A DNA stretch of 64,000 nt, from the IMG/VR virus record IMGVR_UViG_3300042458_002038, positions 1-64,000 of that record; one strand, written 5' to 3'. Positions 1 to 64,000 of this stretch are shown here, one piece after another. The notes beneath the pieces were generated by a model that was not told the origin of the DNA, searched no databases, and was given only the letters and a program-made list of their open reading frames with translations. This stretch comes from a virus. How positions within the stretch are numbered: position 1 is the first letter of the stretch; each line of letters begins with the position of its first letter. The position numbers and the translations under genes are program-made.

Positions 1-7
1 TGATTGG

Positions 8-78
8 TGCGGGATGAGAGAATCGAACTCTCGACTTCAGTTTGGAAGACTATCATTTTACCATTAAACTAATCCCGC
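8..78 (-). tRNA. tRNA-Gly (anticodon TCC)
   Basis: Complete cloverleaf with acceptor GCGGGAT/ATCCCGC, anticodon loop CTTCCAA and a normal TTCGATT T-loop. A discriminator A is followed by an encoded CCA (complement of positions 5-7). Last tRNA of the minus-strand cluster. Confidence 0.96.
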
Positions 79-86
79 GGAAAGAG

Positions 87-181
87 CCTTGGCCATCAGA
101 AGGATTACTGTCGCGACCAGCCTAACTTCTGACTTGCTTCACACTCGTGAGCAATACCCAAATTGCGGGTAGATACCAAGG
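87..181 (-). ncRNA. Putative structured RNA between tRNA-Gly and tRNA-Lys
   Basis: The ends pair (87-92 CCTTGG with 176-181 CCAAGG) and enclose three hairpins: 155-159/167-171 with a 7-nt loop, 134-138/150-154 with an inner CAC/GTG helix, and 96-102/126-132 (7 bp). The shape is cloverleaf-like but there is no tRNA anticodon or T-loop consensus and no encoded CCA. T4 also carries stable RNAs of unknown function within its tRNA cluster; relation to those is inference. Strand is assumed from the flanking tRNAs. Confidence 0.55.
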
Positions 182-189
182 GAAATTGG

Positions 190-261
190 TAGAGGCACTG
201 GGTAACGATCCCAGTTCTTCGAGTTAAAAGCTCGATGCTTCACCATTAAAGCTTTACCTCC
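190..261 (-). tRNA. tRNA-Lys (anticodon TTT)
   Basis: Anticodon stem TCGAG/CTCGA around loop CTTTTAA; acceptor GGAGGTA/TGCCTCT; encoded CCA at 187-189. The T-loop reads ATCGTTA, so the usual T54/A58 pair is exchanged to A54/T58. Confidence 0.93.
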
Positions 262-273
262 ATTTTAAAAATT

Positions 274-381
274 CCCGTGAATAACTGTATTGTGATGAAC
301 ACGGGTATGTTCGGTTTCCTTACTTCGCAGTTTCTTTTTTGCGCCCTGGGGTCTTCCTATCATCACAAACGGCGCTGCGAA
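274..381 (-). ncRNA. Putative structured RNA, tRNA cluster
   Basis: The 193-bp gap between tRNA-Lys and tRNA-Met has no convincing ORF. It holds CCCGTG (274-279) pairing with CACGGG (300-305), and a long helix TTCGCA (324-329) plus GCGCC (341-345) pairing with GGCGC (371-375) plus TGCGAA (376-381). Function unknown. Confidence 0.4.
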
Positions 382-454
382 ACCATCTGCAGCTTTACAC
401 ATTTTGTTTTCTCGAGCCGCGGACTCTTACAACTGGGTCATTACCTTAAATTGG

Positions 455-528
455 TTGCGGGTGAGGCGCTCGAATCCTCCAGAATAGTGCTTATGAGACA
501 CTCAACTAACCATCTTGTTCTACCCACG
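455..528 (-). tRNA. tRNA-Met (anticodon CAT), initiator-like
   Basis: Anticodon loop CTCATAA, encoded CCA at 452-454. The acceptor has a C1 x A72 mismatch and the D stem an A11-T24 pair, both hallmarks of bacterial initiator tRNA; the three G-C pairs of the initiator anticodon stem are absent. The T stem has one mismatch (A53 x G61), so this copy is slightly degenerate. A lysidine-modified Ile tRNA is not excluded. Confidence 0.85.
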
Positions 529-540
529 ATTGAAAATTGG

Positions 541-611
541 TAGAGGATAGAAGAATCGAACTTCTATGTTCTGAGTCAAAGTCAGATGCATTACCATTAT
601 GCTAATCCTCA
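541..611 (-). tRNA. tRNA-Gln (anticodon TTG)
   Basis: Anticodon loop CTTTGAC with 5-bp stem TCTGA/TCAGA, T-loop TTCGATT, encoded CCA at 538-540. Position 1 is T and cannot pair with T72; an open 1-72 pair fits the known preference of glutaminyl-tRNA synthetase. Confidence 0.94.
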
Positions 612-616
612 ATTGG

Positions 617-688
617 TCCTGATGGAGAATTACGATATCTCGACCTTCCGCTTATCAAGCGGATGCTCTTCCTCTGAGCTACATCAGG
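617..688 (-). tRNA. tRNA-Ile (anticodon GAT)
   Basis: Perfect acceptor CCTGATG/CATCAGG, anticodon loop TTGATAA, encoded CCA at 614-616. The T-loop is ATCGTAA, again with A54/T58 exchanged. Confidence 0.94.
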
Positions 689-696
689 TAAATTGG

Positions 697-779
697 TGGG
701 TAGTCTGGGGAACGATCCCAGCGAGCCTTGCGGCGTCAGATTTACAGTCTGAACCGTCTCCTTAACGGTATACCTACCC
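697..779 (-). tRNA. tRNA-Tyr (anticodon GTA)
   Basis: Class II tRNA with a long variable arm and anticodon loop CTGTAAA; acceptor GGGTAGG opposite ACTACCC; encoded CCA at 694-696. T-loop ATCGTTC, the third copy with the A54/T58 exchange. Confidence 0.95.
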
Positions 780-789
780 ATAAAATTGG

Positions 790-861
790 TTGCGGGTGGG
801 AGATTCGAACTCCCGTGAGATGCTTATGAGACACCTATCTGAACCACTCGATTAACCCGCG
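790..861 (-). tRNA. tRNA-Met (anticodon CAT), C1 x A72
   Basis: Anticodon loop CTCATAA, perfect T arm GGGAG/CTCCC with TTCGAAT, encoded CCA at 787-789. It has the initiator-type C1 x A72 mismatch but an elongator-type T11-A24 pair. First tRNA after the 0.68-kb leader. Confidence 0.9.
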
Positions 862-1378
862 ATTAAAAAATTTACACCAATACCTTTTATGATTGTCTGC
901 ATGCTCAATATACACCAACCTCAGTTTCATAAACGTGCTATTAAAATTTAAAGGCCGTACTCTTCGCACGTTTAACCCCAGCATTCGGCGGATGGGCACC
1001 TAAAAGTGTTTCAGTGAAGTTTTACTTGTGAACGGCTTCAACTCAAAGCGAGGAGCGGAATCACATTCTTCTTGTTTGGTACCAGGGACTGAATGCTCCT
1101 GGGTTTTTAAATCAAAATGTTGTCAAAGAAATGTTGTTGTCCAAACACGATTGTCACTCAGCATGACCTCAATGATTTTAACTAGGGCTTCTCATTCCGA
1201 GGCGGTAACCTCATTTAGAGCGTAGTGATTAACGGAACGGATTTTCACCATTCAGCAGGGTTATTAGCCCTTCGCCTAGCAACAATCGTATTTGGAGAAC
1301 AAGCTACAATCAAGACTTTGCCTTGAAGGAATCGCATCAGCCGAGTTTTTGAATCTCAACCAGTTTGATCGTGTTGTA

Positions 1379-1407
1379 ATTGTAATCTATTTTGTCGGCC
1401 TTGTAAA
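1379..1407 (-). promoter_or_regulatory. Early promoter E2
   Basis: Minus-strand -35 TTTACA (1402-1407), 17-bp spacer, -10 TACAAT (1379-1384). Drives the leader and tRNA cluster. Confidence 0.8.
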
Positions 1408-1473
1408 GGACAAAATGCGTTTAATTTCACTTTGCGATTTACGTTTGACTAATTGGATTCGCCTTACAGAATT

Positions 1474-1502
1474 ATTATACCACAAAAAATCGGCTTTGTA
1501 AA
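1474..1502 (-). promoter_or_regulatory. Early promoter E1
   Basis: -35 TTTACA (1497-1502), 17 bp, -10 TATAAT (1474-1479), followed by the early leader motif GTAAGG. Preceded by repeat module R1. Confidence 0.88.
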
Positions 1503-1560
1503 GGAAAAAATGCATGTTTTTGCATTTATTTTCAGCCGTTGAAAATCAACAGGTTACGGA
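1503..1560 (-). repeat. Promoter-upstream repeat module R1
   Basis: Contains TTGATTTTCAA followed by A/T-rich ATGCAAAAACATGCAT just upstream of E1. The same arrangement precedes E12, E13 and E14. It overlaps the end of the thioredoxin-like gene. Confidence 0.65.
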
Positions 1561-1782
1561 TTTTGCGGAAAAATGGCCCAGAATGGCATCAACTCCAGCA
1601 TATCTGGCGCCATCAGAGCTTAGGAGAAGCGGAACAGTCTTTATGCCGTTGTCGCTAAAAAACTGCTGATCATCTTCCATATTGATCACTCCCACGGTGA
1701 TGCTATTCTCTGAGAGATACTTCTTAATCATTGCGCATGGTCCGCAAAATTCGCTGCTTGCTAGTGTGTATGTTTGTTTCAT
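1546..1782 (-). CDS. Thioredoxin/glutaredoxin-like protein
   Basis: 78-residue thioredoxin-fold protein with redox motif CGPC at residues 13-16 and the cis-proline segment KTVPLLL. Size and phage context fit a NrdC-type electron donor for the ribonucleotide reductase at 12-15 kb; that partnership is inference. ATG start; downstream come repeat module R1 and the tandem early promoters. It is separated from the upstream HNH gene by an 85-bp hairpin-rich segment. Confidence 0.85.
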   Translation of the reverse strand: MKQTYTLASSEFCGPCAMIKKYLSENSITVGVINMEDDQQFFSDNGIKTVPLLLSSDGARYAGVDAILGHFSAKSVTC

Positions 1783-1786
1783 ATAG

Positions 1787-1867
1787 TTTATATATTAGAA
1801 AAGCGGATGCCGGAGGTATTGCGCCCCAAGGTCAGGATCACTGCCTCGATCCGATTAGCAATCGGTC
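1787..1867 (-). other. Hairpin-rich intergenic element
   Basis: Minus-strand hairpins CCGATT-GCT-AATCGG, GGATC/GATCC and, overlapping the HNH stop codon, CTAGTT-AAG-AACTAG. One loop context (TTGCTAA) resembles a Ser anticodon loop, but there is no T-loop consensus or CCA, so it is not called a tRNA. Confidence 0.35.
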
Positions 1868-2656
1868 CTAGTTCTTAACTAGATCAACATCCATATAATG
1901 AGATTTGTATAATTTTGATTTAAATGGAACGCCTTTAATGGGAAGATACTCTAAAATATATTCTACGAATAATCTGCGAATCTTATATTCGGGTATCAGA
2001 ATATTTCTAGCAAAATCACATAATGATGAATAACTGCCATTATTAAATTGAATCCAATATGATTTTGCTAATAACTGATTTGTTTCTTTTCTGCTTTTTA
2101 AGGTTTCTCTCCTTAGCTCACGAGCAATTTGTTTTTTATTTTGACGCGGCCTTAAATTTTTTGCTCGTGATGGGCGAGGTTTTCGTTTAAAAACTATCCA
2201 TTTGTTGCGGCCTTTAATCCATCCTTCGGGAATCGGCAATGTTTTATCAATGCATCTACTTTCCTTGAGATCAATATTTGAAATCCAATGCTTTCCAAAT
2301 TGCGAATTTCGTTCGCCTTTTTGAGTAATCTTGTTATTCCGTGAAATATATTTAGCACATTCTTTGCGAGCCCATTCATACATCCGACCAGATTTAATAC
2401 ATGGGCGATCTGAATTTTTAGAAGGTTTCATTTGCATTGCCCAAATAGCATGAGCATTCTCAGCGCATCTATTAAATCTCGCAAGAAGTAAATGGGCTAT
2501 GTAATGTTCACGACCGGTTAATGCAACCTTATTTGTCTTATCATCAGATCCTCCTAGTGATGAAGGAATTATATGATGATTTTCTTTATATCCGGAAAGT
2601 ATAGGATTTGTTTTCCTATACTGAATAAGTTGATTGTAAATTCGTTCATAGTCCAT
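1868..2656 (-). CDS. HNH homing endonuclease (HEG A)
   Basis: 262-residue free-standing HNH endonuclease. The nuclease core is near the N-terminus: HHII at about 27-30, SLGGSDD, then EHYIAHLLL. The remainder is basic and probably binds DNA. It sits directly after a tRNA-Ser gene that lacks its 3' acceptor strand, so insertion of this element probably destroyed that tRNA. Its start is preceded by a late box (2665-2672), with a weak 7-bp pairing (2679-2685 with 2639-2645) around the start. Confidence 0.88.
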   Translation of the reverse strand: MDYERIYNQLIQYRKTNPILSGYKENHHIIPSSLGGSDDKTNKVALTGREHYIAHLLLARFNRCAENAHAIWAMQMKPSKNSDRPCIKSGRMYEWARKECAKYISRNNKITQKGERNSQFGKHWISNIDLKESRCIDKTLPIPEGWIKGRNKWIVFKRKPRPSRAKNLRPRQNKKQIARELRRETLKSRKETNQLLAKSYWIQFNNGSYSSLCDFARNILIPEYKIRRLFVEYILEYLPIKGVPFKSKLYKSHYMDVDLVKN

Positions 2657-2664
2657 TATAAAAC

Positions 2665-2672
2665 TATTTATA
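2665..2672 (-). promoter_or_regulatory. Late promoter for HEG A
   Basis: TATAAATA on the minus strand, 8 nt before the ATG. It overlaps the last T-stem bases of the truncated tRNA-Ser. Confidence 0.7.
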
Positions 2673-2758
2673 CAAATTACGAACCTGTGAACCGGAGCAC
2701 CCTATTAAAGGTGACTTCTGTTTAGCAAACAGATACATTGCCACTCTGTCACATCTCC
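2672..2758 (-). pseudogene. tRNA-Ser (GCT) lacking its 3' acceptor strand
   Basis: Acceptor 5' strand GGAGATG, D arm, anticodon arm TCTGT-TTGCTAA-ACAGA, variable arm CACC/GGTG and a T arm with loop TTCGTAA are present. No CATCTCC strand or CCA follows; the endonuclease late promoter begins there instead. Confidence 0.7.
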
Positions 2759-2767
2759 GTAAATTGG

Positions 2768-2840
2768 TCTCCTACCAAGGAATCGAACCTTGCTCATCTT
2801 AGCCCCAAACTAAGCGCCTACCCAGCCTTGCCCGTAGAAG
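2768..2840 (-). tRNA. tRNA-Pro (anticodon TGG)
   Basis: Acceptor CTTCTAC/GTAGGAG, anticodon stem CTTAG/CTAAG with loop TTTGGGG, T-loop TTCGATT, encoded CCA at 2765-2767. Confidence 0.95.
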
Positions 2841-2933
2841 ATATTAAAATTTAGAGGAAGCCCGTAACCTCTGTATGGCTTTTTATGAACAGCTTTAACA
2901 AGCATACAACCACGGCAATCCGAAGACAGGAAC

Positions 2934-3713
2934 TTAATCCACACCGTGAGCATCGCTACTGTTCCTGAGTGCAGTTGCAAAATTAATCATTTTTGAAATA
3001 CTATACCATGATAATTGAGTTTTATCTAAAATGAAAACTTTAATTGAATTTTGTATTTCAACCAACTCAATTTTTGTTATATCTGAAAACCCCATAGCTG
3101 GATTTACATTATTAATTAAAAAATCATTTTTTGGATCAAGATATACATCATATTCAGGTAGATAAAAATCAGGAGTATATTTTCTGTTTTTTCCATTAGG
3201 ATCAGTATATTCAAATGATTTTGGTTTTTCCCATATGATATTATTTTCATCTAATGAAATTGCTACCTTTAATTCGTAGCCTGAGCCTAATTTAACATCT
3301 TTATATTCAATACGGTTATTGATAAATTTACCTCCAATTCCACGACGTTTTGCGTGATCGGATTGAGATTTTCTCATTTCATCAGTCCAAATGCATTTAC
3401 CGCATTTTTCACTTAATTTATTACGTGTTTCTTCGGAAATTATTGGCTTAGGTAAACCTAAACGTTTAGCTTTAGTATGTTGATTTTGTGGCCCTAAACC
3501 AACTATGGGTTGTCTTACATAACCTTGTAAGCAAGCATTATAATGAGTATTATAATTTGAAACATTAAATTCCTTTCCGCAGTTTTCACACTCCTTTTTT
3601 GGCATATGTTTTTGAATTATTATTCCATCAATACAACGTGTAATATGTTTGTTAAAATTGCTTAATGAAATGTGTTTCTTACATTGTGGGCATTCTTTTG
3701 TAATACGTTGCAT
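2934..3713 (-). CDS. Zinc-finger PD-(D/E)XK-type homing endonuclease (HEG B)
   Basis: 259 residues. Two N-terminal C-x2-C-x10-H-x4-C fingers (about residues 9-27 and 42-60) precede a putative PD-(D/E)XK nuclease domain with GYELKVA, YTPDFYLP and YLDPKN. The fingers recur at the C-termini of GIY-YIG endonucleases elsewhere in this window. It starts immediately after a tRNA 5' half. A late box lies 5 nt before the ATG, within an 8-bp inverted repeat (3725-3732 with 3695-3702). Confidence 0.75.
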   Translation of the reverse strand: MQRITKECPQCKKHISLSNFNKHITRCIDGIIIQKHMPKKECENCGKEFNVSNYNTHYNACLQGYVRQPIVGLGPQNQHTKAKRLGLPKPIISEETRNKLSEKCGKCIWTDEMRKSQSDHAKRRGIGGKFINNRIEYKDVKLGSGYELKVAISLDENNIIWEKPKSFEYTDPNGKNRKYTPDFYLPEYDVYLDPKNDFLINNVNPAMGFSDITKIELVEIQNSIKVFILDKTQLSWYSISKMINFATALRNSSDAHGVD

Positions 3714-3718
3714 AATTG

Positions 3719-3726
3719 TATTTATA
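3719..3726 (-). promoter_or_regulatory. Late promoter for HEG B
   Basis: TATAAATA followed by CAATT and ATG; an identical 16-base start cassette precedes the + strand endonuclease at 8312. Confidence 0.75.
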
Positions 3727-3731
3727 CAAAA

Positions 3732-3761
3732 GCACCCGCTTTATCACTAAGCTACATCTTT
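3732..3761 (-). pseudogene. tRNA 5' half interrupted at the anticodon loop
   Basis: AAAGATG acceptor strand, TA, D arm GCTT/AAGC, then the 5' anticodon stem GGTGC. The following bases belong to the endonuclease cassette, and no matching 3' half was found nearby. Amino acid cannot be assigned. Confidence 0.6.
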
Positions 3762-3777
3762 TTTTATAAAGTTTTGG

Positions 3778-3867
3778 TACTAGTGGTGGGGGTCGAACCC
3801 ACATACCGGTCTAGCCGGATTTTACGCCCTTATAAAGAACGGCCTTTACCATTCAGGTCACACTAGC
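3778..3867 (-). tRNA. Class II tRNA with apparent TAT anticodon (Leu-like body)
   Basis: Acceptor GCTAGTG/CACTAGT, D arm, long variable arm CCGG-CTAGA-CCGG, T arm GTGGG-TTCGACC-CCCAC, encoded CCA at 3775-3777, discriminator A. The best anticodon stem, CGTTC/GGGCG, leaves loop TTTATAA, i.e. anticodon UAU (AUA codons). Class II architecture with A73 is normally Leu or Tyr, and a Leu UAA loop would differ by one base. Amino-acid identity is uncertain. Confidence 0.75.
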
Positions 3868-3872
3868 ATTAT

Positions 3873-3903
3873 CCAATCCGCTCTTCCGATGAGCTACAGG
3901 AGG
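3873..3903 (-). pseudogene. tRNA 5' fragment abutting the class II tRNA
   Basis: CCTCCTG acceptor strand, TA, D arm GCTC-ATCGGAA-GAGC and the start of an anticodon stem run straight into the next tRNA. No anticodon loop or 3' half remains. Confidence 0.55.
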
Positions 3904-3905
3904 TT

Positions 3906-4083
3906 TTGAAAATTTGTGAGTTGCGCATTGGTGTGCGCTAAGGGACTCACGGCTCCATATTTAAACTTACTGTCATTGCATCTCTTTTCAGATCCAAGCC
4001 GTTCAACCACGGTCGTTACCTTGTTTGTAGCACAAGGCGCGCATTGAGATTTTGAAAAATTGTTGGGCAACGTGTTGTTGCCG
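3906..4083 (-). other. Structured early leader upstream of the tRNA remnants
   Basis: Transcribed from promoter E3. Strong minus-strand hairpins include GTGAGT/ACTCAC enclosing GCGCA/TGCGC, CCTTGT/ACAAGG, and GGCAAC/GTTGCC. No convincing ORF. It could be a stable RNA or a processed tRNA leader. Confidence 0.4.
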
Positions 4084-4097
4084 TTTGTTATGCGATT

Positions 4098-4126
4098 ATT
4101 ATAATCTAAAAATTGAGATTTGTAAA
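4098..4126 (-). promoter_or_regulatory. Early promoter E3
   Basis: -35 TTTACA (4121-4126), 17 bp, -10 TATAAT (4098-4103). Just downstream of a terminator, so it restarts transcription into the tRNA region. Confidence 0.88.
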
Positions 4127-4149
4127 GGAGTTTTTGTCTAAAATGTAAA

Positions 4150-4188
4150 AATAAAAAACCTTTGTTCCGTTTCCAGAACAAAGGTAAG
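4150..4188 (-). terminator. Rho-independent terminator
   Basis: Minus-strand 10-bp stem ACCTTTGTTC/GAACAAAGGT followed by TTTTTTATTTTT. Ends the late operon of packaged proteins and the small 4215-4313 unit. Confidence 0.92.
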
Positions 4189-4214
4189 TGTTTTAAATTT
4201 ACAGTGTCTGGATT

Positions 4215-4313
4215 CTATGCAGGCGGATATCCCTTTGATATAATACTGCAGCGGAACGGCGCAGGTCCTGCGAGCTGCTCGTTTGCTGTATTATTATGTT
4301 TGTCCTGTACCAT
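4215..4313 (-). CDS. Putative 32-residue late protein
   Basis: ATG to TAG frame of 32 codons between a TATAAATA box 6 nt upstream and a strong terminator just downstream, so it looks like a self-contained late unit. The product has no recognisable domain. The same DNA folds well (4289-4297 region pairing with 4247-4256, inner CGCAG/CTGCG), so the functional product could be an RNA. No ribosome-binding site is visible; the mRNA would be nearly leaderless. Confidence 0.4.
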   Translation of the reverse strand: MVQDKHNNTANEQLAGPAPFRCSIISKGYPPA

Positions 4314-4319
4314 ACGCTT

Positions 4320-4327
4320 TATTTATA
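4320..4327 (-). promoter_or_regulatory. Late promoter
   Basis: TATAAATA 6 nt before the small ORF at 4313, downstream of the packaged-protein genes. Confidence 0.6.
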
Positions 4328-4369
4328 TAAGTTGTTGTGCGTTTAAAGAAAAATATTACACCTTTACAA

Positions 4370-4711
4370 TTAAATTTGATCTCTTACATCACTTTCTCCG
4401 CCTGCGGTCCAATCCCACATAGTGCCAAGATGACGAACAGATGCGCCTTCCTCGGTGTGTTTCCACTTGTCTAACCATTTTTGCAACTTAGGGCTGTCAC
4501 CTTTGAATGTTACATACGCGGCTTTATCAAAGCGGTTATACCGACTGCTAACAAATTTAAAGCCGTTGGCTGTACCAAGCTTTTTTGCTTTGGCAATAAT
4601 ACCTTTCTCTTCATGCGCATAGCCAAGAAAAGGAACAGTCAATGTAACCGGTTTTCCTTCTGTTAGCATAGTACGATATGCATCGGCTGCAGTTGAGATA
4701 TTATTGTTCAT
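4370..4711 (-). CDS. Putative packaged internal protein, paralog 1
   Basis: 113 residues from the ATG that gives the family N-terminus (MNNNIS, then TAADAYR). The leader ends in LTE before G19, matching the T4 prohead-protease consensus (L/I)xE|(A/G/S). The mature part begins with the family signature VTLTVPF. The leader and signature are shared with the next two genes. It is most likely an internal head protein; no enzymatic motif is visible. Last gene before the terminator. Confidence 0.65.
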   Translation of the reverse strand: MNNNISTAADAYRTMLTEGKPVTLTVPFLGYAHEEKGIIAKAKKLGTANGFKFVSSRYNRFDKAAYVTFKGDSPKLQKWLDKWKHTEEGASVRHLGTMWDWTAGGESDVRDQI

Positions 4712-4715
4712 ATTT

Positions 4716-5453
4716 TTATACTTTTGCAGCAACAGTTAGTGCCTTTGCAATCTCTTTAAATTCGCTCTCGGATGCAGAGATATAAGCATTTCCACTATAG
4801 CTTTTCCATACCGACCAAGGGACTGTACCATCGGATGTATTAAGATTACCAGGATTCAGCTGCATGAATACTTTTTTACCACTAGAAATAAAAGTAAGGC
4901 AACCATCTCCAACATAAATTACGTCATTAACTGGTTGTCCGTTTACATTAGCCGCCTTTGAATGGTCAACTTTTAGACCGCCGTCAATCATTGGCTTGCC
5001 AACTCGTTTTGCGTTTGCAGCTAAAAATTTAGCGTAGTTTTGCTTCTTATCTTTTGAATGCGAAAACTCATCTTCTTCAGCTTCATTTAAAGCCGATTCA
5101 GTTGCATCTACGCTTTCGCTATAATCATTAACAATTTCTTCTTCGCTGTCGTCAGTGCGCATCCACTTGTTGACCCATTTAGCTAACTTGCTGCTGTCAC
5201 CTTTGATTGTGACATATACTGCTTCATCATAGCGGTCATATTCTCCACCATGAACGGTGAAGCCATTCTTAGAGCCAATCTCTTTAGCTTGAGCAAGAAC
5301 TTTTTTTTCATTTGTGCCAGGAAATGGAATACTTAGAGTAACCATCTTTCCTTCGTTTAGCGAAACGTCTTCAAGTGATGAGTATGTTTGTTCGGCTAAC
5401 ATTGCACGGTATGCGTCAGCTGCTGTTGGTGGGATTGAAATGTAGGTGTTCAT
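4716..5453 (-). CDS. Putative packaged internal protein, paralog 2
   Basis: 245 residues. Leader ISIPPTAADAYRAMLAEQTY, then LNE|G at 32-35, then VTLSIPFPG. An acidic linker (about 98-125) leads to a second domain absent from the shortest paralog. Predicted to be cleaved by the gp21-type protease and packaged. ATG start; tight spacing to both neighbours. Function of the mature domains unknown. Confidence 0.65.
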   Translation of the reverse strand: MNTYISIPPTAADAYRAMLAEQTYSSLEDVSLNEGKMVTLSIPFPGTNEKKVLAQAKEIGSKNGFTVHGGEYDRYDEAVYVTIKGDSSKLAKWVNKWMRTDDSEEEIVNDYSESVDATESALNEAEEDEFSHSKDKKQNYAKFLAANAKRVGKPMIDGGLKVDHSKAANVNGQPVNDVIYVGDGCLTFISSGKKVFMQLNPGNLNTSDGTVPWSVWKSYSGNAYISASESEFKEIAKALTVAAKV

Positions 5454-5459
5454 AAATTA

Positions 5460-6026
5460 TTAGTTACTCTTTACGCTCATACCCTTCATAATTTCTTTGA
5501 TTTGTTCAAAGTTTGCAAGGCGCGCAAGAACATGTACAATGTAATCAACTTTATTGTCAGGAATTTTTTTAATGACTGCCTTCAATTGCTTAAGCTTAAC
5601 TTTAGGAGGAGTTGATGCAAACCCATAATCAGGTGCTTCGATTTCTTCAGCTATAGAGGAATCATATGATTCGCTATAGTCATTTAAAATTTCTTCGTCA
5701 CTGTCGTCAGTACGCATCCACATATTAACAAATTTAGCTAACTTGCTAAGATCGCCTTTAAGTTCAATATCAACAGTTTTGTCATAACGGTTGTATTCAC
5801 CACCAAGAACAGTAAAGCCATGAGTCTTACCGAGAGTTTTAGCCTGAGCCATAATTTTATCTTCGTTTGACCCAGGAAATGGAACAGTCAATGTGACTAT
5901 CTTTGCTTCATCAAGTTGAGATACATTTTCAGCTGCAGCTTCTTCACGTGAAGCGTATGTTTGTTCGGCTAACATTGCACGATACGCATCAGCTGCTGTT
6001 GGTGGGATTGAGATGTGGTTATTCAT
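5460..6026 (-). CDS. Putative packaged internal protein, paralog 3
   Basis: 188 residues with the family leader, cleavage-like LDE|A at 38-41, then VTLTVPFPG and the shared acidic linker. The C-terminal part differs from paralog 2 and contains a Lys-rich segment (KVKLKQLK). A late box (6038-6045) lies 11 nt upstream. Predicted internal head protein; activity unknown. Confidence 0.65.
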   Translation of the reverse strand: MNNHISIPPTAADAYRAMLAEQTYASREEAAAENVSQLDEAKIVTLTVPFPGSNEDKIMAQAKTLGKTHGFTVLGGEYNRYDKTVDIELKGDLSKLAKFVNMWMRTDDSDEEILNDYSESYDSSIAEEIEAPDYGFASTPPKVKLKQLKAVIKKIPDNKVDYIVHVLARLANFEQIKEIMKGMSVKSN

Positions 6027-6037
6027 AGATTGTAGTT

Positions 6038-6045
6038 TATTTATA
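6038..6045 (-). promoter_or_regulatory. Late promoter
   Basis: TATAAATA upstream of the packaged-protein paralog starting at 6026; it overlaps the stop region of the previous gene. Confidence 0.7.
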
Positions 6046-6451
6046 AGTAAATTTTATTGGGCTCGCTTGAAATAAGAGCTGGTGCAGTTAGTTTACTGTT
6101 ATTAGAATTTACAACAAAATAATTTCCTTTATTGTCAACATCCACTTCAGCCAGTCCAGCATCAGCAAGATCCTCACCAGTTGCAACATTTACGCTATAC
6201 CATTTTTGTACACCAAGTGTAGCTAGTTTGCCAGAGTTGCCAATAAGCTTGTATGGGCTAACCTTATATAGTTGGTCGTCATCTGGAAAGTATACATAAC
6301 CTGCTGCAATGATTTGTGCTTTAATTGCAGCTTCGTTGAGTTGAAGAGTACTTTCAACAGTAACTTCTTCAAGAGAAGCGTATGTTTGTTCATCTAACAT
6401 CGCACGATATGCGTCGGCTGCTGTTGGTGGGATTGAAATATTTGGATTCAT
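6041..6451 (-). CDS. Putative packaged internal protein, paralog 4
   Basis: 136 residues. Same leader (ISIPPTAADAYRAMLDEQTY) and LNE|A at 38-41, but an unrelated mature domain starting AAIKAQII. Leader sharing between unrelated domains argues that the leader is a targeting signal. A late box 4 nt before the ATG implies a leaderless mRNA. Confidence 0.65.
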   Translation of the reverse strand: MNPNISIPPTAADAYRAMLDEQTYASLEEVTVESTLQLNEAAIKAQIIAAGYVYFPDDDQLYKVSPYKLIGNSGKLATLGVQKWYSVNVATGEDLADAGLAEVDVDNKGNYFVVNSNNSKLTAPALISSEPNKIYL

Positions 6452-6455
6452 ACCT

Positions 6456-6463
6456 TATTTATA
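6456..6463 (-). promoter_or_regulatory. Late promoter
   Basis: TATAAATA, 4 nt before the ATG at 6451. Confidence 0.75.
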
Positions 6464-6464
6464 A

Positions 6465-6767
6465 TTATTTTTTCTTATACACATATGAAACTGGAACCTC
6501 ATCTTCTGAGTTGAACGCCTTTGCTTCCTTTTTAATTTTGTTGAGTTTATCAATAATAGCCGCAAATGATTTTACATCAAAATCATCGCCATTCATTTGA
6601 CTGTCCGCAAAGCTTTTGAGATCACGAGCAACAACATACAATTCATTGCCTACAACATTCCCTGGAAGTCGATAAAAAGATGCGGCTTCAACCAGAGCGT
6701 GGTTGGCTTCAATTGCTTGGTCATATGAAGCTTGAGCCATTTGACGATATGCTGTAGTGATATTCAT
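6465..6767 (-). CDS. Putative packaged small protein
   Basis: 100 residues, rich in Ala and Lys, starting MNITTAYRQM with LVE|A at 25-28, a possible prohead-protease site. The leader is only distantly like the four following genes. A late box lies 7 nt upstream. First gene of this late cluster. No domain recognised. Confidence 0.55.
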   Translation of the reverse strand: MNITTAYRQMAQASYDQAIEANHALVEAASFYRLPGNVVGNELYVVARDLKSFADSQMNGDDFDVKSFAAIIDKLNKIKKEAKAFNSEDEVPVSYVYKKK

Positions 6768-6774
6768 TATACCT

Positions 6775-6782
6775 TATTTATA
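6775..6782 (-). promoter_or_regulatory. Late promoter
   Basis: TATAAATA 7 nt before the ATG at 6767. Confidence 0.75.
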
Positions 6783-7362
6783 CAAGGAAGGTTTTCCACT
6801 CTTCTCGAATCTCTACTTTTTCGCTAAGTGCAGCAAACTCCACATCATTAAGAATCTTTGGTTTTACACTGCTGCCTTTGATGTTTTGATATGGAAACTT
6901 GTTGCTCTTTTTGCTGTTGCATTTTTTGCAACTCAATACAATGTTGCTATCATCATTGCTTCCACCTCTGCTGCGTGGCAATACATGATCTCGTGTTGCA
7001 GCCGTAAAAGGAATCTTTTTGAGACAGTATTGACATTCTCCATCATACACATAATATAGCTGTCTCAAGTTGATGACACGATTGCGTCTCTTGCCAAAAG
7101 TACCAAAGTATCCTGGGATCACCACAATTGTAGGCACGGCCCAACAGCTGTCAACGCTGCGCAGCGCTGGATGATCTGGCACAAGATATTCATCATTTGC
7201 AATCCAGCTATCCCAATCATGAATATTGCCATACAAGTCATATGCTTTAACGCCGCCCACAATCATATTGCGAACTGCACTGCGCGCACTAAAGAATCCG
7301 CAGGCCTGAAAGCCTGCAGTCAAGACGAGTGTGGTTTTTGTTTTGGGTGCTACAGGCGTCAC
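6778..7362 (-). CDS. HNH endonuclease-family protein
   Basis: 194 residues. The HNH core lies at about 120-165: C-x2-C (CQYC), TRDHVLPRSRGG, then CKKCNSKK, i.e. zinc-binding cysteines plus a DH catalytic dyad. It lacks the late-promoter/hairpin cassette of the homing endonucleases in this window and sits in an early operon with overlapping neighbours, so it is probably a resident phage gene. The start is GTG, overlapping the upstream stop (GTGA). Confidence 0.82.
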   Translation of the reverse strand: MTPVAPKTKTTLVLTAGFQACGFFSARSAVRNMIVGGVKAYDLYGNIHDWDSWIANDEYLVPDHPALRSVDSCWAVPTIVVIPGYFGTFGKRRNRVINLRQLYYVYDGECQYCLKKIPFTAATRDHVLPRSRGGSNDDSNIVLSCKKCNSKKSNKFPYQNIKGSSVKPKILNDVEFAALSEKVEIREEWKTFLV

Positions 7363-7544
7363 ACCACAGCCTCCTTTACATTTTGTTTTTCGGCACGCTC
7401 AATCGCAGAGTCAATAATGGCCTGAAACTCTTTAAGTTTCGCAGCGTCATTATCCAATAAGCTAGAGATGTCTCGATTGTATTTTAGCGAAAGCAATGAT
7501 CCACGAAGAGTGCCAGCGAGATTTGCATAAGAAGTAGGTGTCAT
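7359..7544 (-). CDS. Small early protein, unknown
   Basis: 61 residues, mostly helical and charged; no known motif. First gene after early promoter E4, with the early leader CTAAGGAAACCAC. Overlaps the HNH gene by 4 nt. Confidence 0.7.
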   Translation of the reverse strand: MTPTSYANLAGTLRGSLLSLKYNRDISSLLDNDAAKLKEFQAIIDSAIERAEKQNVKEAVV

Positions 7545-7566
7545 GTTGTGGTTTCCTTAGAGTATT

Positions 7567-7595
7567 ATTATACACAGAAAACCACAACATGTAAA
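7567..7595 (-). promoter_or_regulatory. Early promoter E4
   Basis: -35 TTTACA (7590-7595), 17 bp, -10 TATAAT (7567-7572); leader contains TAAGGAAACCAC. Confidence 0.9.
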
Positions 7596-7601
7596 GGACT
7601 T

Positions 7602-8219
7602 TTATTCGATTTTTTTGGTCTGTCCAGCCTTTTTAGCTTTTTTCTCCATCAGCTTGCCGCGCTTTTCAAGGCGCTCAAGAACTTGATTTGCATCCAGCCA
7701 AATATCTTTGTCATTTGTCATGTCAACAATTTCCTCAGGCGTAAGGAAGTCGGTATACATATCTTGAAACAATCCAGTACTCCATTTGCGCTCATGCACC
7801 ATACCATGATACATTTCACCACCTTTGCCAACTGTTCCAGCACTATAGTTATGAAACAAGAACATGCTGTGATTGGTAATCATATATTCATCGGCCACCA
7901 AAAAGATAAGTGTTGCTGCGCTCATGCATGCACCTTCAACACTTACAATGATATGTGCTTCAGTTTCCTGTAATGCCTGAAGGAATTGAATGGTTGTAAA
8001 TAAGTTTCCTCCTGGGCAATTGATGTGAATCTTGATTGCATCAGTTTCACGACAGTTGCGAATCTCATGGAACCAACTGATATATTCACTGGGTGGTCCA
8101 ATTTCATCGCTCAGGTAATACTCACGTACACATCCATAATCGCTTGAGAAACTGTCTGGTGGTCCACTTGTTAGCAGATCAAGCAGGCCTTTGTTGTTTT
8201 TAGTTTTTGTATTATCCAT
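7602..8219 (-). CDS. ClpP-like serine protease
   Basis: 205 residues of the ClpP/crotonase-fold S14 type: substrate-loop glycines in INCPGGN (about 68-74), nucleophile Ser in GACMSAATL (about 103), catalytic His in LFHNYS (about 128). No signal peptide. The role in T4-like phages is unclear; head maturation or host-protein turnover are possible. Its ATG overlaps the end of an exonuclease-gene remnant, showing that the endonuclease at 8312 inserted just upstream. Confidence 0.82.
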   Translation of the reverse strand: MDNTKTKNNKGLLDLLTSGPPDSFSSDYGCVREYYLSDEIGPPSEYISWFHEIRNCRETDAIKIHINCPGGNLFTTIQFLQALQETEAHIIVSVEGACMSAATLIFLVADEYMITNHSMFLFHNYSAGTVGKGGEMYHGMVHERKWSTGLFQDMYTDFLTPEEIVDMTNDKDIWLDANQVLERLEKRGKLMEKKAKKAGQTKKIE

Positions 8220-8298
8220 GTCCGAATAGTTTTTTGGTATTGTATTCTTTAATTACTTTCTTATCAAACATAATTGCATATACTGAATCTTGAATTTT
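8212..8298 (-). pseudogene. Remnant of the exonuclease gene 3' end
   Basis: An open minus frame ends KEYNTKKLFGHG-stop, closely resembling the C-terminus of the downstream exonuclease (KYYNRTKLFGHT). It overlaps the ClpP start codon. Best explained as the original end of the exonuclease gene, displaced when the endonuclease element inserted. Confidence 0.7.
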
Positions 8299-8306
8299 TA
8301 TAAATA
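8299..8306 (+). promoter_or_regulatory. Late promoter for the + strand endonuclease
   Basis: TATAAATA followed by CAATT and ATG. It lies in the loop of an inverted repeat CATAATTG (8269-8276) / CAATTATG (8307-8314) that includes the start codon. Confidence 0.75.
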
Positions 8307-8311
8307 CAATT

Positions 8312-9082
8312 ATGAGCCCTCTAATAATCTATATATATGTAAAACAACATTCCGTTACAGGTTTAAAGTATTTTGGCAAATGCACAACACGCGATCCGTT
8401 AACATATTTAGGATCTGGTAAGTATTGGTTAAGGCATATTAAAAAACACGGAACTCAATTTGTAGTCACGTTAAATGTATGGGAATTTGAAATAGCTGAT
8501 GAAGCTACAAAATTTGCATTAGAATATTCTAATGCAAACGATATAGTTAAATCTGAAGAATGGGCAAATTTAATAGAGGAAAACGCATTAGACGGATCAC
8601 CACTTGGAGTAAAGCGCTCAGGAGAAACTAAACAAAAAATAACTAATGCTTTGTTAGCTAGAAGTGATGAAGTTAAAGAACGTATAAAACTCTCAAATAC
8701 TGGTAAAAAAAGAAGTGATATAGTTAAAGAACAAATAAGAATTAGAAGTACTGGAAGATTGCATACCCAAGAAGCTAAAGATAAAGTATCTCGTAAATTA
8801 AAAGAAGCATGGGCTAATAATCCACGCGAAATTTCAGAAGAAACTAAAATGAAAATTTCTATAGCTGGTACTGGAAGATTGCATACGCAAGAAGCTAAAG
8901 ATAAAATTGGAATTGCTCACAAAGATAAAAATGTAAGTGATGAAACAAAACTTAAACAAAGCGAAAAAGCTAAAACTCGTTTATTAACGTGTGATTGTTG
9001 TGGAATTACATTAAATGCTGTTACCATAAGAAGATGGCATAATTCAAAATGTAAATATCATAATTTAAGTATGGCCAAATAA
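8312..9082 (+). CDS. GIY-YIG homing endonuclease (HEG C)
   Basis: 256 residues and the only + strand gene. N-terminal GIY-YIG-like core (IYIYVKQ at about 6-12, KYFGK at 19-23), repeated NUMOD3-type DNA-binding segments (the TGRLHTQEAKDK repeat occurs twice), and a C-terminal C-x2-C-x10-H-x4-C finger. Inserted between exonuclease and clpP-like genes, with remnants on its left flank. Carries its own late promoter and start-codon hairpin. Confidence 0.9.
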   Translation: MSPLIIYIYVKQHSVTGLKYFGKCTTRDPLTYLGSGKYWLRHIKKHGTQFVVTLNVWEFEIADEATKFALEYSNANDIVKSEEWANLIEENALDGSPLGVKRSGETKQKITNALLARSDEVKERIKLSNTGKKRSDIVKEQIRIRSTGRLHTQEAKDKVSRKLKEAWANNPREISEETKMKISIAGTGRLHTQEAKDKIGIAHKDKNVSDETKLKQSEKAKTRLLTCDCCGITLNAVTIRRWHNSKCKYHNLSMAK

Positions 9083-9763
9083 TTTAGTTCGATTATAATA
9101 CTTTATTGATTCGATTACCTTTGGTAACCAGCCATAAGTTTTTTCTTTAAAAACAATAGGAACCGGATTATCATCTATAGCCATAATAATCACGCTTTGC
9201 GTAACTGGTATATCGGTTCTTTCATAAAAGGCGGCGGCATAAAAGGCAGCTTGTATGAAGTAGTTGCTAATCTCTTCTCGAGTTTTAACGCGCTTACTGG
9301 TTTTAAAATCAATGACACTAAGTTTTCCTTCATATTCTGCAACGAGATCAACTCTTCCAGCAATTCCAAGATGATCACTATATAGCGGTCGTTCCTGCAT
9401 TACAACGCGTCCTATGTTGTTGTCAAGGATTGGTTGAATACTACGGAATAATGCTACAACATGAGGCATCTCATCCTTTTTGTATATATCAGGTTCGTTA
9501 TTAAGATACTTTTCAGCAATGGTGTGTAGCGCTGTTCCTCGAGCACAGGCGTGACGAGTGACGCGATTAGCTTCTTCTTCACCAACACGGCGGCGCCATT
9601 CATAGATAGCTTCTTTGCCGCGAACGCTCAATACAGTTGTAATACTAGGATACTTCTTTCCTTGAGGCGTAACATATAGTCGAGTGCCTGGGACGCTAGC
9701 ATCGCCCAGCTCGTTATAACCTAGATCTACAGGATCATGAACAAAAGTTTTGCGTTCATTCAT
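9065..9763 (-). CDS. PD-(D/E)XK (RecB/Cas4-like) exonuclease
   Basis: 232 residues from the ATG that overlaps the upstream stop (ATGA). Motifs: GTALHTIAEKYL (about 76-87), GRVDLVAEY, then IDFKTSK with the catalytic D and K, and the QAAFYAAAF helix typical of RecB-family nucleases. Probably processes DNA ends during recombination-dependent replication. Its 3' end overlaps the + strand endonuclease by 18 nt, and its last codons seem to have been supplied by that element. Confidence 0.85.
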   Translation of the reverse strand: MNERKTFVHDPVDLGYNELGDASVPGTRLYVTPQGKKYPSITTVLSVRGKEAIYEWRRRVGEEEANRVTRHACARGTALHTIAEKYLNNEPDIYKKDEMPHVVALFRSIQPILDNNIGRVVMQERPLYSDHLGIAGRVDLVAEYEGKLSVIDFKTSKRVKTREEISNYFIQAAFYAAAFYERTDIPVTQSVIIMAIDDNPVPIVFKEKTYGWLPKVIESIKYYNRTKLFGHT

Positions 9764-9924
9764 AATGTACCCCAATCAATAAAGATACCCCTTTCAACGC
9801 TTTTGTCTTTGCGACTATCGGAGTGTTTACTCTTTTTGAGTTTTTTATTTCCAGCATTATAGTCGTCATCATAATATGATTGTTTGCGACCATTAGACCC
9901 TTTGCTTTTGCGACTCTTTCCCAT
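9760..9924 (-). CDS. Small basic protein
   Basis: 54 residues, very rich in Lys/Arg/Ser (MGKSRKSKGS), with a DDDY acidic patch. Translationally coupled to the exonuclease through an ATGA overlap. No family recognised; nucleic-acid binding is plausible from charge alone. Confidence 0.65.
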   Translation of the reverse strand: MGKSRKSKGSNGRKQSYYDDDYNAGNKKLKKSKHSDSRKDKSVERGIFIDWGTL

Positions 9925-9929
9925 ACTCT

Positions 9930-10202
9930 TTATCGGGTTTCCATATTTTTCTTTGCGTATCGGCCATTTGCCTTTTGAATCTTTTTCAGCACATCATTCC
10001 ATCCACTACCAGCGCGTTGTAATACTGTTTGAGCGCCCTCATATGAAATGCGCGGCGCGCTGCTAATGATGCGTTTGATTACTCCTTCACCTTCAGCTGC
10101 ACATGCTACACAATGCTGTGTTAGTGGAACATCTCGGTCAGCCATACTCAGACTTGCGTCCCATTCATGCTCACATGATGTACATTTAAATGTATAGGTC
10201 AT
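9930..10202 (-). CDS. Zinc-ribbon protein (FmdB-like)
   Basis: 90 residues. The N-terminal zinc ribbon has CTSC (about 8-11) and a second pair CVAC (about 32-35), followed by a helical basic tail. Similar small zinc ribbons are widespread in T4-like phages; the function is unknown. Its ATG overlaps the preceding stop codon. Confidence 0.72.
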   Translation of the reverse strand: MTYTFKCTSCEHEWDASLSMADRDVPLTQHCVACAAEGEGVIKRIISSAPRISYEGAQTVLQRAGSGWNDVLKKIQKANGRYAKKNMETR

Positions 10203-10645
10203 GCTGTTGGTGGAAGCAGATTTGGAAATGCTTGCTTAACTAAACTAACAGTAAGCAATGGATACAATTCACTAAGCTTTTGATCTTTAACCGCAATTAT
10301 AATTTCTGCATCTTTGACATGACTATTCTCAAGCAATTTGATAAACAGCATTTCTTTTTTTAAGCGCGGCAAATTAGGATTGCTAATTAGCAGCCTCCGC
10401 AGTATATCAATCTGCTTCTTAAGAGGAGTTGGTTGCAATCCAGCAGGGCTTTCATCAGCCTTAAATGGAGGAGCTCCTTCAGGAAGATCAAACTTAACTC
10501 CTGGGATAAATGCCAATTGCAACAGCAACTCAATTACATAGCTGTTATTGTTTTTTAGAGTATCAATTCTCTCGTTGAGCTTTGTGGTTTTTTCAAGCAG
10601 CTCAAATACCTCATGCGGTAACTTTTCATGCATTCTTCTAATCAT
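10199..10645 (-). CDS. Conserved T4-like phage protein, unknown
   Basis: 148 residues from MIRRMHEK, chosen because it leaves 4 nt to the RNase H stop. All-helical, Leu-rich; LLQLAFIPGVKFDLPEG resembles a conserved phage family of unknown function found near DNA-metabolism genes. No catalytic motif seen. Confidence 0.65.
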   Translation of the reverse strand: MIRRMHEKLPHEVFELLEKTTKLNERIDTLKNNNSYVIELLLQLAFIPGVKFDLPEGAPPFKADESPAGLQPTPLKKQIDILRRLLISNPNLPRLKKEMLFIKLLENSHVKDAEIIIAVKDQKLSELYPLLTVSLVKQAFPNLLPPTA

Positions 10646-10649
10646 ATGT

Positions 10650-11516
10650 TTATTTGGTGAAAAATTCTGATGCACTGCTAATAAGCATATTGCAACGTTT
10701 AGATATCAGATAGTTAAGAACCTTACTATTGTTTTTAACTGGAGCTGAGTTGTATTCTGTAAGGATAGCATCACGCACTTCCGCAGGCACTCGCTCAAGA
10801 TCAATCACGGTACGGTTACGAATATAATTGCGGTAAGTTTCCTCAGGCATAACATTTTGCAGCTTGCCAGCTTTATCAGCTGAGATCCATTCATCAATTT
10901 TAGTTGCACGCAATGCGGTTTGACGAATGCTATCAGTAAATGTATTGTCGGGACTAAGAACATTTGGTACGCCATCACCGCTATCACCTTTGAGAACATG
11001 CTCCATCAGATAACGTGCAGGATTTTTATCGCTAATAAGCTTCTTGGTCATTGGACTCCATTGTGCGACATTATCATATCGCTGCAATTGAATAAAGTCT
11101 TTGTCGGCACTAATAATCATGACTGGCTCATAGTTGCCAAATTCTTGAGTGGTTTCTACGAGTGCAGCAATAACATCGTCAGCTTCTGCCTTATCAGTTT
11201 GTACTACAGTGTATGGCAAATGCTCGACAATTTCAGCTTTGACATTATTGAGAATGCGGAAGATTTCCTTCCAGTCCATGCTGCTTTCTTCGCGATTCTT
11301 ACGGCGTGCTGCTTTATATTGTGGATAGTAATCTTTGCGCCAGCTGCCGCCGTCGCAGGCAATAACCATCTTACCATACTTATCACGGTACTTGAGGTTA
11401 TACATGCGCAGGCTATTTAGAATAATATGTCGAAGAAAGTCTTCTTCAATTTTATTGCTCTTTGCTTGGCTAAAGACACTTGAAATGGCGATTCCGCTAT
11501 AGTCGATTATAATCAT
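10650..11516 (-). CDS. rnh: RNase H (T4 Rnh-type 5' nuclease)
   Basis: 288 residues of the FEN/5'-nuclease superfamily. Acidic metal ligands appear in order: IIIDYSG (N-terminus), IACDGGSWRK, TDKAEADDVIA, IISADKDF, then KGDSGDGVPN (helix-hairpin-helix). Removes RNA primers from Okazaki fragments with gp43 and gp45. First gene downstream of early promoter E5. Confidence 0.95.
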   Translation of the reverse strand: MIIIDYSGIAISSVFSQAKSNKIEEDFLRHIILNSLRMYNLKYRDKYGKMVIACDGGSWRKDYYPQYKAARRKNREESSMDWKEIFRILNNVKAEIVEHLPYTVVQTDKAEADDVIAALVETTQEFGNYEPVMIISADKDFIQLQRYDNVAQWSPMTKKLISDKNPARYLMEHVLKGDSGDGVPNVLSPDNTFTDSIRQTALRATKIDEWISADKAGKLQNVMPEETYRNYIRNRTVIDLERVPAEVRDAILTEYNSAPVKNNSKVLNYLISKRCNMLISSASEFFTK

Positions 11517-11535
11517 TTTGATTTGGTTGTATGTA

Positions 11536-11564
11536 ATTATAATCTAAAAACGAAAGAATGTAAA
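11536..11564 (-). promoter_or_regulatory. Early promoter E5 (rnh)
   Basis: -35 TTTACA (11559-11564), 17 bp, -10 TATAAT (11536-11541). The -35 abuts the stop codon of the upstream gene. Confidence 0.88.
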
Positions 11565-11996
11565 CTACTTTTTCCACAGATTTTTTATATGTTTCGAATG
11601 AATGCGGCAGCCGATAAAAGCATTATAGTAATCGTCACTTAGGAGCACTTCTCGGTCAAAATGGTACTTTGCTTCAATGTATGACAGCTCGCCTTTTGCT
11701 TTACCAAACGCAAGTATCTCTCTTGAGAAGGTGTCCTCCCGTTCTTCAACCAGCTGCTTAACGAGTTCGCTACTTCCATAATATGTTTGCCAATCGCTGT
11801 GTACTATTTTTTTGCGCTTGCGCTTTGTTCCTTTAAGTGGAGGTAATTTTTTGGTTGTGGTTAATAGCTTTTTACCAATGTATTTTTTACCATTGGTATT
11901 GTCGGTTACTTCATATATGAATCCAATGTAACCTTCAGCTATCTTTTCAACCGCGTGTGTAACACTAAATACTTCTCCATCGTAATACCATTCCAT
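11565..11996 (-). CDS. GIY-YIG-like endonuclease/DNA-binding protein
   Basis: 143 residues with a GIY-YIG-like start (IGFIYEVTD, KKYIGKK), a Lys/Arg-rich stretch and WQTYYGSS. Unlike the homing endonucleases it has no late-promoter cassette or NUMOD repeats, and such proteins are frequent resident genes in T4-like phages. Catalytic activity is uncertain. Confidence 0.7.
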   Translation of the reverse strand: MEWYYDGEVFSVTHAVEKIAEGYIGFIYEVTDNTNGKKYIGKKLLTTTKKLPPLKGTKRKRKKIVHSDWQTYYGSSELVKQLVEEREDTFSREILAFGKAKGELSYIEAKYHFDREVLLSDDYYNAFIGCRIHSKHIKNLWKK

Positions 11997-12006
11997 GTAT
12001 TATATA

Positions 12007-12219
12007 TCAAAGCAATTCATCATCGCTGGCGTCAACCTCTCCATTATAATCACGATGAATACCACAGAAAGGGCAATACTCAGGATACAGCTCTTCTGAT
12101 TCGTCAAATTCTTCTAACTCATCTTCATCTTGAATATCATTATAGTATTCGCTGTTATCATCGTCCCAAATGATTTCATACACATGTTTGCAACTAGGGC
12201 ATTTGTTTGTTTCAATCAT
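12007..12219 (-). CDS. Small zinc-ribbon protein
   Basis: 70 residues: CPSC near the N-terminus and CPFC about 40 residues later, separated by an acidic Asp/Glu-rich linker, so probably one zinc site. Overlaps the upstream membrane protein by 8 nt. Confidence 0.7.
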   Translation of the reverse strand: MIETNKCPSCKHVYEIIWDDDNSEYYNDIQDEDELEEFDESEELYPEYCPFCGIHRDYNGEVDASDDELL

Positions 12220-12394
12220 TATCTTTTAGTTCTTCTTTGCGTTGATGGTAAGCTAATATTGGAATGATTGGCCATGTGCATAAAAACACAACGGATGTAA
12301 TCAATAATATGATTACCAATAGTGGAACACTAAACAGCGTTCCAACTGCATACCAGAATGGTGAAAGATTATCGGATGGTGATTTTTCGGTCAT
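12212..12394 (-). CDS. Small membrane protein
   Basis: 60 residues with one long or two short hydrophobic helices (about 14-50) and charged ends. Its start overlaps the nrdA stop (TAATG). Function unknown. Confidence 0.68.
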   Translation of the reverse strand: MTEKSPSDNLSPFWYAVGTLFSVPLLVIILLITSVVFLCTWPIIPILAYHQRKEELKDND

Positions 12395-14055
12395 TATGCT
12401 TCACAGGTTGAACATGTCATGATACTGCGCGCCAACTCTTGAGCAGGATTTGCGCTACGTTGATAATACAATCCTTTGACTCCACTTTCCCATGCAAAAA
12501 TCATTAGTTCGTTTACTTCTTTTGGTTTGGCATTAGGCGCAATCATTAGATTGAGACTTTGCCCTTGATCTATATATCGTTGTCTTTGAGCGGCCTGTAT
12601 AACAATTTCCTTTTGAGCAATTTCACCAAAGGTTTTATATACTGCTTTTTCTTCATCCGTTAGTGTTGTTAGATGTTGAATACTTCCGCCATGAATAAGA
12701 ATATCACGCCAAGTTTCGCTGTTGTCCAAACCTTTACTCTTAAGCAACTTTGTTAGGTATGGATTCTTATATGTAAATTTACCCTTTGCAAGATCCTTAA
12801 CAAAATAGTTACTGTTAAGAGGTTCAATGCTTGGGCTTACTTGGCCTAGAATAAATGATGAACTTGTGGTTGGTGCAATTGCAATGGTTGTTGCGTTGCG
12901 TCGGCCATAGCCAGTTAGCAATTCAGGTTCGCCATACAAGGCCGCAAGTTGCTCTGTAGCAGAGTCACACTTTTCGCGCAGCGTCTTAAAGATACCAATA
13001 TTTTCCATCTTGGCTTCCATACTTTCAAATGGCAAGGCTTTACTTTGCAGGTAACTGTGCCAGCCAAGAACACCTACACCCAATGCGCGCTGATTGATTG
13101 CAAAACGACGCGGAGCATCCATATGCGCCATTCCTTCGGTCTTGTCAATAAATTCAGTCATAACACTATCAAGGAAATATACCAATGTTTCAATTGCGTC
13201 AGTATCTTTTAGGTCATCCCAACGCTCAAGGTTGATGGAAGATAGGTTACACACAAAGCTTTCATCTTTACTTGTGCTTAGGTAAATTTCATTGCAAAGG
13301 TTGCTAGCAAAAATTGTTTTACCTTTGTCCTTGTATACTTGAGGCGCGCCATTGTTTGCGGTATCACTAAAGAACAGGTATGGATAACCACTTTCAAAAC
13401 GCTTCTTGATGACTAATCCCCATGTCTTGCGTGCATCTTTATCACCATCAATCATGCGCTTCATCCATGCGTCACTAACCGTAACGCCAATACTCATGTC
13501 CTGAATGGTGTGGCCTTCTCCTTTGATTTTTAAGAATTCTTCAATGTCAGGATGGTCAATTGGCAGGTATGCCGCAAAGCTGCCACGACGAACATTACCT
13601 TGAGATACCACACTCATCAGTTTGTCATAAAGCTCCATGAAGTGAACCGCGCCGGTGCTTGTTCCACCAGTACTAATAGGAGTGCCGCGGCCGCGCAATG
13701 CTCCAAAGTATGCACTAGTACCTCCTCCATTTTTTGTCATCATTGTGATTTCAGAGATTTTATAACCAGCAATCTCTTCAAGGGTATCATCAATGTATGT
13801 ACCAAAACAACTGATAGGCAATCCACGCTCACGACCACTATTACTCCAAATTGGGCTGCTTAGTGAATAGAATCCTTTGTGTAGATAGCTTTCAAACTTG
13901 TCAGCAAATCCAGAGATTCCTAATCGTGTTTCAGCCGCAACAGCAATATCACGCATGCGGCTTTCCGCAGTTTCTCCAGCTTCCTCAAGTACATAGCCTC
14001 TGCTTAGGAACTTGCGGCTATCTTTATTCAACCAATAAATGTCTTCTTTACTCAT
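12394..14055 (-). CDS. nrdA: Ribonucleotide reductase class Ia, large subunit (compact)
   Basis: 553 residues. Active-site elements are in order: C83 in LPISCFG, NLCNEIYL (Asn/Cys/Glu radical triad), VCNLSSINL (second redox Cys), YYQRS tyrosines and a C-terminal CSTC pair for reduction by a thioredoxin-like donor. Clearly shorter than T4 or E. coli NrdA (about 750): the N-terminal ATP-cone is missing, so dATP activity control is probably lost. Follows nrdB by 15 nt. Confidence 0.95.
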   Translation of the reverse strand: MSKEDIYWLNKDSRKFLSRGYVLEEAGETAESRMRDIAVAAETRLGISGFADKFESYLHKGFYSLSSPIWSNSGRERGLPISCFGTYIDDTLEEIAGYKISEITMMTKNGGGTSAYFGALRGRGTPISTGGTSTGAVHFMELYDKLMSVVSQGNVRRGSFAAYLPIDHPDIEEFLKIKGEGHTIQDMSIGVTVSDAWMKRMIDGDKDARKTWGLVIKKRFESGYPYLFFSDTANNGAPQVYKDKGKTIFASNLCNEIYLSTSKDESFVCNLSSINLERWDDLKDTDAIETLVYFLDSVMTEFIDKTEGMAHMDAPRRFAINQRALGVGVLGWHSYLQSKALPFESMEAKMENIGIFKTLREKCDSATEQLAALYGEPELLTGYGRRNATTIAIAPTTSSSFILGQVSPSIEPLNSNYFVKDLAKGKFTYKNPYLTKLLKSKGLDNSETWRDILIHGGSIQHLTTLTDEEKAVYKTFGEIAQKEIVIQAAQRQRYIDQGQSLNLMIAPNAKPKEVNELMIFAWESGVKGLYYQRSANPAQELARSIMTCSTCEA

Positions 14056-14070
14056 AATCTAAAGTATATA

Positions 14071-15063
14071 TTAGAACAAGTCATCCTCGCCAAAGCTTTG
14101 ATTTTTCTTGCTATATTCAACTGGGCGGCTTGCAAAAAAGTCAGTCATGTTGTTGCCATGAAGCTGTTCGTCAAACCACATTGTCTCAGCAATCAATGCT
14201 TCATCAATATCAAATGGTTTGCGGAATCCAATTTGGGTCATGCTTTCATTGATACGATTCTTGATAAACTCTTTAAGAATTGGTGCGCTCAAGCCTGTTT
14301 CATTGATGCCGTTAATCATCCAATCCACAATCTTGCTTTCTGCTTTATATGCTTCATGTGCAGCAGCAATAATACGCTCTTCCAACTCATCATCAAACAT
14401 ATCAGGCAATTCCTTCCTCATAGTATTGATAATTTGAACACCAACCAACGCATGAATGTTTTCTTCATTGCGCGTATACTTAACTTGTTGATCAGCATGC
14501 GGCAATACATTTTCAAAAGTCTTAAACCAATTGATAATATAAAATTGGCTAAACAAGCTAACGTTCTCAACAAACAGTGTAAAGAGCGTTAATGCATACA
14601 AGTATTGTTTGTTGCTGTCCTTATAAAAGCGGTGTGTATACTTCTTTAGATATTTAACACGCCCTTGAATCCATTCCAATTTAAGATTCTCTTCAAATAC
14701 ATCTTCCATATCCAATACACTAATCAAACGCTCATATGCGTTGTTGTGAATCACTTCAGTATTAGCCATAACAAAACCTAAGTCCTGCAGCGATGGATGC
14801 GGCAAGTTATCGCCAAGCTTTGCCCAAAAGGTTTTTACAGCAACCTCAATTTGACCAATTGCGCTTAATGTACGTATAACAATTTCGCGACGGCGATCAT
14901 CAAGAACTGTTTTAAAGTCATGTACATCCGGCTGAAAACTAAATTCTTTGTCAGTCCAAAATCCATCATGCATTGCTTGAATGAATTGTTCGGTCCATGG
15001 GTATCTGTTTGGTTTGCGCGAGACTTGCTCGTCAAAGATTGTGGTTGCAGTAGTGTTATTCAT
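14071..15063 (-). CDS. nrdB: Ribonucleotide reductase class Ia, small subunit
   Basis: 330 residues with diiron ligands in EVIHNNAY (E, H and the radical Tyr), VENVSLFSQF and EENIHALVG. Supplies the tyrosyl radical to NrdA encoded just downstream. Expressed from early promoter E6, with a terminator-like hairpin in its 5' leader. Confidence 0.95.
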   Translation of the reverse strand: MNNTTATTIFDEQVSRKPNRYPWTEQFIQAMHDGFWTDKEFSFQPDVHDFKTVLDDRRREIVIRTLSAIGQIEVAVKTFWAKLGDNLPHPSLQDLGFVMANTEVIHNNAYERLISVLDMEDVFEENLKLEWIQGRVKYLKKYTHRFYKDSNKQYLYALTLFTLFVENVSLFSQFYIINWFKTFENVLPHADQQVKYTRNEENIHALVGVQIINTMRKELPDMFDDELEERIIAAAHEAYKAESKIVDWMINGINETGLSAPILKEFIKNRINESMTQIGFRKPFDIDEALIAETMWFDEQLHGNNMTDFFASRPVEYSKKNQSFGEDDLF

Positions 15064-15082
15064 TTGTTTAAAGAAAGTTTAG

Positions 15083-15111
15083 TAAAAAAATAGGCTACAG
15101 TGAAGTAGCCC
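15083..15111 (-). terminator. Terminator/attenuator in the nrdB leader
   Basis: Minus-strand hairpin GGCTAC-TTCACT-GTAGCC followed by TATTTTTTT, between promoter E6 and the nrdB ATG. It may end upstream transcription and also attenuate nrdBA. Confidence 0.75.
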
Positions 15112-15123
15112 GCTTCTATAGAA

Positions 15124-15152
15124 ATTATATATCAAATTTCTACATATGTAAA
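15124..15152 (-). promoter_or_regulatory. Early promoter E6 (nrdB)
   Basis: -35 TTTACA (15147-15152), 17 bp, -10 TATAAT (15124-15129). Confidence 0.85.
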
Positions 15153-15167
15153 TCTTTATTTTGCAGT

Positions 15168-15689
15168 TTATGCGCCTTTAGTCTCGACGTACTTCTTGAG
15201 CTTAACATAATACTCAGGATCCTCAGCTAAATGATGTTTAGCTATTATGGTAGCAATTTCTGTATGCGGTGTATGTTCTGACTCTACACTTATACCCGCT
15301 TTTAATTGAGTTGGGTCATAGTCAATTTGAGTGTCAACCGGTTTAAAGAATCCCTCATAGTTTGCTATTTTTGTGTCGGCTTCATTAAGCGCACGACGAC
15401 GTATGCTGCGCATTGCACCAGTATCTCCATTGCGCAGTATGATGGTATGATCACGATTTTTCATTGCATAATCGTAAATTGCTTTTTCAGCGTCATCTTG
15501 CAGATTTAAGTATTTGCTCCAGCGCTCAAACCGATTGCGACCAGTTTCAAACTTGCGAAATGTATCGCTATTAACATCAAACTGCATAAACTTTTTGCGA
15601 CGAATCATGCTGTCGCTGTTGTCATGAGGGCGATTACCAGTTGCTGGCAATGCTACATTTGCGGTGGTGGTATCTTCTTTAGCGTTCAT
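15168..15689 (-). CDS. Conserved phage protein (DUF5661-like C-terminus)
   Basis: 173 residues. The C-terminal part (about 125-170: QLKAGISVESEH, AKHHLAEDPEYY) matches a motif widespread in phage genomes and recalled as DUF5661; the N-terminal half is basic. Function unknown. Overlaps the upstream gene by 4 nt. Confidence 0.65.
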   Translation of the reverse strand: MNAKEDTTTANVALPATGNRPHDNSDSMIRRKKFMQFDVNSDTFRKFETGRNRFERWSKYLNLQDDAEKAIYDYAMKNRDHTIILRNGDTGAMRSIRRRALNEADTKIANYEGFFKPVDTQIDYDPTQLKAGISVESEHTPHTEIATIIAKHHLAEDPEYYVKLKKYVETKGA

Positions 15690-16270
15690 CTTTTAAGGTC
15701 GTGCGGTGTTACAAATAGGGTCTGTTTGGTTTTTACATGGCATACTTCATAAACGGGCACACCTAAAATTGATCCAACCGCAACCGCGTTTTCTTTTACA
15801 ACCACTTGGGTATTTATAATTTGAAGTTCTTCACCTGTGCTTGGGAATGCAATGTTTCTTGCAAGTGAATATACACCGCCTTGCAGCGTAGAGTCCTCAT
15901 TGATATACCATGTGCTTTCAATGAGGCTATTCATGTCAATGTCAACGCCAGTAACTTCATGCAATATACTGTGCATTCTTTTGTCGCTGATACCTGTATG
16001 TTCTTTAATAAGCCACAGCGCAGCAAGATAGCTAGCTACGGTTGTTTTACCAAATGGAATCTTATTGAGCAGTCGCTTTATGCGAAATACCAATCTGTGA
16101 AAGATGTTGTATTTACTGCGTTCGCTCATGTCGATTGGCTTACGCAATACCTTTCCTTCGGCATCAACTATACCCAGTTTGTAAGCACCTGTTTTTTCCC
16201 AAGGAGTAGTAAGCAGTCGCAGGAAACGAAATGCAAAGTATGTGTCTGTAGCAGTTGAAAAGAATCCCAT
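15686..16270 (-). CDS. Conserved T4-like phage protein, unknown
   Basis: 194 residues from MGFFST, the ATG 4 nt after a late box. Contains FAFRFLRLLTTPWE and KLGIVDAEGK, a signature seen in many T4-like phages. Late expression fits a virion or assembly role, but none is established here. Confidence 0.7.
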   Translation of the reverse strand: MGFFSTATDTYFAFRFLRLLTTPWEKTGAYKLGIVDAEGKVLRKPIDMSERSKYNIFHRLVFRIKRLLNKIPFGKTTVASYLAALWLIKEHTGISDKRMHSILHEVTGVDIDMNSLIESTWYINEDSTLQGGVYSLARNIAFPSTGEELQIINTQVVVKENAVAVGSILGVPVYEVCHVKTKQTLFVTPHDLKR

Positions 16271-16274
16271 AATG

Positions 16275-16282
16275 TATTTATA
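16275..16282 (-). promoter_or_regulatory. Late promoter
   Basis: TATAAATA, 4 nt before the ATG at 16270. Confidence 0.75.
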
Positions 16283-16646
16283 ATTTTTGAAGTACTCGTG
16301 CAACCCGCAAGTCAATAGGTATGTTAAGATATTCTCCTTCAGGAATATAGTTAAGATAGAGCAAAAAAGTTTTTAATGCGGGCCAATGTGTTTCTTTGAT
16401 TTTAAAAAAGCACATGCGCGTTGCTGCAGAGATGTTAAACACGTTGTGCATAATGATCAAATGATTTAAAATCAGTCGTTCCTGAAGTATACTTTTTTCT
16501 TGGTATTTCTTTAAAAGCTTTTTGATATATTTAAGACGATTAAGGTCCTCATGAAATTCTTTTACATCAAGGCAGCGTGGATTGTTATAATTGGTAGCTG
16601 CATACAGTAGAAAATTCTTTTCTGTCAAGTCATGCGTACGTTTCAT
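16278..16646 (-). CDS. Conserved T4-like phage protein, unknown
   Basis: 122 residues from MKRTHDLTEKNF. Helical; NHLIIMHNVF and LKTFLLYLNYIPE are characteristic of a small family common in T4-like phages with no assigned function. Overlaps the sulfotransferase gene by 17 nt. Confidence 0.65.
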   Translation of the reverse strand: MKRTHDLTEKNFLLYAATNYNNPRCLDVKEFHEDLNRLKYIKKLLKKYQEKSILQERLILNHLIIMHNVFNISAATRMCFFKIKETHWPALKTFLLYLNYIPEGEYLNIPIDLRVARVLQKL

Positions 16647-17355
16647 ATTCAAATGTATAACCAAATTTATTTATGACTTCTTTAGCATGATCATATACCA
16701 AATCACGCAATGATTTTGAATAGTATTCACAATAGTCATCCTTTGTAGTAGTATTTATTGGCAACATATTGTTAAGTTGGTACTTTACCTGTGGTGTCAT
16801 ATCTCCTACAGCTGTTATAAATGCTGACAAGTCATCTTTTAATGTTTCGGTTTTACCAATTACTGTTGCATGTTGTAAATAAAGGTTACAAACGTGTGTA
16901 TAATAATCATATTGATTATTTAACCATTCACGAGCAATAGGCTTATATGTATTCTTTAATCTTTTTTGCAATTCCCAATCATCCGAATCAACAAAATAAT
17001 TTTGCATCATTACAATGCGGTTGTTTTTAATAAGGTCATGCTTAAATTGATGTGATGGCGACAATAGAGTTTTTAAGAATGTTTCAAATGATACAGTCTT
17101 AACACCAAATGTCATCATAATGCTTTGCGGCCAAATTGGCATTTCCATTTCTGAACCGTATATACAAAACTTATAAAGAGAAACATACCATGCCCAAGGA
17201 TTTCTTACTGCTGCAAAGCAATGAGTATATTCTTTTGGCATCCAATCCAAATTGCAATCATGGCCTTCTGTTATAATGCTGCTTAATACAGAATCCATCC
17301 ATGTTCCGCCGGTTTTAGGCACATGCAAGTATACTGCATTTTTAGTTATATACAT
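16630..17355 (-). CDS. Sulfotransferase-like protein
   Basis: 241 residues with both PAPS-binding signatures: PKTGGTW near the N-terminus (5' phosphosulfate loop) and RNPWAWYVS at about 52-60 (3' phosphate site). Probably transfers sulfate from PAPS to a glycan, protein or virion component. Neighbouring genes are structural or late, so virion or host-surface modification is plausible; the acceptor is unknown. Confidence 0.85.
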   Translation of the reverse strand: MYITKNAVYLHVPKTGGTWMDSVLSSIITEGHDCNLDWMPKEYTHCFAAVRNPWAWYVSLYKFCIYGSEMEMPIWPQSIMMTFGVKTVSFETFLKTLLSPSHQFKHDLIKNNRIVMMQNYFVDSDDWELQKRLKNTYKPIAREWLNNQYDYYTHVCNLYLQHATVIGKTETLKDDLSAFITAVGDMTPQVKYQLNNMLPINTTTKDDYCEYYSKSLRDLVYDHAKEVINKFGYTFEYETYA

Positions 17356-17690
17356 TATTTTTTAAGCAAGTCGCTAACACTCTTGCCTGCTTCCCAGAAT
17401 CTGCAGCTCCAATAGTTAGCTTTCCACTTTGGGCCGGGATCTGTATCACATCCATGGCGTGCACGATAACTTTTTAGACGTGCTGGGTCGTCTCGTTTGA
17501 TTTCCATATTAGGATCGCCAAAACCAAGTTTGATTACATTACCTTTTTCATTTTTGACATATACATAAAACTTATGTTTATCGTCATCGCTGCGAAATGG
17601 CTTGTTGAGTGTTACTTCTCGCCCATCATATTCGGCCGCTTCAAACAGCGTAAATGTTGGAGTCTCCAGGATTTGTTGTAATGTCTTCAT
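17355..17690 (-). CDS. Putative packaged protein with capsid-targeting leader
   Basis: 111 residues from MKTLQQIL. The leader resembles T4 capsid-targeting sequences and has LFE|A at 15-18. The mature domain carries FGDPNM, ARHGCDTD and YWSCRFW, a phage family of unknown function. Overlaps the upstream structural gene by ATGA. Confidence 0.65.
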   Translation of the reverse strand: MKTLQQILETPTFTLFEAAEYDGREVTLNKPFRSDDDKHKFYVYVKNEKGNVIKLGFGDPNMEIKRDDPARLKSYRARHGCDTDPGPKWKANYWSCRFWEAGKSVSDLLKK

Positions 17691-19018
17691 ATGATTTGAT
17701 ACCATGCAAGGCTGCCTGTATATTTTGTGTTTGTGCCAGTCGATGTAATTGCAACAGTATACGTATCAGACACTCCAGCTATAGTTCTACCAATTTGTAA
17801 TGTAACATCGGCAGCCAGTGTGGTGTTAACACTTCCACTATTACTTGTGAAATATCCAGTCTTTACCAACACACCGCCGGTGATCGTTGATACACTAGTT
17901 GTAAATTCGGCTGTGTCACAATCCGCATGTGTTGTCCATGTAGGAGCGGTGCCAAATGTAGCGTTACGAAGTAAAGCCCATTGATATGATTTGTTACTTT
18001 CTCCTAGCAATTCAATATCAGTAGGAATAATTATACCATCAGTTTTGCCTGTGGCCAATCGTATTGAAACTACATTATAGAATAATCCATCTGTGGCTGC
18101 AGTACGAAGATTGGCCGATGATATATTAGCGGTTGCTAATTGATTATATGTAATGCTAGTTGGGTTAAAACCACCTTCACTAATTACAGTATTACATACC
18201 TGTTTAATGAATGGGCTTGTAGAACCAGTGTTGGTCAATTCATATCTTATAGGCAACACCGCGGTTGTCATATAGGAAGTGGTGTTGATATTATCATTAT
18301 GGAATGTATGTGCAACAACCATTCGGCCGTCAACAATAAATCCGCAACGAACATCACCAACACCCAGCCATTCGATATCCATCCAGAATATATTTGATTT
18401 ACTAATATCTAAAATTCTGCCACTAATTCCGGTTCCGTCAAACTTATCGCCATTCCAATTTGCCTGCTCAACAGAAATTTCTGTTGAATTGCCAACTGTT
18501 GTATTTGTGCTGTCTGATCGCAATACAAATCGTAAGCCATTACCATTACGAGGCGTCACTACATCGGCGGTGCCGTTTGTTTGTTCAAGATAAATGCCAT
18601 TATCACTGCTAAAATAACCGATTCGTTGCGTAACTGTTTTTGATCCGGTTGTGGTACGGGCACTGAAAGCAAAACTATTCATTAAGAGCAATGATTTTCC
18701 TGGCTGATAAGGAAATACAACATTGCTTTGTCTCGTCACAGTTCCAGCACCGGCTGGCGCCTTTAAGTCAACAGCGCTTTCACTTTGTATATAAGCTACT
18801 GCACCAGTTCCGGTAAGAACATTATTCCATTTTTTATTTTCTGAATATCGATGCTGACTATCAAATAATGTATAAGGTTCAGCCACACGAAGGCGCCCAA
18901 ACCCGTCAGATGCTGTTGAGGTTGCAGTTGCAGCACTTGAAGAATTGCTGGTAAACCCATAGTCAAGATAATCCTCAATCTTACGAGACAACGTGCGAGG
19001 AGCGGTATAGTGTGGCAT
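17687..19018 (-). CDS. Virion structural protein (tail-fiber/baseplate-associated)
   Basis: 443 residues, rich in Ser/Thr/Asn/Gly and beta-strand. The N-terminal GFGRLRVAEPYTLFDSQ signature is typical of a structural protein recurrent in marine T4-like phages. No enzymatic motif. A late box lies 7 nt before the ATG. Confidence 0.75.
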   Translation of the reverse strand: MPHYTAPRTLSRKIEDYLDYGFTSNSSSAATATSTASDGFGRLRVAEPYTLFDSQHRYSENKKWNNVLTGTGAVAYIQSESAVDLKAPAGAGTVTRQSNVVFPYQPGKSLLLMNSFAFSARTTTGSKTVTQRIGYFSSDNGIYLEQTNGTADVVTPRNGNGLRFVLRSDSTNTTVGNSTEISVEQANWNGDKFDGTGISGRILDISKSNIFWMDIEWLGVGDVRCGFIVDGRMVVAHTFHNDNINTTSYMTTAVLPIRYELTNTGSTSPFIKQVCNTVISEGGFNPTSITYNQLATANISSANLRTAATDGLFYNVVSIRLATGKTDGIIIPTDIELLGESNKSYQWALLRNATFGTAPTWTTHADCDTAEFTTSVSTITGGVLVKTGYFTSNSGSVNTTLAADVTLQIGRTIAGVSDTYTVAITSTGTNTKYTGSLAWYQII

Positions 19019-19025
19019 AACAATC

Positions 19026-19033
19026 TATTTATA
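19026..19033 (-). promoter_or_regulatory. Late promoter
   Basis: TATAAATA 7 nt before the ATG at 19018. Confidence 0.75.
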
Positions 19034-19034
19034 A

Positions 19035-19805
19035 TTAAGCACAGCTTTTAACCATCTTTGCTTCTTCATCGCGGCGTGTAAGTAATCCATCCAAACCTTT
19101 GCCAACCCAAAGACGTTTCATATCAACGATTTGATCTGCAATGTAGTTGTAAATGTCGGCACGATTGGCAGCAATCGCATTCTTGATGTTTAACATTTCA
19201 GCACGTGAACTGCCAGTTGTGCTGCCACCACGATTAAATACCAAACTTACAAGTGCGCCAAAGGCGTCCTCGTGTAGTCGTTCAGAGCCTGGGAATGCAC
19301 GAACAGTTTCCTTGATAAAGCGCGGTAGTGTATTGCTTTTGAATACAACTTCAGCATCTTCCCAAGGTATACTAATATCTTTAACACTACTGATTGCAGC
19401 CTTTGCAGCGCCACTCTTTTTGCCAAGGTGTGACACAAGGCGACCATAATCCGAATCGCTCAATACACCTTTCCAGTCGTCTGCAAATTGAGCAGTAGTA
19501 TTGTAACCCATATCATAACCAATACCAATGGTAACACCACTTTCACCACCTGGGTAACATGGGTGCTTCAATGCTTTATTGTAATAGCTTGCCCCTCCAC
19601 CCACTTCATACTTAAGAATAAGTTTATAGGCAGCGTCACCAATACCAACAACGGTTGAGGTTGATACTGGTGCAACAGTAGCTGCAGCTACACCAATCTT
19701 AGCTGCAATAGCAGTCCATGTGTGTGCGCCGTCAACACCATCAGCATCCAAACCCAATGCAGCTTGAACACTCTTAACAATTTGTTTTCTTCCGTCGAAT
19801 TGCAT
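19035..19805 (-). CDS. Endolysin: peptidoglycan-binding domain plus lysozyme-like domain
   Basis: 256 residues. N-terminal repeat of the PG_binding_1 type (QAALGLDADGVDGAHTWTAI, about 14-33), an Ala/Thr/Val linker, then a muramidase domain with catalytic Glu in KYEVGG (about 71) and GVTIGIGYDMG (about 91-101). No signal peptide, so release presumably needs a holin, not identified here. No recognisable late box; the gene borders a 194-bp non-coding region. Confidence 0.85.
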   Translation of the reverse strand: MQFDGRKQIVKSVQAALGLDADGVDGAHTWTAIAAKIGVAAATVAPVSTSTVVGIGDAAYKLILKYEVGGGASYYNKALKHPCYPGGESGVTIGIGYDMGYNTTAQFADDWKGVLSDSDYGRLVSHLGKKSGAAKAAISSVKDISIPWEDAEVVFKSNTLPRFIKETVRAFPGSERLHEDAFGALVSLVFNRGGSTTGSSRAEMLNIKNAIAANRADIYNYIADQIVDMKRLWVGKGLDGLLTRRDEEAKMVKSCA

Positions 19806-19999
19806 TTATTTTGTAATTTATGAATTTTATCCTTTACAAGTTTAATGTCATATGGTATAATACTTTATACGAAATGGTGCAATATTGTATACCATATGAT
19901 ACGTTAAGGTTGCTTAATTAAACAATCTTGTTACATCAGTTGTTACCGTAGGTTCCCGAAGGGAGTACCGTTGCAATAGAGAAAGAACCATTAGACTGT
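19806..19999. other. Non-coding gap with + strand promoter and inverted repeat
   Basis: Contains TCATATGGTATA (19848-19859) repeated inverted downstream as TATACCATATGA, the + promoter E18, and a hairpin GGT-TCCC-GAA-GGGA around 19952-19970. No ORF above 15 codons. A + transcript would run antisense into the 20-21 kb genes. Confidence 0.55.
19833..19861 (+). promoter_or_regulatory. Early-type promoter E18 on the + strand
   Basis: TCCTTTACA (-35 at 19833-19838), 17 bp, TATAAT (19856-19861): the same consensus as the minus-strand early promoters, but pointing the other way with no + gene downstream. Confidence 0.75.
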
Positions 20000-20767
20000 T
20001 TATGCCGCAGGTGTTTTAGCGTCACGAGCAGTCTTCTTTAGTTTGTTTAATATTGCGCTATCGCCTGTAATCATACTAACCAATAGAACAAGAGTATCAC
20101 CAATGATTTTCTTTTGTTCTTGAGTTGGAGGATGACCGCCTTCAATAGCTTTCATACCAAGAGCTGCTTTATTTGCATCGCCTGGAGTTAACAATCCAAG
20201 GATAGCCAACTGTTTGAATTTATAATAGTCAACTTCTTCGTCAAGTTGAGTTCCTTCGGTTTCAAACTCTTCGTTTTGCGCAGCATAATAAGCACCTAGT
20301 GCCATCTTGATGCGTTCCTTTTTACTCTTGCCTTCAAAACGTGGATCGGCACTCTTTACAAAATCGCTAATCCATACACCTGCATCATCGTCTGCGCTCA
20401 ACTTCTCTTCAAGTGTTTCCTCAGTAACATTCTTCTTTTGTTGAACGGCAATTTTTTGAATACTTTTGATTGCATCGCCCATATGACCATATTCATATAC
20501 TTGATTGCCGCTAACTACAATATAAACATCGTCTTCAAGAATAGCAAACCATACGTCTGCCCACTTGCCAGCACGCATTGGAATACCAAACAAGTTAAGA
20601 ATATCTTCTTTTGGAACACCTTTAAAGCCACGCAGGTCATTGCCTGTAGCCGCTTCAAAACCGAGCCCACGCAATGTGGTATTAAGAATCTTCCATGCGG
20701 TACCTTCTGTCAAGTTGGCGTCTTCAACAATGGAAGCTGAATTTAAGATTTGTGATAGTGTTTTCAT
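20000..20767 (-). CDS. Putative packaged protein with capsid-targeting leader
   Basis: 255 residues. Leader MKTLSQIL with LTE|G at 19-22. The middle domain holds a conserved phage segment (ISDFVKSADPRFEGKSK, RIKMALGAYYAAQ); the C-terminal part is helical. Likely head-internal. No enzyme motif. Its ATG overlaps the upstream gene's stop. Confidence 0.6.
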   Translation of the reverse strand: MKTLSQILNSASIVEDANLTEGTAWKILNTTLRGLGFEAATGNDLRGFKGVPKEDILNLFGIPMRAGKWADVWFAILEDDVYIVVSGNQVYEYGHMGDAIKSIQKIAVQQKKNVTEETLEEKLSADDDAGVWISDFVKSADPRFEGKSKKERIKMALGAYYAAQNEEFETEGTQLDEEVDYYKFKQLAILGLLTPGDANKAALGMKAIEGGHPPTQEQKKIIGDTLVLLVSMITGDSAILNKLKKTARDAKTPAA

Positions 20768-21447
20768 AAGAGTGTGAATTGTTTTGGGATTGAGATGTAG
20801 TTGGTTGTTTTATTGTAAAAAGCAATAGGATGTTGAGTAGCACCTGGGAGATCTTCAACTTGTAGCCGCAATAGGTTAGAGGTTTGGCCAGCAACCCAGC
20901 GGCCATGGTAGGTATCACCTACTCTGCACCCGCCATGGCTTTCAACGCAGCGAATCTTAAAGCATTCACCTTCAACAATACCGCCTTCTTCATAGGAGTC
21001 TGGTGTATTTGCTTCAATGAATGCGTGATACTTTTCTTTAATATCAAGAATGCTAAGGCTTTCAAAGTCGCCTGTGCTTTCAACAAAGGATGTGATCAAG
21101 TCATCATACGGACTATTTGTTGCAAGTTCAACAATACGCTTTTGGCGGGCGGTTTGTAAAGAGGATGTTTCAATGCTTTCAGGCATGACACTGCCAAACT
21201 CATTTGTTTCAATTCTACCAGAGAGCGGATTTTTAAATTTCACAGTATACATTGGGCCTACATCTCCAGCGTGAACACTTTTTTCTTTGTGATCAATCTT
21301 AAGGATTTTACCTTTGGCTGTAACCTCAGGACTTGTAGTTTTACCAGTTGACCAATTGTATGATCCACTGCTAACCGTAACTTTTACGGCGTCACCTACT
21401 TTAAGATTTGCAGAAGATTTAACTTCAGATAATTGATTTTCTTTCAT
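20764..21447 (-). CDS. Unknown late-cluster protein
   Basis: 227 residues. A beta-rich N-terminal domain (GDAVKVTVSSGSYNW, GKILKIDHKEK) resembles small barrel folds. A Cys-containing C-terminal part has CFKIRCVESHGGCRVG. Sits between the leader-bearing genes with 4-nt overlaps, so probably co-produced. No family recognised. Confidence 0.55.
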   Translation of the reverse strand: MKENQLSEVKSSANLKVGDAVKVTVSSGSYNWSTGKTTSPEVTAKGKILKIDHKEKSVHAGDVGPMYTVKFKNPLSGRIETNEFGSVMPESIETSSLQTARQKRIVELATNSPYDDLITSFVESTGDFESLSILDIKEKYHAFIEANTPDSYEEGGIVEGECFKIRCVESHGGCRVGDTYHGRWVAGQTSNLLRLQVEDLPGATQHPIAFYNKTTNYISIPKQFTLL

Positions 21448-22280
21448 ATTGTTTGTTCTAAGGTTAGGCGGAGATCCGCAACAAAAATTTTACTTTCATC
21501 TAGTGTATGTAGGTTCTTACACACCACATAGTTTGGTTTCTTTTCCAATACCATCAGTTCAGCTTCTCCGGTTTTGACGCTGTATATTACATCGCCTTTG
21601 TTGAAAATCTCGCCAGCAATATAGCGCTCGCGATTTTCTGAAATGGGTACAAATTGTACATGCTTGCGAAAGTTGTGGCTTTCTTTAAGTCCCAATCCAA
21701 CTCGCACTGCATTAAACAATTCTTTAACTTCACCAAATGTTTTGGGCACGCCTTTTGCAAAAGCTTCAAGGTCATTGTCTGCAGCGGCTGCTCGCATTTT
21801 GCTAGCGCTCATGCCGCTTACGCCTTCGCTATCAGGATCGCGTTCTCCAGCACTCTTTACTTCAATGCCATCACGGAATGTATAGTAACCATGGCCAGCT
21901 TTAACAGCATCATATTTGTTTAGCAGCTTGGTGAATTCATCAATACGGTCACTGCCAACAACGAGTGTCAGTTTGGTATATCCAGCTTCATATGCTTTGA
22001 CCGCAACATCAAATACATTCTTTACACCTTTATCGGATATAATGCTGCGTCCATATTGTGGAAACATTTTGCGAAGAAACTTGATCTTTTCTTCATAGGC
22101 CAATGGATTTTTAAGGTCATGGCTTTGAGATGAATAGATTAGAAAGTTTTTACCTTTTGCAATTTTTGAGACCGCATCAAATAATTTTTCATGGCCAATA
22201 GTTGGTGGATTGTATCGCCCAAAGGTAACTACTACGCCATTAGTGCGTTCTTCAGTAAATGACTTAAAGGACTTGATCAT
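21444..22280 (-). CDS. Nicotinamide-nucleotide adenylyltransferase-like nucleotidyltransferase
   Basis: 278 residues. Rossmann nucleotidyltransferase signature GRYNPPTIGH (about 21-30) and C-terminal ATP-site motif SGMSASKMR, as in NMNAT/NadM-like enzymes. The C-terminal 80 residues form a separate small domain. The start MIKSFKSFTEE resembles a capsid-targeting leader, but the cleavage consensus is weak (P3 is F, not L/I). Substrate unknown; possibly NAD or nucleotide-linked chemistry early in infection. Confidence 0.75.
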   Translation of the reverse strand: MIKSFKSFTEERTNGVVVTFGRYNPPTIGHEKLFDAVSKIAKGKNFLIYSSQSHDLKNPLAYEEKIKFLRKMFPQYGRSIISDKGVKNVFDVAVKAYEAGYTKLTLVVGSDRIDEFTKLLNKYDAVKAGHGYYTFRDGIEVKSAGERDPDSEGVSGMSASKMRAAAADNDLEAFAKGVPKTFGEVKELFNAVRVGLGLKESHNFRKHVQFVPISENRERYIAGEIFNKGDVIYSVKTGEAELMVLEKKPNYVVCKNLHTLDESKIFVADLRLTLEQTI

Positions 22281-22288
22281 ATTATGAT

Positions 22289-22516
22289 TTATAGGCTATC
22301 ATCAACCGCTGTCAATGCGTCAAATTGTGCTTCAAGAGATTCATCACAAACACAAGGTTCACAATCGCATTCTGCACACTTGTCCTCAACAGCTTCGCCA
22401 AGTAGTCCACGGCGCCGCTTTTTATATTGGTAGGCAATCAATCCGATGGCGTCATCCCAAGACCCTTCGGTCTGGTCAACTACCATCAAGTCACGAAATG
22501 AAAACGGTTTACTCAT
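22289..22516 (-). CDS. Small Cys-rich protein
   Basis: 75 residues with a C-terminal metal-site-like cluster (CAECDCEPCVC) and an internal LGE|A. Late box 7 nt upstream. Function unknown. Confidence 0.6.
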   Translation of the reverse strand: MSKPFSFRDLMVVDQTEGSWDDAIGLIAYQYKKRRRGLLGEAVEDKCAECDCEPCVCDESLEAQFDALTAVDDSL

Positions 22517-22523
22517 AGTATTA

Positions 22524-22531
22524 TATTTATA
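22524..22531 (-). promoter_or_regulatory. Late promoter
   Basis: TATAAATA 7 nt before the ATG at 22516. Confidence 0.7.
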
Positions 22532-23203
22532 TTAGCGTCCTACTGCACCTTTCTGTGCATATTTAAGTTCCATCGCATTGCCAATATATTCTGCTTTGAC
22601 TTTACTCAGGCCCTTTTTAAGTTTGCTTTTAACATCTGCTTCGCTGCCACCAATTGCCATCAGGAAACTGTCAACGGTGCCTTCACCAGCATGGAAGCTA
22701 TAGTCATATGACGTATTGCCAATCACTTCACTCGGCAATGCTTTCCAGGTTGCTTCATCAACTATAAAACGATACTTTTCGGTAGGACGTACCACACCTA
22801 CATGAGTGTATGTTTCTTTAACTTCATCAATCAATGCATATTTTTCTGGGCTGCTTTGATATGCCGGCAATTCCACCATCTGTTTTGAAAGAGCAAGTAG
22901 TGTTTTGCTCTTGGGAGTAAAGAGATCAAGCATATAACTAAATACCGTAAAACGCAGGTCGTTTGCTTTATAGAATTTCTCCCATTGTTTGTCAATAAAC
23001 ATACCATCTGTACCTCCACCAGCGCCTTCAGTAGGGTCAATGTATTCAGCAAAGTTACCATACTTGTGGTCGATCTTTTGCGTTTCATACCGCAGCTCAG
23101 TTGCATTGATGCTAGATGCTGTTACCATATCACCAAACTTATGGGCTGTGCCTTCAAGTATAGCTCGTGCTATATTTACCAATGGGTCGTCTTGTATATT
23201 CAT
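22532..23203 (-). CDS. Putative packaged protein, unknown
   Basis: 223 residues. The N-terminal ARAILE|G (cleavage-like after residue 17) suits the prohead-protease consensus. The remainder is Lys-rich and ends with a basic tail (KYAQKGAVGR). No domain recognised. Overlaps the ligase-like gene by 4 nt. Confidence 0.55.
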   Translation of the reverse strand: MNIQDDPLVNIARAILEGTAHKFGDMVTASSINATELRYETQKIDHKYGNFAEYIDPTEGAGGGTDGMFIDKQWEKFYKANDLRFTVFSYMLDLFTPKSKTLLALSKQMVELPAYQSSPEKYALIDEVKETYTHVGVVRPTEKYRFIVDEATWKALPSEVIGNTSYDYSFHAGEGTVDSFLMAIGGSEADVKSKLKKGLSKVKAEYIGNAMELKYAQKGAVGR

Positions 23204-24438
23204 TTTTGCCAGCCTTTGATTATGTTTGGATCGAAATTGTTTTTACTAAATGTCATGCGGTCGACCAGTTTGACTGCGCCGCCTTTAAGATGGTCAATAG
23301 CAACAAAGCCTTCTTGACTGGTTACGCGGAATCCATCACTTGTTTTGACAAAGGTATTTATCTTTTTAAGGCTGTCAAGCTTTTGTATAATAATCAACTT
23401 GGCCTTGACAATAGCATTTTGTAACTGATACATCAAGTCAAGATTTGCTTTATTGGAAGCATTGAAAAATGCTAGGTAAGCATCTTTGCGCGCGCTTGCC
23501 GCAGCCTGACCTTTTTCACTTTTCTTGCTTGCTACATCAGCATCAAACTTTTTGGTTGCCCATGCAATAAGTCCATTTACATGAGCCTTTGTATCGGTTA
23601 CGGTTTCTCCTTTGCGAACGTATGTGTTGTTGTATGTTTCAAGAGTAGTTGCAAATTCAGCATCCTGTTCGATAGCTTTTAGAGTGGTGCTGCTAATCTT
23701 TTGAAAGATCTTACCTGCTTCAGATAGTGCAGCCGTAACTTGTGCCGTATCAGCTGCTGTCAGTGTAGCCTTACCGCTCAGGTCATGGATGGTTGCATCT
23801 TGATACCATACACTAGGCAACTTTTTAAGAGATCGTGTGTCAACGCCATAACTAGCAGTCATACTCTCAAAACTACTGCCATTGTATGATGTGTGAAATA
23901 CAATGCCAAGATTTGCCTTCTTTAGCGTATCAGCCAATTCGCTTTCAGCTGGGACAGCATATGCAATGGTATTGGGTTGAAACACAACATACTTTTCTCC
24001 TTCAATACTAACCTTTTTTAGGTCACCTTTGGTAAACATCAGGTCGCCTTGTATAACATTCTTAATACCGAGTTTCTTTAGTTCGACGTAAGCAACACTC
24101 AGTTTGTCAGCAAGTTCGCCACTTGTGTCTGCTTTTACATCAGCTATACTTTTATATACCTTTGGGTTCTTATTGAAGATACCTTTCTTAGCTACGAAGA
24201 ATTGTCCGTCACTTGGATCAACGCCACAGAACACGGCCGGAGCACCATCCCATTTGACAGTAACATCAACTGCTCCATTGCTGTTGCCAGCCAACATATC
24301 ACGCAGGCTGCGCAGTGCATTGATTGCATCCCGCGTTCCTTCAACACCTCCGTATAATACAGCATCCTCAAGATGCATAAGATGAACATTTTTACCAGGT
24401 GTGGTGGATTCAGACAGATATTCTTTAAATGATTTCAT
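23200..24438 (-). CDS. Polynucleotide-ligase-like nucleotidyltransferase with capsid-targeting leader
   Basis: 412 residues. Leader MKSFKEYLSE|S matches T4 internal-protein leaders in length and cleavage position (L8-S9-E10). The body has ligase motifs in order: KWDGAPAVF (motif I Lys), KKGIFNK (IIIa-like), IQGDLMF (IV-like) and EGFVA...VKLVDRMTF (V-like). Predicted adenylyl-transferring nucleic-acid ligase delivered with the genome; substrate (RNA or DNA) unknown. Recalled as related to DUF6267. Confidence 0.7.
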   Translation of the reverse strand: MKSFKEYLSESTTPGKNVHLMHLEDAVLYGGVEGTRDAINALRSLRDMLAGNSNGAVDVTVKWDGAPAVFCGVDPSDGQFFVAKKGIFNKNPKVYKSIADVKADTSGELADKLSVAYVELKKLGIKNVIQGDLMFTKGDLKKVSIEGEKYVVFQPNTIAYAVPAESELADTLKKANLGIVFHTSYNGSSFESMTASYGVDTRSLKKLPSVWYQDATIHDLSGKATLTAADTAQVTAALSEAGKIFQKISSTTLKAIEQDAEFATTLETYNNTYVRKGETVTDTKAHVNGLIAWATKKFDADVASKKSEKGQAAASARKDAYLAFFNASNKANLDLMYQLQNAIVKAKLIIIQKLDSLKKINTFVKTSDGFRVTSQEGFVAIDHLKGGAVKLVDRMTFSKNNFDPNIIKGWQK

Positions 24439-25085
24439 TGTTTATTTTTAAATTTTCTTCCTTTATAAAAGCCATCCGGTTGAGTTCCTTCGGTAACATA
24501 TATGCTTAATGTTCCGTCAGTATACCATTTTAAATTCTTTTCTTTTACAATAGATCTACCAGCCATTGGATTTTTATCTCCGCTAAAGTCACGTTTTTCA
24601 GCAATACCTTTTTTAATTGCTTCTCGTCTAGCAATGGATTCTTCAGCTGTTAAATTTGCCCATGATTCAGTTACGCTTTTTGATACTTTATCACGCCATT
24701 TTGGATCGTCATATACGTCACGAGATAGCTTTGAATTGCAAAAATGGCCATTCCAATTTCTATTAGTTTTTCGTTCTGATTCCGATAGGGTTGACCAGTA
24801 TGATTTTAATAATTCAGAATTACCACCCATTCCACCTTTATTTAAATTATAAAAGTCTTTAGATTCAACGGCATTATATTTAATAATCCAATAATCTTCA
24901 GCCTTGCATAATTCTTCAAATGTAAAACATTCTTGCAGTATTTGTCTTTTAAAATTTTCTTTACCGTATTTTTTAATGCTCTGTTTTAGTAATGTACCGC
25001 TACCTAAATAATTAGGTGCCTCGCGTGTGCACATTCCAATATATTTCTTATTGTTAATTACGTTGGTAGTGAGGTATATAAACAT
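24435..25085 (-). CDS. GIY-YIG homing endonuclease (HEG D)
   Basis: 216 residues. GIY-YIG core MFIYLTT...KKYIGM, a conserved EDYWIIKY Glu helix, then a NUMOD3-like basic tail. Inserted between two late genes; it overlaps the next ATG by 4 nt. Late box 5 nt upstream and a hairpin (25099-25105 with 25073-25079, plus flanking pairs) around the start. Confidence 0.9.
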   Translation of the reverse strand: MFIYLTTNVINNKKYIGMCTREAPNYLGSGTLLKQSIKKYGKENFKRQILQECFTFEELCKAEDYWIIKYNAVESKDFYNLNKGGMGGNSELLKSYWSTLSESERKTNRNWNGHFCNSKLSRDVYDDPKWRDKVSKSVTESWANLTAEESIARREAIKKGIAEKRDFSGDKNPMAGRSIVKEKNLKWYTDGTLSIYVTEGTQPDGFYKGRKFKNKQ

Positions 25086-25090
25086 AATGT

Positions 25091-25098
25091 TATTTATA
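25091..25098 (-). promoter_or_regulatory. Late promoter for HEG D
   Basis: TATAAATA 5 nt before the ATG at 25085, inside the start-codon hairpin. Confidence 0.72.
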
Positions 25099-25154
25099 AT
25101 ATACCCACATTGAAGACGCTAGCTTCGGCTATGTGTTGTTTAAATGATAACATA

Positions 25155-26462
25155 TTATTCTAATTTGATAAAAGGTGCGCTCAAGTCTGAACTGCTGCTT
25201 GCATATTGAATGCATGAAGTAATAAAATCATCTTCGCGATGACTGCTCTTGACTATATCTATAAGCTGACATCCTAGGAATTTGCTAAAGGCCCAGCTAA
25301 CACCTTTGGCTTTACATTCTTCAACGAATGCGTTGTATTGCAACTTTGAAGAGTCCATCGAATAGCGTGTATAATTCTCGTAAAACTCTTTATACGTTTT
25401 CTCATCGCTTTCAGCCAATGCTTTACGTAAAGTTTTGATGTCAATCAGTTGCGGCAATCGAAGGTGACGCAATACAGTTTGAATTGGACCATAGCTAAGT
25501 TTACCTTGATTAGCATTCTTCCCTTTGATTTCGCCTTGGAAAGTTTCAGGAAAGGTACGGAATTGTATTTTGCCATTCTGTGAGAAATACATATAGATAT
25601 CCTTACCGCTAAAGAATCCTTTATTGCCAGTTGTAAACTTGTCAAATTCAATGGTATGCTTTTCATCACCAGCATTGTAAGTTGACATCTTGACACCTCC
25701 TTTGAGCAGCTTTAGAGATACACCAACTATATCACCAGCGCGCATTGCCTCAAGAAGCAATCCATTCAATTCTATAATATTTGTAGCAGCCGCAAGTTTA
25801 ACCGCAGCACCAGCTGGCGATACCATATAGATGTCAGCTGGACTCCATTTGTTGACATTCAAAAATATCTTTTCGGCACTGTTGAGTTTCTTGAATGTTT
25901 TTTCAAGTGACTCTACCCAGTCGCTGCCACGATGGAAAGTATAATTCTTTTTGCTGTATTTTTTATGCAATGCTTCAGCACCAAGAATACAGCTATCACG
26001 CCATGCTGGTGATAAACCATTCAATATGTTTTCAAATGGTTCATCTACTTTGCAGCTGTTATATGCGCGTTCCAAATCAATAGCGGTATAGTTTTTGCTG
26101 CCAGCCCATCGGGCAGCTGCATATACGGCTTGTGCACTTTCTGTAGTACGTGTAACATCTGCACCAGCACCTTTGCCGCCTCCTCCACCAAATTCTTTGG
26201 TTTTAGCAAAGTCTTTAAGAGCGTATGTTGCATCATCTTTAGCAGAATGGAAAACAATCTTGCCTGGGTTATTTTTAGCTTTAACGTCAGCTGCAGTCTT
26301 TGCGTCATAACGCAATACCACTTCGCCACCCGCCGCTAATGTTAATGGTTGACTGTTCTTGTATTTGTCAAGAAACATGTCAACACGCCAATCATATTTG
26401 TATAGTTCGGCTGGTGCTAGGTTTGCACCTTCGGTCAAATAGTGTTGTTTAAATGATATCAT
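25155..26462 (-). CDS. Large packaged protein, unknown (Gly-rich family)
   Basis: 435 residues. Leader ISFKQHYLTE|G (cut predicted after residue 11). A domain beginning LYKYDWR and containing LKDFAKTKEFGGGGG is shared with the next gene. The C-terminal part includes NKWSPADIYMV, a motif recalled from unannotated T4-like phage proteins. No catalytic assignment is safe; the conserved Lys/Glu/Gly pattern would fit a nuclease or nucleotidyl-binding fold. Confidence 0.6.
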   Translation of the reverse strand: MISFKQHYLTEGANLAPAELYKYDWRVDMFLDKYKNSQPLTLAAGGEVVLRYDAKTAADVKAKNNPGKIVFHSAKDDATYALKDFAKTKEFGGGGGKGAGADVTRTTESAQAVYAAARWAGSKNYTAIDLERAYNSCKVDEPFENILNGLSPAWRDSCILGAEALHKKYSKKNYTFHRGSDWVESLEKTFKKLNSAEKIFLNVNKWSPADIYMVSPAGAAVKLAAATNIIELNGLLLEAMRAGDIVGVSLKLLKGGVKMSTYNAGDEKHTIEFDKFTTGNKGFFSGKDIYMYFSQNGKIQFRTFPETFQGEIKGKNANQGKLSYGPIQTVLRHLRLPQLIDIKTLRKALAESDEKTYKEFYENYTRYSMDSSKLQYNAFVEECKAKGVSWAFSKFLGCQLIDIVKSSHREDDFITSCIQYASSSSDLSAPFIKLE

Positions 26463-27373
26463 TTATATTCAATTCCTTTGCGTCCACCTACTGGACTGAT
26501 TACAATGCGTGTGCCTTTTACGCCAGCATCACTACGATCACCTTTGTATATAGCCATAAGAACCGGATCATATCCATCGCCATCTACGCTATCACCATTA
26601 TAATGAACGTGATTGGCAGACAATTCATAATGCTTACCCTTCTTGACGAGTTTAACTGGTCCTTGCAACAGCATGCTAACATTTTGTTGACCAAGTGTGC
26701 CACCGTACTTATTGCCATATACACTAAGCATTTTCAACTTGTCATCTTTAATTTTACGATATAGTGTAGTAGCAGGTGGCAAACCATCAGGATAATCTCT
26801 TTTAAGATCGGCTATAAATTTTTGAGTTTCTTTGTGAGCAAAAATTGTTGGTTCTTTTGCTGAACTTATACCACCCCATTGTTGAAAGTCTTTTGCTTTA
26901 TTGCCATCTTTATGTGATAGCCAAACAATCTCTTTGCCGTCAATATCCAATAAGTGAAAGTCGCTCTTAGGAGTTCCTGCAGTACTAGCTGCACCATACA
27001 CATCATAAGTTTTATTGCCAACTTTTATTTTGATTGTAGCAGCGGCAATGTCGCTTTTTGCAGCATCAATTTGTTCTATCAAAGAAGCCAATTCGCGGTC
27101 CTCTTTAACAGTTCCGCCGCCGCTACCACGCCCACCAAATTCTGAATTTTTTGCAATATCCTTTAGCGAATATGTATTGCCTTTGCCATCAAGTAATCGT
27201 ATAGCGCTTGTGGGCAGTCTTTTGGTAATGATGTTGATAACGTCTTTAGCTGGTATGAATACCACTTTTTTGCCATTCTCCAATTCAAACGCTTCACTGT
27301 TCTTAAGTTTTTTAAGAAAAACTTCGGCACGCCAATCGTACTTATATAATTCTTTTCCGGCTAAGTTTGACAT
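26459..27373 (-). CDS. Paralog of the 25155-26462 protein without leader
   Basis: 304 residues. Starts MSNLAGKELYKYDWR, i.e. directly at the homologous domain, and keeps LKDIAKNSEFGGRG. No capsid-targeting leader is visible, which makes it a natural comparison for its neighbour. Late box 15 nt upstream. Function unknown. Confidence 0.6.
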   Translation of the reverse strand: MSNLAGKELYKYDWRAEVFLKKLKNSEAFELENGKKVVFIPAKDVINIITKRLPTSAIRLLDGKGNTYSLKDIAKNSEFGGRGSGGGTVKEDRELASLIEQIDAAKSDIAAATIKIKVGNKTYDVYGAASTAGTPKSDFHLLDIDGKEIVWLSHKDGNKAKDFQQWGGISSAKEPTIFAHKETQKFIADLKRDYPDGLPPATTLYRKIKDDKLKMLSVYGNKYGGTLGQQNVSMLLQGPVKLVKKGKHYELSANHVHYNGDSVDGDGYDPVLMAIYKGDRSDAGVKGTRIVISPVGGRKGIEYK

Positions 27374-27388
27374 AATGTGAATTATAGT

Positions 27389-27396
27389 TATTTATA
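27389..27396 (-). promoter_or_regulatory. Late promoter
   Basis: TATAAATA upstream of the gene starting at 27373. Confidence 0.65.
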
Positions 27397-27847
27397 CCAA
27401 AGGGTATTTGGATATAAATGCGGCTGATAAAGCTGGCTCTAAAGTGTTTGCTTCTATTTCCCACGGGCATTCTTCATAGTCGGTATTGTCAGCATAATTT
27501 TTACCTTTCCATCGCGCACAATATCCTGAATATAACATCCTCAATTCTCCACGAGAAAACTGTTTGATATGAATCATTTCATGTGCAAGAGTGCGTATTA
27601 GAGTATCAGTATCATTATCATTATAGTCTAGACGAATTGTATAATAATCATTGTGCTGTGACGCATCCAAATCATAGCATTCACCGTATGTATTTTCATT
27701 AGCCAACATACCCTTGACCAATTTTATACGTATTTCGATGTTACGCTTACGCGGAATCAACGCCTTCAAAAAGAAAACGGCTGCAGCACCAATGCGACGT
27801 TTTAATCGCTTATCTGCGCCGCAGCCGTATATACTAAATTTAATCAC
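27392..27847 (-). CDS. Zinc metallopeptidase-like protein
   Basis: 151 residues with the zincin motif HEMIH (about 89-93) and a downstream Glu in YEECPWEIEAN as probable third ligand; SprT/WLM-like architecture. The N-terminal part is basic. Could trim host or head proteins. No secretion signal. Confidence 0.72.
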   Translation of the reverse strand: MIKFSIYGCGADKRLKRRIGAAAVFFLKALIPRKRNIEIRIKLVKGMLANENTYGECYDLDASQHNDYYTIRLDYNDNDTDTLIRTLAHEMIHIKQFSRGELRMLYSGYCARWKGKNYADNTDYEECPWEIEANTLEPALSAAFISKYPLV

Positions 27848-27853
27848 TGAGGG

Positions 27854-29386
27854 TCAAGCATATGATTCAATCATTCGTGACAGTTCGGCATCACTAATTT
27901 CAACGCCACTTGCAATAGCACCAGCACTCATGTTTAGGCCGCGTGATAATTTACGAAGGTTAGCACTTTGTTTGCTCTTGCCTTTGCGCAACAGGTCAAC
28001 AACATGCTTACGTGCTTTATCATCCAGCTGAAGACCATCCTCAAGAGTAATCTTACCAACAATTTTATCCATGAAATCATAAATTTCAGCTTCAGTTGGA
28101 TCAATATTGATAATGAACGCACGAGTACGCAGCGCGCCATCAGGATCAAGTTTGTTTAATGGAAGGTTACTAATAAAAATAACTTTACCTGTAAATTCAA
28201 AATAACGCGGAATCAAGCCTGCATCAAGAATTTCTTCATCGGTCATGTCATCAGGATCAGCAACATTTTTACCCATTTTGTTCCACACCAACTTACGAAT
28301 CTTCTTGGTATCGGTAGCGGCCTTCAACAAGTTGCGTGCTTCTTGATCACCCAATGCATCGTCGGAATCATCAAAGAAGATGATCTTATCCTTATAGCGG
28401 AACAGCAATGAGTATAAACCAGCAGCGCTCGCACTACCAGTATTTTTAAAGTAACCAGCGCCATCGCGCAATCCAAGGTTACTAAGGATTTGTTCGGTTG
28501 TATGTGTTTTACCAACGCCACCTTTACCACTGACAAACAATGCATTGGCAGCACCGCTAACAGTCATTTTAACTAGATTCTCTAGGTCGACCAATTGAGC
28601 TTCAAAGGTGAGGCGCTCTTGATCGCTTTCAAGAGCGTTGATCTCTTGAGATATAACATACTTTTCTTTAGCAGAGCCACGCGTTACCTTTGCTTCAACA
28701 CTGCCAGTTGCATCAAGCAGCGCACCTTGTTCTTTGCGAATCTTTTCGATGTCCTTTGCTTTACCAGCCCATGTGAACTTTGTGCCAGTCTTGACAAACA
28801 GCGATGGGTATGAGGTTTCAAGCTGATCAAAAATCTTCTGACCAGCACTCTTGTGTTTGGTATATACCTTGCCTTTTGCGAAGGAAGGTTCGGTAACCAT
28901 ATCCAAGATATCATTAAGAATATCTACTGGGCTAGCGGCTTCAGCTAAAAAATCATAATTAAAATCTTCGTTGAGTGGCACATCATCAGGCATGGTACGA
29001 ATCTTGCCCAGCTCAATGCTGTTGTTTTTAAGTGCATCTGCAATGAGTGGCAATACTTTAACAACGCTTACAGTCTGATCAAATTCAATATGGAAAGGTG
29101 CTGGTGTTTTACCATTCCAAAAATCAATGCTTGCAAGATTTGAATAGCCAGCTTGACTAGTGCTTTTCCAGTTGAAACGCAATGACATATTCTTTTTGCT
29201 AGAATAGAAACGCAAACCAAAGCCTGCTCCATCAGCGTTCTTAAATGCTTCAAGGCCAGGATAACGAAACAGGATTACACCAGTTTTCTTCTTTAGATAT
29301 TTAGCAATTAGGAATGCTGATTTATCGACTGACGAGGTTGACATGGCCTCAGCCAAATAACTTTTAAAACTTACTACGTTTGACAT
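27854..29386 (-). CDS. AAA+ ATPase with capsid-targeting leader
   Basis: 510 residues. Leader VVSFKSYLAE|A (cut after residue 13). An internal FLAE|A near residue 150 could be a second cut releasing the ATPase. Walker A GKGGVGKT (about 288-295), Walker B IIFFDDSDD (about 335-343), then sensor-like FISNLPL and an arginine in ALRTRAF. Predicted to be packaged and injected; partner unknown. Late box 6 nt upstream. Confidence 0.72.
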   Translation of the reverse strand: MSNVVSFKSYLAEAMSTSSVDKSAFLIAKYLKKKTGVILFRYPGLEAFKNADGAGFGLRFYSSKKNMSLRFNWKSTSQAGYSNLASIDFWNGKTPAPFHIEFDQTVSVVKVLPLIADALKNNSIELGKIRTMPDDVPLNEDFNYDFLAEAASPVDILNDILDMVTEPSFAKGKVYTKHKSAGQKIFDQLETSYPSLFVKTGTKFTWAGKAKDIEKIRKEQGALLDATGSVEAKVTRGSAKEKYVISQEINALESDQERLTFEAQLVDLENLVKMTVSGAANALFVSGKGGVGKTHTTEQILSNLGLRDGAGYFKNTGSASAAGLYSLLFRYKDKIIFFDDSDDALGDQEARNLLKAATDTKKIRKLVWNKMGKNVADPDDMTDEEILDAGLIPRYFEFTGKVIFISNLPLNKLDPDGALRTRAFIINIDPTEAEIYDFMDKIVGKITLEDGLQLDDKARKHVVDLLRKGKSKQSANLRKLSRGLNMSAGAIASGVEISDAELSRMIESYA

Positions 29387-29392
29387 ATATGT

Positions 29393-29400
29393 TATTTATA
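29393..29400 (-). promoter_or_regulatory. Late promoter
   Basis: TATAAATA 6 nt before the ATG at 29386. Confidence 0.75.
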
Positions 29401-29406
29401 ATAAAG

Positions 29407-30807
29407 TTAGATTTTAAAATCGTCAAACTTATTACTTCGTGCTGCTCCGCTTCGCCCTGCAGCAAAAGGAGTTTGTGGAGCAGATTGCGAAGAGTCATCA
29501 CTCATAATATTTGCGGTTGGATCGCTAACATCATACAGTCTCATCTTTGCAAGATCGATGCCAATTGTGAATCGTTTATTAGTTGATGAATCATTGTAAC
29601 GATTCTTAAGTTGTTTGACCATAATTTGATTCATCTTGTCAAGTTGTTCTGTACGAATAAATGCAATCATCAAGTCAGCGGTTGCAGGTAGTCCAAAACT
29701 TTCGCTGGTATCCGTAATTTCAATATCCGACGATTGATATCCCGATCGTGTAACTTGAGTTGCACTCCAAATGGGTACATTAAATTCAACAGCCAATCCG
29801 CGAATCTCTTCGGCAATACTTTTAATAAGACTATATGTATTGATGCTTCCGCTCAATCCTTTCATACGGCTGCTCGCGCAAATGTTTAGATAGTCAATAT
29901 AAATGATGTCTGGCTCAAACTTCTTTTTTAATTTTAGTTCAAGCAACAATGCGCGGAAGTGACCGACATGTGCACTCGCAGTTGGATATTCCTTAACAAC
30001 AAGTTTGCCTTTGGTTTTATCACTGATACCTTTAACCTTATTATTGAATGATGCTTTAGTCAAGTCCTTCAACTGATCAATACGCACATCGAATAGATTG
30101 GCATCAATACGCTCAGCAATCTTTTCTTCGGCCATTTCCATTGTGATATACAATACGTTGCGCCCTTCTGATAGTGCTGCACTAGCCATATGGCACATAC
30201 CTAAACTTTTTCCGCAGGCTGTGCCAGCCAAGATGATGTTGAGCGTCTTGCGAGGAATACCTCCGCCTGTAATGGTGTTAAGCATTTCAAGGTCAAATGC
30301 AATTTTATCTTCGGTCTTGTGGTAAAAGTCATAGCGGCTTTCAGCATTCTCAAGATAGTCATGTCCAACATTTGTATCAAAGGTAACACTCAATGCATTG
30401 CTAAGAATGGTTGGAATTGCACCTTCGGTTTGATCTTTACTTTTGCCGTCAATAATACTGACAGCTTCCATAATTGCAAGATGCACAGCACGATCCTTAC
30501 ACCACTTTTCAGTGTTGTCCACCAGCCAATCATAGTCAACACTTGCAGGACTATCAATATCACGAATGCTACTCAACACTTCATGATGGTCATTGCGATT
30601 AATGTAATCGCTATTTTGAAACTCAATGTCTAGTACGCTGCTAGTTGGCAGCTTGTTGTACTTACTGATAAATGACAAGATCAGCTCATACAATACTTTG
30701 TGCTGCCCTTCAAAGTATTCGGGTTTTAAATGAGGAAGCGCTTTGCGCGTAAACATTTCATTTTGTATCAGGTTTTTAATGATTATTTCCTCAAGATTCT
30801 TTTGCAT
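29407..30807 (-). CDS. 41: Replicative DNA helicase (T4 gp41/DnaB type)
   Basis: 466 residues. Start taken at ATG 30807, preceded by GGAAACAACG; an in-frame TTG lies 12 nt earlier. RecA-fold helicase with Walker A GTACGKS, Walker B-region DIIYIDYLNI, and the SATQVTRSG segment. Unwinds the fork and, in T4, recruits the primase. Order uvsX, small gene, gene 41 is typical of T4-like phages. Confidence 0.93.
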   Translation of the reverse strand: MQKNLEEIIIKNLIQNEMFTRKALPHLKPEYFEGQHKVLYELILSFISKYNKLPTSSVLDIEFQNSDYINRNDHHEVLSSIRDIDSPASVDYDWLVDNTEKWCKDRAVHLAIMEAVSIIDGKSKDQTEGAIPTILSNALSVTFDTNVGHDYLENAESRYDFYHKTEDKIAFDLEMLNTITGGGIPRKTLNIILAGTACGKSLGMCHMASAALSEGRNVLYITMEMAEEKIAERIDANLFDVRIDQLKDLTKASFNNKVKGISDKTKGKLVVKEYPTASAHVGHFRALLLELKLKKKFEPDIIYIDYLNICASSRMKGLSGSINTYSLIKSIAEEIRGLAVEFNVPIWSATQVTRSGYQSSDIEITDTSESFGLPATADLMIAFIRTEQLDKMNQIMVKQLKNRYNDSSTNKRFTIGIDLAKMRLYDVSDPTANIMSDDSSQSAPQTPFAAGRSGAARSNKFDDFKI

Positions 30808-31099
30808 CGTTGTTTCCAATTTTAAATTCGCTTTGTGATAATAGATGATTTAGTAAGTCTCCAATATGATTCTTAAAGTCAGTGTCTTTGTCTAGAGATT
30901 CCTTAAGCAGCCCTTCTGGAGTGCTTTCAATCTTATAGACAAATGAAACCTTCAAGACATCATTTTCTTTGTCCTCAGTAAGGCGGGTGCGTCCATATGT
31001 ATAGATCACACCCGCCCAACGTCCAGACAATAATTTTATCGAGTATTGATCGCTATGTAAATCATTTTCGACAAAAATATAGTCTTTTTTCTCAGTCAT
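30791..31099 (-). CDS. Conserved protein between uvsX and gene 41
   Basis: 102 residues from MTEKKDYIFVE. Contains YSIKLLSGRWAGVIYTYG, conserved in proteins encoded at this position in T4-like phages. Overlaps uvsX-C by 8 nt and gene 41 by 17 nt. Function unknown. Confidence 0.7.
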   Translation of the reverse strand: MTEKKDYIFVENDLHSDQYSIKLLSGRWAGVIYTYGRTRLTEDKENDVLKVSFVYKIESTPEGLLKESLDKDTDFKNHIGDLLNHLLSQSEFKIGNNDAKES

Positions 31100-31670
31100 C
31101 TGTTTGTTCTTCAGGCGATTCTTCAAAGGTGATTGCACTCTCAGGAACACGATCAAGATTAACTTCAACGTCATTCATCATGTCGCGCAGGCCGATGGTA
31201 TACTTGTTTTTGAGATATTCCGCAAAGTCAGTATTCTTAAATACAGTCTCCCAGAATTCTTTAGTCATGGTTTGAGCAGCACGCAGGTTGCCAGTCAACT
31301 CAACATCCTTTGCAATGTCCCATGCTTGGTACCAACCATTCTTTGGCTTGCGAACATAGCCACCAAGAATAGCAATATCCAATAGGCCGCTCCATTTTTG
31401 AACGCCACCTTCCCAGCTTACGCTGATTGGAATTTTGCTTTTTTCTTTAACAAAGCGACTCTTTTCTACATTGATTACAAAGTGATAACCTTGAATTTCA
31501 GTACCATCTTTATCTTGTTGGCGACCAATAATCCAAACATTGTCCGCACTATACATGATGCCTGTGTTATGCGTCACAACACCATTCTTAAGAATATAGT
31601 GTTCAGCATCTTTAACGCTAAGGTCATATACTTTTTGCCGCCCTATTGATTTAATTTCTTTAATTTTCAT
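31092..31670 (-). CDS. uvsX-C: UvsX C-terminal half preceded by a split-intein C-fragment
   Basis: 192 residues. Residues 1-35 are a C-intein ending VVTHN; the extein resumes at Thr36 with TGIMYSADNVWIIG, the recombinase segment expected after UvsX-N. Splicing with UvsX-N would give about 368 residues. The ATG lies 8 nt after the -10 of its own promoter E7, so the mRNA is nearly leaderless. Ends with an acidic tail. Confidence 0.92.
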   Translation of the reverse strand: MKIKEIKSIGRQKVYDLSVKDAEHYILKNGVVTHNTGIMYSADNVWIIGRQQDKDGTEIQGYHFVINVEKSRFVKEKSKIPISVSWEGGVQKWSGLLDIAILGGYVRKPKNGWYQAWDIAKDVELTGNLRAAQTMTKEFWETVFKNTDFAEYLKNKYTIGLRDMMNDVEVNLDRVPESAITFEESPEEQTDD

Positions 31671-31678
31671 TATGTTAT

Positions 31679-31707
31679 ATTATAATATATTTTCTTCTGT
31701 TTGTAAA
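31679..31707 (-). promoter_or_regulatory. Early promoter E7 (uvsX-C)
   Basis: -35 TTTACA (31702-31707) within the endonuclease 3' end, 17 bp, -10 TATAAT (31679-31684). Gives uvsX-C expression independent of the upstream genes. Confidence 0.85.
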
Positions 31708-32558
31708 GGTCTTTTTTTACATTTATCGCCATGCCATCTTTTAAAATTTGATGTGTCTATATCTCTATTGCAATGCTTGCATGTTTGCATTTGAAGACCT
31801 TGAGTAATTACTTTATAACGATATGGGTTAATCCATTCATCGGAATCTAGCTGTATTGCTTCATGTTTACTGACACGGATATTTTCACCAGTGATAACAT
31901 TTTTTAATGTTACAAGATCAGATCTACCTATTTTAGCTTTCCATTCTGGAGTGCGGTTTATTTTAGCTACATTTTCTCTAAACCATTCAATATCTTCAGG
32001 CTTTCTTTTATTGCCTTTATTTTTATCTCCAATAATTTTTCTAGTTTCTTCAGTATGGGTTTTTCCATAAAAACCGTTATCTTTACCAGAACGAATGATT
32101 TTTTGTTTGGTTTCTTCTGATAATTTATTGCCAAACGTCACACCAACATATTCACCATTTAATACTGATGAGTCATCTCTGGAAAGTCTAACAATCTTTC
32201 CAGTTTCTTTGTTTTTATATGTAGCATAATTTGGATTATGAAATGTATTTTCCATTGCTATAGATTTATTAAAATATTCCGGTGATGACACTGCAGATAC
32301 TTTTATTTGTTCTTCCGCTTCACGCTGAAGAACTTTTTCATAATCTTCAGACGAATATAAAATTTCTATTTCACATATATCAGATTGCACCATCTCTTTA
32401 TAGTTTTCCCATGTTGAAGATCCATAATAAGGTTTATTACGGCCGTCATATATTATGCCATTCTTAAAAGAGCAATTTGACTTTGATCCAATATAAAGGT
32501 ATGGTAAAATACCAGCAACTTTGCGTTTACTAAATGTTATTTTATATACTAAGTTCAT
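31680..32558 (-). CDS. GIY-YIG homing endonuclease in the uvsX split (HEG E)
   Basis: 292 residues. GIY-YIG-like core NLVYKIT...YLYIGSK, conserved Arg/Glu region (LQREAEEQ), NUMOD3-type segments (LSEETKQKI, GKTHTEETRK) and a C-terminal C-x2-C-x10-H-x4-C finger. Located between the intein halves; it probably mobilises the disrupted uvsX. An 18-bp perfect inverted repeat (32550-32567 / 32578-32595) covers its start codon. Confidence 0.9.
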   Translation of the reverse strand: MNLVYKITFSKRKVAGILPYLYIGSKSNCSFKNGIIYDGRNKPYYGSSTWENYKEMVQSDICEIEILYSSEDYEKVLQREAEEQIKVSAVSSPEYFNKSIAMENTFHNPNYATYKNKETGKIVRLSRDDSSVLNGEYVGVTFGNKLSEETKQKIIRSGKDNGFYGKTHTEETRKIIGDKNKGNKRKPEDIEWFRENVAKINRTPEWKAKIGRSDLVTLKNVITGENIRVSKHEAIQLDSDEWINPYRYKVITQGLQMQTCKHCNRDIDTSNFKRWHGDKCKKRPLQTEENIL

Positions 32559-32595
32559 CGGTTGTATGGGTTTATTTATACAACCGATGAACTTA
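32550..32595 (-). promoter_or_regulatory. 18-bp hairpin with embedded late promoter, HEG E start
   Basis: Perfect inverted repeat, 10-nt loop. TATAAATA occupies 32573-32580 (loop and 5' arm), and the start codon (32556-32558) is in the 3' arm. Read-through RNA would hide the start; late RNA begins inside and cannot form the stem. Confidence 0.8.
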
Positions 32596-32599
32596 AGAA

Positions 32600-33514
32600 T
32601 CAGATCAATACTTTACAATCTTGTCCAACCGTTAGGTCTTTTGCTTCTACCCAAAGGTCATCAATCATGAATTTGTGTTTATCACTGCAAACAATGGTGT
32701 GGCCATCCTCAAATGTAACTTCATAACATTCCGGTTCGCCTTCATCGAGCGTGTCTGGATTCCAAACAGCAGTAACTTCTTTAGGGCCATCTAATGTTTG
32801 AACATTATCACCAGCAATAAAGTCTTCAACCGGTTTAGTTGTTCCATCAGGCAGAGTAATAAGAGTTCCCGCAGCAACACAACCTCCACTAACAATAGCT
32901 TTTGGGAACAATCCAATTTCTTGATAGGTATGGTTGATTGCAAGCAAGCAAATGTTTTTCATTGTAAGGTATGGCGTAACCATACGGAACAATCCTTTAA
33001 GCGCTTTAGCACGAGTCATGTCGGCCACGCTCTTTTCATTCATTGCATCTTCCAATTCTTTTTTGGACGCAAGGTTACCAACACTATCAATAACAATAAT
33101 TACTTTATCCTTGCGCTCCATCTGCTCAAGTTGATTCACAATATCAAACTTGAGTTCTTCAATATTTTTAATGGGAATATGCAATACTCGGTTGGTATCA
33201 ATACCAAAGCTTTCAAAGTATTGCTGAGGACTACCAAATTCACTATCATAAAACATAAGACAAGCATCTTTATGTTTCTTAAGATATGCACCGGCCATAA
33301 GCAATGCAAAGCTAGTCTTAAAGTGCTTTGATGGACCAGCAAGAACGGTAAGGCCGCTGGTCAATCCACCGTCAATACTGCCACTTAATGCGACATTGAC
33401 CATTGGTACACTTGTGGAGGTGATGTCTTTTTCAGCATAAAAATCGCTGTCAGCCAAGACGTCGGCTTCTTTAATTCGGCAATTCTTTTTTAGTTTTTCT
33501 AGTACAGATGACAT
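32600..33514 (-). CDS. uvsX-N: UvsX N-terminal half followed by a split-intein N-fragment
   Basis: 304 residues. Extein 1-211: RecA-fold recombinase with Walker A GPSKHFKTS (60-68), IIVIDSVGNL (Walker B) and SGG at the end. Cys212 begins the N-intein (CVAAGTLITLPDG; block B-like GHTIVCSDKHKF) of 93 residues. Catalyses strand exchange after trans-splicing with the 31670 product. Driven by early promoter E8. Confidence 0.93.
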   Translation of the reverse strand: MSSVLEKLKKNCRIKEADVLADSDFYAEKDITSTSVPMVNVALSGSIDGGLTSGLTVLAGPSKHFKTSFALLMAGAYLKKHKDACLMFYDSEFGSPQQYFESFGIDTNRVLHIPIKNIEELKFDIVNQLEQMERKDKVIIVIDSVGNLASKKELEDAMNEKSVADMTRAKALKGLFRMVTPYLTMKNICLLAINHTYQEIGLFPKAIVSGGCVAAGTLITLPDGTTKPVEDFIAGDNVQTLDGPKEVTAVWNPDTLDEGEPECYEVTFEDGHTIVCSDKHKFMIDDLWVEAKDLTVGQDCKVLI

Positions 33515-33535
33515 ATATTATTTCGTTGAGATATT

Positions 33536-33564
33536 ATTATAACAGGTTTTTCTTGGAATGTAAA
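33536..33564 (-). promoter_or_regulatory. Early promoter E8 (uvsX-N)
   Basis: -35 TTTACA (33559-33564), 17 bp, -10 TATAAT (33536-33541). Confidence 0.88.
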
Positions 33565-34808
33565 CTAAAAAATTCATCAAGTTCATGAGAATTATTTAGC
33601 AGCACACGTGTAGGATATTCAACCGTCTTATTCTTATTGCTTTGTTTGGTATAGTTACTTTCACTCCAAGTAACATCGCCATCAAGATACTTTACTACAT
33701 TAAGCATCATATCACGAGCTGTACTTACAGGTACATTTTGGCAGATGTGATTAATCTTGGTTTTAAGCGGGTGCAATGATGCAAGATTAAAGTCTTCAGG
33801 CATCTTCATAACACGGAGACAGTCACGTACAGTTGGAAAGCTTTGAGTAAATGGATTAATCATCCAGAATGGCAATGCTCCAATCAGACTAGGAATAATA
33901 CCTTTGACCATAGTAATGCCATGCGCCCAGTAACCCATACCTTTTGCACGTTTAGCGGCCATATCCCGAGCACGTCCTGCAGTTTTAGTATAACCATTCG
34001 CATCCATCCATTCCGATACAACTGTAAGATTATCACCTAAGCCGCCGTCGGCCCAGACAATAAGATTCTGTGTATCATCCAGGGTGTCATATAGTTCTTT
34101 AATATCTTTAGTACCAGTCTTGTGCATGGCGTATGCAGCCCAACCATTGGTATTGGGATCGTCTTCATTGCAAGAGATATTCATTGGATCACCATCAGCA
34201 TATGCCATATTAAAGATGTTTTCAATGGGTTCTCCAGGAACATTAAACCAACTAAATAACGGAGCAGATGTACTCTTAGTAAAGAAGTAGAATGTGCGGC
34301 CGCGCTTTTGAGACAGGCCGTGAAGGCGGCTTTCAGTATAATACAAGTTTAAGCTATACCCATACTTTTCGCCGATAGCAAACAAACGGTCTGCGACTTT
34401 TTTACCCATGTTGCTGTATAAACGTGGAGCATTCTCGCCCCAAAATACTTTAGGACCTACTTTATCAAGTACATATTCAGCAGTGGTATACAACCATTCA
34501 TTAACTGCACTATCTGCACTGCTTGCAGTGCTAAGGCTGCTCAAACCAGCACAAGGGCAGGTGGAATTTACAACATCAACCGATTCTGGTACATAATCAG
34601 GCTGTTTGTCAAGGTGAATATAGTCACCAGTCCATCCTTTTGTGTTGCGGATGTATTGAATGTAGTGATCATCATTGCTTGCAAAGGGACTATATGATAA
34701 TACGTATTCTGGAAGTTGTCCATCTAGTGCTTCCATGACTCCAAGTGATTCACCGCCAATAAGCGGTACGATTGATGCGTATGTGTATTTCTTTTGTGCG
34801 TTCTCCAT
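33537..34808 (-). CDS. DNA cytosine-C5 methyltransferase-like protein
   Basis: 423 residues. C5-MTase landmarks: motif I-like GGESLGVMEAL (18-28, degenerate), motif IV TCPCAGLS with P85-C86, motif VI ENAP (125-128) and motif VIII QKRGRTF (167-173). Last gene of the modification island, beside a glycosyltransferase and upstream of the dCMP hydroxymethylase pathway's consumers. It may methylate DNA or act on modified cytosine; the degenerate motif I leaves SAM use uncertain. Confidence 0.75.
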   Translation of the reverse strand: MENAQKKYTYASIVPLIGGESLGVMEALDGQLPEYVLSYSPFASNDDHYIQYIRNTKGWTGDYIHLDKQPDYVPESVDVVNSTCPCAGLSSLSTASSADSAVNEWLYTTAEYVLDKVGPKVFWGENAPRLYSNMGKKVADRLFAIGEKYGYSLNLYYTESRLHGLSQKRGRTFYFFTKSTSAPLFSWFNVPGEPIENIFNMAYADGDPMNISCNEDDPNTNGWAAYAMHKTGTKDIKELYDTLDDTQNLIVWADGGLGDNLTVVSEWMDANGYTKTAGRARDMAAKRAKGMGYWAHGITMVKGIIPSLIGALPFWMINPFTQSFPTVRDCLRVMKMPEDFNLASLHPLKTKINHICQNVPVSTARDMMLNVVKYLDGDVTWSESNYTKQSNKNKTVEYPTRVLLNNSHELDEFFSLHSKKNLL

Positions 34809-34816
34809 AAATTGAT

Positions 34817-36091
34817 TTATAGGACTTTGCCGGGACCCGTAATCTTATTCAATGCAGCTAGCGTAACATCATTCAAATGCTCACCAGAATAGTATGATGG
34901 CTTTAACATAGTATCAAGAGTATCGCGCAACTTAGTATATGCGTCTGGATTACTTTCAAGATATGCAATCTTATCAAACAGGTCTTTACTGTCCTTTACA
35001 CGCAAGAACTGTGGAGCATTTAAATGGTTTTGTTCATCATAAGTTGGATGCAGGAATGGTATGATTCCATAATGAGCCATCTCCCAGAACTTCATGGTGA
35101 CCCATCCTTTTTTGATAGGAATGCAATAAGTATATTTTACGCGGGGCAGCATGCTTTGCAATTCATGGAACGGTAAGCTGCCTTTAAAACGAGAGTCTGT
35201 TCCAATAGTACGCTCATCCCATTTGCCATAGATTGCTACATCTTGTACATGGTTAAGAATGGTTTCTTTCAACAGGTTGTATCGTGATGGTCGCCCCTCA
35301 TTGAGAACAATCATAAAGTTGATGTCTTTTATACCAGCCGGCTCTGGTATGTCTTCACCAAAGAATGTATCCAACGACGAAGTTTCCGTTTCGGCGCTTT
35401 GCTTTTCTTTATCTTGTCCAATAAGAAAGATGGTTTCCATTGCACTATAGGTACTGGGAATGGTGTGCACTACCGTTTCATTGTCTGTATAGTTTTTACG
35501 AACTGTTACACGCGTATCTTCATCATATTGTGACAAGACAATGGTTGGCATATGAATCCAATCGCGTGCATTAGGAGGCCAGAAGCGTGGATCATTTACA
35601 ATGAGAATGTATGGGATGTGGCGATTATCATTCATCCAATCCGTCATGGGTGCAACATATTTGCATAACATTTCAAGAGGACTTGCAACCTCACTAGGGT
35701 TACGCATTTTGGTAACCTTAAATGGAATGTTGGTAGTACCGGTTGGACCAGTAAATACAACACCAGCATCAAACTTTACATGATTGAGTGCAACATATTC
35801 TTTAAGGTATTCTATATTGTGTAATTTACTGTCCATTGGATTGTTCTTTTTCCAATCCACAAACTGCTTACCCCAAATGTCAACCACATTACCATTCGCA
35901 TTGATGCGTTGCTTTTCGCTGCTGCTTAGACGTGAAAAGTCATTGCAACCCAACAGGTAAAATGTAATGCTAGGATTACGCGCAAATAGGTTTTCATAAT
36001 ACTTGGGCGCTTCGCAGTCACCGCCAATATTCCCCCATGAATCGCGATTAAACAATATGCTCTTGCCAATCTTTCCTACATATACATTCAT
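34817..36091 (-). CDS. Putative DNA glycosyltransferase (GT-B-like)
   Basis: 424 residues from MNVYVGK; an in-frame TTG lies 9 nt upstream. The C-terminal half (VAIYGKWDER, TMKFWEMAHYGIIPF, then FLRVKDSKDLFDKI) parallels the donor-binding half of T4 beta-glucosyltransferase-type enzymes. Neighbours encode sugar-nucleotide enzymes and a hydroxymethylase pathway, so hydroxymethylcytosine is a likely acceptor, but this is inference. Confidence 0.6.
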   Translation of the reverse strand: MNVYVGKIGKSILFNRDSWGNIGGDCEAPKYYENLFARNPSITFYLLGCNDFSRLSSSEKQRINANGNVVDIWGKQFVDWKKNNPMDSKLHNIEYLKEYVALNHVKFDAGVVFTGPTGTTNIPFKVTKMRNPSEVASPLEMLCKYVAPMTDWMNDNRHIPYILIVNDPRFWPPNARDWIHMPTIVLSQYDEDTRVTVRKNYTDNETVVHTIPSTYSAMETIFLIGQDKEKQSAETETSSLDTFFGEDIPEPAGIKDINFMIVLNEGRPSRYNLLKETILNHVQDVAIYGKWDERTIGTDSRFKGSLPFHELQSMLPRVKYTYCIPIKKGWVTMKFWEMAHYGIIPFLHPTYDEQNHLNAPQFLRVKDSKDLFDKIAYLESNPDAYTKLRDTLDTMLKPSYYSGEHLNDVTLAALNKITGPGKVL

Positions 36092-36092
36092 A

Positions 36093-37112
36093 TTATCCAA
36101 TCTTAACGCTGTCTGTATTCAAGTCAACCATGTAGGTTAGAGGATCAATGCCGCCGCGCTCAATTTCTTTTTCAAGGTAGGCAATTGTATCATCAAGTGC
36201 AGTTGAGATACTTTTCTTTGGGCACCAGCCAAGCGAGAGCGCCTTGCGAATATCCGCAAATATTTCAAATGCTTCACCGTTGATTTCCGGCATAAAGGTA
36301 TATTCTACTGCATCTGGCACTTCATATCCACGCGCTTTAAGTACACCTGCAACAGCATCACCAATTTCAAATAGGCTACAACTTTGTCCACGCCCAAGAT
36401 TGTATGTTTGGCCAATAGTGCGATCATCGGTTAAGCATTGAACGTGAAAAGCATTCACGTCATCAACATGAATAAAGTCCCTACGACGTTGGCCATCGCC
36501 GAAGATGATTGGGTTGTTACCTCCCATCATGCGAATAGCAAAGCCGGCAAACAGTGGAGGCACAGTGCGCTTGTAGTCTTGAATAGGCCCTGCAATATTA
36601 AAGTAACGCAATGCAGTATAGCGCAATCCTTTGGTGCGTGCATAACTTTCAGCAAGCAATGCAACAGCTGCTTTAGTGCTTGCATACACTGTAGTAGGAT
36701 CGCTTTGGCCTTCAAAATAACCATCTTGTAGCAGCTCACAATTTTCATATACTGCACTCGTCTCAGAGAAAACAACGCGTGGGCAACCGGCTGCAAGCAG
36801 TGCATCAAATACATTTACACTACCAACAATGTTGTTGTCAACCGCACTTGATGTGTCACGATGGCAATCATAAATGCTAACCAAGCCTGCAAAGTGAAAA
36901 GTAATGTCAGGTTTGATATTGCCAATGTGTAAATGCATTGCTTCACGGTCACGAATATCGCATTTGAAAAAACGGACACGATCATGCACTTCAGGGATAT
37001 ATGAGCCGTGCGCAAGATTGTCAATTACAATCACATCATGCCCTAGTTCTAACAAATCAGGAATAAGATTTGTTCCGACGAAGCCGCAGCCTCCAGTAAT
37101 AAGTATCTTCAT
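36093..37112 (-). CDS. NAD-dependent nucleotide-sugar epimerase (GalE-like extended SDR)
   Basis: 339 residues from MKILITGG. Rossmann motif GGCGFVGTNL, then catalytic Ser (SETSAVYE), YASTK (YxxxK) and RRRDFIHVDDV typical of UDP-hexose 4-epimerases/dehydratases. Probably makes the donor sugar used by the adjacent glycosyltransferase. Confidence 0.88.
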   Translation of the reverse strand: MKILITGGCGFVGTNLIPDLLELGHDVIVIDNLAHGSYIPEVHDRVRFFKCDIRDREAMHLHIGNIKPDITFHFAGLVSIYDCHRDTSSAVDNNIVGSVNVFDALLAAGCPRVVFSETSAVYENCELLQDGYFEGQSDPTTVYASTKAAVALLAESYARTKGLRYTALRYFNIAGPIQDYKRTVPPLFAGFAIRMMGGNNPIIFGDGQRRRDFIHVDDVNAFHVQCLTDDRTIGQTYNLGRGQSCSLFEIGDAVAGVLKARGYEVPDAVEYTFMPEINGEAFEIFADIRKALSLGWCPKKSISTALDDTIAYLEKEIERGGIDPLTYMVDLNTDSVKIG

Positions 37113-37128
37113 AGAGTTATATATGTGG

Positions 37129-37584
37129 TTAATTTTTCTTTGCAATGACGCGCGATCTCAATTCACTTGTAGAGAAACTGTGTCTTCTTTTGTTGTAATG
37201 GATTGGGCAAAGGTCTTTTCCGGTGTGATTGGTACCTTGGTATTCCTCGCCAACAATGCGCACATCAGGATTGATTGTAAGAATCATATCTTCCAGATCC
37301 TTTTCGGTTTCAAAGGGAATAATTTCGTCCACATATTTGCATGCTGATACTTGTAGGTATCGCTCAAATACACTTTGAACTGGTGCGTTCTTTGTATCAG
37401 CACGATCCTTTGTGGGATCAACCAATAATCCTACAATTAGATAGTCACACAATTGTTTTGCTTCCATAAGCATAACGGTATGACCTGCATGAAAGAGATC
37501 AAATGTTGATGCCGTAAAGCCTATACGAATTTCTTCAATGGGTTTGCCAATAAGTTTAGCCAGTGATTGTTTGTCGAGCAGCAT
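37129..37584 (-). CDS. Cytidylyltransferase-like nucleotidyltransferase
   Basis: 151 residues. HxGH motif FDLFHAGH (about 29-36) and RYLQVSACKYVDEIIPF, C-terminal STSELRSR (ISTT-like); resembles TagD or RfaE-type cytidylyl/adenylyltransferases. Its substrate is probably the phosphorylated compound made by the upstream kinase. The start overlaps the upstream stop by 29 nt. Confidence 0.8.
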   Translation of the reverse strand: MLLDKQSLAKLIGKPIEEIRIGFTASTFDLFHAGHTVMLMEAKQLCDYLIVGLLVDPTKDRADTKNAPVQSVFERYLQVSACKYVDEIIPFETEKDLEDMILTINPDVRIVGEEYQGTNHTGKDLCPIHYNKRRHSFSTSELRSRVIAKKN

Positions 37585-38614
37585 TGATTTTATTTTTTAA
37601 GTGTTGTAGTAAAGATGGTTTGTCTTTTGCATATGGATACATTCTGCAAAGGTGACCAATCTCATGTGCTTTGAGAACCTCAAACTCAATGTTTGAATAA
37701 TATTCAATATGATCCAATTGACCATCTAGTGGATCATTTAGCGCAATTGATGTATATAGTTTAGCAATGTCTATAACCCATGAGCTGTAAAGAGTAGGGT
37801 CATTGATTGGGTCAATGAAATATGCCGAAGTGGAATCGTTAGGGCCACTCATAATATTGCTAACGCTACAATCACCATGAGAGAATGTGGCTGGTGTTTG
37901 ACGCATAGCTTCGCTCAGCATAAGGTATATGAAGCTATAGTCTTCTAAAGATAATACATCTTTGACGCGATCTCGGCAACGTGCAATATATGAATCGGCG
38001 CTAACAGGTTCAGATTGCAGAGGCGGATGAGAAGCGAAGGTATGAACGGTTTCCAGCACGTCGGTTATGTCACCACTGTATGTATGCAAATATTGCATAC
38101 GAATAGTATCACCAATAACACTATGCACCCCTGGGACATTATAACCATACCATCGCGCGGCCTCAAACCATCGCACAACACTCTGTGTATTTTTTGATGT
38201 CTTGTAGACGCTGTCAGTTACTTTATCATAATACACAGAGTCACCACTCCAACCACCAACCAAACGAGTGCGCTCAAAACTTTTAACAAATTGTTCTGGT
38301 GTAATACCTTTGTCATCAATATAGTATGCTGCCAGCTTCTTTTGGAAGCTAAGCGAGCTATACTTTACATCATGCTGCGCAAGCCAGCTCTCAATTTGTG
38401 CTCTGTACTTGAGATCGGCCGCTTCACAATCACCATTACATGAGAGTTGACCTCGTGCGGTAACAATATGAATGCTCCAGCCATCATCACATAAAGCATT
38501 GAGTTTGTTGACAAGCGCAACATTTGGCATTGCATTTACCCAATCACGATTGTGAGTAATAGCAATGGTATCATCAAAGTCAACAACAAGAGTGGTTGTA
38601 TAGTCTGAAATCAT
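37556..38614 (-). CDS. HAD phosphatase-kinase fusion
   Basis: 352 residues. N-terminal HAD domain (VDFDDTIAI, about 11-19; VTARG; YIDDKG) fused to an aminoglycoside/choline-kinase-like domain with catalytic FSHGDCSVSNIM (about 243-254) and the metal Asp in YFIDP. Together with the next gene this suggests phosphorylation, dephosphorylation and nucleotidyl activation of a sugar or polyol. Confidence 0.78.
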   Translation of the reverse strand: MISDYTTTLVVDFDDTIAITHNRDWVNAMPNVALVNKLNALCDDGWSIHIVTARGQLSCNGDCEAADLKYRAQIESWLAQHDVKYSSLSFQKKLAAYYIDDKGITPEQFVKSFERTRLVGGWSGDSVYYDKVTDSVYKTSKNTQSVVRWFEAARWYGYNVPGVHSVIGDTIRMQYLHTYSGDITDVLETVHTFASHPPLQSEPVSADSYIARCRDRVKDVLSLEDYSFIYLMLSEAMRQTPATFSHGDCSVSNIMSGPNDSTSAYFIDPINDPTLYSSWVIDIAKLYTSIALNDPLDGQLDHIEYYSNIEFEVLKAHEIGHLCRMYPYAKDKPSLLQHLKNKINAARQTITG

Positions 38615-38629
38615 ATGATGTATATATGC

Positions 38630-39058
38630 TTAGATGCGGCGGTTAAGAAAATCGCGATCAGCTTCTTGACCATCAACTTTGCCGCGCATATATGCTACAA
38701 GGAATGAACTGTAGTTGATTAGATCCTTACCACTATCTTCAATACTCTCAAAGTTGGGTTGATACTCAGGATCATTTTCCATAGCTTCAATCACACTATA
38801 CATTCGCAATACCTTAGCTTGAATAATATCAAGAATGCTAGCTACACCGCGTGGGTAATAGTTTGCTTGACGAATGCGACTGTTTGGGTTTTGATAGTCA
38901 CGACTCTTGCGTTCTTGCAATTCGGCGCATTCTTTCAATACCAGAATACTTTCTTTAACTGGTGGAGTCACAGCAGTTGTGTTTGGATTAACCTTGGCCA
39001 CGTGACAGTTTCTTGTAGTTTTTACTTTGTTTAAGATGAGAAGTTTTGCTTTTGGCAT
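38630..39058 (-). CDS. DUF1599 / nucleotide-modification-associated domain protein
   Basis: 142 residues. The core RKSRDYQNPN and ILDIIQAKVLRMYSVIE match the all-helical Nmad1/DUF1599 type associated with phage nucleotide modification. The first about 25 codons overlap a small basic-protein gene in another frame, so the true start may be later. Confidence 0.62.
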   Translation of the reverse strand: MPKAKLLILNKVKTTRNCHVAKVNPNTTAVTPPVKESILVLKECAELQERKSRDYQNPNSRIRQANYYPRGVASILDIIQAKVLRMYSVIEAMENDPEYQPNFESIEDSGKDLINYSSFLVAYMRGKVDGQEADRDFLNRRI

Positions 39059-39113
39059 GAATTCCCTTGCGACGAATTTTCTTTGGCTTAACCTTAGGGT
39101 TATTGTTTTTCAT
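38988..39113 (-). CDS. Small highly basic protein
   Basis: 41 residues, mostly Lys/Arg/Ser (KPKKIRRKGIHAKSK, KNYKKLSRGQG). Very similar short basic proteins are common in T4-like phages. The ATG starts 6 nt after the -10 of E9, so it is expected to be leaderless. Confidence 0.72.
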   Translation of the reverse strand: MKNNNPKVKPKKIRRKGIHAKSKTSHLKQSKNYKKLSRGQG

Positions 39114-39119
39114 AAATTT

Positions 39120-39148
39120 ATTATATACTGTTTATATGGATTTGTAAA
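39120..39148 (-). promoter_or_regulatory. Early promoter E9
   Basis: -35 TTTACA (39143-39148), 17 bp, -10 TATAAT (39120-39125). Drives the modification island; ATG 6 nt downstream. Confidence 0.88.
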
Positions 39149-39302
39149 GGACTTTTTTGCATTTATTAAAATGATATCTTGTCATGTTTGGACGCCGCCC
39201 GATTTTAGCACAATAGGGACAATGAACAATATTCCAAGTTTTCTTTTTGCCTAAATGAATATCTGATAATTTTTTTCGCAATTTATTTGCAGCTTTATTC
39301 AT
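39132..39302 (-). CDS. Orphan CCHC finger protein (endonuclease remnant?)
   Basis: 56 residues ending with CPYC...H...C, the same finger found in the homing endonucleases here, preceded by a basic helix. May be the last piece of a lost endonuclease gene or a small DNA-binding protein. Overlaps gene 42 by 8 nt. Confidence 0.55.
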   Translation of the reverse strand: MNKAANKLRKKLSDIHLGKKKTWNIVHCPYCAKIGRRPNMTRYHFNKCKKVLYKSI

Positions 39303-40041
39303 ACAATTTTTTATAATCTTCTTTAGATATAACAAATTCTTTTCCCTCCGTTTTGATATAATGATCTAGTAAGTAAAATTGTCGACTATACACATGCAGC
39401 GATCCTACTTGCCATGTGATGCTGCCAGCACTAATTACATTGCCAGTGCGGCATGCAAGATCTTCAACCAAGCAGCCTTGAATATACTTTTGCCATGCAT
39501 AGTCATTTCTATATCCGGCCCAAACATCATTACTGCGCATCTGAACAATCATATGCAGCTGCGAGTCTCGAAGTAGAAACTGAACAACATTGGTGCAAAT
39601 GAAGTCGCTCATTCCACCAGCACACCAGTCAGTATGCATAGAAGGTCGAGTGTAAATCATTACAGCACGGCGGCTTTCAGGGTTAACGCATAATTCATTG
39701 CGTACATTTCCATACTGTGAGCCATTCTCTTTGCTTAACACAAGGTAACCATAATTGCTGTTGATGAAGCCTGCAGGAGTAGCTACAGCTGTCCAGATGG
39801 CCGGTGTCTTGCCTGGGATATCATTTACATTAAGGCTCTGTGAAAGATACCAATCCAATTCGTGTTGAATATACTCAGCATTCTCAGATCCAAAGATTAG
39901 TGCTTCATCAGCAATAAAACTTGCGCCAATCAGCTCTACTGTTTTTACGCCGCTCTTATCGGTTGTGAATTTTTCGGTTAGGTATTGTTCGGCGAGCAAT
40001 TCGCGAACGTCATTTACATTCGTTTGAATAATGTTGTGCAT
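39295..40041 (-). CDS. 42: dCMP hydroxymethylase (T4 gp42 type)
   Basis: 248 residues, strongly like T4 gp42 throughout (DKSGVKTVELIGASF, MIYTRPSM, AGSITWQVGSLHVYSR). Nucleophile Cys149 in FICTN. Asp180, eight residues after the RSND Asp, occupies the position that is Asn in thymidylate synthase and Asp in dCMP hydroxymethylases, giving cytosine specificity. Makes 5-hydroxymethyl-dCMP, implying modified cytosine in the genome. Confidence 0.95.
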   Translation of the reverse strand: MHNIIQTNVNDVRELLAEQYLTEKFTTDKSGVKTVELIGASFIADEALIFGSENAEYIQHELDWYLSQSLNVNDIPGKTPAIWTAVATPAGFINSNYGYLVLSKENGSQYGNVRNELCVNPESRRAVMIYTRPSMHTDWCAGGMSDFICTNVVQFLLRDSQLHMIVQMRSNDVWAGYRNDYAWQKYIQGCLVEDLACRTGNVISAGSITWQVGSLHVYSRQFYLLDHYIKTEGKEFVISKEDYKKLYE

Positions 40042-40046
40042 ACTGT

Positions 40047-40391
40047 TTAAAATAAAAGTTTACGGCAGTTAAGAATGATTTGCATATTGTGAACATCATC
40101 ATACTCAAGTACAGTCTGATCACGCGGCTCTTCATCCTGAAGAAGTTCTTGCTCAATAGTTTGATCTATTGCAAGTGGGCGATCACGTGTAATATATGTA
40201 TATGCATCGCTCAAAAAGTCTTTAAGCACGGCACCATTCCTAATGGTGTTCCAATCGGTATTCGCATACTCTGTGCTTTCAACAAAGCTTACGGTTTTGC
40301 TAAAAAGCAATTCGCGCAATGGATCATCAGATCCAGTTTGACGTGCGCTAAACATTTGGCCTAGTCGGCTCCAGACGGTTTCGTTTTTCAT
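40047..40391 (-). CDS. Unknown early protein
   Basis: 114 residues, no recognised domain. The ATG is 6 nt after the -10 of E10 and lacks a ribosome-binding site, so a leaderless mRNA is expected. Precedes gene 42 by 5 nt. Confidence 0.68.
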   Translation of the reverse strand: MKNETVWSRLGQMFSARQTGSDDPLRELLFSKTVSFVESTEYANTDWNTIRNGAVLKDFLSDAYTYITRDRPLAIDQTIEQELLQDEEPRDQTVLEYDDVHNMQIILNCRKLLF

Positions 40392-40397
40392 AATGTT

Positions 40398-40426
40398 ATT
40401 ATAACAAGTTAGATGTGGTTTGTAAA
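40398..40426 (-). promoter_or_regulatory. Early promoter E10
   Basis: -35 TTTACA (40421-40426), 17 bp, -10 TATAAT (40398-40403); ATG 6 nt downstream. Confidence 0.88.
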
Positions 40427-40429
40427 GGA

Positions 40430-40825
40430 TTATTTTTGCAATAGTGCGGCAATGATCAGCTCAGCATTCTCTTGCGCTGATGGATATTCAAGAGTGTTAA
40501 ATTCCTTTCCATTACGAGAGATGAACCAGTCCCAATCAGCTTTTGCTTGTTCTGATAACAGCAAACCTCGAGGTCTTGCTTCACTAGCTTTAAGAATAAT
40601 GTCAACAAGCTGTTCTTCTTTATCCCGTGCCGCGGCCATAATCTCTGCCTTTGCAGGATAGACGGCTTGACGAATAGAAGTACTTCCTGGAGCTACTTTT
40701 ACAAGCCACCAACCTTCTCGCAATCCTTCATACGCCCAAGGGTCATTATCCTGCACATACTGCTTACCAGTCTTTTTGTAGCGAATTTGATTCATCTTTT
40801 CGTAGGCTCTTGTTTCTGCATTCAT
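40430..40825 (-). CDS. Unknown early protein
   Basis: 131 residues, Glu/Ala-rich, with WAYEGLREGWWLVKVAPGSTS. No family recognised. Ends just before promoter E10. Confidence 0.65.
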   Translation of the reverse strand: MNAETRAYEKMNQIRYKKTGKQYVQDNDPWAYEGLREGWWLVKVAPGSTSIRQAVYPAKAEIMAAARDKEEQLVDIILKASEARPRGLLLSEQAKADWDWFISRNGKEFNTLEYPSAQENAELIIAALLQK

Positions 40826-40831
40826 ATTGTT

Positions 40832-41029
40832 TTAGGATTCATATTCTTCGCCTTCGCTAGGTGTGCGATACAAGCGGTCAATTCTTTCGAGATTTTTAAT
40901 GATGGTATCTTGATTCATGGACATGTTTCGTGCAATATACATTTCAGCACAGATCAGATTTAGAATAAACATTCTTTCTTCCGAAGAGTATTGATGAATC
41001 ATTTTTAGTTTGTCTGGGAAAGCTGTCAT
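40832..41029 (-). CDS. Small unknown protein
   Basis: 65 residues, helical, with two Cys/Met-rich turns and an acidic tail. No family recognised. Confidence 0.62.
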   Translation of the reverse strand: MTAFPDKLKMIHQYSSEERMFILNLICAEMYIARNMSMNQDTIIKNLERIDRLYRTPSEGEEYES

Positions 41030-41061
41030 ATTATTTTATCCGTGCTCCTTACTTTTTGATT

Positions 41062-41403
41062 TTAGTTTACTGTTTGTCCGTTGATATAAAACACACAATC
41101 TCTAATGTATGGACTTTCATCAGGATTGGTAATAGTAAAGCGATATTTACGACCACAATCAAGTAGTTTTTTAGTATCCGAATATCGAGGCGCGCTTTTT
41201 CCACATACCAATCCATCATACTTTTCCATAAGCTCTGCATCTCCGTCAATATCTGGCAAGAATAAACCATCACCGCATGAAAGATCTAAGCCAAATGACA
41301 GCTCAAATTGTTCAGCACACTCACACATTTCAATCGCATCGTCAAGATTGCTATTTGTTTCTCCTCCGAAGATAATGATTTCGTCGTATATAATGTTTTT
41401 CAT
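41062..41403 (-). CDS. Unknown early protein
   Basis: 113 residues, acidic, six Cys scattered without a clear metal motif. No family recognised. Confidence 0.6.
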   Translation of the reverse strand: MKNIIYDEIIIFGGETNSNLDDAIEMCECAEQFELSFGLDLSCGDGLFLPDIDGDAELMEKYDGLVCGKSAPRYSDTKKLLDCGRKYRFTITNPDESPYIRDCVFYINGQTVN

Positions 41404-41406
41404 ATG

Positions 41407-41610
41407 TTATTTTAAGCTGTAAACTTCAAATCCAAAATCCTCAATGTCGCGGTCAGTAAACATATCATAGTCGCTATTCCAGACAAAACCTTTGTCAGCA
41501 ATCCATGTATGGCAGGTGTATACCCGTGTACCTACATCATTGAGGACTCCTGTCACTTTAAAAATTTGATCAGCCGCAATGAATATGTCTCCAACTTTGA
41601 TGTTTTTCAT
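41407..41610 (-). CDS. Small protein, paralog of 41925-42149
   Basis: 67 residues. KVGDIFIAADQIFKVTGV aligns with VGDVFMSSNQLYRVTNV of its neighbour; both look like small beta-barrel proteins. Overlaps the upstream gene by 4 nt. Function unknown. Confidence 0.65.
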   Translation of the reverse strand: MKNIKVGDIFIAADQIFKVTGVLNDVGTRVYTCHTWIADKGFVWNSDYDMFTDRDIEDFGFEVYSLK

Positions 41611-41915
41611 AGTGCGTCTTTTTCAAATAAGGCTTTCAATCTTTCATATTCGGCGCGATCATAATTAAGTTTGCGCATCTCGCGTTCCTTATCATTCCGA
41701 GTTCTGTTTTCATATTCAAGATCAGTTTCAAAGCGTTTACCTTGAAGCTTAAGATTATAACCGCCTTCATAGCAAGGATCTTCATAGATTTTTAAATCTG
41801 TCCATACATCCGAATATTTTTCCTTTAATGATTGAAGGTATTCAATCGCCTGTTCAATAGTTGTTTCGTCCAACTCTAGGTCAGTAGTGTCTCTTGTATG
41901 AATTAATTTTTGCAT
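41607..41915 (-). CDS. Unknown charged helical protein
   Basis: 102 residues, very rich in Glu/Lys/Arg, probably coiled coil in the C-terminal half. Lies between the two paralogs. Confidence 0.6.
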   Translation of the reverse strand: MQKLIHTRDTTDLELDETTIEQAIEYLQSLKEKYSDVWTDLKIYEDPCYEGGYNLKLQGKRFETDLEYENRTRNDKEREMRKLNYDRAEYERLKALFEKDAL

Positions 41916-41924
41916 ATTGTAGTT

Positions 41925-42149
41925 TTACAGTTCGGTTGCTTTAAAAAATGTTTTGATTTCGCTAAGAAGAAAACCATCATCGCCTATATCAGTCCAACCC
42001 TGCCCACTCACAAACAAGTCAACTTCAAAGTATGGATCATCTGGAAACATCTTGGATTGTTGAACATTGGTTACGCGGTAAAGTTGGTTGGAGCTCATGA
42101 AAACGTCTCCGACTGATACAATGTTGTTGGTCATGTTGTTGGTTACCAT
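41925..42149 (-). CDS. Small protein, paralog of 41407-41610
   Basis: 74 residues sharing the N-terminal VGD-F-x4-Q-x2-(R/K)VT-x-V pattern with the downstream gene, suggesting a duplication. An internal ATG (MTNN) is an alternative start. Overlaps the upstream stop by 7 nt. Confidence 0.62.
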   Translation of the reverse strand: MVTNNMTNNIVSVGDVFMSSNQLYRVTNVQQSKMFPDDPYFEVDLFVSGQGWTDIGDDGFLLSEIKTFFKATEL

Positions 42150-42361
42150 TCCTTATGATTACCATCTGCTTCATTGTCAGCATAACCAGCAGCATATTCA
42201 GCAATTTCTTCTGCGGTCAAATCAACAATCTGCTCACCTCTGCCAGTACCTTCTGGATACCAATGCGGCATCTTTGCACGTCTGTAATAGGAGTCAGCAC
42301 CACCTCGATCATATAATGCTCCATGGCGTTTTCTGTCAAATTGAATCTGGCTATTGTTCAT
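42143..42361 (-). CDS. Small unknown protein
   Basis: 72 residues, Tyr/Ala/Glu-rich, no recognised motif. Confidence 0.6.
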   Translation of the reverse strand: MNNSQIQFDRKRHGALYDRGGADSYYRRAKMPHWYPEGTGRGEQIVDLTAEEIAEYAAGYADNEADGNHKEW

Positions 42362-42362
42362 A

Positions 42363-42590
42363 TTAGTATTTTCCGTATTTTTCCATCAGAGGATGGATAT
42401 TAACTTTCTTAGTTTTAACTTTACGATTATCAAACCCACGAATGCGCTCGCCTTGCATGTCATAGAAGGTGTGCATACGGCCAATTGTCATTTCAGCTGT
42501 CGTGCGATTAAGGCTAGCGGCCTTGGCAATGACACTGTCATATTGATCTCCAAGCTTATACTTATAATAGGTTCTCCAAAGGAATTTCAT
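42363..42590 (-). CDS. Small basic protein
   Basis: 75 residues from MKFLWRTYY, chosen to avoid overlapping the upstream gene. Basic; contains RTTAEMTIGRMHTFYD. Unknown. Confidence 0.58.
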   Translation of the reverse strand: MKFLWRTYYKYKLGDQYDSVIAKAASLNRTTAEMTIGRMHTFYDMQGERIRGFDNRKVKTKKVNIHPLMEKYGKY

Positions 42591-42603
42591 AATGCGATAT
42601 GTA

Positions 42604-42981
42604 TCAGTTGTAGCTTTCAGCGATTTCCTCAGGAGTTGCAATATAGCAAACGCCGTCAAAGTCGCCGTCAGCATAATCGTTGACAATCACTTCATCAGGC
42701 GCAGCCTTGGCAACTTTCGCTGCTTTCTTTGCGGCGGGTTTTGTAACAGCCTTTGTTGCTTTTTTTGCTGCAGCCTTGACAATCTTCACGTCAGCATCAA
42801 GTGCCGCGGCATAAAGGCCGCGAGAGATTGCCTTTTCTTTGCCAAGGAATGTTTCGAGAACTTCCTTACAAGTGAGGCCATATTGTTGGCCGGTGCTGTA
42901 AAGCGTCTTTGCTGAAAAACCAGCGGCGGCATCGGGTTGTGCGTTGAGCGCATCAATCATTTCATTTACTCTTGTCATCAT
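42604..42981 (-). CDS. Lys/Ala-rich protein
   Basis: 125 residues. A globular N-terminal half is followed by a histone-like Lys/Ala/Pro repeat (KAAKKATKAVTKPAAKK) and an acidic end. May bind nucleic acid. First gene after E11, with the early leader GTAAGGAAACCAA. Confidence 0.62.
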   Translation of the reverse strand: MMTRVNEMIDALNAQPDAAAGFSAKTLYSTGQQYGLTCKEVLETFLGKEKAISRGLYAAALDADVKIVKAAAKKATKAVTKPAAKKAAKVAKAAPDEVIVNDYADGDFDGVCYIATPEEIAESYN

Positions 42982-43013
42982 AATATTAGTTTGTTTGGTT
43001 TCCTTACGGTATT

Positions 43014-43042
43014 ATTGTATCAACTTCTGCGATTTTTGTCAA
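43014..43042 (-). promoter_or_regulatory. Early promoter E11
   Basis: -35 TTGACA (43037-43042), 17 bp, -10 TACAAT (43014-43019); leader has GTAAGGAAACC. Confidence 0.85.
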
Positions 43043-43054
43043 GGACAAAATTCA

Positions 43055-43144
43055 TTATTTTTGCTCGGAAACAAAAAATGTTGATACAAAAAACATAGCT
43101 AAAATCAGCGCAATTACGGCAAGTGCTAGGGTTGTGGTTTGCAT
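43055..43144 (-). CDS. 29-residue membrane peptide
   Basis: MQTTTLALAV start, then one hydrophobic helix and a short charged end. Sits between promoters E12 and E11 behind the early leader GTAAGGAAACCA. Typical of small early phage membrane proteins; function unknown. Confidence 0.6.
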   Translation of the reverse strand: MQTTTLALAVIALILAMFFVSTFFVSEQK

Positions 43145-43171
43145 AATATTTTATGGTTTCCTTACAGAATT

Positions 43172-43200
43172 ATTATACCACAATTTTTCAGACTTGTAAA
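43172..43200 (-). promoter_or_regulatory. Early promoter E12
   Basis: -35 TTTACA (43195-43200), 17 bp, -10 TATAAT (43172-43177); leader GTAAGGAAACCA. Confidence 0.88.
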
Positions 43201-43201
43201 G

Positions 43202-43253
43202 GAAAAAATGAAGAAAAATGCATATTTTTTTGGCCATTGAAAATCAACGAGTT
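43202..43253 (-). repeat. Promoter-upstream repeat module R2
   Basis: GTAACTCGTTGATTTTCAA followed by AAATATGCATTTTT; same module as R1, R3 and R4. Confidence 0.7.
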
Positions 43254-43331
43254 ACGCAAATGACTATTTTTGAGCGGAAATTTAGAGGATTTGCGGCTTC
43301 TTTACAGCGGATTGCCCAGCAGATTAAGCAT

Positions 43332-43372
43332 AAAGGCATGAAATCTTATTTTCAGAGATTTCATGCCTTTTT
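43332..43372 (-). terminator. Terminator hairpin
   Basis: 15-bp perfect stem (43332-43346 with 43356-43370), 9-nt loop. T-runs flank it mainly on the + side, so it may work in both directions. A second 6-bp hairpin (43377-43382/43389-43394) precedes it on the minus strand. Confidence 0.7.
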
Positions 43373-43401
43373 CGGACTGTGGTTTAAGCCACAGACATTT
43401 T

Positions 43402-43836
43402 TCAGTTTAAGATGTAAACGTCAGTCCACGCCGGTGTGGTTTTTGACATATGACTTATGGCTCGGTTTGATGCAACAAATACATCAAACACATATGCTTT
43501 TCCGCGCGCTGCCTTTTTGCTTGTTACAGCAGATCCACGATCTTGAACGATAAATTTACCGTCATCAATCACGTTCTTCAGTGCAGGAATATACACGCGC
43601 GTTCCAAACTTAAAGTCTGGATGCGCAGCTACAGTAGTTCCTTGACGTGCTGCCTTAACATCTGGCATTGCTACGCGGCTGCCCCAGTGATCTTGTCCAG
43701 GGCAGTAATATGTAATGCGGGCTCTTACTTTATGTATAGCTGCTATTGTATTTAAATGTGCCGTTTCGGCATTGGATACAAACGAGCAGCTAAACAGAGA
43801 CAGCACCAATGCTAGGGATATTGCTATTCTTTTCAT
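43402..43836 (-). CDS. Secreted 3D-domain (double-psi barrel) protein
   Basis: 144 residues. Signal peptide with hydrophobic core (about 4-20). The 3D-type domain has ITYYCPGQDHWG, VAAHPDFKFGTRVYI, FIVQDRG and YVFDVFV with conserved aspartates, as in MltA/RlpA-like peptidoglycan-active proteins. Probably acts on the host wall in the periplasm. Confidence 0.75.
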   Translation of the reverse strand: MKRIAISLALVLSLFSCSFVSNAETAHLNTIAAIHKVRARITYYCPGQDHWGSRVAMPDVKAARQGTTVAAHPDFKFGTRVYIPALKNVIDDGKFIVQDRGSAVTSKKAARGKAYVFDVFVASNRAISHMSKTTPAWTDVYILN

Positions 43837-44024
43837 TGTGTTGTTGGGTTGTGGTATTTTATTTTTGTTTTAGTTTCGGAGAGAGTATCATACCACATTT
43901 CATACTCTTTCCGCTTTGTGTATCGACCCAGCTTTACCTGTAGTCTCACACGATTGCAGAGACTGCTAACACAGCGGTCTCCATTTGCTTTGTAGATTTC
44001 CTACAAAATTATTTATCAAAGGAT
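43837..44024. other. 188-bp non-coding gap
   Basis: Hairpins TTTGTAG/CTACAAA (about 44000) and GAGAC-x-GCT/AGC-x-GTCTC (about 43960-43980), plus palindromic GAGTAT/ATACTC near 43890. No ORF and no consensus early promoter seen. Confidence 0.5.
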
Positions 44025-44594
44025 TTATGTCCAAAGCACGCCCACATGTCGCACGATGGTCATCATTGCATCTTGATCACGCTGTTCAATCAATGCTTCA
44101 AGGCGATTTGTTTCAGCATATGCTTCAGCAAAGCTCATTCCATATAGCGTTTCGCATGAGCGCATACATGATGATTTGTTTCCAGCAGCATCAAACGTTG
44201 GCTCTTCAAATATGCCATGAACACCAGGAAGCGTCTTTGGGTAACTGTCATCATGCGCAGCTTGCAATGCGTCGCGCTCATGTTTGATGTAATTATAGGC
44301 ATCACGCAATTCTCCATATGTTTTCAGCACATCATCAATGTATTCTTGTGACACATGACCAGCCGCAAGTTCTTTGCTCCAATCGGCATCAAGTTGATAC
44401 AATCCTTTTTCTTTCTCTACAAAGTCAACGAGAGTTGCAAACAATACGCGCGGTACCAATTCGACTTTATCACAGTATGTACGCGGAATGACTCGTGTAA
44501 GCCAACGTTGCTGTGGAATAAAGAAGCTGCGAATGCTCCAGTAAAAACTGGAACGTGCATAGCTGTTGGTAAATAATAGTATCAGTCTTTTCAT
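44025..44594 (-). CDS. Unknown protein
   Basis: 189 residues with a short hydrophobic N-terminus and conserved-looking TYCDKVELVPRVLFATLVDFVEKE. Similar proteins occur in other phages without known function. Overlaps the phosphoesterase gene by 4 nt. Confidence 0.62.
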   Translation of the reverse strand: MKRLILLFTNSYARSSFYWSIRSFFIPQQRWLTRVIPRTYCDKVELVPRVLFATLVDFVEKEKGLYQLDADWSKELAAGHVSQEYIDDVLKTYGELRDAYNYIKHERDALQAAHDDSYPKTLPGVHGIFEEPTFDAAGNKSSCMRSCETLYGMSFAEAYAETNRLEALIEQRDQDAMMTIVRHVGVLWT

Positions 44595-45250
44595 ATGTAT
44601 TTTAATTTAAAATTTCCATCATCATATATTTCAATATATGAACACTTTTCGTCACAGAAGCTTCCACTGTTGGCATAGGTGCAATTGGCATAGACTCGTA
44701 CCTCAGGATAGTGTGTATGCCCAGCCAACAATACATCATGTGCAGCACCATGCTTTTGAACAAACCGTTCACGAACAATATCCTTGGCTCTAATCCATGA
44801 TTTGCTAAGCTGTTTGATCCTGCGTGTAAAGCGATGGCGACGATCAAACTTTTGAATCCAGTAGTATGCTCCAGTAAAAAACCATGTAATGAATGGCCGT
44901 TCACTGGTCCATCTGTCATAGCTATGACCATGTTCCATGCGAAACTTTATGCTGTTTATCTCTGCAGCATAATGATCAACCAAATCCATACCAGCTATGG
45001 CACTCAAGAATTCGGCGTCTTCATCGTGGTTGCCATATACCAATACCACATGCCGACTTTTTGATAGCTTGCGAATTTTGCTAAGAATCTTCCAATCCTT
45101 TTTATCATAGCGATGAAATGAATAGTTGTCAAACAAGTCTCCATTGATGACTAGTGTGTTAAATTTAAAGTTCAGTACCTGAAGCACTTTTTCTTTTTGA
45201 CTTACACTGGTGCCCAAGTGAACATCACTAATGACTAGTGTATTAATCAT
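44591..45250 (-). CDS. Calcineurin-like metallophosphoesterase
   Basis: 219 residues with the full metal-binding set: DVHLG (9-13), NGDLFD (36-41), GNHD (about 74-77) and GHTH (about 177-180). Resembles LpxH/DNA-repair phosphoesterases; substrate unknown. Confidence 0.88.
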   Translation of the reverse strand: MINTLVISDVHLGTSVSQKEKVLQVLNFKFNTLVINGDLFDNYSFHRYDKKDWKILSKIRKLSKSRHVVLVYGNHDEDAEFLSAIAGMDLVDHYAAEINSIKFRMEHGHSYDRWTSERPFITWFFTGAYYWIQKFDRRHRFTRRIKQLSKSWIRAKDIVRERFVQKHGAAHDVLLAGHTHYPEVRVYANCTYANSGSFCDEKCSYIEIYDDGNFKLKYI

Positions 45251-45539
45251 TGGTTACTGTTTCATCGGCTAGTTCGTCACGATTCATTGCAGTTGTAATA
45301 TAGCTGATTAGAATGGTTGTCATTTCTGCTTGAATGTGATCATCGCTCCAGCGCGTTTCTTTGCGAAAGTCAAGAATCATTTCTGCTATGCGCAATGACG
45401 AAAGCAATAGATTGTCATCAACAAATACGTCATATACTTGTGTGCGGTATGCATTGCTAGACCGATGGTTGAAGCGCAATTCAACGTCAGATGTTTCTTT
45501 AAAGTGATGTGTGATAGCGACTAAGATAAGTGGAATCAT
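45243..45539 (-). CDS. Unknown protein
   Basis: 98 residues, hydrophobic N-terminus then helical; no motif. Overlaps the phosphoesterase start by 8 nt. Confidence 0.6.
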   Translation of the reverse strand: MIPLILVAITHHFKETSDVELRFNHRSSNAYRTQVYDVFVDDNLLLSSLRIAEMILDFRKETRWSDDHIQAEMTTILISYITTAMNRDELADETVTND

Positions 45540-45544
45540 AAGTG

Positions 45545-45820
45545 TTATTTGCTTTCTTTAAATGTTACAGTGCCTTCCCATACACCAAAGTTGCTTTGCT
45601 CGCGCATTGTCCATGTCTCAGGCACTTCTCCTTCACGCATAGGTCGCGTAGTATACCATAATGAAGAATTGCCTTCTTTAGACGTCTTCCAAGTTGCAAT
45701 AACAAATTTGTTTCCAAGTGGAACGTCTACATTCATGTTTCCGCCAAAGGCCTTAGCTCGTTGGTTTTCTGTGCATGATAATAGTAATGCTGATGCAAGG
45801 ATTAGTGGCAGTAGTTTCAT
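45545..45820 (-). CDS. Small lipoprotein
   Basis: 91 residues with a lipobox (ALLLSC, Cys16) after a typical type II signal. The mature part has WTMREQSNFGVWEGTVTF. Membrane-anchored; a role in superinfection exclusion is possible but unproven. Confidence 0.7.
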   Translation of the reverse strand: MKLLPLILASALLLSCTENQRAKAFGGNMNVDVPLGNKFVIATWKTSKEGNSSLWYTTRPMREGEVPETWTMREQSNFGVWEGTVTFKESK

Positions 45821-45873
45821 ATTGATAATTTATTGGTTTTCTAAAATGTATTTGGCGAGGATGTATTTTTCTT

Positions 45874-46008
45874 TTAGAGAAGGCTAACAGCTTTACCGCG
45901 AAAGGCTACAATTACAGCATTAAGCGCCGTGCCAATTGCACAAATAAGAAACATGGTGCCTAGCCAGATCCAAAATGAAGAGAAGACGAATTTAAGTATT
46001 TCAAGCAT
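45874..46008 (-). CDS. 44-residue membrane protein
   Basis: Hydrophobic helix spanning about residues 8-35 with a basic C-terminus (RGKAVSLL). Unknown. Confidence 0.55.
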   Translation of the reverse strand: MLEILKFVFSSFWIWLGTMFLICAIGTALNAVIVAFRGKAVSLL

Positions 46009-46108
46009 AATCGTATTGTTGTGTTAGCAGAGAATCCTATCGGTTTTTGGGAAGTGGCTTTTTTCTAGAAGAACCTTTTGATCGTGTGTGATGGTTTCCA
46101 TGATCTTC

Positions 46109-46309
46109 TTAGCGAGTGTGTTTGACTAGAGTCTGCAGCAGGTGATCGTAGTCTCCGCTCATGCAATCATCCAGCACGGCTTTAATTTCAGCGGCGGTGC
46201 GCCCTTGCTTGCGAGCTGCAGATTGAAATGCTCCCATAAGTACGAATGCATTTCCATCAAGGCCAACAAGCTGCAGTTTAATTGCTTCACAATGTAGTGT
46301 TTCGGTCAT
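46109..46309 (-). CDS. Small unknown protein
   Basis: 66 residues from ATG at 46309, 2 nt after the upstream stop. Helical; AFQSAARKQGRTAAEIKAVLDD suggests a compact helical domain. A similar AAxAF(Q/R)xAA...G pattern is known in small phage proteins. Confidence 0.6.
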   Translation of the reverse strand: MTETLHCEAIKLQLVGLDGNAFVLMGAFQSAARKQGRTAAEIKAVLDDCMSGDYDHLLQTLVKHTR

Positions 46310-46311
46310 AT

Positions 46312-46449
46312 TCAAATTTCATTTACAGTTACAATTGCGCCCATTTCACGATACACAAGCGCTGCTTCAGCGGCATTGCCATAGTCATCATATATGAGAA
46401 CGGTTCCGCGCTCTGCAGCATCTTCAAATTTAACGATTAGTTCAAACAT
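46312..46449 (-). CDS. Small acidic protein
   Basis: 45 residues, Glu/Ala-rich, no motif. Confidence 0.55.
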   Translation of the reverse strand: MFELIVKFEDAAERGTVLIYDDYGNAAEAALVYREMGAIVTVNEI

Positions 46450-46480
46450 AGGTATAGATGTTTAAAAGGTACTTCAGTGA

Positions 46481-46564
46481 TTAACAACCGCAGCATGGTG
46501 CATCTTCGCAGCCGCACGGTGAGTCATTTGGAGAATCTTCAATGTCGTATTTCATATTGGTCAT
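46481..46564 (-). CDS. 27-residue Cys-rich peptide
   Basis: Acidic start, then CGCEDAPCCGC: five Cys in eleven residues, a possible metal or disulfide site. Encoded immediately behind promoter E13 with leader GTAAGGCAAACCAC. Confidence 0.55.
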   Translation of the reverse strand: MTNMKYDIEDSPNDSPCGCEDAPCCGC

Positions 46565-46592
46565 AATCAGTAGTGGTTTGCCTTACGAGATT

Positions 46593-46621
46593 ATTATACA
46601 CTAAAAAAAGCAGCTTGTAAA
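46593..46621 (-). promoter_or_regulatory. Early promoter E13
   Basis: -35 TTTACA (46616-46621), 17 bp, -10 TATAAT (46593-46598). Confidence 0.88.
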
Positions 46622-46687
46622 TAAAAAAATGCATAAATTATGAAAAATATGCATTTTTTGTGTTTTTGTTGATTTTTAATGAGTTAC
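46622..46687 (-). repeat. Promoter-upstream repeat module R3
   Basis: GTAACTCATTAAAAATCAAC followed by two ATGCAT-containing A/T-rich blocks; a diverged copy of R2/R4. Confidence 0.6.
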
Positions 46688-47130
46688 GGCATCATCTTTA
46701 CAGCAGTCACAATGTCAGATTCGTGAAAGATATGCAGCATTGGGCTTCCGTCAAGCCAAACAGCATCATCAACATACAATCCATACCCATATACCCTCTG
46801 TAGTGTACTCAAGTCACGAACGCTAAAGCCAAGCAGTTCATCAAGTACAATCTCAGGTTTTTCCCACTCAAAGCTTTGCATAGTAAACTTCTTTTGATTG
46901 TTGCGATATTCGTCCAATCCTTCAATCCAATATTCTTGCAGATATACATAAGTGCTGCTGCTGTTGAGACTGGTTTTTCTTACAGTATATTCTTGCCCTG
47001 GCACAAGAAGAGTCTTTTCGTCCTCAATCACATTGGTAAAATATCCCCATTGTGCTGGAGCCTTAAAAGTAATCTTTTGCCCAGGCAGTGGGAGTCCATG
47101 TAACACGCTATATTTGTCAAACATACTCAT
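46684..47130 (-). CDS. Unknown protein
   Basis: 148 residues, beta-rich; contains YTVRKTSLNSSSTYVYLQE. No family recognised. Overlaps the Pth2 gene by 4 nt. Confidence 0.62.
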   Translation of the reverse strand: MSMFDKYSVLHGLPLPGQKITFKAPAQWGYFTNVIEDEKTLLVPGQEYTVRKTSLNSSSTYVYLQEYWIEGLDEYRNNQKKFTMQSFEWEKPEIVLDELLGFSVRDLSTLQRVYGYGLYVDDAVWLDGSPMLHIFHESDIVTAVKMMP

Positions 47131-47546
47131 AGGAGTGGTAGTAGTGAAGTTATACCGTGAAAGCGGTCATCATAGTGTGGACCAATTGCAACGCAGGTTT
47201 TTGTTGGCACACCGCCAAACTCAGTTGTGCCATTATCGGTTATCAGATGTGAGGTTAATCCTGCAGCCTTTGAAGCTGCATGAACAGCTTCAAGAGCGGC
47301 TTCACTCTCAACATAGCAAGTGATCTTTCGAAAAGAATGCTTCAACCAATGATCAATTTCATCAGCGTGTGTTTCACTCCAAATGGTATCGGTGCAAAAC
47401 CAATATTCATGTGTAGCTGCTAAGCGCTCTTTGCGCATACGCTCAGTTAGAAATGCCATGCTGGCATGACTGCCTTGTGCAACCATTTTTCCTTTGCGCA
47501 TATTAAGATCCTTGCGCATTACAATTACCTGTTTAGTGCTCTTCAT
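47127..47546 (-). CDS. Peptidyl-tRNA hydrolase type 2-like protein
   Basis: 139 residues. N-terminal QVIVMRKDLNMRKGKMVAQG followed by SHAS is the Pth2 signature; GTTEFGGVPT and CVAIGP match the C-terminal active-site region. Hydrolyses peptidyl-tRNA. First of several genes here with RNA-repair or tRNA roles. Confidence 0.87.
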   Translation of the reverse strand: MKSTKQVIVMRKDLNMRKGKMVAQGSHASMAFLTERMRKERLAATHEYWFCTDTIWSETHADEIDHWLKHSFRKITCYVESEAALEAVHAASKAAGLTSHLITDNGTTEFGGVPTKTCVAIGPHYDDRFHGITSLLPLL

Positions 47547-48066
47547 TGTGTAGTGTATTTAGAAAATGTTTTACATCCTTTTCAAATGTACAGTCAGGAT
47601 AGGTTAAGCCATAGTATGCTTGCACATGATGATAGCGGCTGTGGTCAATACCAATCAGTCTCATCTTTTCGATGTTATGGCTGGGATGCAGATTGTCAAT
47701 AAGTACATTGTGCGTGTGTGATAGCGTCGCATGTGGAAGCGTTGTTCTTGAGCCGTATGCTAACTGATACTCATGTTGTTGCAACGTTTCACGCGTAAGA
47801 ATATGACTATCATCAAAGTTCCATCCAGCCAGCTCTGATATTTTACTAGCATAATCTCGAGTACTAGCTGTAAGAATATAAACATTCTCATGCCCCAATA
47901 ACTCTCGACTATACTCAATAAGAGATACAGCCGCCGGGCGCACCTTTGTATAGTACTTGTGCCGGTCGCCATCAAGTGTAAACATAAAGTGATGGCCCTC
48001 AAAATCTGCATTAAATGACGTATGCATTAAGCATTCATCAATGTCCCAAAATATATTCTTAATCAT
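47533..48066 (-). CDS. HAD-superfamily phosphatase
   Basis: 177 residues from MIKNIFWDIDE. Motif I FWDIDE (second Asp present), ILTAS (motif II), VLIDNLHP (motif IV). Might serve as a 3'- or 5'-end phosphatase beside RtcB, or in nucleotide turnover. Confidence 0.78.
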   Translation of the reverse strand: MIKNIFWDIDECLMHTSFNADFEGHHFMFTLDGDRHKYYTKVRPAAVSLIEYSRELLGHENVYILTASTRDYASKISELAGWNFDDSHILTRETLQQHEYQLAYGSRTTLPHATLSHTHNVLIDNLHPSHNIEKMRLIGIDHSRYHHVQAYYGLTYPDCTFEKDVKHFLNTLHNEEH

Positions 48067-48281
48067 ACTGCTGTTGTAATATCCCAATGATGTATAAACT
48101 CTTTAAATCCACCGCGCCATTCCCACGATCCATCTCTTAATATGAAATCACCAGCGCCTTCAATATCAGCAGCTACAAGTTGAGCTTCACAATGGCGATC
48201 AGTTAATCCCCAACTTGTATACTTGCGACCCATAATGATTGGGTATTTCTCCAATAGTGTTTTTTGTATAATGTTGTCCAT
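48063..48281 (-). CDS. Small unknown protein
   Basis: 72 residues from MDNIIQK; Trp-rich (SWGLT, SWEWRGG). Overlaps the phosphatase start by 4 nt. Confidence 0.55.
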   Translation of the reverse strand: MDNIIQKTLLEKYPIIMGRKYTSWGLTDRHCEAQLVAADIEGAGDFILRDGSWEWRGGFKEFIHHWDITTAV

Positions 48282-48283
48282 TT

Positions 48284-48442
48284 TTACCAATGATGTATTG
48301 CGTTTGCTATAATAAAACCGCAGGTGATTAGATTTATAATCCAAAAGAATGATCTGATAGCTGCTGCAGCATCTGCTTCACCGCTGTCATTACTAATCTT
48401 ATTGCCCATGGTTTTACACCATACACGCCATGCTCTCTTCAT
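48284..48442 (-). CDS. 52-residue membrane protein
   Basis: Basic N-terminus (MKRAWRVWC), one C-terminal transmembrane helix. Unknown. Confidence 0.55.
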   Translation of the reverse strand: MKRAWRVWCKTMGNKISNDSGEADAAAAIRSFFWIINLITCGFIIANAIHHW

Positions 48443-48714
48443 TAAAATTCGTCTAGGTAATCTTGTTGGTATTCGTTGACGCCGCATTCTTTGCATTGAT
48501 CCCACAGTAGTCCAAGACCAGGTCCTTCCCAATCTCCGCATTTTAAATAGGCACAATAGCCATTTTCTTGGGTTGGCTTGGTAGGGTCACGATCCCAAAA
48601 AGGACACAGTTGCATCTTGCCAGCAGCATCACGCGTATAGCAATATGATCCTTCGGGAATCATGCTCTTGCATTGTTCAGCTGTCAATTTTAATGTATAT
48701 GTTTCAATTCCCAT
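48442..48714 (-). CDS. Cys-rich protein
   Basis: 90 residues with eight Cys in C-x-n-C patterns (CPFW, CAYLKC, CKEC), likely zinc-bound. Overlaps its neighbours by 1 and 11 nt. Unknown. Confidence 0.6.
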   Translation of the reverse strand: MGIETYTLKLTAEQCKSMIPEGSYCYTRDAAGKMQLCPFWDRDPTKPTQENGYCAYLKCGDWEGPGLGLLWDQCKECGVNEYQQDYLDEF

Positions 48715-48973
48715 CTTCAGATATAAGCTGATATTCTAAACGATACTTACACAATGTGAATTCAAGAAAATTCTCTAGTGCATAGCGGTCTCCATTACTG
48801 TCAACGCTATCAAGCAGATCAGCTTTACACATTCTATCATTAGTATAAAAATAAGAGGTGTGTGGAAGAACACTCGAATAAACAAAATGTACTCCTCCTA
48901 AAGCATCGACATGCGTGCACGCATAGCGGCCTGATGGTTTATGTTTGTATAGATATACCGTTTCCTCTTTCAT
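48704..48973 (-). CDS. Unknown protein
   Basis: 89 residues, Tyr-rich N-terminus (TVYLYKHKPSGRYACTHVD). No family recognised. Confidence 0.6.
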   Translation of the reverse strand: MKEETVYLYKHKPSGRYACTHVDALGGVHFVYSSVLPHTSYFYTNDRMCKADLLDSVDSNGDRYALENFLEFTLCKYRLEYQLISEDGN

Positions 48974-49374
48974 TTTGTTAATGCTTTTGCAATTTCTTTA
49001 CGACCCCATTCGTTAGCACTGTGAATATAACACTTTGGTAACTGCACACCCGCAGCTTCACATTGTTGCACTAAGTATTGAGCACATGCGCGACCAGTCA
49101 GGTTCTTAAGATTGCCATATTCAATAACTCCAGTTTGCTGTGTGACGCTAAAGTAATGAATGATGTGTTCCTCATGCAAGTCATGGTCAAATGATACTGT
49201 CTTCGGAATCATATGTTTGACCATCAAACAAAATTCAGAATAGTCACGAACAATTACCCACTTGTCAGCTGCTATACCACTCTTGTCCGTCAGCTTGCAT
49301 TTGTCATCATAAAGATATGCTGCTTCAGGATTGCGCAGGTCATCAAGAAAAAGGTTATATGAGGTAAGAGCCAT
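48970..49374 (-). CDS. Cyclic-phosphate-processing receiver (cREC) domain protein
   Basis: 134 residues from MALTSYN. NLFLDDLRNP (about 8-17), VIVRDYSEF, SFDHDL and the C-terminal IHSAN-x2-G are the landmarks of receiver-like cREC domains, which are associated with RNA-repair gene neighbourhoods. RtcB is encoded 1.4 kb upstream. Confidence 0.75.
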   Translation of the reverse strand: MALTSYNLFLDDLRNPEAAYLYDDKCKLTDKSGIAADKWVIVRDYSEFCLMVKHMIPKTVSFDHDLHEEHIIHYFSVTQQTGVIEYGNLKNLTGRACAQYLVQQCEAAGVQLPKCYIHSANEWGRKEIAKALTK

Positions 49375-49546
49375 TTGATTGTGTACCAAATATATTGTAT
49401 ACCTGCTCAAAGAATGCGCGTGTCATTTTTTCATTGTTTGGCGATTCAATTTCCTCAAGCAATGGATTGGTCAATACATCTTGATCAGCCAAACCATATT
49501 CGCGTTTCCATTCTTTAAGCGTCTTTTTTTCGTTTTCTAAATTCAT
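49355..49546 (-). CDS. Small unknown protein
   Basis: 63 residues, charged, helical. Overlaps both neighbours. Confidence 0.55.
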   Translation of the reverse strand: MNLENEKKTLKEWKREYGLADQDVLTNPLLEEIESPNNEKMTRAFFEQVYNIFGTQSNGSYLI

Positions 49547-49749
49547 ATTGTGTTTTTATTTAATAGTTCGCAAAATTCCTTATATGATATTGGAGTATCA
49601 TCTGCAACAATCACTGTCACATTTTCATCATAGTGTAACCAGTCAGCTACGCTTTTCTTGCTGAAAGCTTTATCCCAATTGGACCGCCCTTCACTGCTGA
49701 GAATGCCGCTCTTAATTTCAGCACCTGTTATATCATTCTTACTTGCCAT
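49543..49749 (-). CDS. Small unknown protein
   Basis: 68 residues; no motif beyond VTVIVADDTP. ATGA-type overlap with neighbours. Confidence 0.55.
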   Translation of the reverse strand: MASKNDITGAEIKSGILSSEGRSNWDKAFSKKSVADWLHYDENVTVIVADDTPISYKEFCELLNKNTI

Positions 49750-49954
49750 AAAGGTTTTCCTTTACCATTTGAGAATAAGAATCTTCATGTTCATAGCTAT
49801 TAAAAATGTAATCAAAAAGCCATGAGTTGTCTTCATCAAGATCACACTCTTCACATAGAGTAGAGTATACGGTTTCTTGAAGTTTGTTTAAATCGCTTAT
49901 TGCGCTGCGCGCAGTTTCAATCTTCGCTATCTGTTCTTGTGTTAACTTTTTCAT
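49739..49954 (-). CDS. Small unknown protein
   Basis: 71 residues, acidic, helical. No family recognised. Confidence 0.55.
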   Translation of the reverse strand: MKKLTQEQIAKIETARSAISDLNKLQETVYSTLCEECDLDEDNSWLFDYIFNSYEHEDSYSQMVKENLYGK

Positions 49955-50084
49955 ATCTTTCAGTTGATCTGTTCAATGCAAGTGCATAATTTAATTGTTT
50001 AATAGTCCGAGCATCACTATAAAAAGTTTTGCCTCGGAAAGTATACAATTCTTGTTTAGTTGTTTCTTCAGTACCATCGGTCAT
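49917..50084 (-). CDS. Small unknown protein
   Basis: 55 residues, Thr/Glu-rich, overlapping both flanking genes (17 and 38 nt). Contains YTFRGKTFYSD. Confidence 0.5.
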   Translation of the reverse strand: MTDGTEETTKQELYTFRGKTFYSDARTIKQLNYALALNRSTERYEKVNTRTDSED

Positions 50085-50772
50085 ATTTTTTTCTATATTC
50101 GTTTATGAGATTTTGAGTTTTAGACAGTTTGATTGCAAGATCTTCAATGCCGAAAATTGGCTGATCTTCAATCAGTACTGCTTCGATGTTGTCAATAAGA
50201 CGCTGCTCAGCATTTGGATTTTTATGACGCATTTCATGACATCGCGCGCGATTTTCAGCCATGGCCGCTTCTCTCGCAGTACGGCGATCCTCAATTTCTT
50301 GTTGTGTATATTTGACTGGTAGTGTATGTTCGCTCTGCGAAATTTGAATCAGTTGCCCATTTTGAAACAATGATTTATATTCAACCCAACCATCCGCAAA
50401 CATATCTTGTTGATAGTCATCACCAGTTTTTTTATCAGCATGAGGATAACTGTCATAAAAATGAACCGCTCCGTTAAAGTGAAGACACGGTTCTGTCCAT
50501 TCGCGAACTACTTTACTGTAGCCGCGATTAAACAATGCCTCTATTGGAGTTGCATCCTCTTTTACATTTTCAGGCGTGTCGACCCATTCGTATTGCTTAC
50601 AGTCAGCCAACAAGTATCCGTCTGCAGTAATGCTGTATGAAGTCATGCTTTGATCTGGCGTATCTTTAGTTTGAAACGCAATGTCTCCGACACTTTTGCC
50701 CCAGCGATCAATCAATGCCTGTGGGCACGAAGGCAGTGGATATTCACAATGTATATAGTCAAAAAGTCCCAT
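50068..50772 (-). CDS. Conserved phage protein, unknown
   Basis: 234 residues. Starts MGLFDYIHCEYPLP, a signature of an uncharacterised family seen in many phages; helical C-terminal half. Second gene after rtcB. Confidence 0.65.
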   Translation of the reverse strand: MGLFDYIHCEYPLPSCPQALIDRWGKSVGDIAFQTKDTPDQSMTSYSITADGYLLADCKQYEWVDTPENVKEDATPIEALFNRGYSKVVREWTEPCLHFNGAVHFYDSYPHADKKTGDDYQQDMFADGWVEYKSLFQNGQLIQISQSEHTLPVKYTQQEIEDRRTAREAAMAENRARCHEMRHKNPNAEQRLIDNIEAVLIEDQPIFGIEDLAIKLSKTQNLINEYRKKYDRWY

Positions 50773-50808
50773 AGTATTATATATTAAGCGGTTTATTTTT
50801 CAAACAGT

Positions 50809-51993
50809 TTAGTCCTTATACGGATCATACACATCGGCACCTGCCATAGCAACGCCTAATGGCTTCAGCTGATGTAGGATTTGCACGGTATCACCTTGAG
50901 CAGCCAACACATCGGTCAAACGCTTGTAGGCATGTGGGCTTTCATCACATCCTCCACCACGCAGCTCAACATTTGCATCGGATAGCCATTGGTCCATCAT
51001 GTGTTGTGAAACTTTACCTTCACTAACACGAACTTTTTGACCGCCTTTCCATTTGCATTTGCCAGCAGCTTCAGTACGGCTCATGACACGACCAGCACCA
51101 TGAACGGTTGAATAGAGTGCAGCTGCCGACAAGTCGCTTTGCGCACCTTGCAAGATAACACTGTTTTCTCCCATGGTACCACCAACAAATCCACGTTGCC
51201 CTGGCCAAGCTGGAGTTGCACCTTTACGAACAACCCACAGGTCAACACCTTGATGCTGTTCGCGCCAAGCATAGTTGTGGTGATTGTGAACTTCATCAAT
51301 GATGTCGGCAGACAGGATTCGTGCAACTTCAGCGCACACCCAATCACGACCAGCATATGCATAGTCACCTGCCAATTGCATTGCAGCGATATATTCACGA
51401 CCAAGATCGGTATGCACATCAAGCAACACTGGATCCACAAGGATTCCATCAGTCCCACCGCCAGCTTTGATGTAATGCGAAGCAATTTTGTGGCCAAGAC
51501 CGCGGCTGCCAAAGTGAACGCCAATCCAGATACGCTCCGCTTCATCTGCAAAGATGTCAACATAATGGTTGCCGCTGCCTACAGTACCCAATTGACCGCG
51601 AGCCATATCTTTAAGAGGGCTCAGCATTTCAATGTCAGACCATTGATCAGCATCAAACAATTCATGGTCAACTTTGGTTTTGTTTACACGACCAATTCCA
51701 AACGAGACATTGGCTACAACTTCATCCATGATGCGTGAAATATCACCTTTCACGTCGGAAAGAGTAGCGTTGGTAAGCACTGCTTTGTTGCCACAGCCAA
51801 TGTCAAAACCTACACCGCTTGGCGAGATGTGATCACGATAAGCAATCACACCGCCCACAGGAACGGCATAACCTAGATGATGATCGGCCATCAAAGCGGC
51901 AGCATGCGCACCTTTGCGCAAGCAGTTGTCCATTTGATCCACTGCGTTTTGCAATGGGTCTCCAAATACTGAGATGTTGTTTAAAACTTTCAT
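50809..51993 (-). CDS. rtcB: RtcB-type RNA ligase
   Basis: 394 residues. RtcB signatures: HHLGYAVPVGGV, SGVGFDIGCGNKA (Mn-binding Asp/Cys), HFGSRGLGH, HNHHNYAW and GAGRVMSRTEA near the C-terminal half. Joins 2',3'-cyclic phosphate (or 3'-phosphate) ends to 5'-OH ends with GTP. In a phage it could reseal tRNAs cut by host anticodon nucleases. Confidence 0.95.
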   Translation of the reverse strand: MKVLNNISVFGDPLQNAVDQMDNCLRKGAHAAALMADHHLGYAVPVGGVIAYRDHISPSGVGFDIGCGNKAVLTNATLSDVKGDISRIMDEVVANVSFGIGRVNKTKVDHELFDADQWSDIEMLSPLKDMARGQLGTVGSGNHYVDIFADEAERIWIGVHFGSRGLGHKIASHYIKAGGGTDGILVDPVLLDVHTDLGREYIAAMQLAGDYAYAGRDWVCAEVARILSADIIDEVHNHHNYAWREQHQGVDLWVVRKGATPAWPGQRGFVGGTMGENSVILQGAQSDLSAAALYSTVHGAGRVMSRTEAAGKCKWKGGQKVRVSEGKVSQHMMDQWLSDANVELRGGGCDESPHAYKRLTDVLAAQGDTVQILHQLKPLGVAMAGADVYDPYKD

Positions 51994-51997
51994 AATG

Positions 51998-52330
51998 TTA
52001 TTGAGCTGCGATCATGCGATCGTCTTCTACGGTAAATTCGTTCCATTCATCGCCTTCTTCTGAGTAACTTTCAAGGTCAAGGTTCTCTTGCCATTCTTCA
52101 TTTTGTTCAACTCCATTTTGGATAAACTCAAAAAGAAGCTCAACTGCGCCTGGGTTGTCAGCGAGAAAATTGACAATGTAATGTTGACCGATAAACTGCC
52201 CTTGGCGGTAGCCTAGATCTTCACAAAGGCTTTCAAGGTTGCGAACGCCTTCACATCCTTCGGTGCGGAGACGGCCATGAAAGCGATCTTCAAGGTAAGC
52301 ATCATACAATTCGTTGGTATCTTTGGTCAT
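51998..52330 (-). CDS. Acidic protein, unknown
   Basis: 110 residues, strongly acidic C-terminal half (SYSEEGDEW). Precedes rtcB by 4 nt. DNA mimicry is conceivable from charge only. Confidence 0.6.
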   Translation of the reverse strand: MTKDTNELYDAYLEDRFHGRLRTEGCEGVRNLESLCEDLGYRQGQFIGQHYIVNFLADNPGAVELLFEFIQNGVEQNEEWQENLDLESYSEEGDEWNEFTVEDDRMIAAQ

Positions 52331-52349
52331 AATATAGTGTGTGTTAAGA

Positions 52350-52535
52350 TTAGCGGTTGCCGGTTTCGGCTGTGTCCTTCAGAGTAGCAAAGAAACTGTA
52401 TGCAAAGGTGAGGCCGAGTGCAGCCCACAATGCATTCACATTGTACTCTTGAGGAATGATGTTAGCTTGATGAACAAGAAGATAAACGCCGATGTGGGCA
52501 AGTGCGGCGATGGCTGTAAGTAGTGCAATTTTCAT
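52350..52535 (-). CDS. Small membrane protein
   Basis: 61 residues with two hydrophobic helices (about 3-22 and 34-50). Unknown. Confidence 0.6.
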   Translation of the reverse strand: MKIALLTAIAALAHIGVYLLVHQANIIPQEYNVNALWAALGLTFAYSFFATLKDTAETGNR

Positions 52536-52545
52536 AATGTATTTT

Positions 52546-52680
52546 TTATCGGCAGGCTTTCTTTGAGCCTTCTTTTTTTCGGTCTTTAAAGTAAACGGTG
52601 GCTGGAGCAGATTTATGGCGAGTCAATGCACGTAGTGCAATTGGGCTATAGTCAAAGGTGAGGCTTTTGTTCTTTTTCAT
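52546..52680 (-). CDS. Small basic protein
   Basis: 44 residues from MKKNKSLTF; basic (KDRKKEGSKKACR end). The start avoids overlap with the upstream gene, which ends 1 nt away. Confidence 0.5.
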   Translation of the reverse strand: MKKNKSLTFDYSPIALRALTRHKSAPATVYFKDRKKEGSKKACR

Positions 52681-52681
52681 A

Positions 52682-52882
52682 TTAAAAACCAGCGGTGTTG
52701 ATGCTTGCTTTTTGAAGGCGGTCAAACTCTTCGGTAATGACGCTTTGATATTCGCTTTCAGTGTCGGTGCTTTCCTTGACCGAAACGCTTTTGACAAATT
52801 CGGCTTCAGCTGCGTGGCGCTTAGCGATTTGGGCGATCAGATTCTTACGGGCGGCGAGAGCAGGAGTGGAAGTATTTTTCAT
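52682..52882 (-). CDS. Small helical protein
   Basis: 66 residues, helical. The mRNA leader CTTGTAAGGAAACACC resembles the other early leaders, although no good -35/-10 pair is visible. Confidence 0.58.
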   Translation of the reverse strand: MKNTSTPALAARKNLIAQIAKRHAAEAEFVKSVSVKESTDTESEYQSVITEEFDRLQKASINTAGF

Positions 52883-52911
52883 AATGTTGTGGTGTTTCCT
52901 TACAAGATTGT

Positions 52912-53028
52912 TTAGTTTTTATTTGAACGCTGATTGAGGCAAAGGCAGGCTGCCATTACAACGGTTTGCACCATGATTGCTACGAAGAAGATAATCAGTA
53001 CAGATTCAAGCGTTTGGTCGAGATTCAT
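52912..53028 (-). CDS. 38-residue membrane peptide
   Basis: MNLDQTLESV followed by one transmembrane helix with Cys, basic end. First ORF after promoter E14. Unknown. Confidence 0.58.
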   Translation of the reverse strand: MNLDQTLESVLIIFFVAIMVQTVVMAACLCLNQRSNKN

Positions 53029-53066
53029 ATTTTGTGGTGGTTTGTGGCGGATTGCCTTACGAGATT

Positions 53067-53095
53067 ATTATACACTAAAAAATCCCACATGTAAA
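53067..53095 (-). promoter_or_regulatory. Early promoter E14
   Basis: -35 TTTACA (53090-53095), 17 bp, -10 TATAAT (53067-53072); leader GTAAGG. Confidence 0.9.
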
Positions 53096-53153
53096 GGACT
53101 TTTTTCAGTAAAAATGCATATTTTTGCATTTTTGTTGAAAATCAACGAGTTAC
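53096..53153 (-). repeat. Promoter-upstream repeat module R4
   Basis: GTAACTCGTTGATTTTCAAC then AAAATGCAAAAATATGCATT; near-identical in its first half to R2. Confidence 0.7.
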
Positions 53154-53161
53154 AGAGGCAT

Positions 53162-53206
53162 AAAAAATCCTCGGGCCGCAAGATTTTGCAGATTCCGAGG
53201 ATTTTT
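53162..53206 (-). terminator. Strong (bidirectional) terminator
   Basis: 12-bp stem AAAAATCCTCGG (53163-53174) / CCGAGGATTTTT (53195-53206) with T-run on the minus strand. Separates the 53223 gene from promoter E14. Confidence 0.9.
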
Positions 53207-53222
53207 GGCAGTTTTAGGAGAA

Positions 53223-53459
53223 TCAGATGATTCCACGGGCCTTGAGCGTAACTTTGCTATAGTCCTTCAGTAAAGCCTTGATTTGAGCAGGCGAAAGTTT
53301 AGGCTTTACTGGGACTTCAGGAGAAGGAGAAGGAATTGCGGTTTTAGCAGTTTTGACGGCAGGAGTTTTAGCAGCCTTGACAGCTTTCTTTTTGTCAGTT
53401 GCAATTACTGTAGTTTCTTCTGCGACATTAGGATCGGTGATAATATTTTTATTAGCCAT
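53223..53459 (-). CDS. Lys/Ala/Pro-rich basic protein
   Basis: 78 residues; histone-H1-like composition (KKAVKAAKTPAVKTAKTA), then a short helical C-terminus. Late box 5 nt upstream, so a late DNA-binding or DNA-condensing role is plausible. Confidence 0.62.
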   Translation of the reverse strand: MANKNIITDPNVAEETTVIATDKKKAVKAAKTPAVKTAKTAIPSPSPEVPVKPKLSPAQIKALLKDYSKVTLKARGII

Positions 53460-53464
53460 ACATT

Positions 53465-53472
53465 TATTTATA
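53465..53472 (-). promoter_or_regulatory. Late promoter
   Basis: TATAAATA, 5 nt before the ATG at 53459. Confidence 0.72.
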
Positions 53473-54409
53473 AGCTTCGTACTGCAAAATCAATTGCTCT
53501 CGCACTTTCATTTTCCATTGGGCGGTTCTTATACCAGCCGCCAGTATCATTGTCTATATCTTTACACAGGCGCGCAACTTCAGCTGATGTAATAGGATAA
53601 CCTCTTTTCATTGCGTTTGCGGCAATACTCATCATAATCTTATACATCATATGATACCAGCCGCCAGCTTGGATGGTACGATACTCTGCAACCATTCGCT
53701 TGTTGACAAATGGGCAATCGGCATATGAAGTCCACTTGTATGATGTGTTGGTTAACTTTTCTTTGCGGTATTGCTCAATCTTACGACGCATTTCTTCAGG
53801 CAGTTTATCAGACAATGATAGGCGCTGAAGGTTACCAGTCCATGGATGCTTTGCCATAATCTCATACGGATCAATCATTGGCGCTTCACGGTTGCTAAAG
53901 ATAAACTTTTTGGAGTTTGGATAAAGTGCTGGCACATAATACATTCGGCTTAAGTCTTTGGTTTGAGGATCGCCCAATCCATTATACTCTTTATTTAAAG
54001 CATACCAAAGGTGACGTATGCGATCCGCCGGCACTTCACATGTAAGAGGCAATACCACTCTAAACTTTGGATGCTCGTCGGTTGAGCTGGCAGAGCTGTA
54101 ACATACATATCTCACATCTCTAAATACACTTATTGCATCCATCCAATGGCCTTCATATGTGTCAACATCAAGTGCCGCCCAACCAGCCCACGCTGTTACA
54201 TTAGCATTTGCTCGAGTAGTGCCAGCCGTAAATATCGCTGGACTAATAAGTGCACTGCCATCTTTACGCTCATCCTTCTTCGGCTTGTACCCAGGTTGAT
54301 CGCTCAACTTGTATAGCAATCTTTCAAATGCGTCCCATGTATTAAATGACAATTGACGGTGTGTCTTGTTGTCATAGATACTTTTAAAGATGGTCAGACT
54401 ATACTTCAT
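53468..54409 (-). CDS. Primase-like (archaeo-eukaryotic primase superfamily) protein
   Basis: 313 residues. AALDVDTYEGHW (D81, D83) is the AEP-type acidic pair; YVCYSSASSTDEHPKFRVVLPL follows as in RepB/PrimPol-like primases. The C-terminal half is helical, with a possible PriCT-like region. T4 uses a TOPRIM primase (gp61), which is not in this window. Overlaps the MazG-like gene by 4 nt. Confidence 0.65.
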   Translation of the reverse strand: MKYSLTIFKSIYDNKTHRQLSFNTWDAFERLLYKLSDQPGYKPKKDERKDGSALISPAIFTAGTTRANANVTAWAGWAALDVDTYEGHWMDAISVFRDVRYVCYSSASSTDEHPKFRVVLPLTCEVPADRIRHLWYALNKEYNGLGDPQTKDLSRMYYVPALYPNSKKFIFSNREAPMIDPYEIMAKHPWTGNLQRLSLSDKLPEEMRRKIEQYRKEKLTNTSYKWTSYADCPFVNKRMVAEYRTIQAGGWYHMMYKIMMSIAANAMKRGYPITSAEVARLCKDIDNDTGGWYKNRPMENESARAIDFAVRSL

Positions 54410-54918
54410 GCGTGATCAGCAAATGCTTTTTGGATAAGTCCATGATTGCCTGTATGATCTGGAGCGCACCAGTTGTCCGGTTTAATCAAATCAGGTAATG
54501 AAAGTGGGTTTGGTCTGCTCTCTTTAATTCCAACGCGCTTAGTCATGTTTGCTTGCAGCACTTCAAACCAGGCTTTTTGAAAATCAACTTGAAGCAGGTC
54601 TAGTGTACCAGCCGCTACAACAATAATATCTATCAGGCTGTCAACAATTTCTTCACTGTTGCGCTCAATGATTGCAGCCTTGCCTTCATTAACTTCTTCT
54701 TGCAAAAAGTCATAACGGAATTTGATAAAGCTGGTTAGATTATCAGCTGATAAGTTTTCAACTGCATCATTGACTCCATAATACTGATGCATCATATGCA
54801 TATCGGTACTAACGTCTTCTTCAACACGTTTGCCACAGGCCCAGAGTTCAAGAATCTGTTCCCAACGGTGTGCTGCTTGTCTTTGCATATGTGCTTCTGG
54901 TGTATTTGTGGTATTCAT
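54406..54918 (-). CDS. MazG-like NTP pyrophosphohydrolase
   Basis: 170 residues. Helical metal-binding motif LQEEVNEGKAA (EExxE-like) and VDSLIDIIVVAAG (E/D-x3-D). All-alpha NTP-PPase fold. Could serve as the dCTP/dUTP-clearing activity expected with a hydroxymethyl-dCMP pathway, or in nucleotide house-cleaning. Confidence 0.75.
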   Translation of the reverse strand: MNTTNTPEAHMQRQAAHRWEQILELWACGKRVEEDVSTDMHMMHQYYGVNDAVENLSADNLTSFIKFRYDFLQEEVNEGKAAIIERNSEEIVDSLIDIIVVAAGTLDLLQVDFQKAWFEVLQANMTKRVGIKESRPNPLSLPDLIKPDNWCAPDHTGNHGLIQKAFADHA

Positions 54919-54931
54919 ATATTGTAATTTA

Positions 54932-56014
54932 TTAACAGAAAAAGTCTTCTAGACTTGCACGCGGTTCTGCGCTCCAGCCAATTGCATCAAGAATAAGTTC
55001 AAGTGGTTCAATGAAAGTCTTGTTGAACTGATGATCATAATTGACATACTTGTTCATATCAAATTCAACTGGCAGTGTATCCACAAATCCAATAACATTT
55101 TCGGCTGTTGGGTTGGGCATCTTGAGAGGAATGTATTTGATACGGTCACCGCTTTGGATTGGTTGATATGTATCGGATAATCCTTTCTGCTTAAGCATAT
55201 GATTATACATTAGAGCAGCACGCACATGCATTGGTGTACCTTTCTTATAGATGGTTTGTTTATCACGCCACTTTACAATATCAGTAATACCTCGTGGAAA
55301 AGCAACCTGTTCAATTGGGATGGTTGCAAAATGCGCACGAAACATTGCAATTGCAGCCTGCGTCTTAGCTTCATCCTCATTGATAATAATCTTAAAGATT
55401 TCCTTGAATGCGCCGCGGCATACTTTAGGAGTACTGCTTTTGATTGCTTCGATACCCATCATTTTGATTTTTGGTTCGGTATACTGCACTCCTTCATTGT
55501 TGTGAATATTAAGAATGTATCGCTTCTTAGCAGTCCAGATTCCACGGTCAGCAATAGCCTCCCGCTTCATAACCATTGCAGGTTTATAAACATTGGTAAG
55601 ATCGGCAAGGCTATCAAATGCTTTCTTAAGCATCGGCTCAACGGCCTTGCTGCCAAATTCATCAAGGAATGCAACTGGATTGTTGGGCTTAAACTTTTCA
55701 ATCACATCTTTTACGTGAATATACAAACTGTCCGTGTCAGCTGCAATAACTCGATCCACAACGCCGTCATCCTTAAGGAATTTGCTAAGCCAAACATTAG
55801 CATGCTCTTCAGCCCAGCGAATAACCAACTGACCAGTAAGAGTAATACCTTCAGCAACTGCAATATCAAAGTAACGGAAATAGTTGTTGCCGATAGCACC
55901 GTAAAGTGAATTGAGCAAAATCTTTAGACACATCTGTTCTGTCTCAAGACGTGAAATTTCGGTTTCAAGAACCGCAAGCTGTGATTTAAGTTGTGTATCA
56001 GTTAAGTGCGTCAT
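54932..56014 (-). CDS. 43B: DNA polymerase gp43, C-terminal half
   Basis: 360 residues. Starts in a helix, then motif B KILLNSLYGA (about 30-39) and motif C DTDSLYIHV (about 92-100), thumb, and a C-terminal tail GASLEDFFC-type clamp-binding end (RASLEDFFC). Family-B polymerase C-part that must associate with the 56784-58310 product; no intein sequence at the break. Its ATG overlaps the endonuclease gene by 17 nt. Confidence 0.92.
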   Translation of the reverse strand: MTHLTDTQLKSQLAVLETEISRLETEQMCLKILLNSLYGAIGNNYFRYFDIAVAEGITLTGQLVIRWAEEHANVWLSKFLKDDGVVDRVIAADTDSLYIHVKDVIEKFKPNNPVAFLDEFGSKAVEPMLKKAFDSLADLTNVYKPAMVMKREAIADRGIWTAKKRYILNIHNNEGVQYTEPKIKMMGIEAIKSSTPKVCRGAFKEIFKIIINEDEAKTQAAIAMFRAHFATIPIEQVAFPRGITDIVKWRDKQTIYKKGTPMHVRAALMYNHMLKQKGLSDTYQPIQSGDRIKYIPLKMPNPTAENVIGFVDTLPVEFDMNKYVNYDHQFNKTFIEPLELILDAIGWSAEPRASLEDFFC

Positions 56015-56747
56015 ATAATTTATTAAAACAATTCATTTTAGTTTGGTGAATTTCTTTATCGGAAAATCTTATTACAGTATAGCCTTCAGATACTGCAAAT
56101 GAATCAAATGCATTGTCTTTGGTCTTTTGTTGTTCATTTTCATGCCAGTATTCTCCATCTATTTCTACTAGAAGCCTACGGTTAATAATAACAAAATCAA
56201 ACCTATGTGTAAATGGTTTAATTTGGAATTGGCGACTATATTCAATTTCATTTTTATCGCACCATGCGGCAAAGAGTCGTTCTGGTTTAGTAAAACGGTA
56301 TTTTCCTTCAGTGACACGGTGTACTCCAATTTCCCCATTAAAGCATTTTTCTTGTTGAGTTTTTCTCTTTTCGGGTGTCCATAATCTATTGGTATAATCA
56401 CTCATTCTTTTTGGTGTTAAGCCATATCTCTTAACAAGACCGCATATGGTGGCTTTAACTGAACCAATCTCATTTGCTATTTCTTGATAAGTCATATTTT
56501 TTTCATACAACATTATCTTAAGAGTTTCTTCATCAAGTAATGGTTTATGTGAATCTGCCATTCTTTGCCTGACTACTTTACTTTTTGAGTGAGAAAGTAA
56601 ATCAGGAAATTCACTTTTTATTTTTTTATAAAATGCGTGATAATTCAATGAATGTTTTTCACATAAGAAACCTAATGAATTTCCTGATTGAATTTCCGAT
56701 ACTACCGTATCGTAATGCTGGTCTAACTGATATTGATATTTTGGCAT
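55998..56747 (-). CDS. Vsr-like (EDxHD-type) homing endonuclease in gene 43 (HEG F)
   Basis: 249 residues. Two N-terminal helix-turn-helix segments, then a Vsr-like nuclease domain with RFDFVI, VEIDGEYWH and the KDNAFDSFAVSEGY helix. Located at the gene 43 break. A late box sits in a 14-bp hairpin (56744-56759 with 56776-56789, TT bulge) that includes its start codon and the stop codon of 43A. Confidence 0.88.
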   Translation of the reverse strand: MPKYQYQLDQHYDTVVSEIQSGNSLGFLCEKHSLNYHAFYKKIKSEFPDLLSHSKSKVVRQRMADSHKPLLDEETLKIMLYEKNMTYQEIANEIGSVKATICGLVKRYGLTPKRMSDYTNRLWTPEKRKTQQEKCFNGEIGVHRVTEGKYRFTKPERLFAAWCDKNEIEYSRQFQIKPFTHRFDFVIINRRLLVEIDGEYWHENEQQKTKDNAFDSFAVSEGYTVIRFSDKEIHQTKMNCFNKLYDALN

Positions 56748-56789
56748 AATTAAGTATAAGCGTGTTCATTAGTATTTATACTTTTATGC
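56744..56789 (-). promoter_or_regulatory. Start-codon hairpin with late promoter, HEG F
   Basis: Arms GCATAA-AAGTATAA / TTATACTT-AA-TTATGC on the minus strand. TATAAATA is at 56773-56780; ATG 56745-56747 lies in the 3' arm. Confidence 0.75.
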
Positions 56790-58310
56790 TTTTGCGCCTC
56801 TTCTTTTTAGTTCCTCTAAGATGGTTTCCTTTTCCTTTTTCTTGCGAATCATTTCAGCTTTGATGCCTACACGACGATTGTATAGCTCCTCAATAATCTC
56901 TGGAAGGAATCCTTGCTTATCACGACGGAAGCATGCGCCGTTTGCAGCAACCGCAAGATTCGGCTCAGGGCTGATGTGAGTCTTGTTGGTCAATACAACG
57001 TCAGGATTCATGCTTGGCAGATGCATATGTCGCACGAGTGTTTCAGGACTCATGTTGTACTGAATAATGATGTTGGGGTAAAGACTGTTAAGGTCAAAAC
57101 TCATAACCCAATCATACATGCCGGGAACCACTTCCTTGACAAATCCACCTGGGTAGCTAACCTTTTGACTTGGGCGACTTGGCGGCACTGCAATCTTTTT
57201 TAATGCAAGGCGACGGAAGATGATGCTATCCCAAATGGCAACCGTACCTAGTGTATCGCTATAGTTGACACCACCAAAATATGCTAGCGTAAACACAAGG
57301 TTAATCAATCCCAGCTTGGCTTCAAAGCGTTCAATAAGTTCAACGTCAACAATGTTGTAGTCCACAAACTTTTGGAAGTCCCGCTCATACAGTTTGGCAA
57401 GCGTGCCTTCTTCGCCATAGTCCAACTTGTTTTGGCCAAGAACAACTTCAGCAATATGATCCAACTTGTAGCTTTCTTGTTTGCCATAAGTATTGAGTGT
57501 AAACTTTTGGAACAGATCCATATAGTCAAGTTGCTGAATGCCAGCGATGTTATAGAGAGTATTCTCACGGCCTTTCACAGTAACCGTCTTTTGCTCAATC
57601 TTTCCCCATGGGCTCAGCTTGCTAGCTTCATCACTACCCAATACTCTACTGATACGATTCACAAGGTAAGGAACATCAAAGAGTGTGGTATTCCAACCGG
57701 TAACCACATCAGGCATATTAAGAGTATCACTCCACCAAGCGATAAAGTCCAGCAGCATTTCGGCTTCGGTTTCAAATTGACGATACTCCTTTTTAAGATG
57801 TGGAATGCTGCTGGCGCTACTATCATAATCCTTTAGTCCCCACACAATGTATTGCTCAGCTCTGCTGCTCTTTAGTGCAATGGTCAATACGCTATGACGT
57901 GCCTCACTAGGCTCAGGGAAACTTGTGGTTGTCACGCCTGGGATTACCCCATAAGCAGTCTCAATATCAATGTATGCAATGTCAATAAGGCGGCGATCAT
58001 ACTTAATTTCATTGGGAAACTCTGCTTGAATGAAAGCAGGAATATGACGGTCATTTCCATAGATTTTAAAGTTGGGAACACCTTCATAGCTTTTTGCAAA
58101 CTCACGGCACTCACTCATACTATCAAATCTCATCGGCTCAAGTGGGAGACCTTCAAGGCTGCGCCACTTTGCAGCTTTATCCTTACTTTCCAGATACATT
58201 ACTGGACGGAATTTGTAACTGTTGTAAACCTTTTTACCTTCGTCATCATAGCCGCGATAGCGCAGGCTGTTCATATGGCGGTCAATGCAAGTATAGAATC
58301 CGTTAATCAT
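56784..58310 (-). CDS. 43A: DNA polymerase gp43, N-terminal half
   Basis: 508 residues. 3'-5' exonuclease elements IAYIDIETAYG, GWNTTLFDVPYL and FVDYNIVDVELI, then palm motif A DLNSLYPNI (about 409-417). It ends in a basic fingers helix (IRKKKEKETILEELKRRG). The break falls before motif B. Driven by early promoter E15; ATG 8 nt after the -10. Confidence 0.93.
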   Translation of the reverse strand: MINGFYTCIDRHMNSLRYRGYDDEGKKVYNSYKFRPVMYLESKDKAAKWRSLEGLPLEPMRFDSMSECREFAKSYEGVPNFKIYGNDRHIPAFIQAEFPNEIKYDRRLIDIAYIDIETAYGVIPGVTTTSFPEPSEARHSVLTIALKSSRAEQYIVWGLKDYDSSASSIPHLKKEYRQFETEAEMLLDFIAWWSDTLNMPDVVTGWNTTLFDVPYLVNRISRVLGSDEASKLSPWGKIEQKTVTVKGRENTLYNIAGIQQLDYMDLFQKFTLNTYGKQESYKLDHIAEVVLGQNKLDYGEEGTLAKLYERDFQKFVDYNIVDVELIERFEAKLGLINLVFTLAYFGGVNYSDTLGTVAIWDSIIFRRLALKKIAVPPSRPSQKVSYPGGFVKEVVPGMYDWVMSFDLNSLYPNIIIQYNMSPETLVRHMHLPSMNPDVVLTNKTHISPEPNLAVAANGACFRRDKQGFLPEIIEELYNRRVGIKAEMIRKKKEKETILEELKRRGAKA

Positions 58311-58318
58311 TATATGTT

Positions 58319-58347
58319 ATTATAAACTAAATCGGCCCAGATGTAAA
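58319..58347 (-). promoter_or_regulatory. Early promoter E15 (gene 43)
   Basis: -35 TTTACA (58342-58347), 17 bp, -10 TATAAT (58319-58324). The -35 lies in the loop of an 11-bp hairpin. Confidence 0.87.
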
Positions 58348-58365
58348 CTACAAACTGGGCCGATT
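58330..58365 (-). terminator. Terminator-like hairpin overlapping promoter E15
   Basis: Perfect 11-bp inverted repeat AATCGGCCCAG/CTGGGCCGATT (58330-58340/58355-58365), 14-nt loop, followed by TAGTTTAT. Probably ends hsp20 transcription while the same DNA starts gene 43 transcription. Confidence 0.65.
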
Positions 58366-58383
58366 GGGATTTATTTTATTGCT

Positions 58384-58785
58384 TTACTTGATAGCAATAG
58401 TACGTGGCTTTTTCTCGTCAGGAATGACTCGCTCAAGAGCGATGATTAGGATACCATTTACAAGTGACGCTTCACCAACTTTAACATATTCTGCTAAAGT
58501 AAAGCGGCGCGTAAACTTGCGTGTACTGATACCTTTGTGTGCATATTCCCGCTCATCTTCAACTGCATGCTCGCCGGTAATGACTAGCGAATTTTCAGCA
58601 GTCTCAATGGTAAGATCCTCAGCAGAGAATCCAGCAACCGCAAGTTCAACCAAGAACGAATCATCGTCAAGCTTGACCACATTATGCGGTGGGTATACAT
58701 TTGTATTTTCCTTAAACGCGACATCGAAGTCTGCAAAGACTCGATCAAACCCAATTCCCCAAGGGGACAGTGTATTTATTTTCAT
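58384..58785 (-). CDS. Small heat-shock protein (Hsp20/IbpA-like)
   Basis: 133 residues with an alpha-crystallin domain: SFLVELAVAGFSAEDLTIE, SLVITGEH and GILIIALER (IxI-type region). ATP-independent holdase, common in T4-like phages. Good ribosome-binding site AAGGAG, possibly masked in a weak hairpin. Confidence 0.92.
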   Translation of the reverse strand: MKINTLSPWGIGFDRVFADFDVAFKENTNVYPPHNVVKLDDDSFLVELAVAGFSAEDLTIETAENSLVITGEHAVEDEREYAHKGISTRKFTRRFTLAEYVKVGEASLVNGILIIALERVIPDEKKPRTIAIK

Positions 58786-58794
58786 ATTTTTTTT

Positions 58795-58814
58795 AACTCC
58801 TTATTAAGCAAGTT
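58795..58814 (-). promoter_or_regulatory. Possible RNA thermometer at the hsp20 ribosome-binding site
   Basis: AACTT (minus, 58814-58810) can pair with GAGTT (58799-58795), which contains part of the Shine-Dalgarno GGAG. A weak 5-bp helix; a second hairpin GATGAA/TTCATC lies upstream. Confidence 0.35.
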
Positions 58815-58879
58815 TTTTGGTTTATGTTGTAGATGAACCCGAAACGGCATTCATCTTTGTAGCCAACCTCGCCACAAAT

Positions 58880-59794
58880 CTATTTATTCTTATTAGATGA
58901 AAATTCTTTAAAAGAAAGCAATTTTCTTGAACTAATAATCTCAAAGAAAGTCTTTGCGGTTTGACCATTTAGTTTATCATAACTAAAATGTACGCTGCTA
59001 TAAATTGGGCGATAGTGTAGTGTGCGCTCTTTACAAGTGATAAGCAACTGACCAGTGGTAACCATATCGCCTTTGCCTGGGTCTCCCATACGAACTGGGT
59101 TCATAAATGGGTCATCATTAGGCTTTTGACTCATTGCCTCAAGAAAGTCAACGGGATTGTTAATCTCAACATCACGCAGGTAGTTGTTGATTATTTTCCA
59201 TCTCTCTTCACTGCTTTGTCGTGATTGGATGATTTTTGGGTCCGTCGCATTTGCACTATATCCCAGCTGTGTAAGATCAATGCCGTGGTTAGTACGCACA
59301 CAATGATTATCATCTTTGGTAATTTCCTTTAGGTTGTAAATGTATTTGCGTGGCTTCTTATCAGTACTATCTGACTTTTTAACCGTAAAACCACCTTCAA
59401 GAAGATAGCATTTGTCGCTATTGAAAATAAAGGTTGCACCTGCAAGTTCCTTTTCAATAAGCATCTTTGCTGCGCTCTTAGGATCTTTACACAACAAGGA
59501 ATTGCGAATAGCAAGACCGTCAGGCGATACCATTGCTTTCTTTTTGCCTTTCTTAGCTAATACTTTACCACCTTCTTTTTCGTCACTCTTGACACTAAAA
59601 CTAGCACTGATAATCGCTACGCCATATTCATTGATGCCTTCAGTCCAGCGTGTAGTCTGATCATCAATGTATAAGCGTTGAATGTTTTCTCTGTTGGAGT
59701 TAACAATTTCTATTTCGGTTTTATAGTTGCGGTCACGATTCTTAGCGCCAACCCAACCATAGTTCTTAATGTATTTAACGGCAATGCAGCACAT
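58880..59794 (-). CDS. Ntn-hydrolase-type protein with N-terminal Cys
   Basis: 304 residues. MCCIAV places a Cys at position 2 as probable autocatalytically exposed nucleophile; VGAKNRDRNY and WTEGINEYGVAIISA match the choloylglycine hydrolase/C45/NRDE type of Ntn fold, and VRTNHG is conserved in it. Substrate (peptide or amide) unknown. Lies between regA and hsp20. Confidence 0.72.
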   Translation of the reverse strand: MCCIAVKYIKNYGWVGAKNRDRNYKTEIEIVNSNRENIQRLYIDDQTTRWTEGINEYGVAIISASFSVKSDEKEGGKVLAKKGKKKAMVSPDGLAIRNSLLCKDPKSAAKMLIEKELAGATFIFNSDKCYLLEGGFTVKKSDSTDKKPRKYIYNLKEITKDDNHCVRTNHGIDLTQLGYSANATDPKIIQSRQSSEERWKIINNYLRDVEINNPVDFLEAMSQKPNDDPFMNPVRMGDPGKGDMVTTGQLLITCKERTLHYRPIYSSVHFSYDKLNGQTAKTFFEIISSRKLLSFKEFSSNKNK

Positions 59795-59811
59795 ATTTTT
59801 ATGTTATACCA

Positions 59812-59819
59812 TATTTATA
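59812..59819 (-). promoter_or_regulatory. Possible late promoter
   Basis: TATAAATA 17 nt before the ATG of the Ntn hydrolase gene. Confidence 0.5.
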
Positions 59820-59861
59820 TTACGGCCAATTTCTATAGCAGTAAGGATAAAATTAGTCTGA

Positions 59862-60290
59862 TCATTTCTTTTTGATGTTGCCAATACTATATTTTGAGCG
59901 AAGATCCCATTGACTTTTCACAGCATGAGATATAATCTTAATCTGCTTAAGCGAAGTAATTTCTTTGATACTTTCGGCGTTATCCACTCGCACCAATCCC
60001 CAGTCGCTTAACAGTGTAATGATGGTATTGCGGCGACAATAGTCATCGTGTGTAAAGTTTGACGGTTTACCATCAAGCATAAAGAGTTCTTTAAAGTGAA
60101 CAATAAAGTAACGCCCTTGCTTGTGTAAAATATGACAGCTTTGGTATAGTACATTTAAATCTCTTTTGGAACTTACGCCAATACGACTTAAGGTTTCCTT
60201 TACCTTTAAGAAATCATCAGGCTCATTCAAATGAACTTCAACCATATCGGTAGGAGCCCATTCAATAACATTTTGTGAATTGTCATACAT
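59862..60290 (-). CDS. regA: RegA translational repressor
   Basis: 142 residues. From residue 16 it aligns closely with T4 RegA (PDDFLKVKETLSRIG, NVLYQSCHILHKQG, YFIVHFKELFMLDG, DWGLV). Binds start regions of early mRNAs to repress translation. T4 RegA begins at the equivalent of residue 16 (60245), so the first 15 codons may be untranslated or an extension. Confidence 0.93.
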   Translation of the reverse strand: MYDNSQNVIEWAPTDMVEVHLNEPDDFLKVKETLSRIGVSSKRDLNVLYQSCHILHKQGRYFIVHFKELFMLDGKPSNFTHDDYCRRNTIITLLSDWGLVRVDNAESIKEITSLKQIKIISHAVKSQWDLRSKYSIGNIKKK

Positions 60291-60300
60291 AGCAATAGTT

Positions 60301-60308
60301 TATTTATA
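60301..60308 (-). promoter_or_regulatory. Possible late promoter upstream of regA
   Basis: TATAAATA 10 nt before the 60290 ATG. regA is expected early, so this may be chance or a second late input. Confidence 0.4.
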
Positions 60309-60311
60309 CCA

Positions 60312-60782
60312 TTACTTGCGTCCGCCGCGATCACGACTAGCACGAATAGCTGATAGTGCAGATTCGGACAAAAGCGGTAAAGCTTCACGCGCTTTCTCTG
60401 CACTATAACAATAATGATCCATCAGCATCTGCACATCCGCACCATCATCCATCTTTTTACTCCATTTGCTAAAACGTTTCTTAGCGCGAACTGTATTCTT
60501 TAGAAAGTCATATTGCATCTTGACTGGCAATGATGAGTGTCGATTCATTTCATTAGCGAGCAGAACAGTATCATTAAAGTATGAGAGTCCACGATTTACC
60601 ATGAAAGGTAAGTATGCACGATCCGCGCTAGACGGGTCTGCCGCACCTTCACTATTATCAGCTCTACACGTGTCCAGTAAACTTTTGCCATTTGAGCCTT
60701 CGTTAATACTATTGAGAAAATCAAAAAATGATAATTTCTTAGGAGCTGCGGGTGCGGCAGTTTCTTTTTTCTTGGCTGCCAT
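60312..60782 (-). CDS. 62: Clamp-loader small subunit gp62
   Basis: 156 residues with an Ala/Lys-rich N-terminus. PFMVNRGLSYFNDTVLLANEMN and LPVKMQYDF are the gp62 core. Works with gp44 to load gp45. Starts 1 nt after the gene 44 stop region. Confidence 0.92.
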   Translation of the reverse strand: MAAKKKETAAPAAPKKLSFFDFLNSINEGSNGKSLLDTCRADNSEGAADPSSADRAYLPFMVNRGLSYFNDTVLLANEMNRHSSLPVKMQYDFLKNTVRAKKRFSKWSKKMDDGADVQMLMDHYCYSAEKAREALPLLSESALSAIRASRDRGGRK

Positions 60783-60783
60783 A

Positions 60784-61728
60784 TTACTTGATCCATTCGA
60801 CGTTGCTCATCAGTTCAGTCATGCAGGCAACCATGTTAAGTTCTCTGTCGCTTACAAATGCAGCCTTGTAACTATAGTCTGCAAGAATAAGTACAGCACT
60901 TGGAATGCTGTTGGGTGATGCAGTATCATACAAGCTGTCATAAATCTTGCGGAACACAACGCTGCTATCAAGACTGCTATTATTCACAACCCAGCTGCGC
61001 ATGCTTTTAAAATCCTTAGTGCGCAGGTGTGTTGTAAGTTCAGCGATGTTTTGATCGCTCATTCCTACAAGGATAGCCGTGGGAATCTCGCCGCCTGTAC
61101 TATACCGCTGACACTCATTTAGCACTCGACGCCAGTCGGGAGCATAACGAATAATCAATTCAGCAATGGTTTTATCTTGAAAAGCAACACCTTCGGCTTT
61201 GAGAATAGCACTAAGCCGCTTCATGAAGTCACCAGCCAGACTGGCAAGTTGCTTCTTTGTGGTATTAAATTCAACCACACTGCATCGACTATGAAGCGGC
61301 TCAATGATTCTGTTTTTAAAATTACACGTAAGAATAAATCGGCAATTGTTACTAAACTCCTCGATGAATCCACGAAGTGCAGGCATTGTACTTGTTGGAT
61401 TAAGATAGTCAGCCTCATCGAGAATCACTACTTTATATCCACCAGTCAATGATACTGTACTTGCAAACTGTTTGATTTTATTGCGCAGCACATCAATGCC
61501 ACTTTCCTCACTGCCGTTGATCATGATGTAGTCAAGATCGAGCATGTTGCACAATGCTTTGGCAACAGTAGTCTTACCCAAGCCAGCAGTGCCAGCAAGA
61601 AGCAGGTTGGGCAGCTGTCCTCCCTTCACAATATCATTAAAGGTTTTCTTTAATTCAGCTGGAAGGATACATTCATCAATGTTTTGTGGGCGATATTTTT
61701 CGACCCATAAGAATTCAGAGTTGTTCAT
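60784..61728 (-). CDS. 44: Clamp-loader ATPase gp44
   Basis: 314 residues from MNNSEFLWVEKYRP. AAA+ motifs: Walker A GTAGLGKT, Walker B VVILDEAD, the SRC arginine finger in LHSRCSVV. Forms the 4:1 loader with gp62. Confidence 0.95.
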   Translation of the reverse strand: MNNSEFLWVEKYRPQNIDECILPAELKKTFNDIVKGGQLPNLLLAGTAGLGKTTVAKALCNMLDLDYIMINGSEESGIDVLRNKIKQFASTVSLTGGYKVVILDEADYLNPTSTMPALRGFIEEFSNNCRFILTCNFKNRIIEPLHSRCSVVEFNTTKKQLASLAGDFMKRLSAILKAEGVAFQDKTIAELIIRYAPDWRRVLNECQRYSTGGEIPTAILVGMSDQNIAELTTHLRTKDFKSMRSWVVNNSSLDSSVVFRKIYDSLYDTASPNSIPSAVLILADYSYKAAFVSDRELNMVACMTELMSNVEWIK

Positions 61729-61768
61729 AATATAGTTTAGTTCTTGTGTGTATTTTGGTTGCAACAGT

Positions 61769-61797
61769 ATTTTATACTACTGTGATTGCTTTGTAAA
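61769..61797 (-). promoter_or_regulatory. Early promoter E16 (gene 44)
   Basis: -35 TTTACA (61792-61797), 17 bp, -10 TAAAAT (61769-61774). Overlaps the dsbA 3' end. Confidence 0.72.
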
Positions 61798-62026
61798 GGT
61801 TTTTAATATCGCTAGTCTCATTTTCAAAATCAGCAACATTCTTCTTATGGTATAGTCGCGCAACTTTACGAATTAGCGGTTTACCAATATCAAATGCTTC
61901 GGCAGCTGCACCGATGATTTCTTTAATCTGATCACGACTATCATCCATCTTGGACAATTCGATACCAATCTCTTTAATGACATTAAGCATGTCAAGCTTT
62001 TGTTGTTCGTCTTCAATGTCAATCAT
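61772..62026 (-). CDS. dsbA: DsbA double-stranded DNA-binding protein
   Basis: 84 residues. The C-terminal LIRKVARLYHKKN followed by FENETSD matches T4 DsbA, which binds DNA near late promoters. Confidence 0.85.
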   Translation of the reverse strand: MIDIEDEQQKLDMLNVIKEIGIELSKMDDSRDQIKEIIGAAAEAFDIGKPLIRKVARLYHKKNVADFENETSDIKNLYKAITVV

Positions 62027-62041
62027 ATTTTGGTGTGTGTG

Positions 62042-62350
62042 TTATGGTTTTTGCTGTAAATAATAGTACGGTGTGTTGTCAATAGCTGGTGTGACAGCGG
62101 CTGGCGCTTGTGGAGTATCAGTAAAATACCCATACACACAAAAGCTAACCACTGCCCAAAAAGCAAGTGAATATAGAACAGTCATGACGGGACTGCTGGC
62201 GCGGCGTTTGGTTTGTGCAACCATTGTCCACTGACCTCCTTTAGACGATGGATTCATATATTGCATCCAAAGAATAATTCGGCCGGGCAGTGTGAACAAC
62301 TCAAAAAGGCAGCCGCCCTTTGCAGTCCCGTCAAGTCTGTCTTTATTCAT
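62042..62350 (-). CDS. Small membrane protein
   Basis: 102 residues from MNKDRLDG. One transmembrane helix (about 56-74) follows a basic stretch (KRRASS), then an Ala/Pro/Thr-rich end. Unknown. Confidence 0.6.
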   Translation of the reverse strand: MNKDRLDGTAKGGCLFELFTLPGRIILWMQYMNPSSKGGQWTMVAQTKRRASSPVMTVLYSLAFWAVVSFCVYGYFTDTPQAPAAVTPAIDNTPYYYLQQKP

Positions 62351-62351
62351 A

Positions 62352-62645
62352 TTAGTCTTTGTTAGCGGCTGCAGCACCAAAATCAAAGTTCAATTGATTT
62401 TCTGGAATCTCTGCAACAGCACCAGTATTGGTAGTTTCTGCGGCATTGGTTTCTTCAGGAGCAGACTCAGGCTCAGGAAGCAATGCTCTAAGCTTTTCAA
62501 ATAGACCGCCAACGACGGTAAATTCGCTTGCTTCAAATGCACCACGGCGTGATACTGCACCAATGATATTGACAATAAGAGCAATATCTTCAAGTGTAAT
62601 TTGCTGTGGGGCGACTTCGGTTTGTGTTTCGGTTTGTGTACTCAT
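62352..62645 (-). CDS. Unknown protein next to gene 45
   Basis: 97 residues. Central ITLEDIALIVNIIGAVSRRG looks like a conserved helical domain; Thr/Glu-rich ends. Recurs near gene 45 in T4-like phages; function unknown. Confidence 0.65.
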   Translation of the reverse strand: MSTQTETQTEVAPQQITLEDIALIVNIIGAVSRRGAFEASEFTVVGGLFEKLRALLPEPESAPEETNAAETTNTGAVAEIPENQLNFDFGAAAANKD

Positions 62646-62668
62646 AGGTTGTGTTTGTTATGGGAGGT

Positions 62669-63343
62669 TTATGCGTTGTAGCTGCTTGTCTTTTCAAGAG
62701 CAATGTAGTAATTGATTGGCGCCGTGTTGTTGGTCCAATGACTGATCAGCTTGCTGCTAATCTTAACTTCATAATCGCCTGGGATTACTTTAAGATTAGC
62801 AATAAGGAATTGAAGATCAAAGTTGTTTTTATTGTCGTTAGAGTCATCAAGAACAACCGTAAAGCTATTGGCCGTACTGTTCTTTGGATCAACTACGCTA
62901 AGTGTAATAACTCCGGCTTCTCCACCAATGCTTACAATGGTATGACCAAGGACGCCTGCAGCTTTACGAATTTGACTAAGCAGGTCGCTATCAATATTTA
63001 CAATCACATCTGCTGAAGGCATAGTGATTTTACTTTTGGGCGTGGTCAAAATGCTTTGATCTGCAAAGCGATAACTTGCTTTGGTGCGGCCGCTCTTGAA
63101 CACAACACTGTCTGCTGTGAAGTCAAGGTCAGGATCAGTCATCAATGAAAACATACTAATGAATTCATTAAGATCATAGATACCAAATGTGGTTTCAAAC
63201 AGTTCAGTAATTTCAGCGCTTGCCATAATGTTTTTGGCTTCTGAAATGGTTGAGAGTGCTTCTCCGCTTTTGACAATCAGGTTACTGTTGATTGATGCGA
63301 AGTTTTTTAGAATCTCGAGGGTTTGTGTAGATAGTTTTGTCAT
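62669..63343 (-). CDS. 45: Sliding clamp gp45
   Basis: 224 residues, gp45-type clamp: starts with LSTQTLEILKNFASIN, LFETTFGIYDLNEFISMF in the middle, and ends in SSKLISHW and YYIALE. Trimeric processivity factor; in T4 also the mobile activator of late transcription. ATG 7 nt after the -10 of E17. Confidence 0.94.
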   Translation of the reverse strand: MTKLSTQTLEILKNFASINSNLIVKSGEALSTISEAKNIMASAEITELFETTFGIYDLNEFISMFSLMTDPDLDFTADSVVFKSGRTKASYRFADQSILTTPKSKITMPSADVIVNIDSDLLSQIRKAAGVLGHTIVSIGGEAGVITLSVVDPKNSTANSFTVVLDDSNDNKNNFDLQFLIANLKVIPGDYEVKISSKLISHWTNNTAPINYYIALEKTSSYNA

Positions 63344-63350
63344 ATAGTTA

Positions 63351-63379
63351 ATTATATACGGTTGTGCTTAAAATGTAAA
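63351..63379 (-). promoter_or_regulatory. Early promoter E17 (gene 45)
   Basis: -35 TTTACA (63374-63379), 17 bp, -10 TATAAT (63351-63356); ATG 7 nt downstream. Confidence 0.87.
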
Positions 63380-63384
63380 TCTTT

Positions 63385-63708
63385 TTATTGTTTTTCTTTG
63401 CTGATGAAGTCCAATTCATAGTAGAATAGCATGCAGCAAACCGCGTGTGCGGCATGATGCAATCCGCTTTCACGATCATATGTTTCATCTTTCTTTAGTG
63501 CCCACATGTGTCGCTGTGCAGCTGCAAAGTAACGATTCTTTGCATCATGCAGAAGCTTCCAGTTGTCTACCGAATACTTAGCTGCACCAAAAGTAAGAAC
63601 CTTGACAGCTTCTTCCAATGCATGCGGTGGAATCAAACCATAATCAGGCTTATCGCCATCATATTTGACACCAACTGGGCCGGGATTTGTGAAAGAGTGT
63701 GATATCAT
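63385..63708 (-). CDS. dATP/dGTP diphosphohydrolase-like protein (DUF5664)
   Basis: 107 residues from MISHSFTNPG. GVKYDGDKPDYGLIPPHAL, FGAAKYSVDNWK, and ESGLHHAAHAVC are the landmarks of the phage DUF5664 family, part of which hydrolyses dNTPs. May balance the nucleotide pool. Confidence 0.75.
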   Translation of the reverse strand: MISHSFTNPGPVGVKYDGDKPDYGLIPPHALEEAVKVLTFGAAKYSVDNWKLLHDAKNRYFAAAQRHMWALKKDETYDRESGLHHAAHAVCCMLFYYELDFISKEKQ

Positions 63709-63762
63709 AAAAGAAGTAAATGCAGGGGTATAGCGAAACACCATACCCCTGCATATTAGCAA

Positions 63763-63972
63763 TTAGCCGTTCTTACGTGCGGTACCCAAGCGATAGCGCT
63801 TAACGAGTTCGCCAGTGCGAGTCTTACGTGGGTTGAGGTAAACTGGATAACCCAATTCGCGCAATTGATTGACAACGCGAGCAGGGTCAGCAATACCGGC
63901 AGCACGTGCGTCTGCAACGGTAAACTCATGACCTGCTTCAAGGACAGCATAGATAGCTTCCTTTTGGGTCAT
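63763..63972 (-). CDS. Winged-helix/HTH small protein
   Basis: 69 residues. AIYAVLEAGHEFTVADARAAG and VVNQLRELG form a helix-turn-helix, followed by a basic wing (NPRKTRTGELVKRY). Could be a DNA-binding regulator. The remaining 28 bases of the window hold no feature. Confidence 0.68.
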   Translation of the reverse strand: MTQKEAIYAVLEAGHEFTVADARAAGIADPARVVNQLRELGYPVYLNPRKTRTGELVKRYRLGTARKNG

Positions 63973-64000
63973 ACGGGTTGCAATGCGGGCGAATTGTTGG

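Follow-up and report, generated by a model that had tools for sequence, protein, structure and literature searches.

A T4-like phage encodes an AEP-type primase that probably takes the place of the Toprim primase gp61

The DNA analysed here (the window) covers bases 1 to 64,000 of a virus record that is 73,720 bases long (73.7 kb, partial) and, since it belongs to a record of that size, the phage genome was considered incomplete. At 53468..54409, on the minus strand like all window genes and domains given below, lies a gene for a 313-aa protein, which we assigned as an AEP-type primase, a primase of the kind that archaea and eukaryotes use, from its open reading frame, its match to PHROG 9765, an AlphaFold2 model with its fold matches, and purifying selection. 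Its start codon is overlapped by four bases (ATGA) by the stop codon of a gene for a MazG-like pyrophosphohydrolase (54406..54918; PF01503, E 1.3e-6; phrog_671). Next to these are the C-terminal part (54932..56014; phrog_262, E 2.6e-131) and the N-terminal part (56784..58310; phrog_262, E 1.4e-165) of the gp43 DNA polymerase, both also matched by T4 gp43 in tblastn, followed by RegA (59862..60290; 47% identity to T4 RegA), the clamp-loader subunits gp62 (60312..60782; tblastn) and gp44 (60784..61764; phrog_168, E 7.8e-119; tblastn), and the sliding clamp gp45 (62669..63343; PF09116, phrog_223; tblastn). The DnaB-like replicative helicase gp41, the expected partner of a primase, is encoded ~23 kb from the AEP gene (29407..30819; phrog_19, E 9.2e-125; 41% identity to T4 gp41), UvsX lies ~20 kb or more away, and a T4-type RNase H/5' exonuclease is found at 10650..11516 (phrog_107, E 2e-54; tblastn with a Vibrio phage RNase H). 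Beyond the window, the record encodes gp46, gp47, gp55 and UvsW by tblastn. Because T4 replication genes were found by tblastn across the record, we regard the phage as T4-like. An earlier note, made from the window sequence, had placed a primase-like protein among replication genes, and this location held, with split gp43, gp44, gp62, RegA and gp45 nearby and gp41 and UvsX farther off.

Several other features of the region were recorded. The two gp43 parts (508 + 360 aa, 54932-58310) are separated by a gene for a DUF559/Vsr-like homing-type endonuclease (55998..56747; PF04480, phrog_9084, phrog_559), and an endonuclease match in this position was seen in 3 of 179 related loci. UvsX is likewise split, into two ORFs with intein-like ends (32600-33514 and 31092-31670): the first continues past approximately residue 212 of UvsX, with a Cys start like that of an intein, and the second opens with an intein-like stretch having a His-Asn end before Thr. 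A NUMOD3 homing-endonuclease gene (31680-32558) sits between the two, and the whole resembles a split intein accompanied by a homing endonuclease encoded on its own. A 304-aa ORF without a convincing family match (58880-59794) is kept near RegA and gp43 in 32/179 loci, and a gene for an RtcB-type RNA ligase near the primase (50809-51993; PF01139, E 3.9e-67) was matched in one locus of the 179, within the flanks. The motif TATAAATA occurs at 19 sites in the window, 18 of them on the minus strand, where 5.6 were expected (none of 100 shuffles reached 19); one site overlaps the stop codon of the AEP gene (53465-53472). These sites are presumably T4-like late promoters.

The gene neighbourhood was compared in 179 viral loci that had been fetched by AEP homology, 178 of which match the AEP at E 1e-6. 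As far as the flanks of the loci extend, the recurring order was gp45, gp44, gp62, RegA, (Hsp20), gp43, (MazG), AEP, UvsX, gp41. The C-terminal part of gp43 was upstream of the AEP gene on the same strand in all 165 loci that hold both, the N-terminal part of UvsX was downstream on the same strand in 106/106, and gp41 was on the AEP strand in 87/87. This constancy of gp43, UvsX and gp41 over the loci makes the AEP gene part of the core replication cluster. Two Vibrio phages that carry the AEP have a Dda-like helicase (phrog_325) directly downstream of it (L005, 15940-17304; L006, 15932-17284), and their gp41-like helicases are located far from the AEP gene.

The AEP reading frame is a real gene under purifying selection, as nucleotide differences from its relatives fell mainly at third codon positions and dN/dS was low, with values of 0.047, 0.081 and 0.083 against the relatives at loci L009, L012 and L013, respectively (three of six pairs were computable, dS being saturated in the other three). 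A chance reading frame was ruled out by these ratios. Conservation was assessed in an alignment of 52 sequences, consisting of the window protein and 51 relatives 42–88% identical to it, which were picked with an 80% identity cut from 178 profile matches, using ORFs of 280–345 aa outside named phages, plus eight extra.

Sequence searches placed the protein in a known phage family. PHROG 9765 (phrog_9765), annotated 'DNA primase', matched with E 6.8e-53 over a best stretch of residues 1-248, and weaker PHROG matches covered the N-terminal regions of two phage helicase-primase families, phrog_256 and phrog_3228. The window protein matched no Pfam family, PF08800 (BT4734-like_N) matching 17 of the 52 aligned proteins with E values no higher than 1 and a best value of 1.8e-4. 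A sequence search of the PDB gave no match to the window protein and a profile search of the PDB gave two chance-level matches only, and hhalign against the PrimPol of cyanophage S-2L returned none. No Toprim and DnaG core was detected by Pfam, nor did the AEP have a four-cysteine N-terminal zinc ribbon of the gp61/DnaG type: the sole Cys invariant among the 52 is C232, the next best being present in 42/52 and 36/52.

The fold was predicted with AlphaFold2 (mean pLDDT 91.2, pTM 0.63). Foldseek searches of the PDB with this model gave two significant matches, RepB' of plasmid RSF1010 (3H20; E 1.7e-5), which was the best whole-chain match, and the S-2L PrimPol (6ZP9; E 7.6e-5). In VIA comparisons, the S-2L PrimPol aligned with Z 10.4 and an rmsd of 3.2 Å over 144 residues, and the other rows listed for the N-terminal part, at Z 7.5 and below, were AEPs, namely CAPP, RepB', Prim-PolC, LigD-Pol, human and archaeal PriS, human PrimPol, VACV D5 and NrS-1. 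The span of the alignments to AEP chains defines a predicted catalytic domain at residues 1-192 (53834..54409), and rows on the C-terminal part were helical bundles of many kinds. The model thus supports membership of the AEP superfamily, with an AEP fold joined to a C-terminal helix bundle. The domain itself is already known, both as a described superfamily and as a PHROG family.

The bundle (residues 203-313; 53468..53803) was also modelled alone, giving pLDDT 92.1 and pTM 0.84. Its best VIA match was the C-terminal bundle of RepB' (residues 217-300), at 3.1 Å over 75 residues with a Z of 5.7, which is weak and below VIA's own trust level; the Sulfolobus PrimPol 3M1M ranked 14th with a likewise weak Z of 4.2, and Foldseek found nothing significant for this domain. 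In the GP55 replicase of phage 1706, an AEP-like core and an adjacent helical domain are reported to be both required for making RNA primers (PMC12205980). Since GP55 needs both, it is plausible by analogy that an AEP core with a helical domain forms a minimal primase.

Eleven residues that were identical in all 52 proteins (D81, D83, K115, F116, R117, D147, Q149, K151, D152, R155 and M156) fall into blocks resembling the motifs of the AEP superfamily. Motif I (hDhD) is represented by D81-V82-D83 (54161..54169), predicted metal ligands of which D81 and D83 are the invariant pair. The motif II region is K115-F116-R117 (54059..54067), predicted to bind nucleotide and having Lys and Arg in place of the usual His, so that motif II is recognised by K115/R117 and is absent in its strict His form. 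The acidic motif III was assigned by spacing to D147 (53969..53971), a predicted third metal ligand that aligns with an Asp of a Syntrophomonadaceae phage protein; D152 is likewise invariant and may be the ligand instead. Motif IV (Rh) is R155-M156 (53942..53947). Lys/Arg, Gln or Tyr are described for motif II in other AEP families, the His being family-specific (PMC5862659, section 8), and the DR0530-like family is listed there with Arg or Lys at this position (PMC5862659); the same review describes the 'Rh' of motif IV as essential in PolpTN2 (sections 7-9). The active-site residues given for 6ZP9 are E85, D87, T112, K115, H118, D146 and R157, with Y63 as a steric gate (PMC8065100), to which D81, D83, K115/R117, D147, R155 and F60 of the window protein would correspond, a pairing inferred from spacing rather than from residue-by-residue superposition. 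Residue 60 is aromatic in all 52 proteins (31 Phe, 21 Tyr) and stands 21 residues before motif I, the dNTP-selecting Tyr of S-2L standing 22 before. Y63 is said to exclude ribonucleotides in the S-2L enzyme (PMC8065100), and the aromatic residue 60 may by analogy do the same in the AEP. The DxD pair and AEP-like downstream motif of the earlier note were therefore present, as D81-V82-D83 with conserved blocks behind it, and its naming of the protein as an AEP-type primase was borne out by the model fold, the PHROG family and the invariant motifs.

We then examined AEP-bearing genomes for gp61, using as a detector phrog_47, which scores T4 gp61 at 9.1e-106 and also detects DnaG, since it matched ten of the 14 bacteria and archaea used as controls. 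The note had called for a check for gp61 elsewhere in the genome; in the 73.7-kb partial record, neither phrog_47 nor tblastn with T4 gp61 (E up to 0.01) found one, and a Toprim_2 search of the record gave no match. Because the record is incomplete, this settles the status of gp61 in the phage's own genome only indirectly. No phrog_47 match was found in the three named complete carriers (C48C1 and the Vibrio phages V6Aob and henriette 12B8) or in 34 distinct metagenomic carriers; many of the latter are fragments whose lack of a match is weak evidence one by one, and six exceed 100 kb (174, 160, 151, 145, 119 and 106 kb). At 179 AEP loci, tblastn with T4 gp61 (E 1e-6) gave no hit. By comparison, phrog_47 matched 16 of 17 other phages, comprising T4, P-SSM2, S-PM2, HTVC008M, DSL-LC03, P-TIM68, S-SSM7, S-SRM01, S-SKS1, P-RSM6, nt-1, Ac42, Vibrio D509, Rhizobium RHph_I46, Dickeya Ds5CZ and Campylobacter F358; twelve were taken from gp41 match lists and four were picked by name, and some are T4-like only loosely. 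The AEP profile found nothing in these 16 phages and recovered the full protein in C48C1. Among 19 named phages, 16 thus had gp61 only and three the AEP only, and this mutual exclusion supports the note's proposal that the protein might replace gp61; its other proposal, that the protein might supplement gp61, found no co-occurrence in 37 carriers (34 metagenomic, 3 named complete) beyond the phage's own record.

The exception among the 17 was cyanophage S-TIM5, which was added owing to an AEP-like fold match and was set aside from the 19-phage count. It had no phrog_47 match and a partial AEP-profile match (E 6.1e-8); at 23593-26468 (L239), its weakly AEP-matching hypothetical protein adjoins a DUF5906 protein annotated 'DNA primase'. 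A candidate gp61 from a first look at the phage's own record, by phrog_451, fell short of E 0.001 and was dropped. A phrog_451 match in C48C1 (68549-69043; E 4.9e-5, 18 bits) was read as chance because it extends over two small hypothetical genes and corresponds to positions 23-190 of the profile; gp61 matches this profile at 155-459, and the C48C1 match lies mostly outside that part.

The helicase was retained. A phrog_19 search recovered gp41 from the phage's own record and from all three named carriers; of 19 distinct metagenomic carriers examined, 16 had it, two of these as partial matches (G002 and G003). Per search set, 11/13 records (one being the T4 control) and 11/12 records matched, and the three records without a match are of 26, 27 and 70 kb. 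In the window phage, gp41 shares 52–62% identity with its counterparts in nine cyano- and pelagiphages that have gp61. When twelve gp41 sequences were aligned, they showed no large insertion or loss that would mark a change of partner. Trees of gp41 were built from the 16 gp61-bearing phages, C48C1, V6Aob, henriette, nine handle loci and those of loci L021-L116 with an aligned length of 380 aa or more (L121-L200 did not enter directly). Duplicates of T4 and C48C1 were removed before both trees, and Campylobacter F358, Rhizobium RHph_I46 and two identical copies were also removed before the second. In the first tree (46 rows), the AEP label required three changes and its bearers formed one clade in 0% of bootstrap trees, with a warning that the join of the Vibrio pair and Rhizobium RHph_I46 may be false. 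In the second (42 rows), the core AEP group required two changes and was one clade in 2% of bootstrap trees. In AU tests on the second tree, a single clade was not rejected for all AEP carriers (p 0.18), nor was it for the core (p 0.29). The window phage clustered with contigs that carry the AEP, close to cyanophages with gp61, and the pair of Vibrio carriers sat on a long branch with unsure placement. The exchange of gp61 for the AEP may thus have occurred once or several times.

The AEP version is common among environmental T4-like phages and rare among named ones, because scans of viral contigs returned at least 587 AEP relatives among 600 stretches and, in a second scan, at least 600 relatives, compared with five named phages. 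Among 50,697 phage records, six match the AEP over ≥80% of its length (the five named phages, henriette being present twice), and 2,501 encode a gp41-like protein (E 1e-20). A cellular source of the AEP was considered and rejected: a scan of 84,980 genomes gave 79 pattern matches and nine relatives, all in metagenome bins by their titles, which we read as phage contigs in those bins because their flanks were gp43-like in 8/9 and MazG-like in the ninth. A scan of viral contigs with the henriette primase gave nine pattern matches and no relative.

The gp41 helicase and gp61 primase form the textbook primosome. As the AEP stands in this gene cluster where gp61 is missing in the relatives, a central part of the textbook replisome appears to have been exchanged. 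We consider it probable (roughly 0.78) that the AEP makes the lagging-strand primers together with gp41, the Toprim primase gp61 having been replaced non-orthologously in this T4-like lineage. This reading draws on the predicted AEP fold, the motifs, purifying selection, synteny and the exclusion of gp61, from which we infer residue roles, catalysis, primer synthesis, a contact with gp41 and the choice between RNA and DNA primers. K115, R117 and R155 would bind the nucleotide triphosphate, and the C-terminal helix bundle probably holds the template and the initiating nucleotide. On the strand that gp41 extrudes, the AEP would synthesise short primers and hand them to the gp43/gp44/gp62/gp45 replicase, in which gp43 and the clamp would extend them, and the T4-type RNase H would later remove them. 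The simplest reading by parallel with T4, where gp61 activity is reported to depend on gp41 (PMC3012046), is that AEP activity is coupled to gp41. A bolder form, in which across a whole branch of T4-like phages the AEP is a PrimPol coupled to a DnaB-type helicase and initiates Okazaki fragments from primers of DNA or of mixed composition, so that the gp41 family works with two unrelated primases, we regard as rather doubtful; the DNA-primer part was kept open because the aromatic residue 60 may exclude ribonucleotides.

Counted against replacement were the incompleteness of the phage's own genome and of many metagenomic carriers, the distance of the AEP from gp41 in the window, the Dda-like identity of the helicase beside the AEP in the Vibrio carriers, the lack of His in motif II, the reported lack of primase activity in the structurally closest enzyme (the S-2L PrimPol, in standard assays), the weak matches of the helix bundle, and the possibility that host DnaG could do the priming instead. 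Host DnaG would carry ordinary fork priming if the AEP were a PrimPol that serves repriming or translesion synthesis. Primase-polymerases are frequent among AEPs, and the S-2L PrimPol is reported to polymerise without primase activity in standard assays (PMC8065100); the Phe or Tyr at residue 60, near the spacing of the dNTP-selecting Tyr of S-2L, would also suit such an enzyme, and the overlap with the MazG-like gene hints at a link to the nucleotide pool. However, one would expect an accessory PrimPol to be found alongside gp61 in some phages, whereas the two never occurred together in the genomes tested, as expected if they share one role. The AEP moreover keeps its place beside gp43 and UvsX in the replication cluster, and T4 gp41 partners a phage primase (PMC3012046), which leaves an accessory PrimPol unlikely in our judgement.

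That gp61 lies in the missing half of the genome, with the AEP as its supplement, is suggested by the length of the record, 73.7 kb against 156 kb in the complete relative C48C1. Yet phrog_47 matched neither the 34 metagenomic carriers, of up to 174 kb, nor the three named complete ones, as opposed to 16 of 17 other phages, and we hold this to be very improbable. We gave the lowest probability of all to an origin-specific primase like plasmid RepB', with most lagging-strand primers coming from elsewhere. RepB' was indeed the best whole-chain Foldseek match and also, weakly, the best match of the C-terminal bundle, but the lagging-strand primase would then remain missing, and T4 replication is described as starting at R-loops and later needing recombination proteins (PMC3016281). 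With T4-type initiation and gp43, UvsX, gp46/47 and gp41 retained, no origin primase is needed.

Replacement of gp61 by the AEP with helicase and replicase kept would be a natural primase swap that offers a clean test of how a DnaB-type helicase recruits its primase, and it also lets one ask which replisome parts care about primer type. It bears on annotation as well, with five named phages carrying the full-length protein compared to at least hundreds of environmental loci; in C48C1, V6Aob and henriette (NC_021073), the homologue is already annotated 'DNA primase'. A review of T4-like genomes puts gp61 beside gp41 in the core genome (PMC2993671, Table 3, which covers core and quasicore genes), and a comparison of jumbo phages places DnaG-type primases in the T4-related group and AEPs in another (PMC7824862). 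Among the open-literature matches listed, no title or abstract described gp61 of T4-like phages as replaced by an AEP, and such a replacement in an otherwise T4-type replisome is, within those matches, new here.

Compared to known systems, the AEP domain is homologous by profile to those of PHROG 9765, phrog_256 and phrog_3228 (e.g. in Escherichia phage K1ind1). In the two chains checked, that of K1ind1 also carries an AAA domain and that of the Syntrophomonadaceae phage a VapE-like domain; unlike these helicase-fused chains, the window AEP stands as a protein of its own, in a genome that also encodes gp41. RepB' of RSF1010 is likewise a stand-alone, two-domain protein with an AEP core and a C-terminal helix bundle, but it is a plasmid primase with ~10% identity to the window protein, and the motif II residue given for RepB'-like proteins is Gln (PMC5862659, section 8). 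The S-2L PrimPol has the top-scoring AEP core, with similarly spaced acidic residues and motif IV Arg; it differs in being a 737-aa protein with a VapE-like domain, from a phage of 45 kb in whose annotation neither gp41 nor gp43 is named. The replicase GP55 of lactococcal phage 1706 is described as having an AEP-type core that needs its adjacent alpha-helical domain for RNA primers; unlike the window AEP, it fuses helicase, primase and PolB in one chain, and its helical domain is said to be without structural homology to the PrimPol bundle (PMC12205980). With the T4 gp61-gp41 pair, the AEP phage would share the presumed role of the primase, and it has the gp41 helicase family and the replicase in common with T4. 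The genes differ in place, gene 61 of T4 being downstream of gene 41 and the AEP gene lying between those for gp43 and UvsX, and the proteins differ in kind, T4 gp61 combining a zinc ribbon with Toprim and the window primase having the unrelated AEP fold predicted here.
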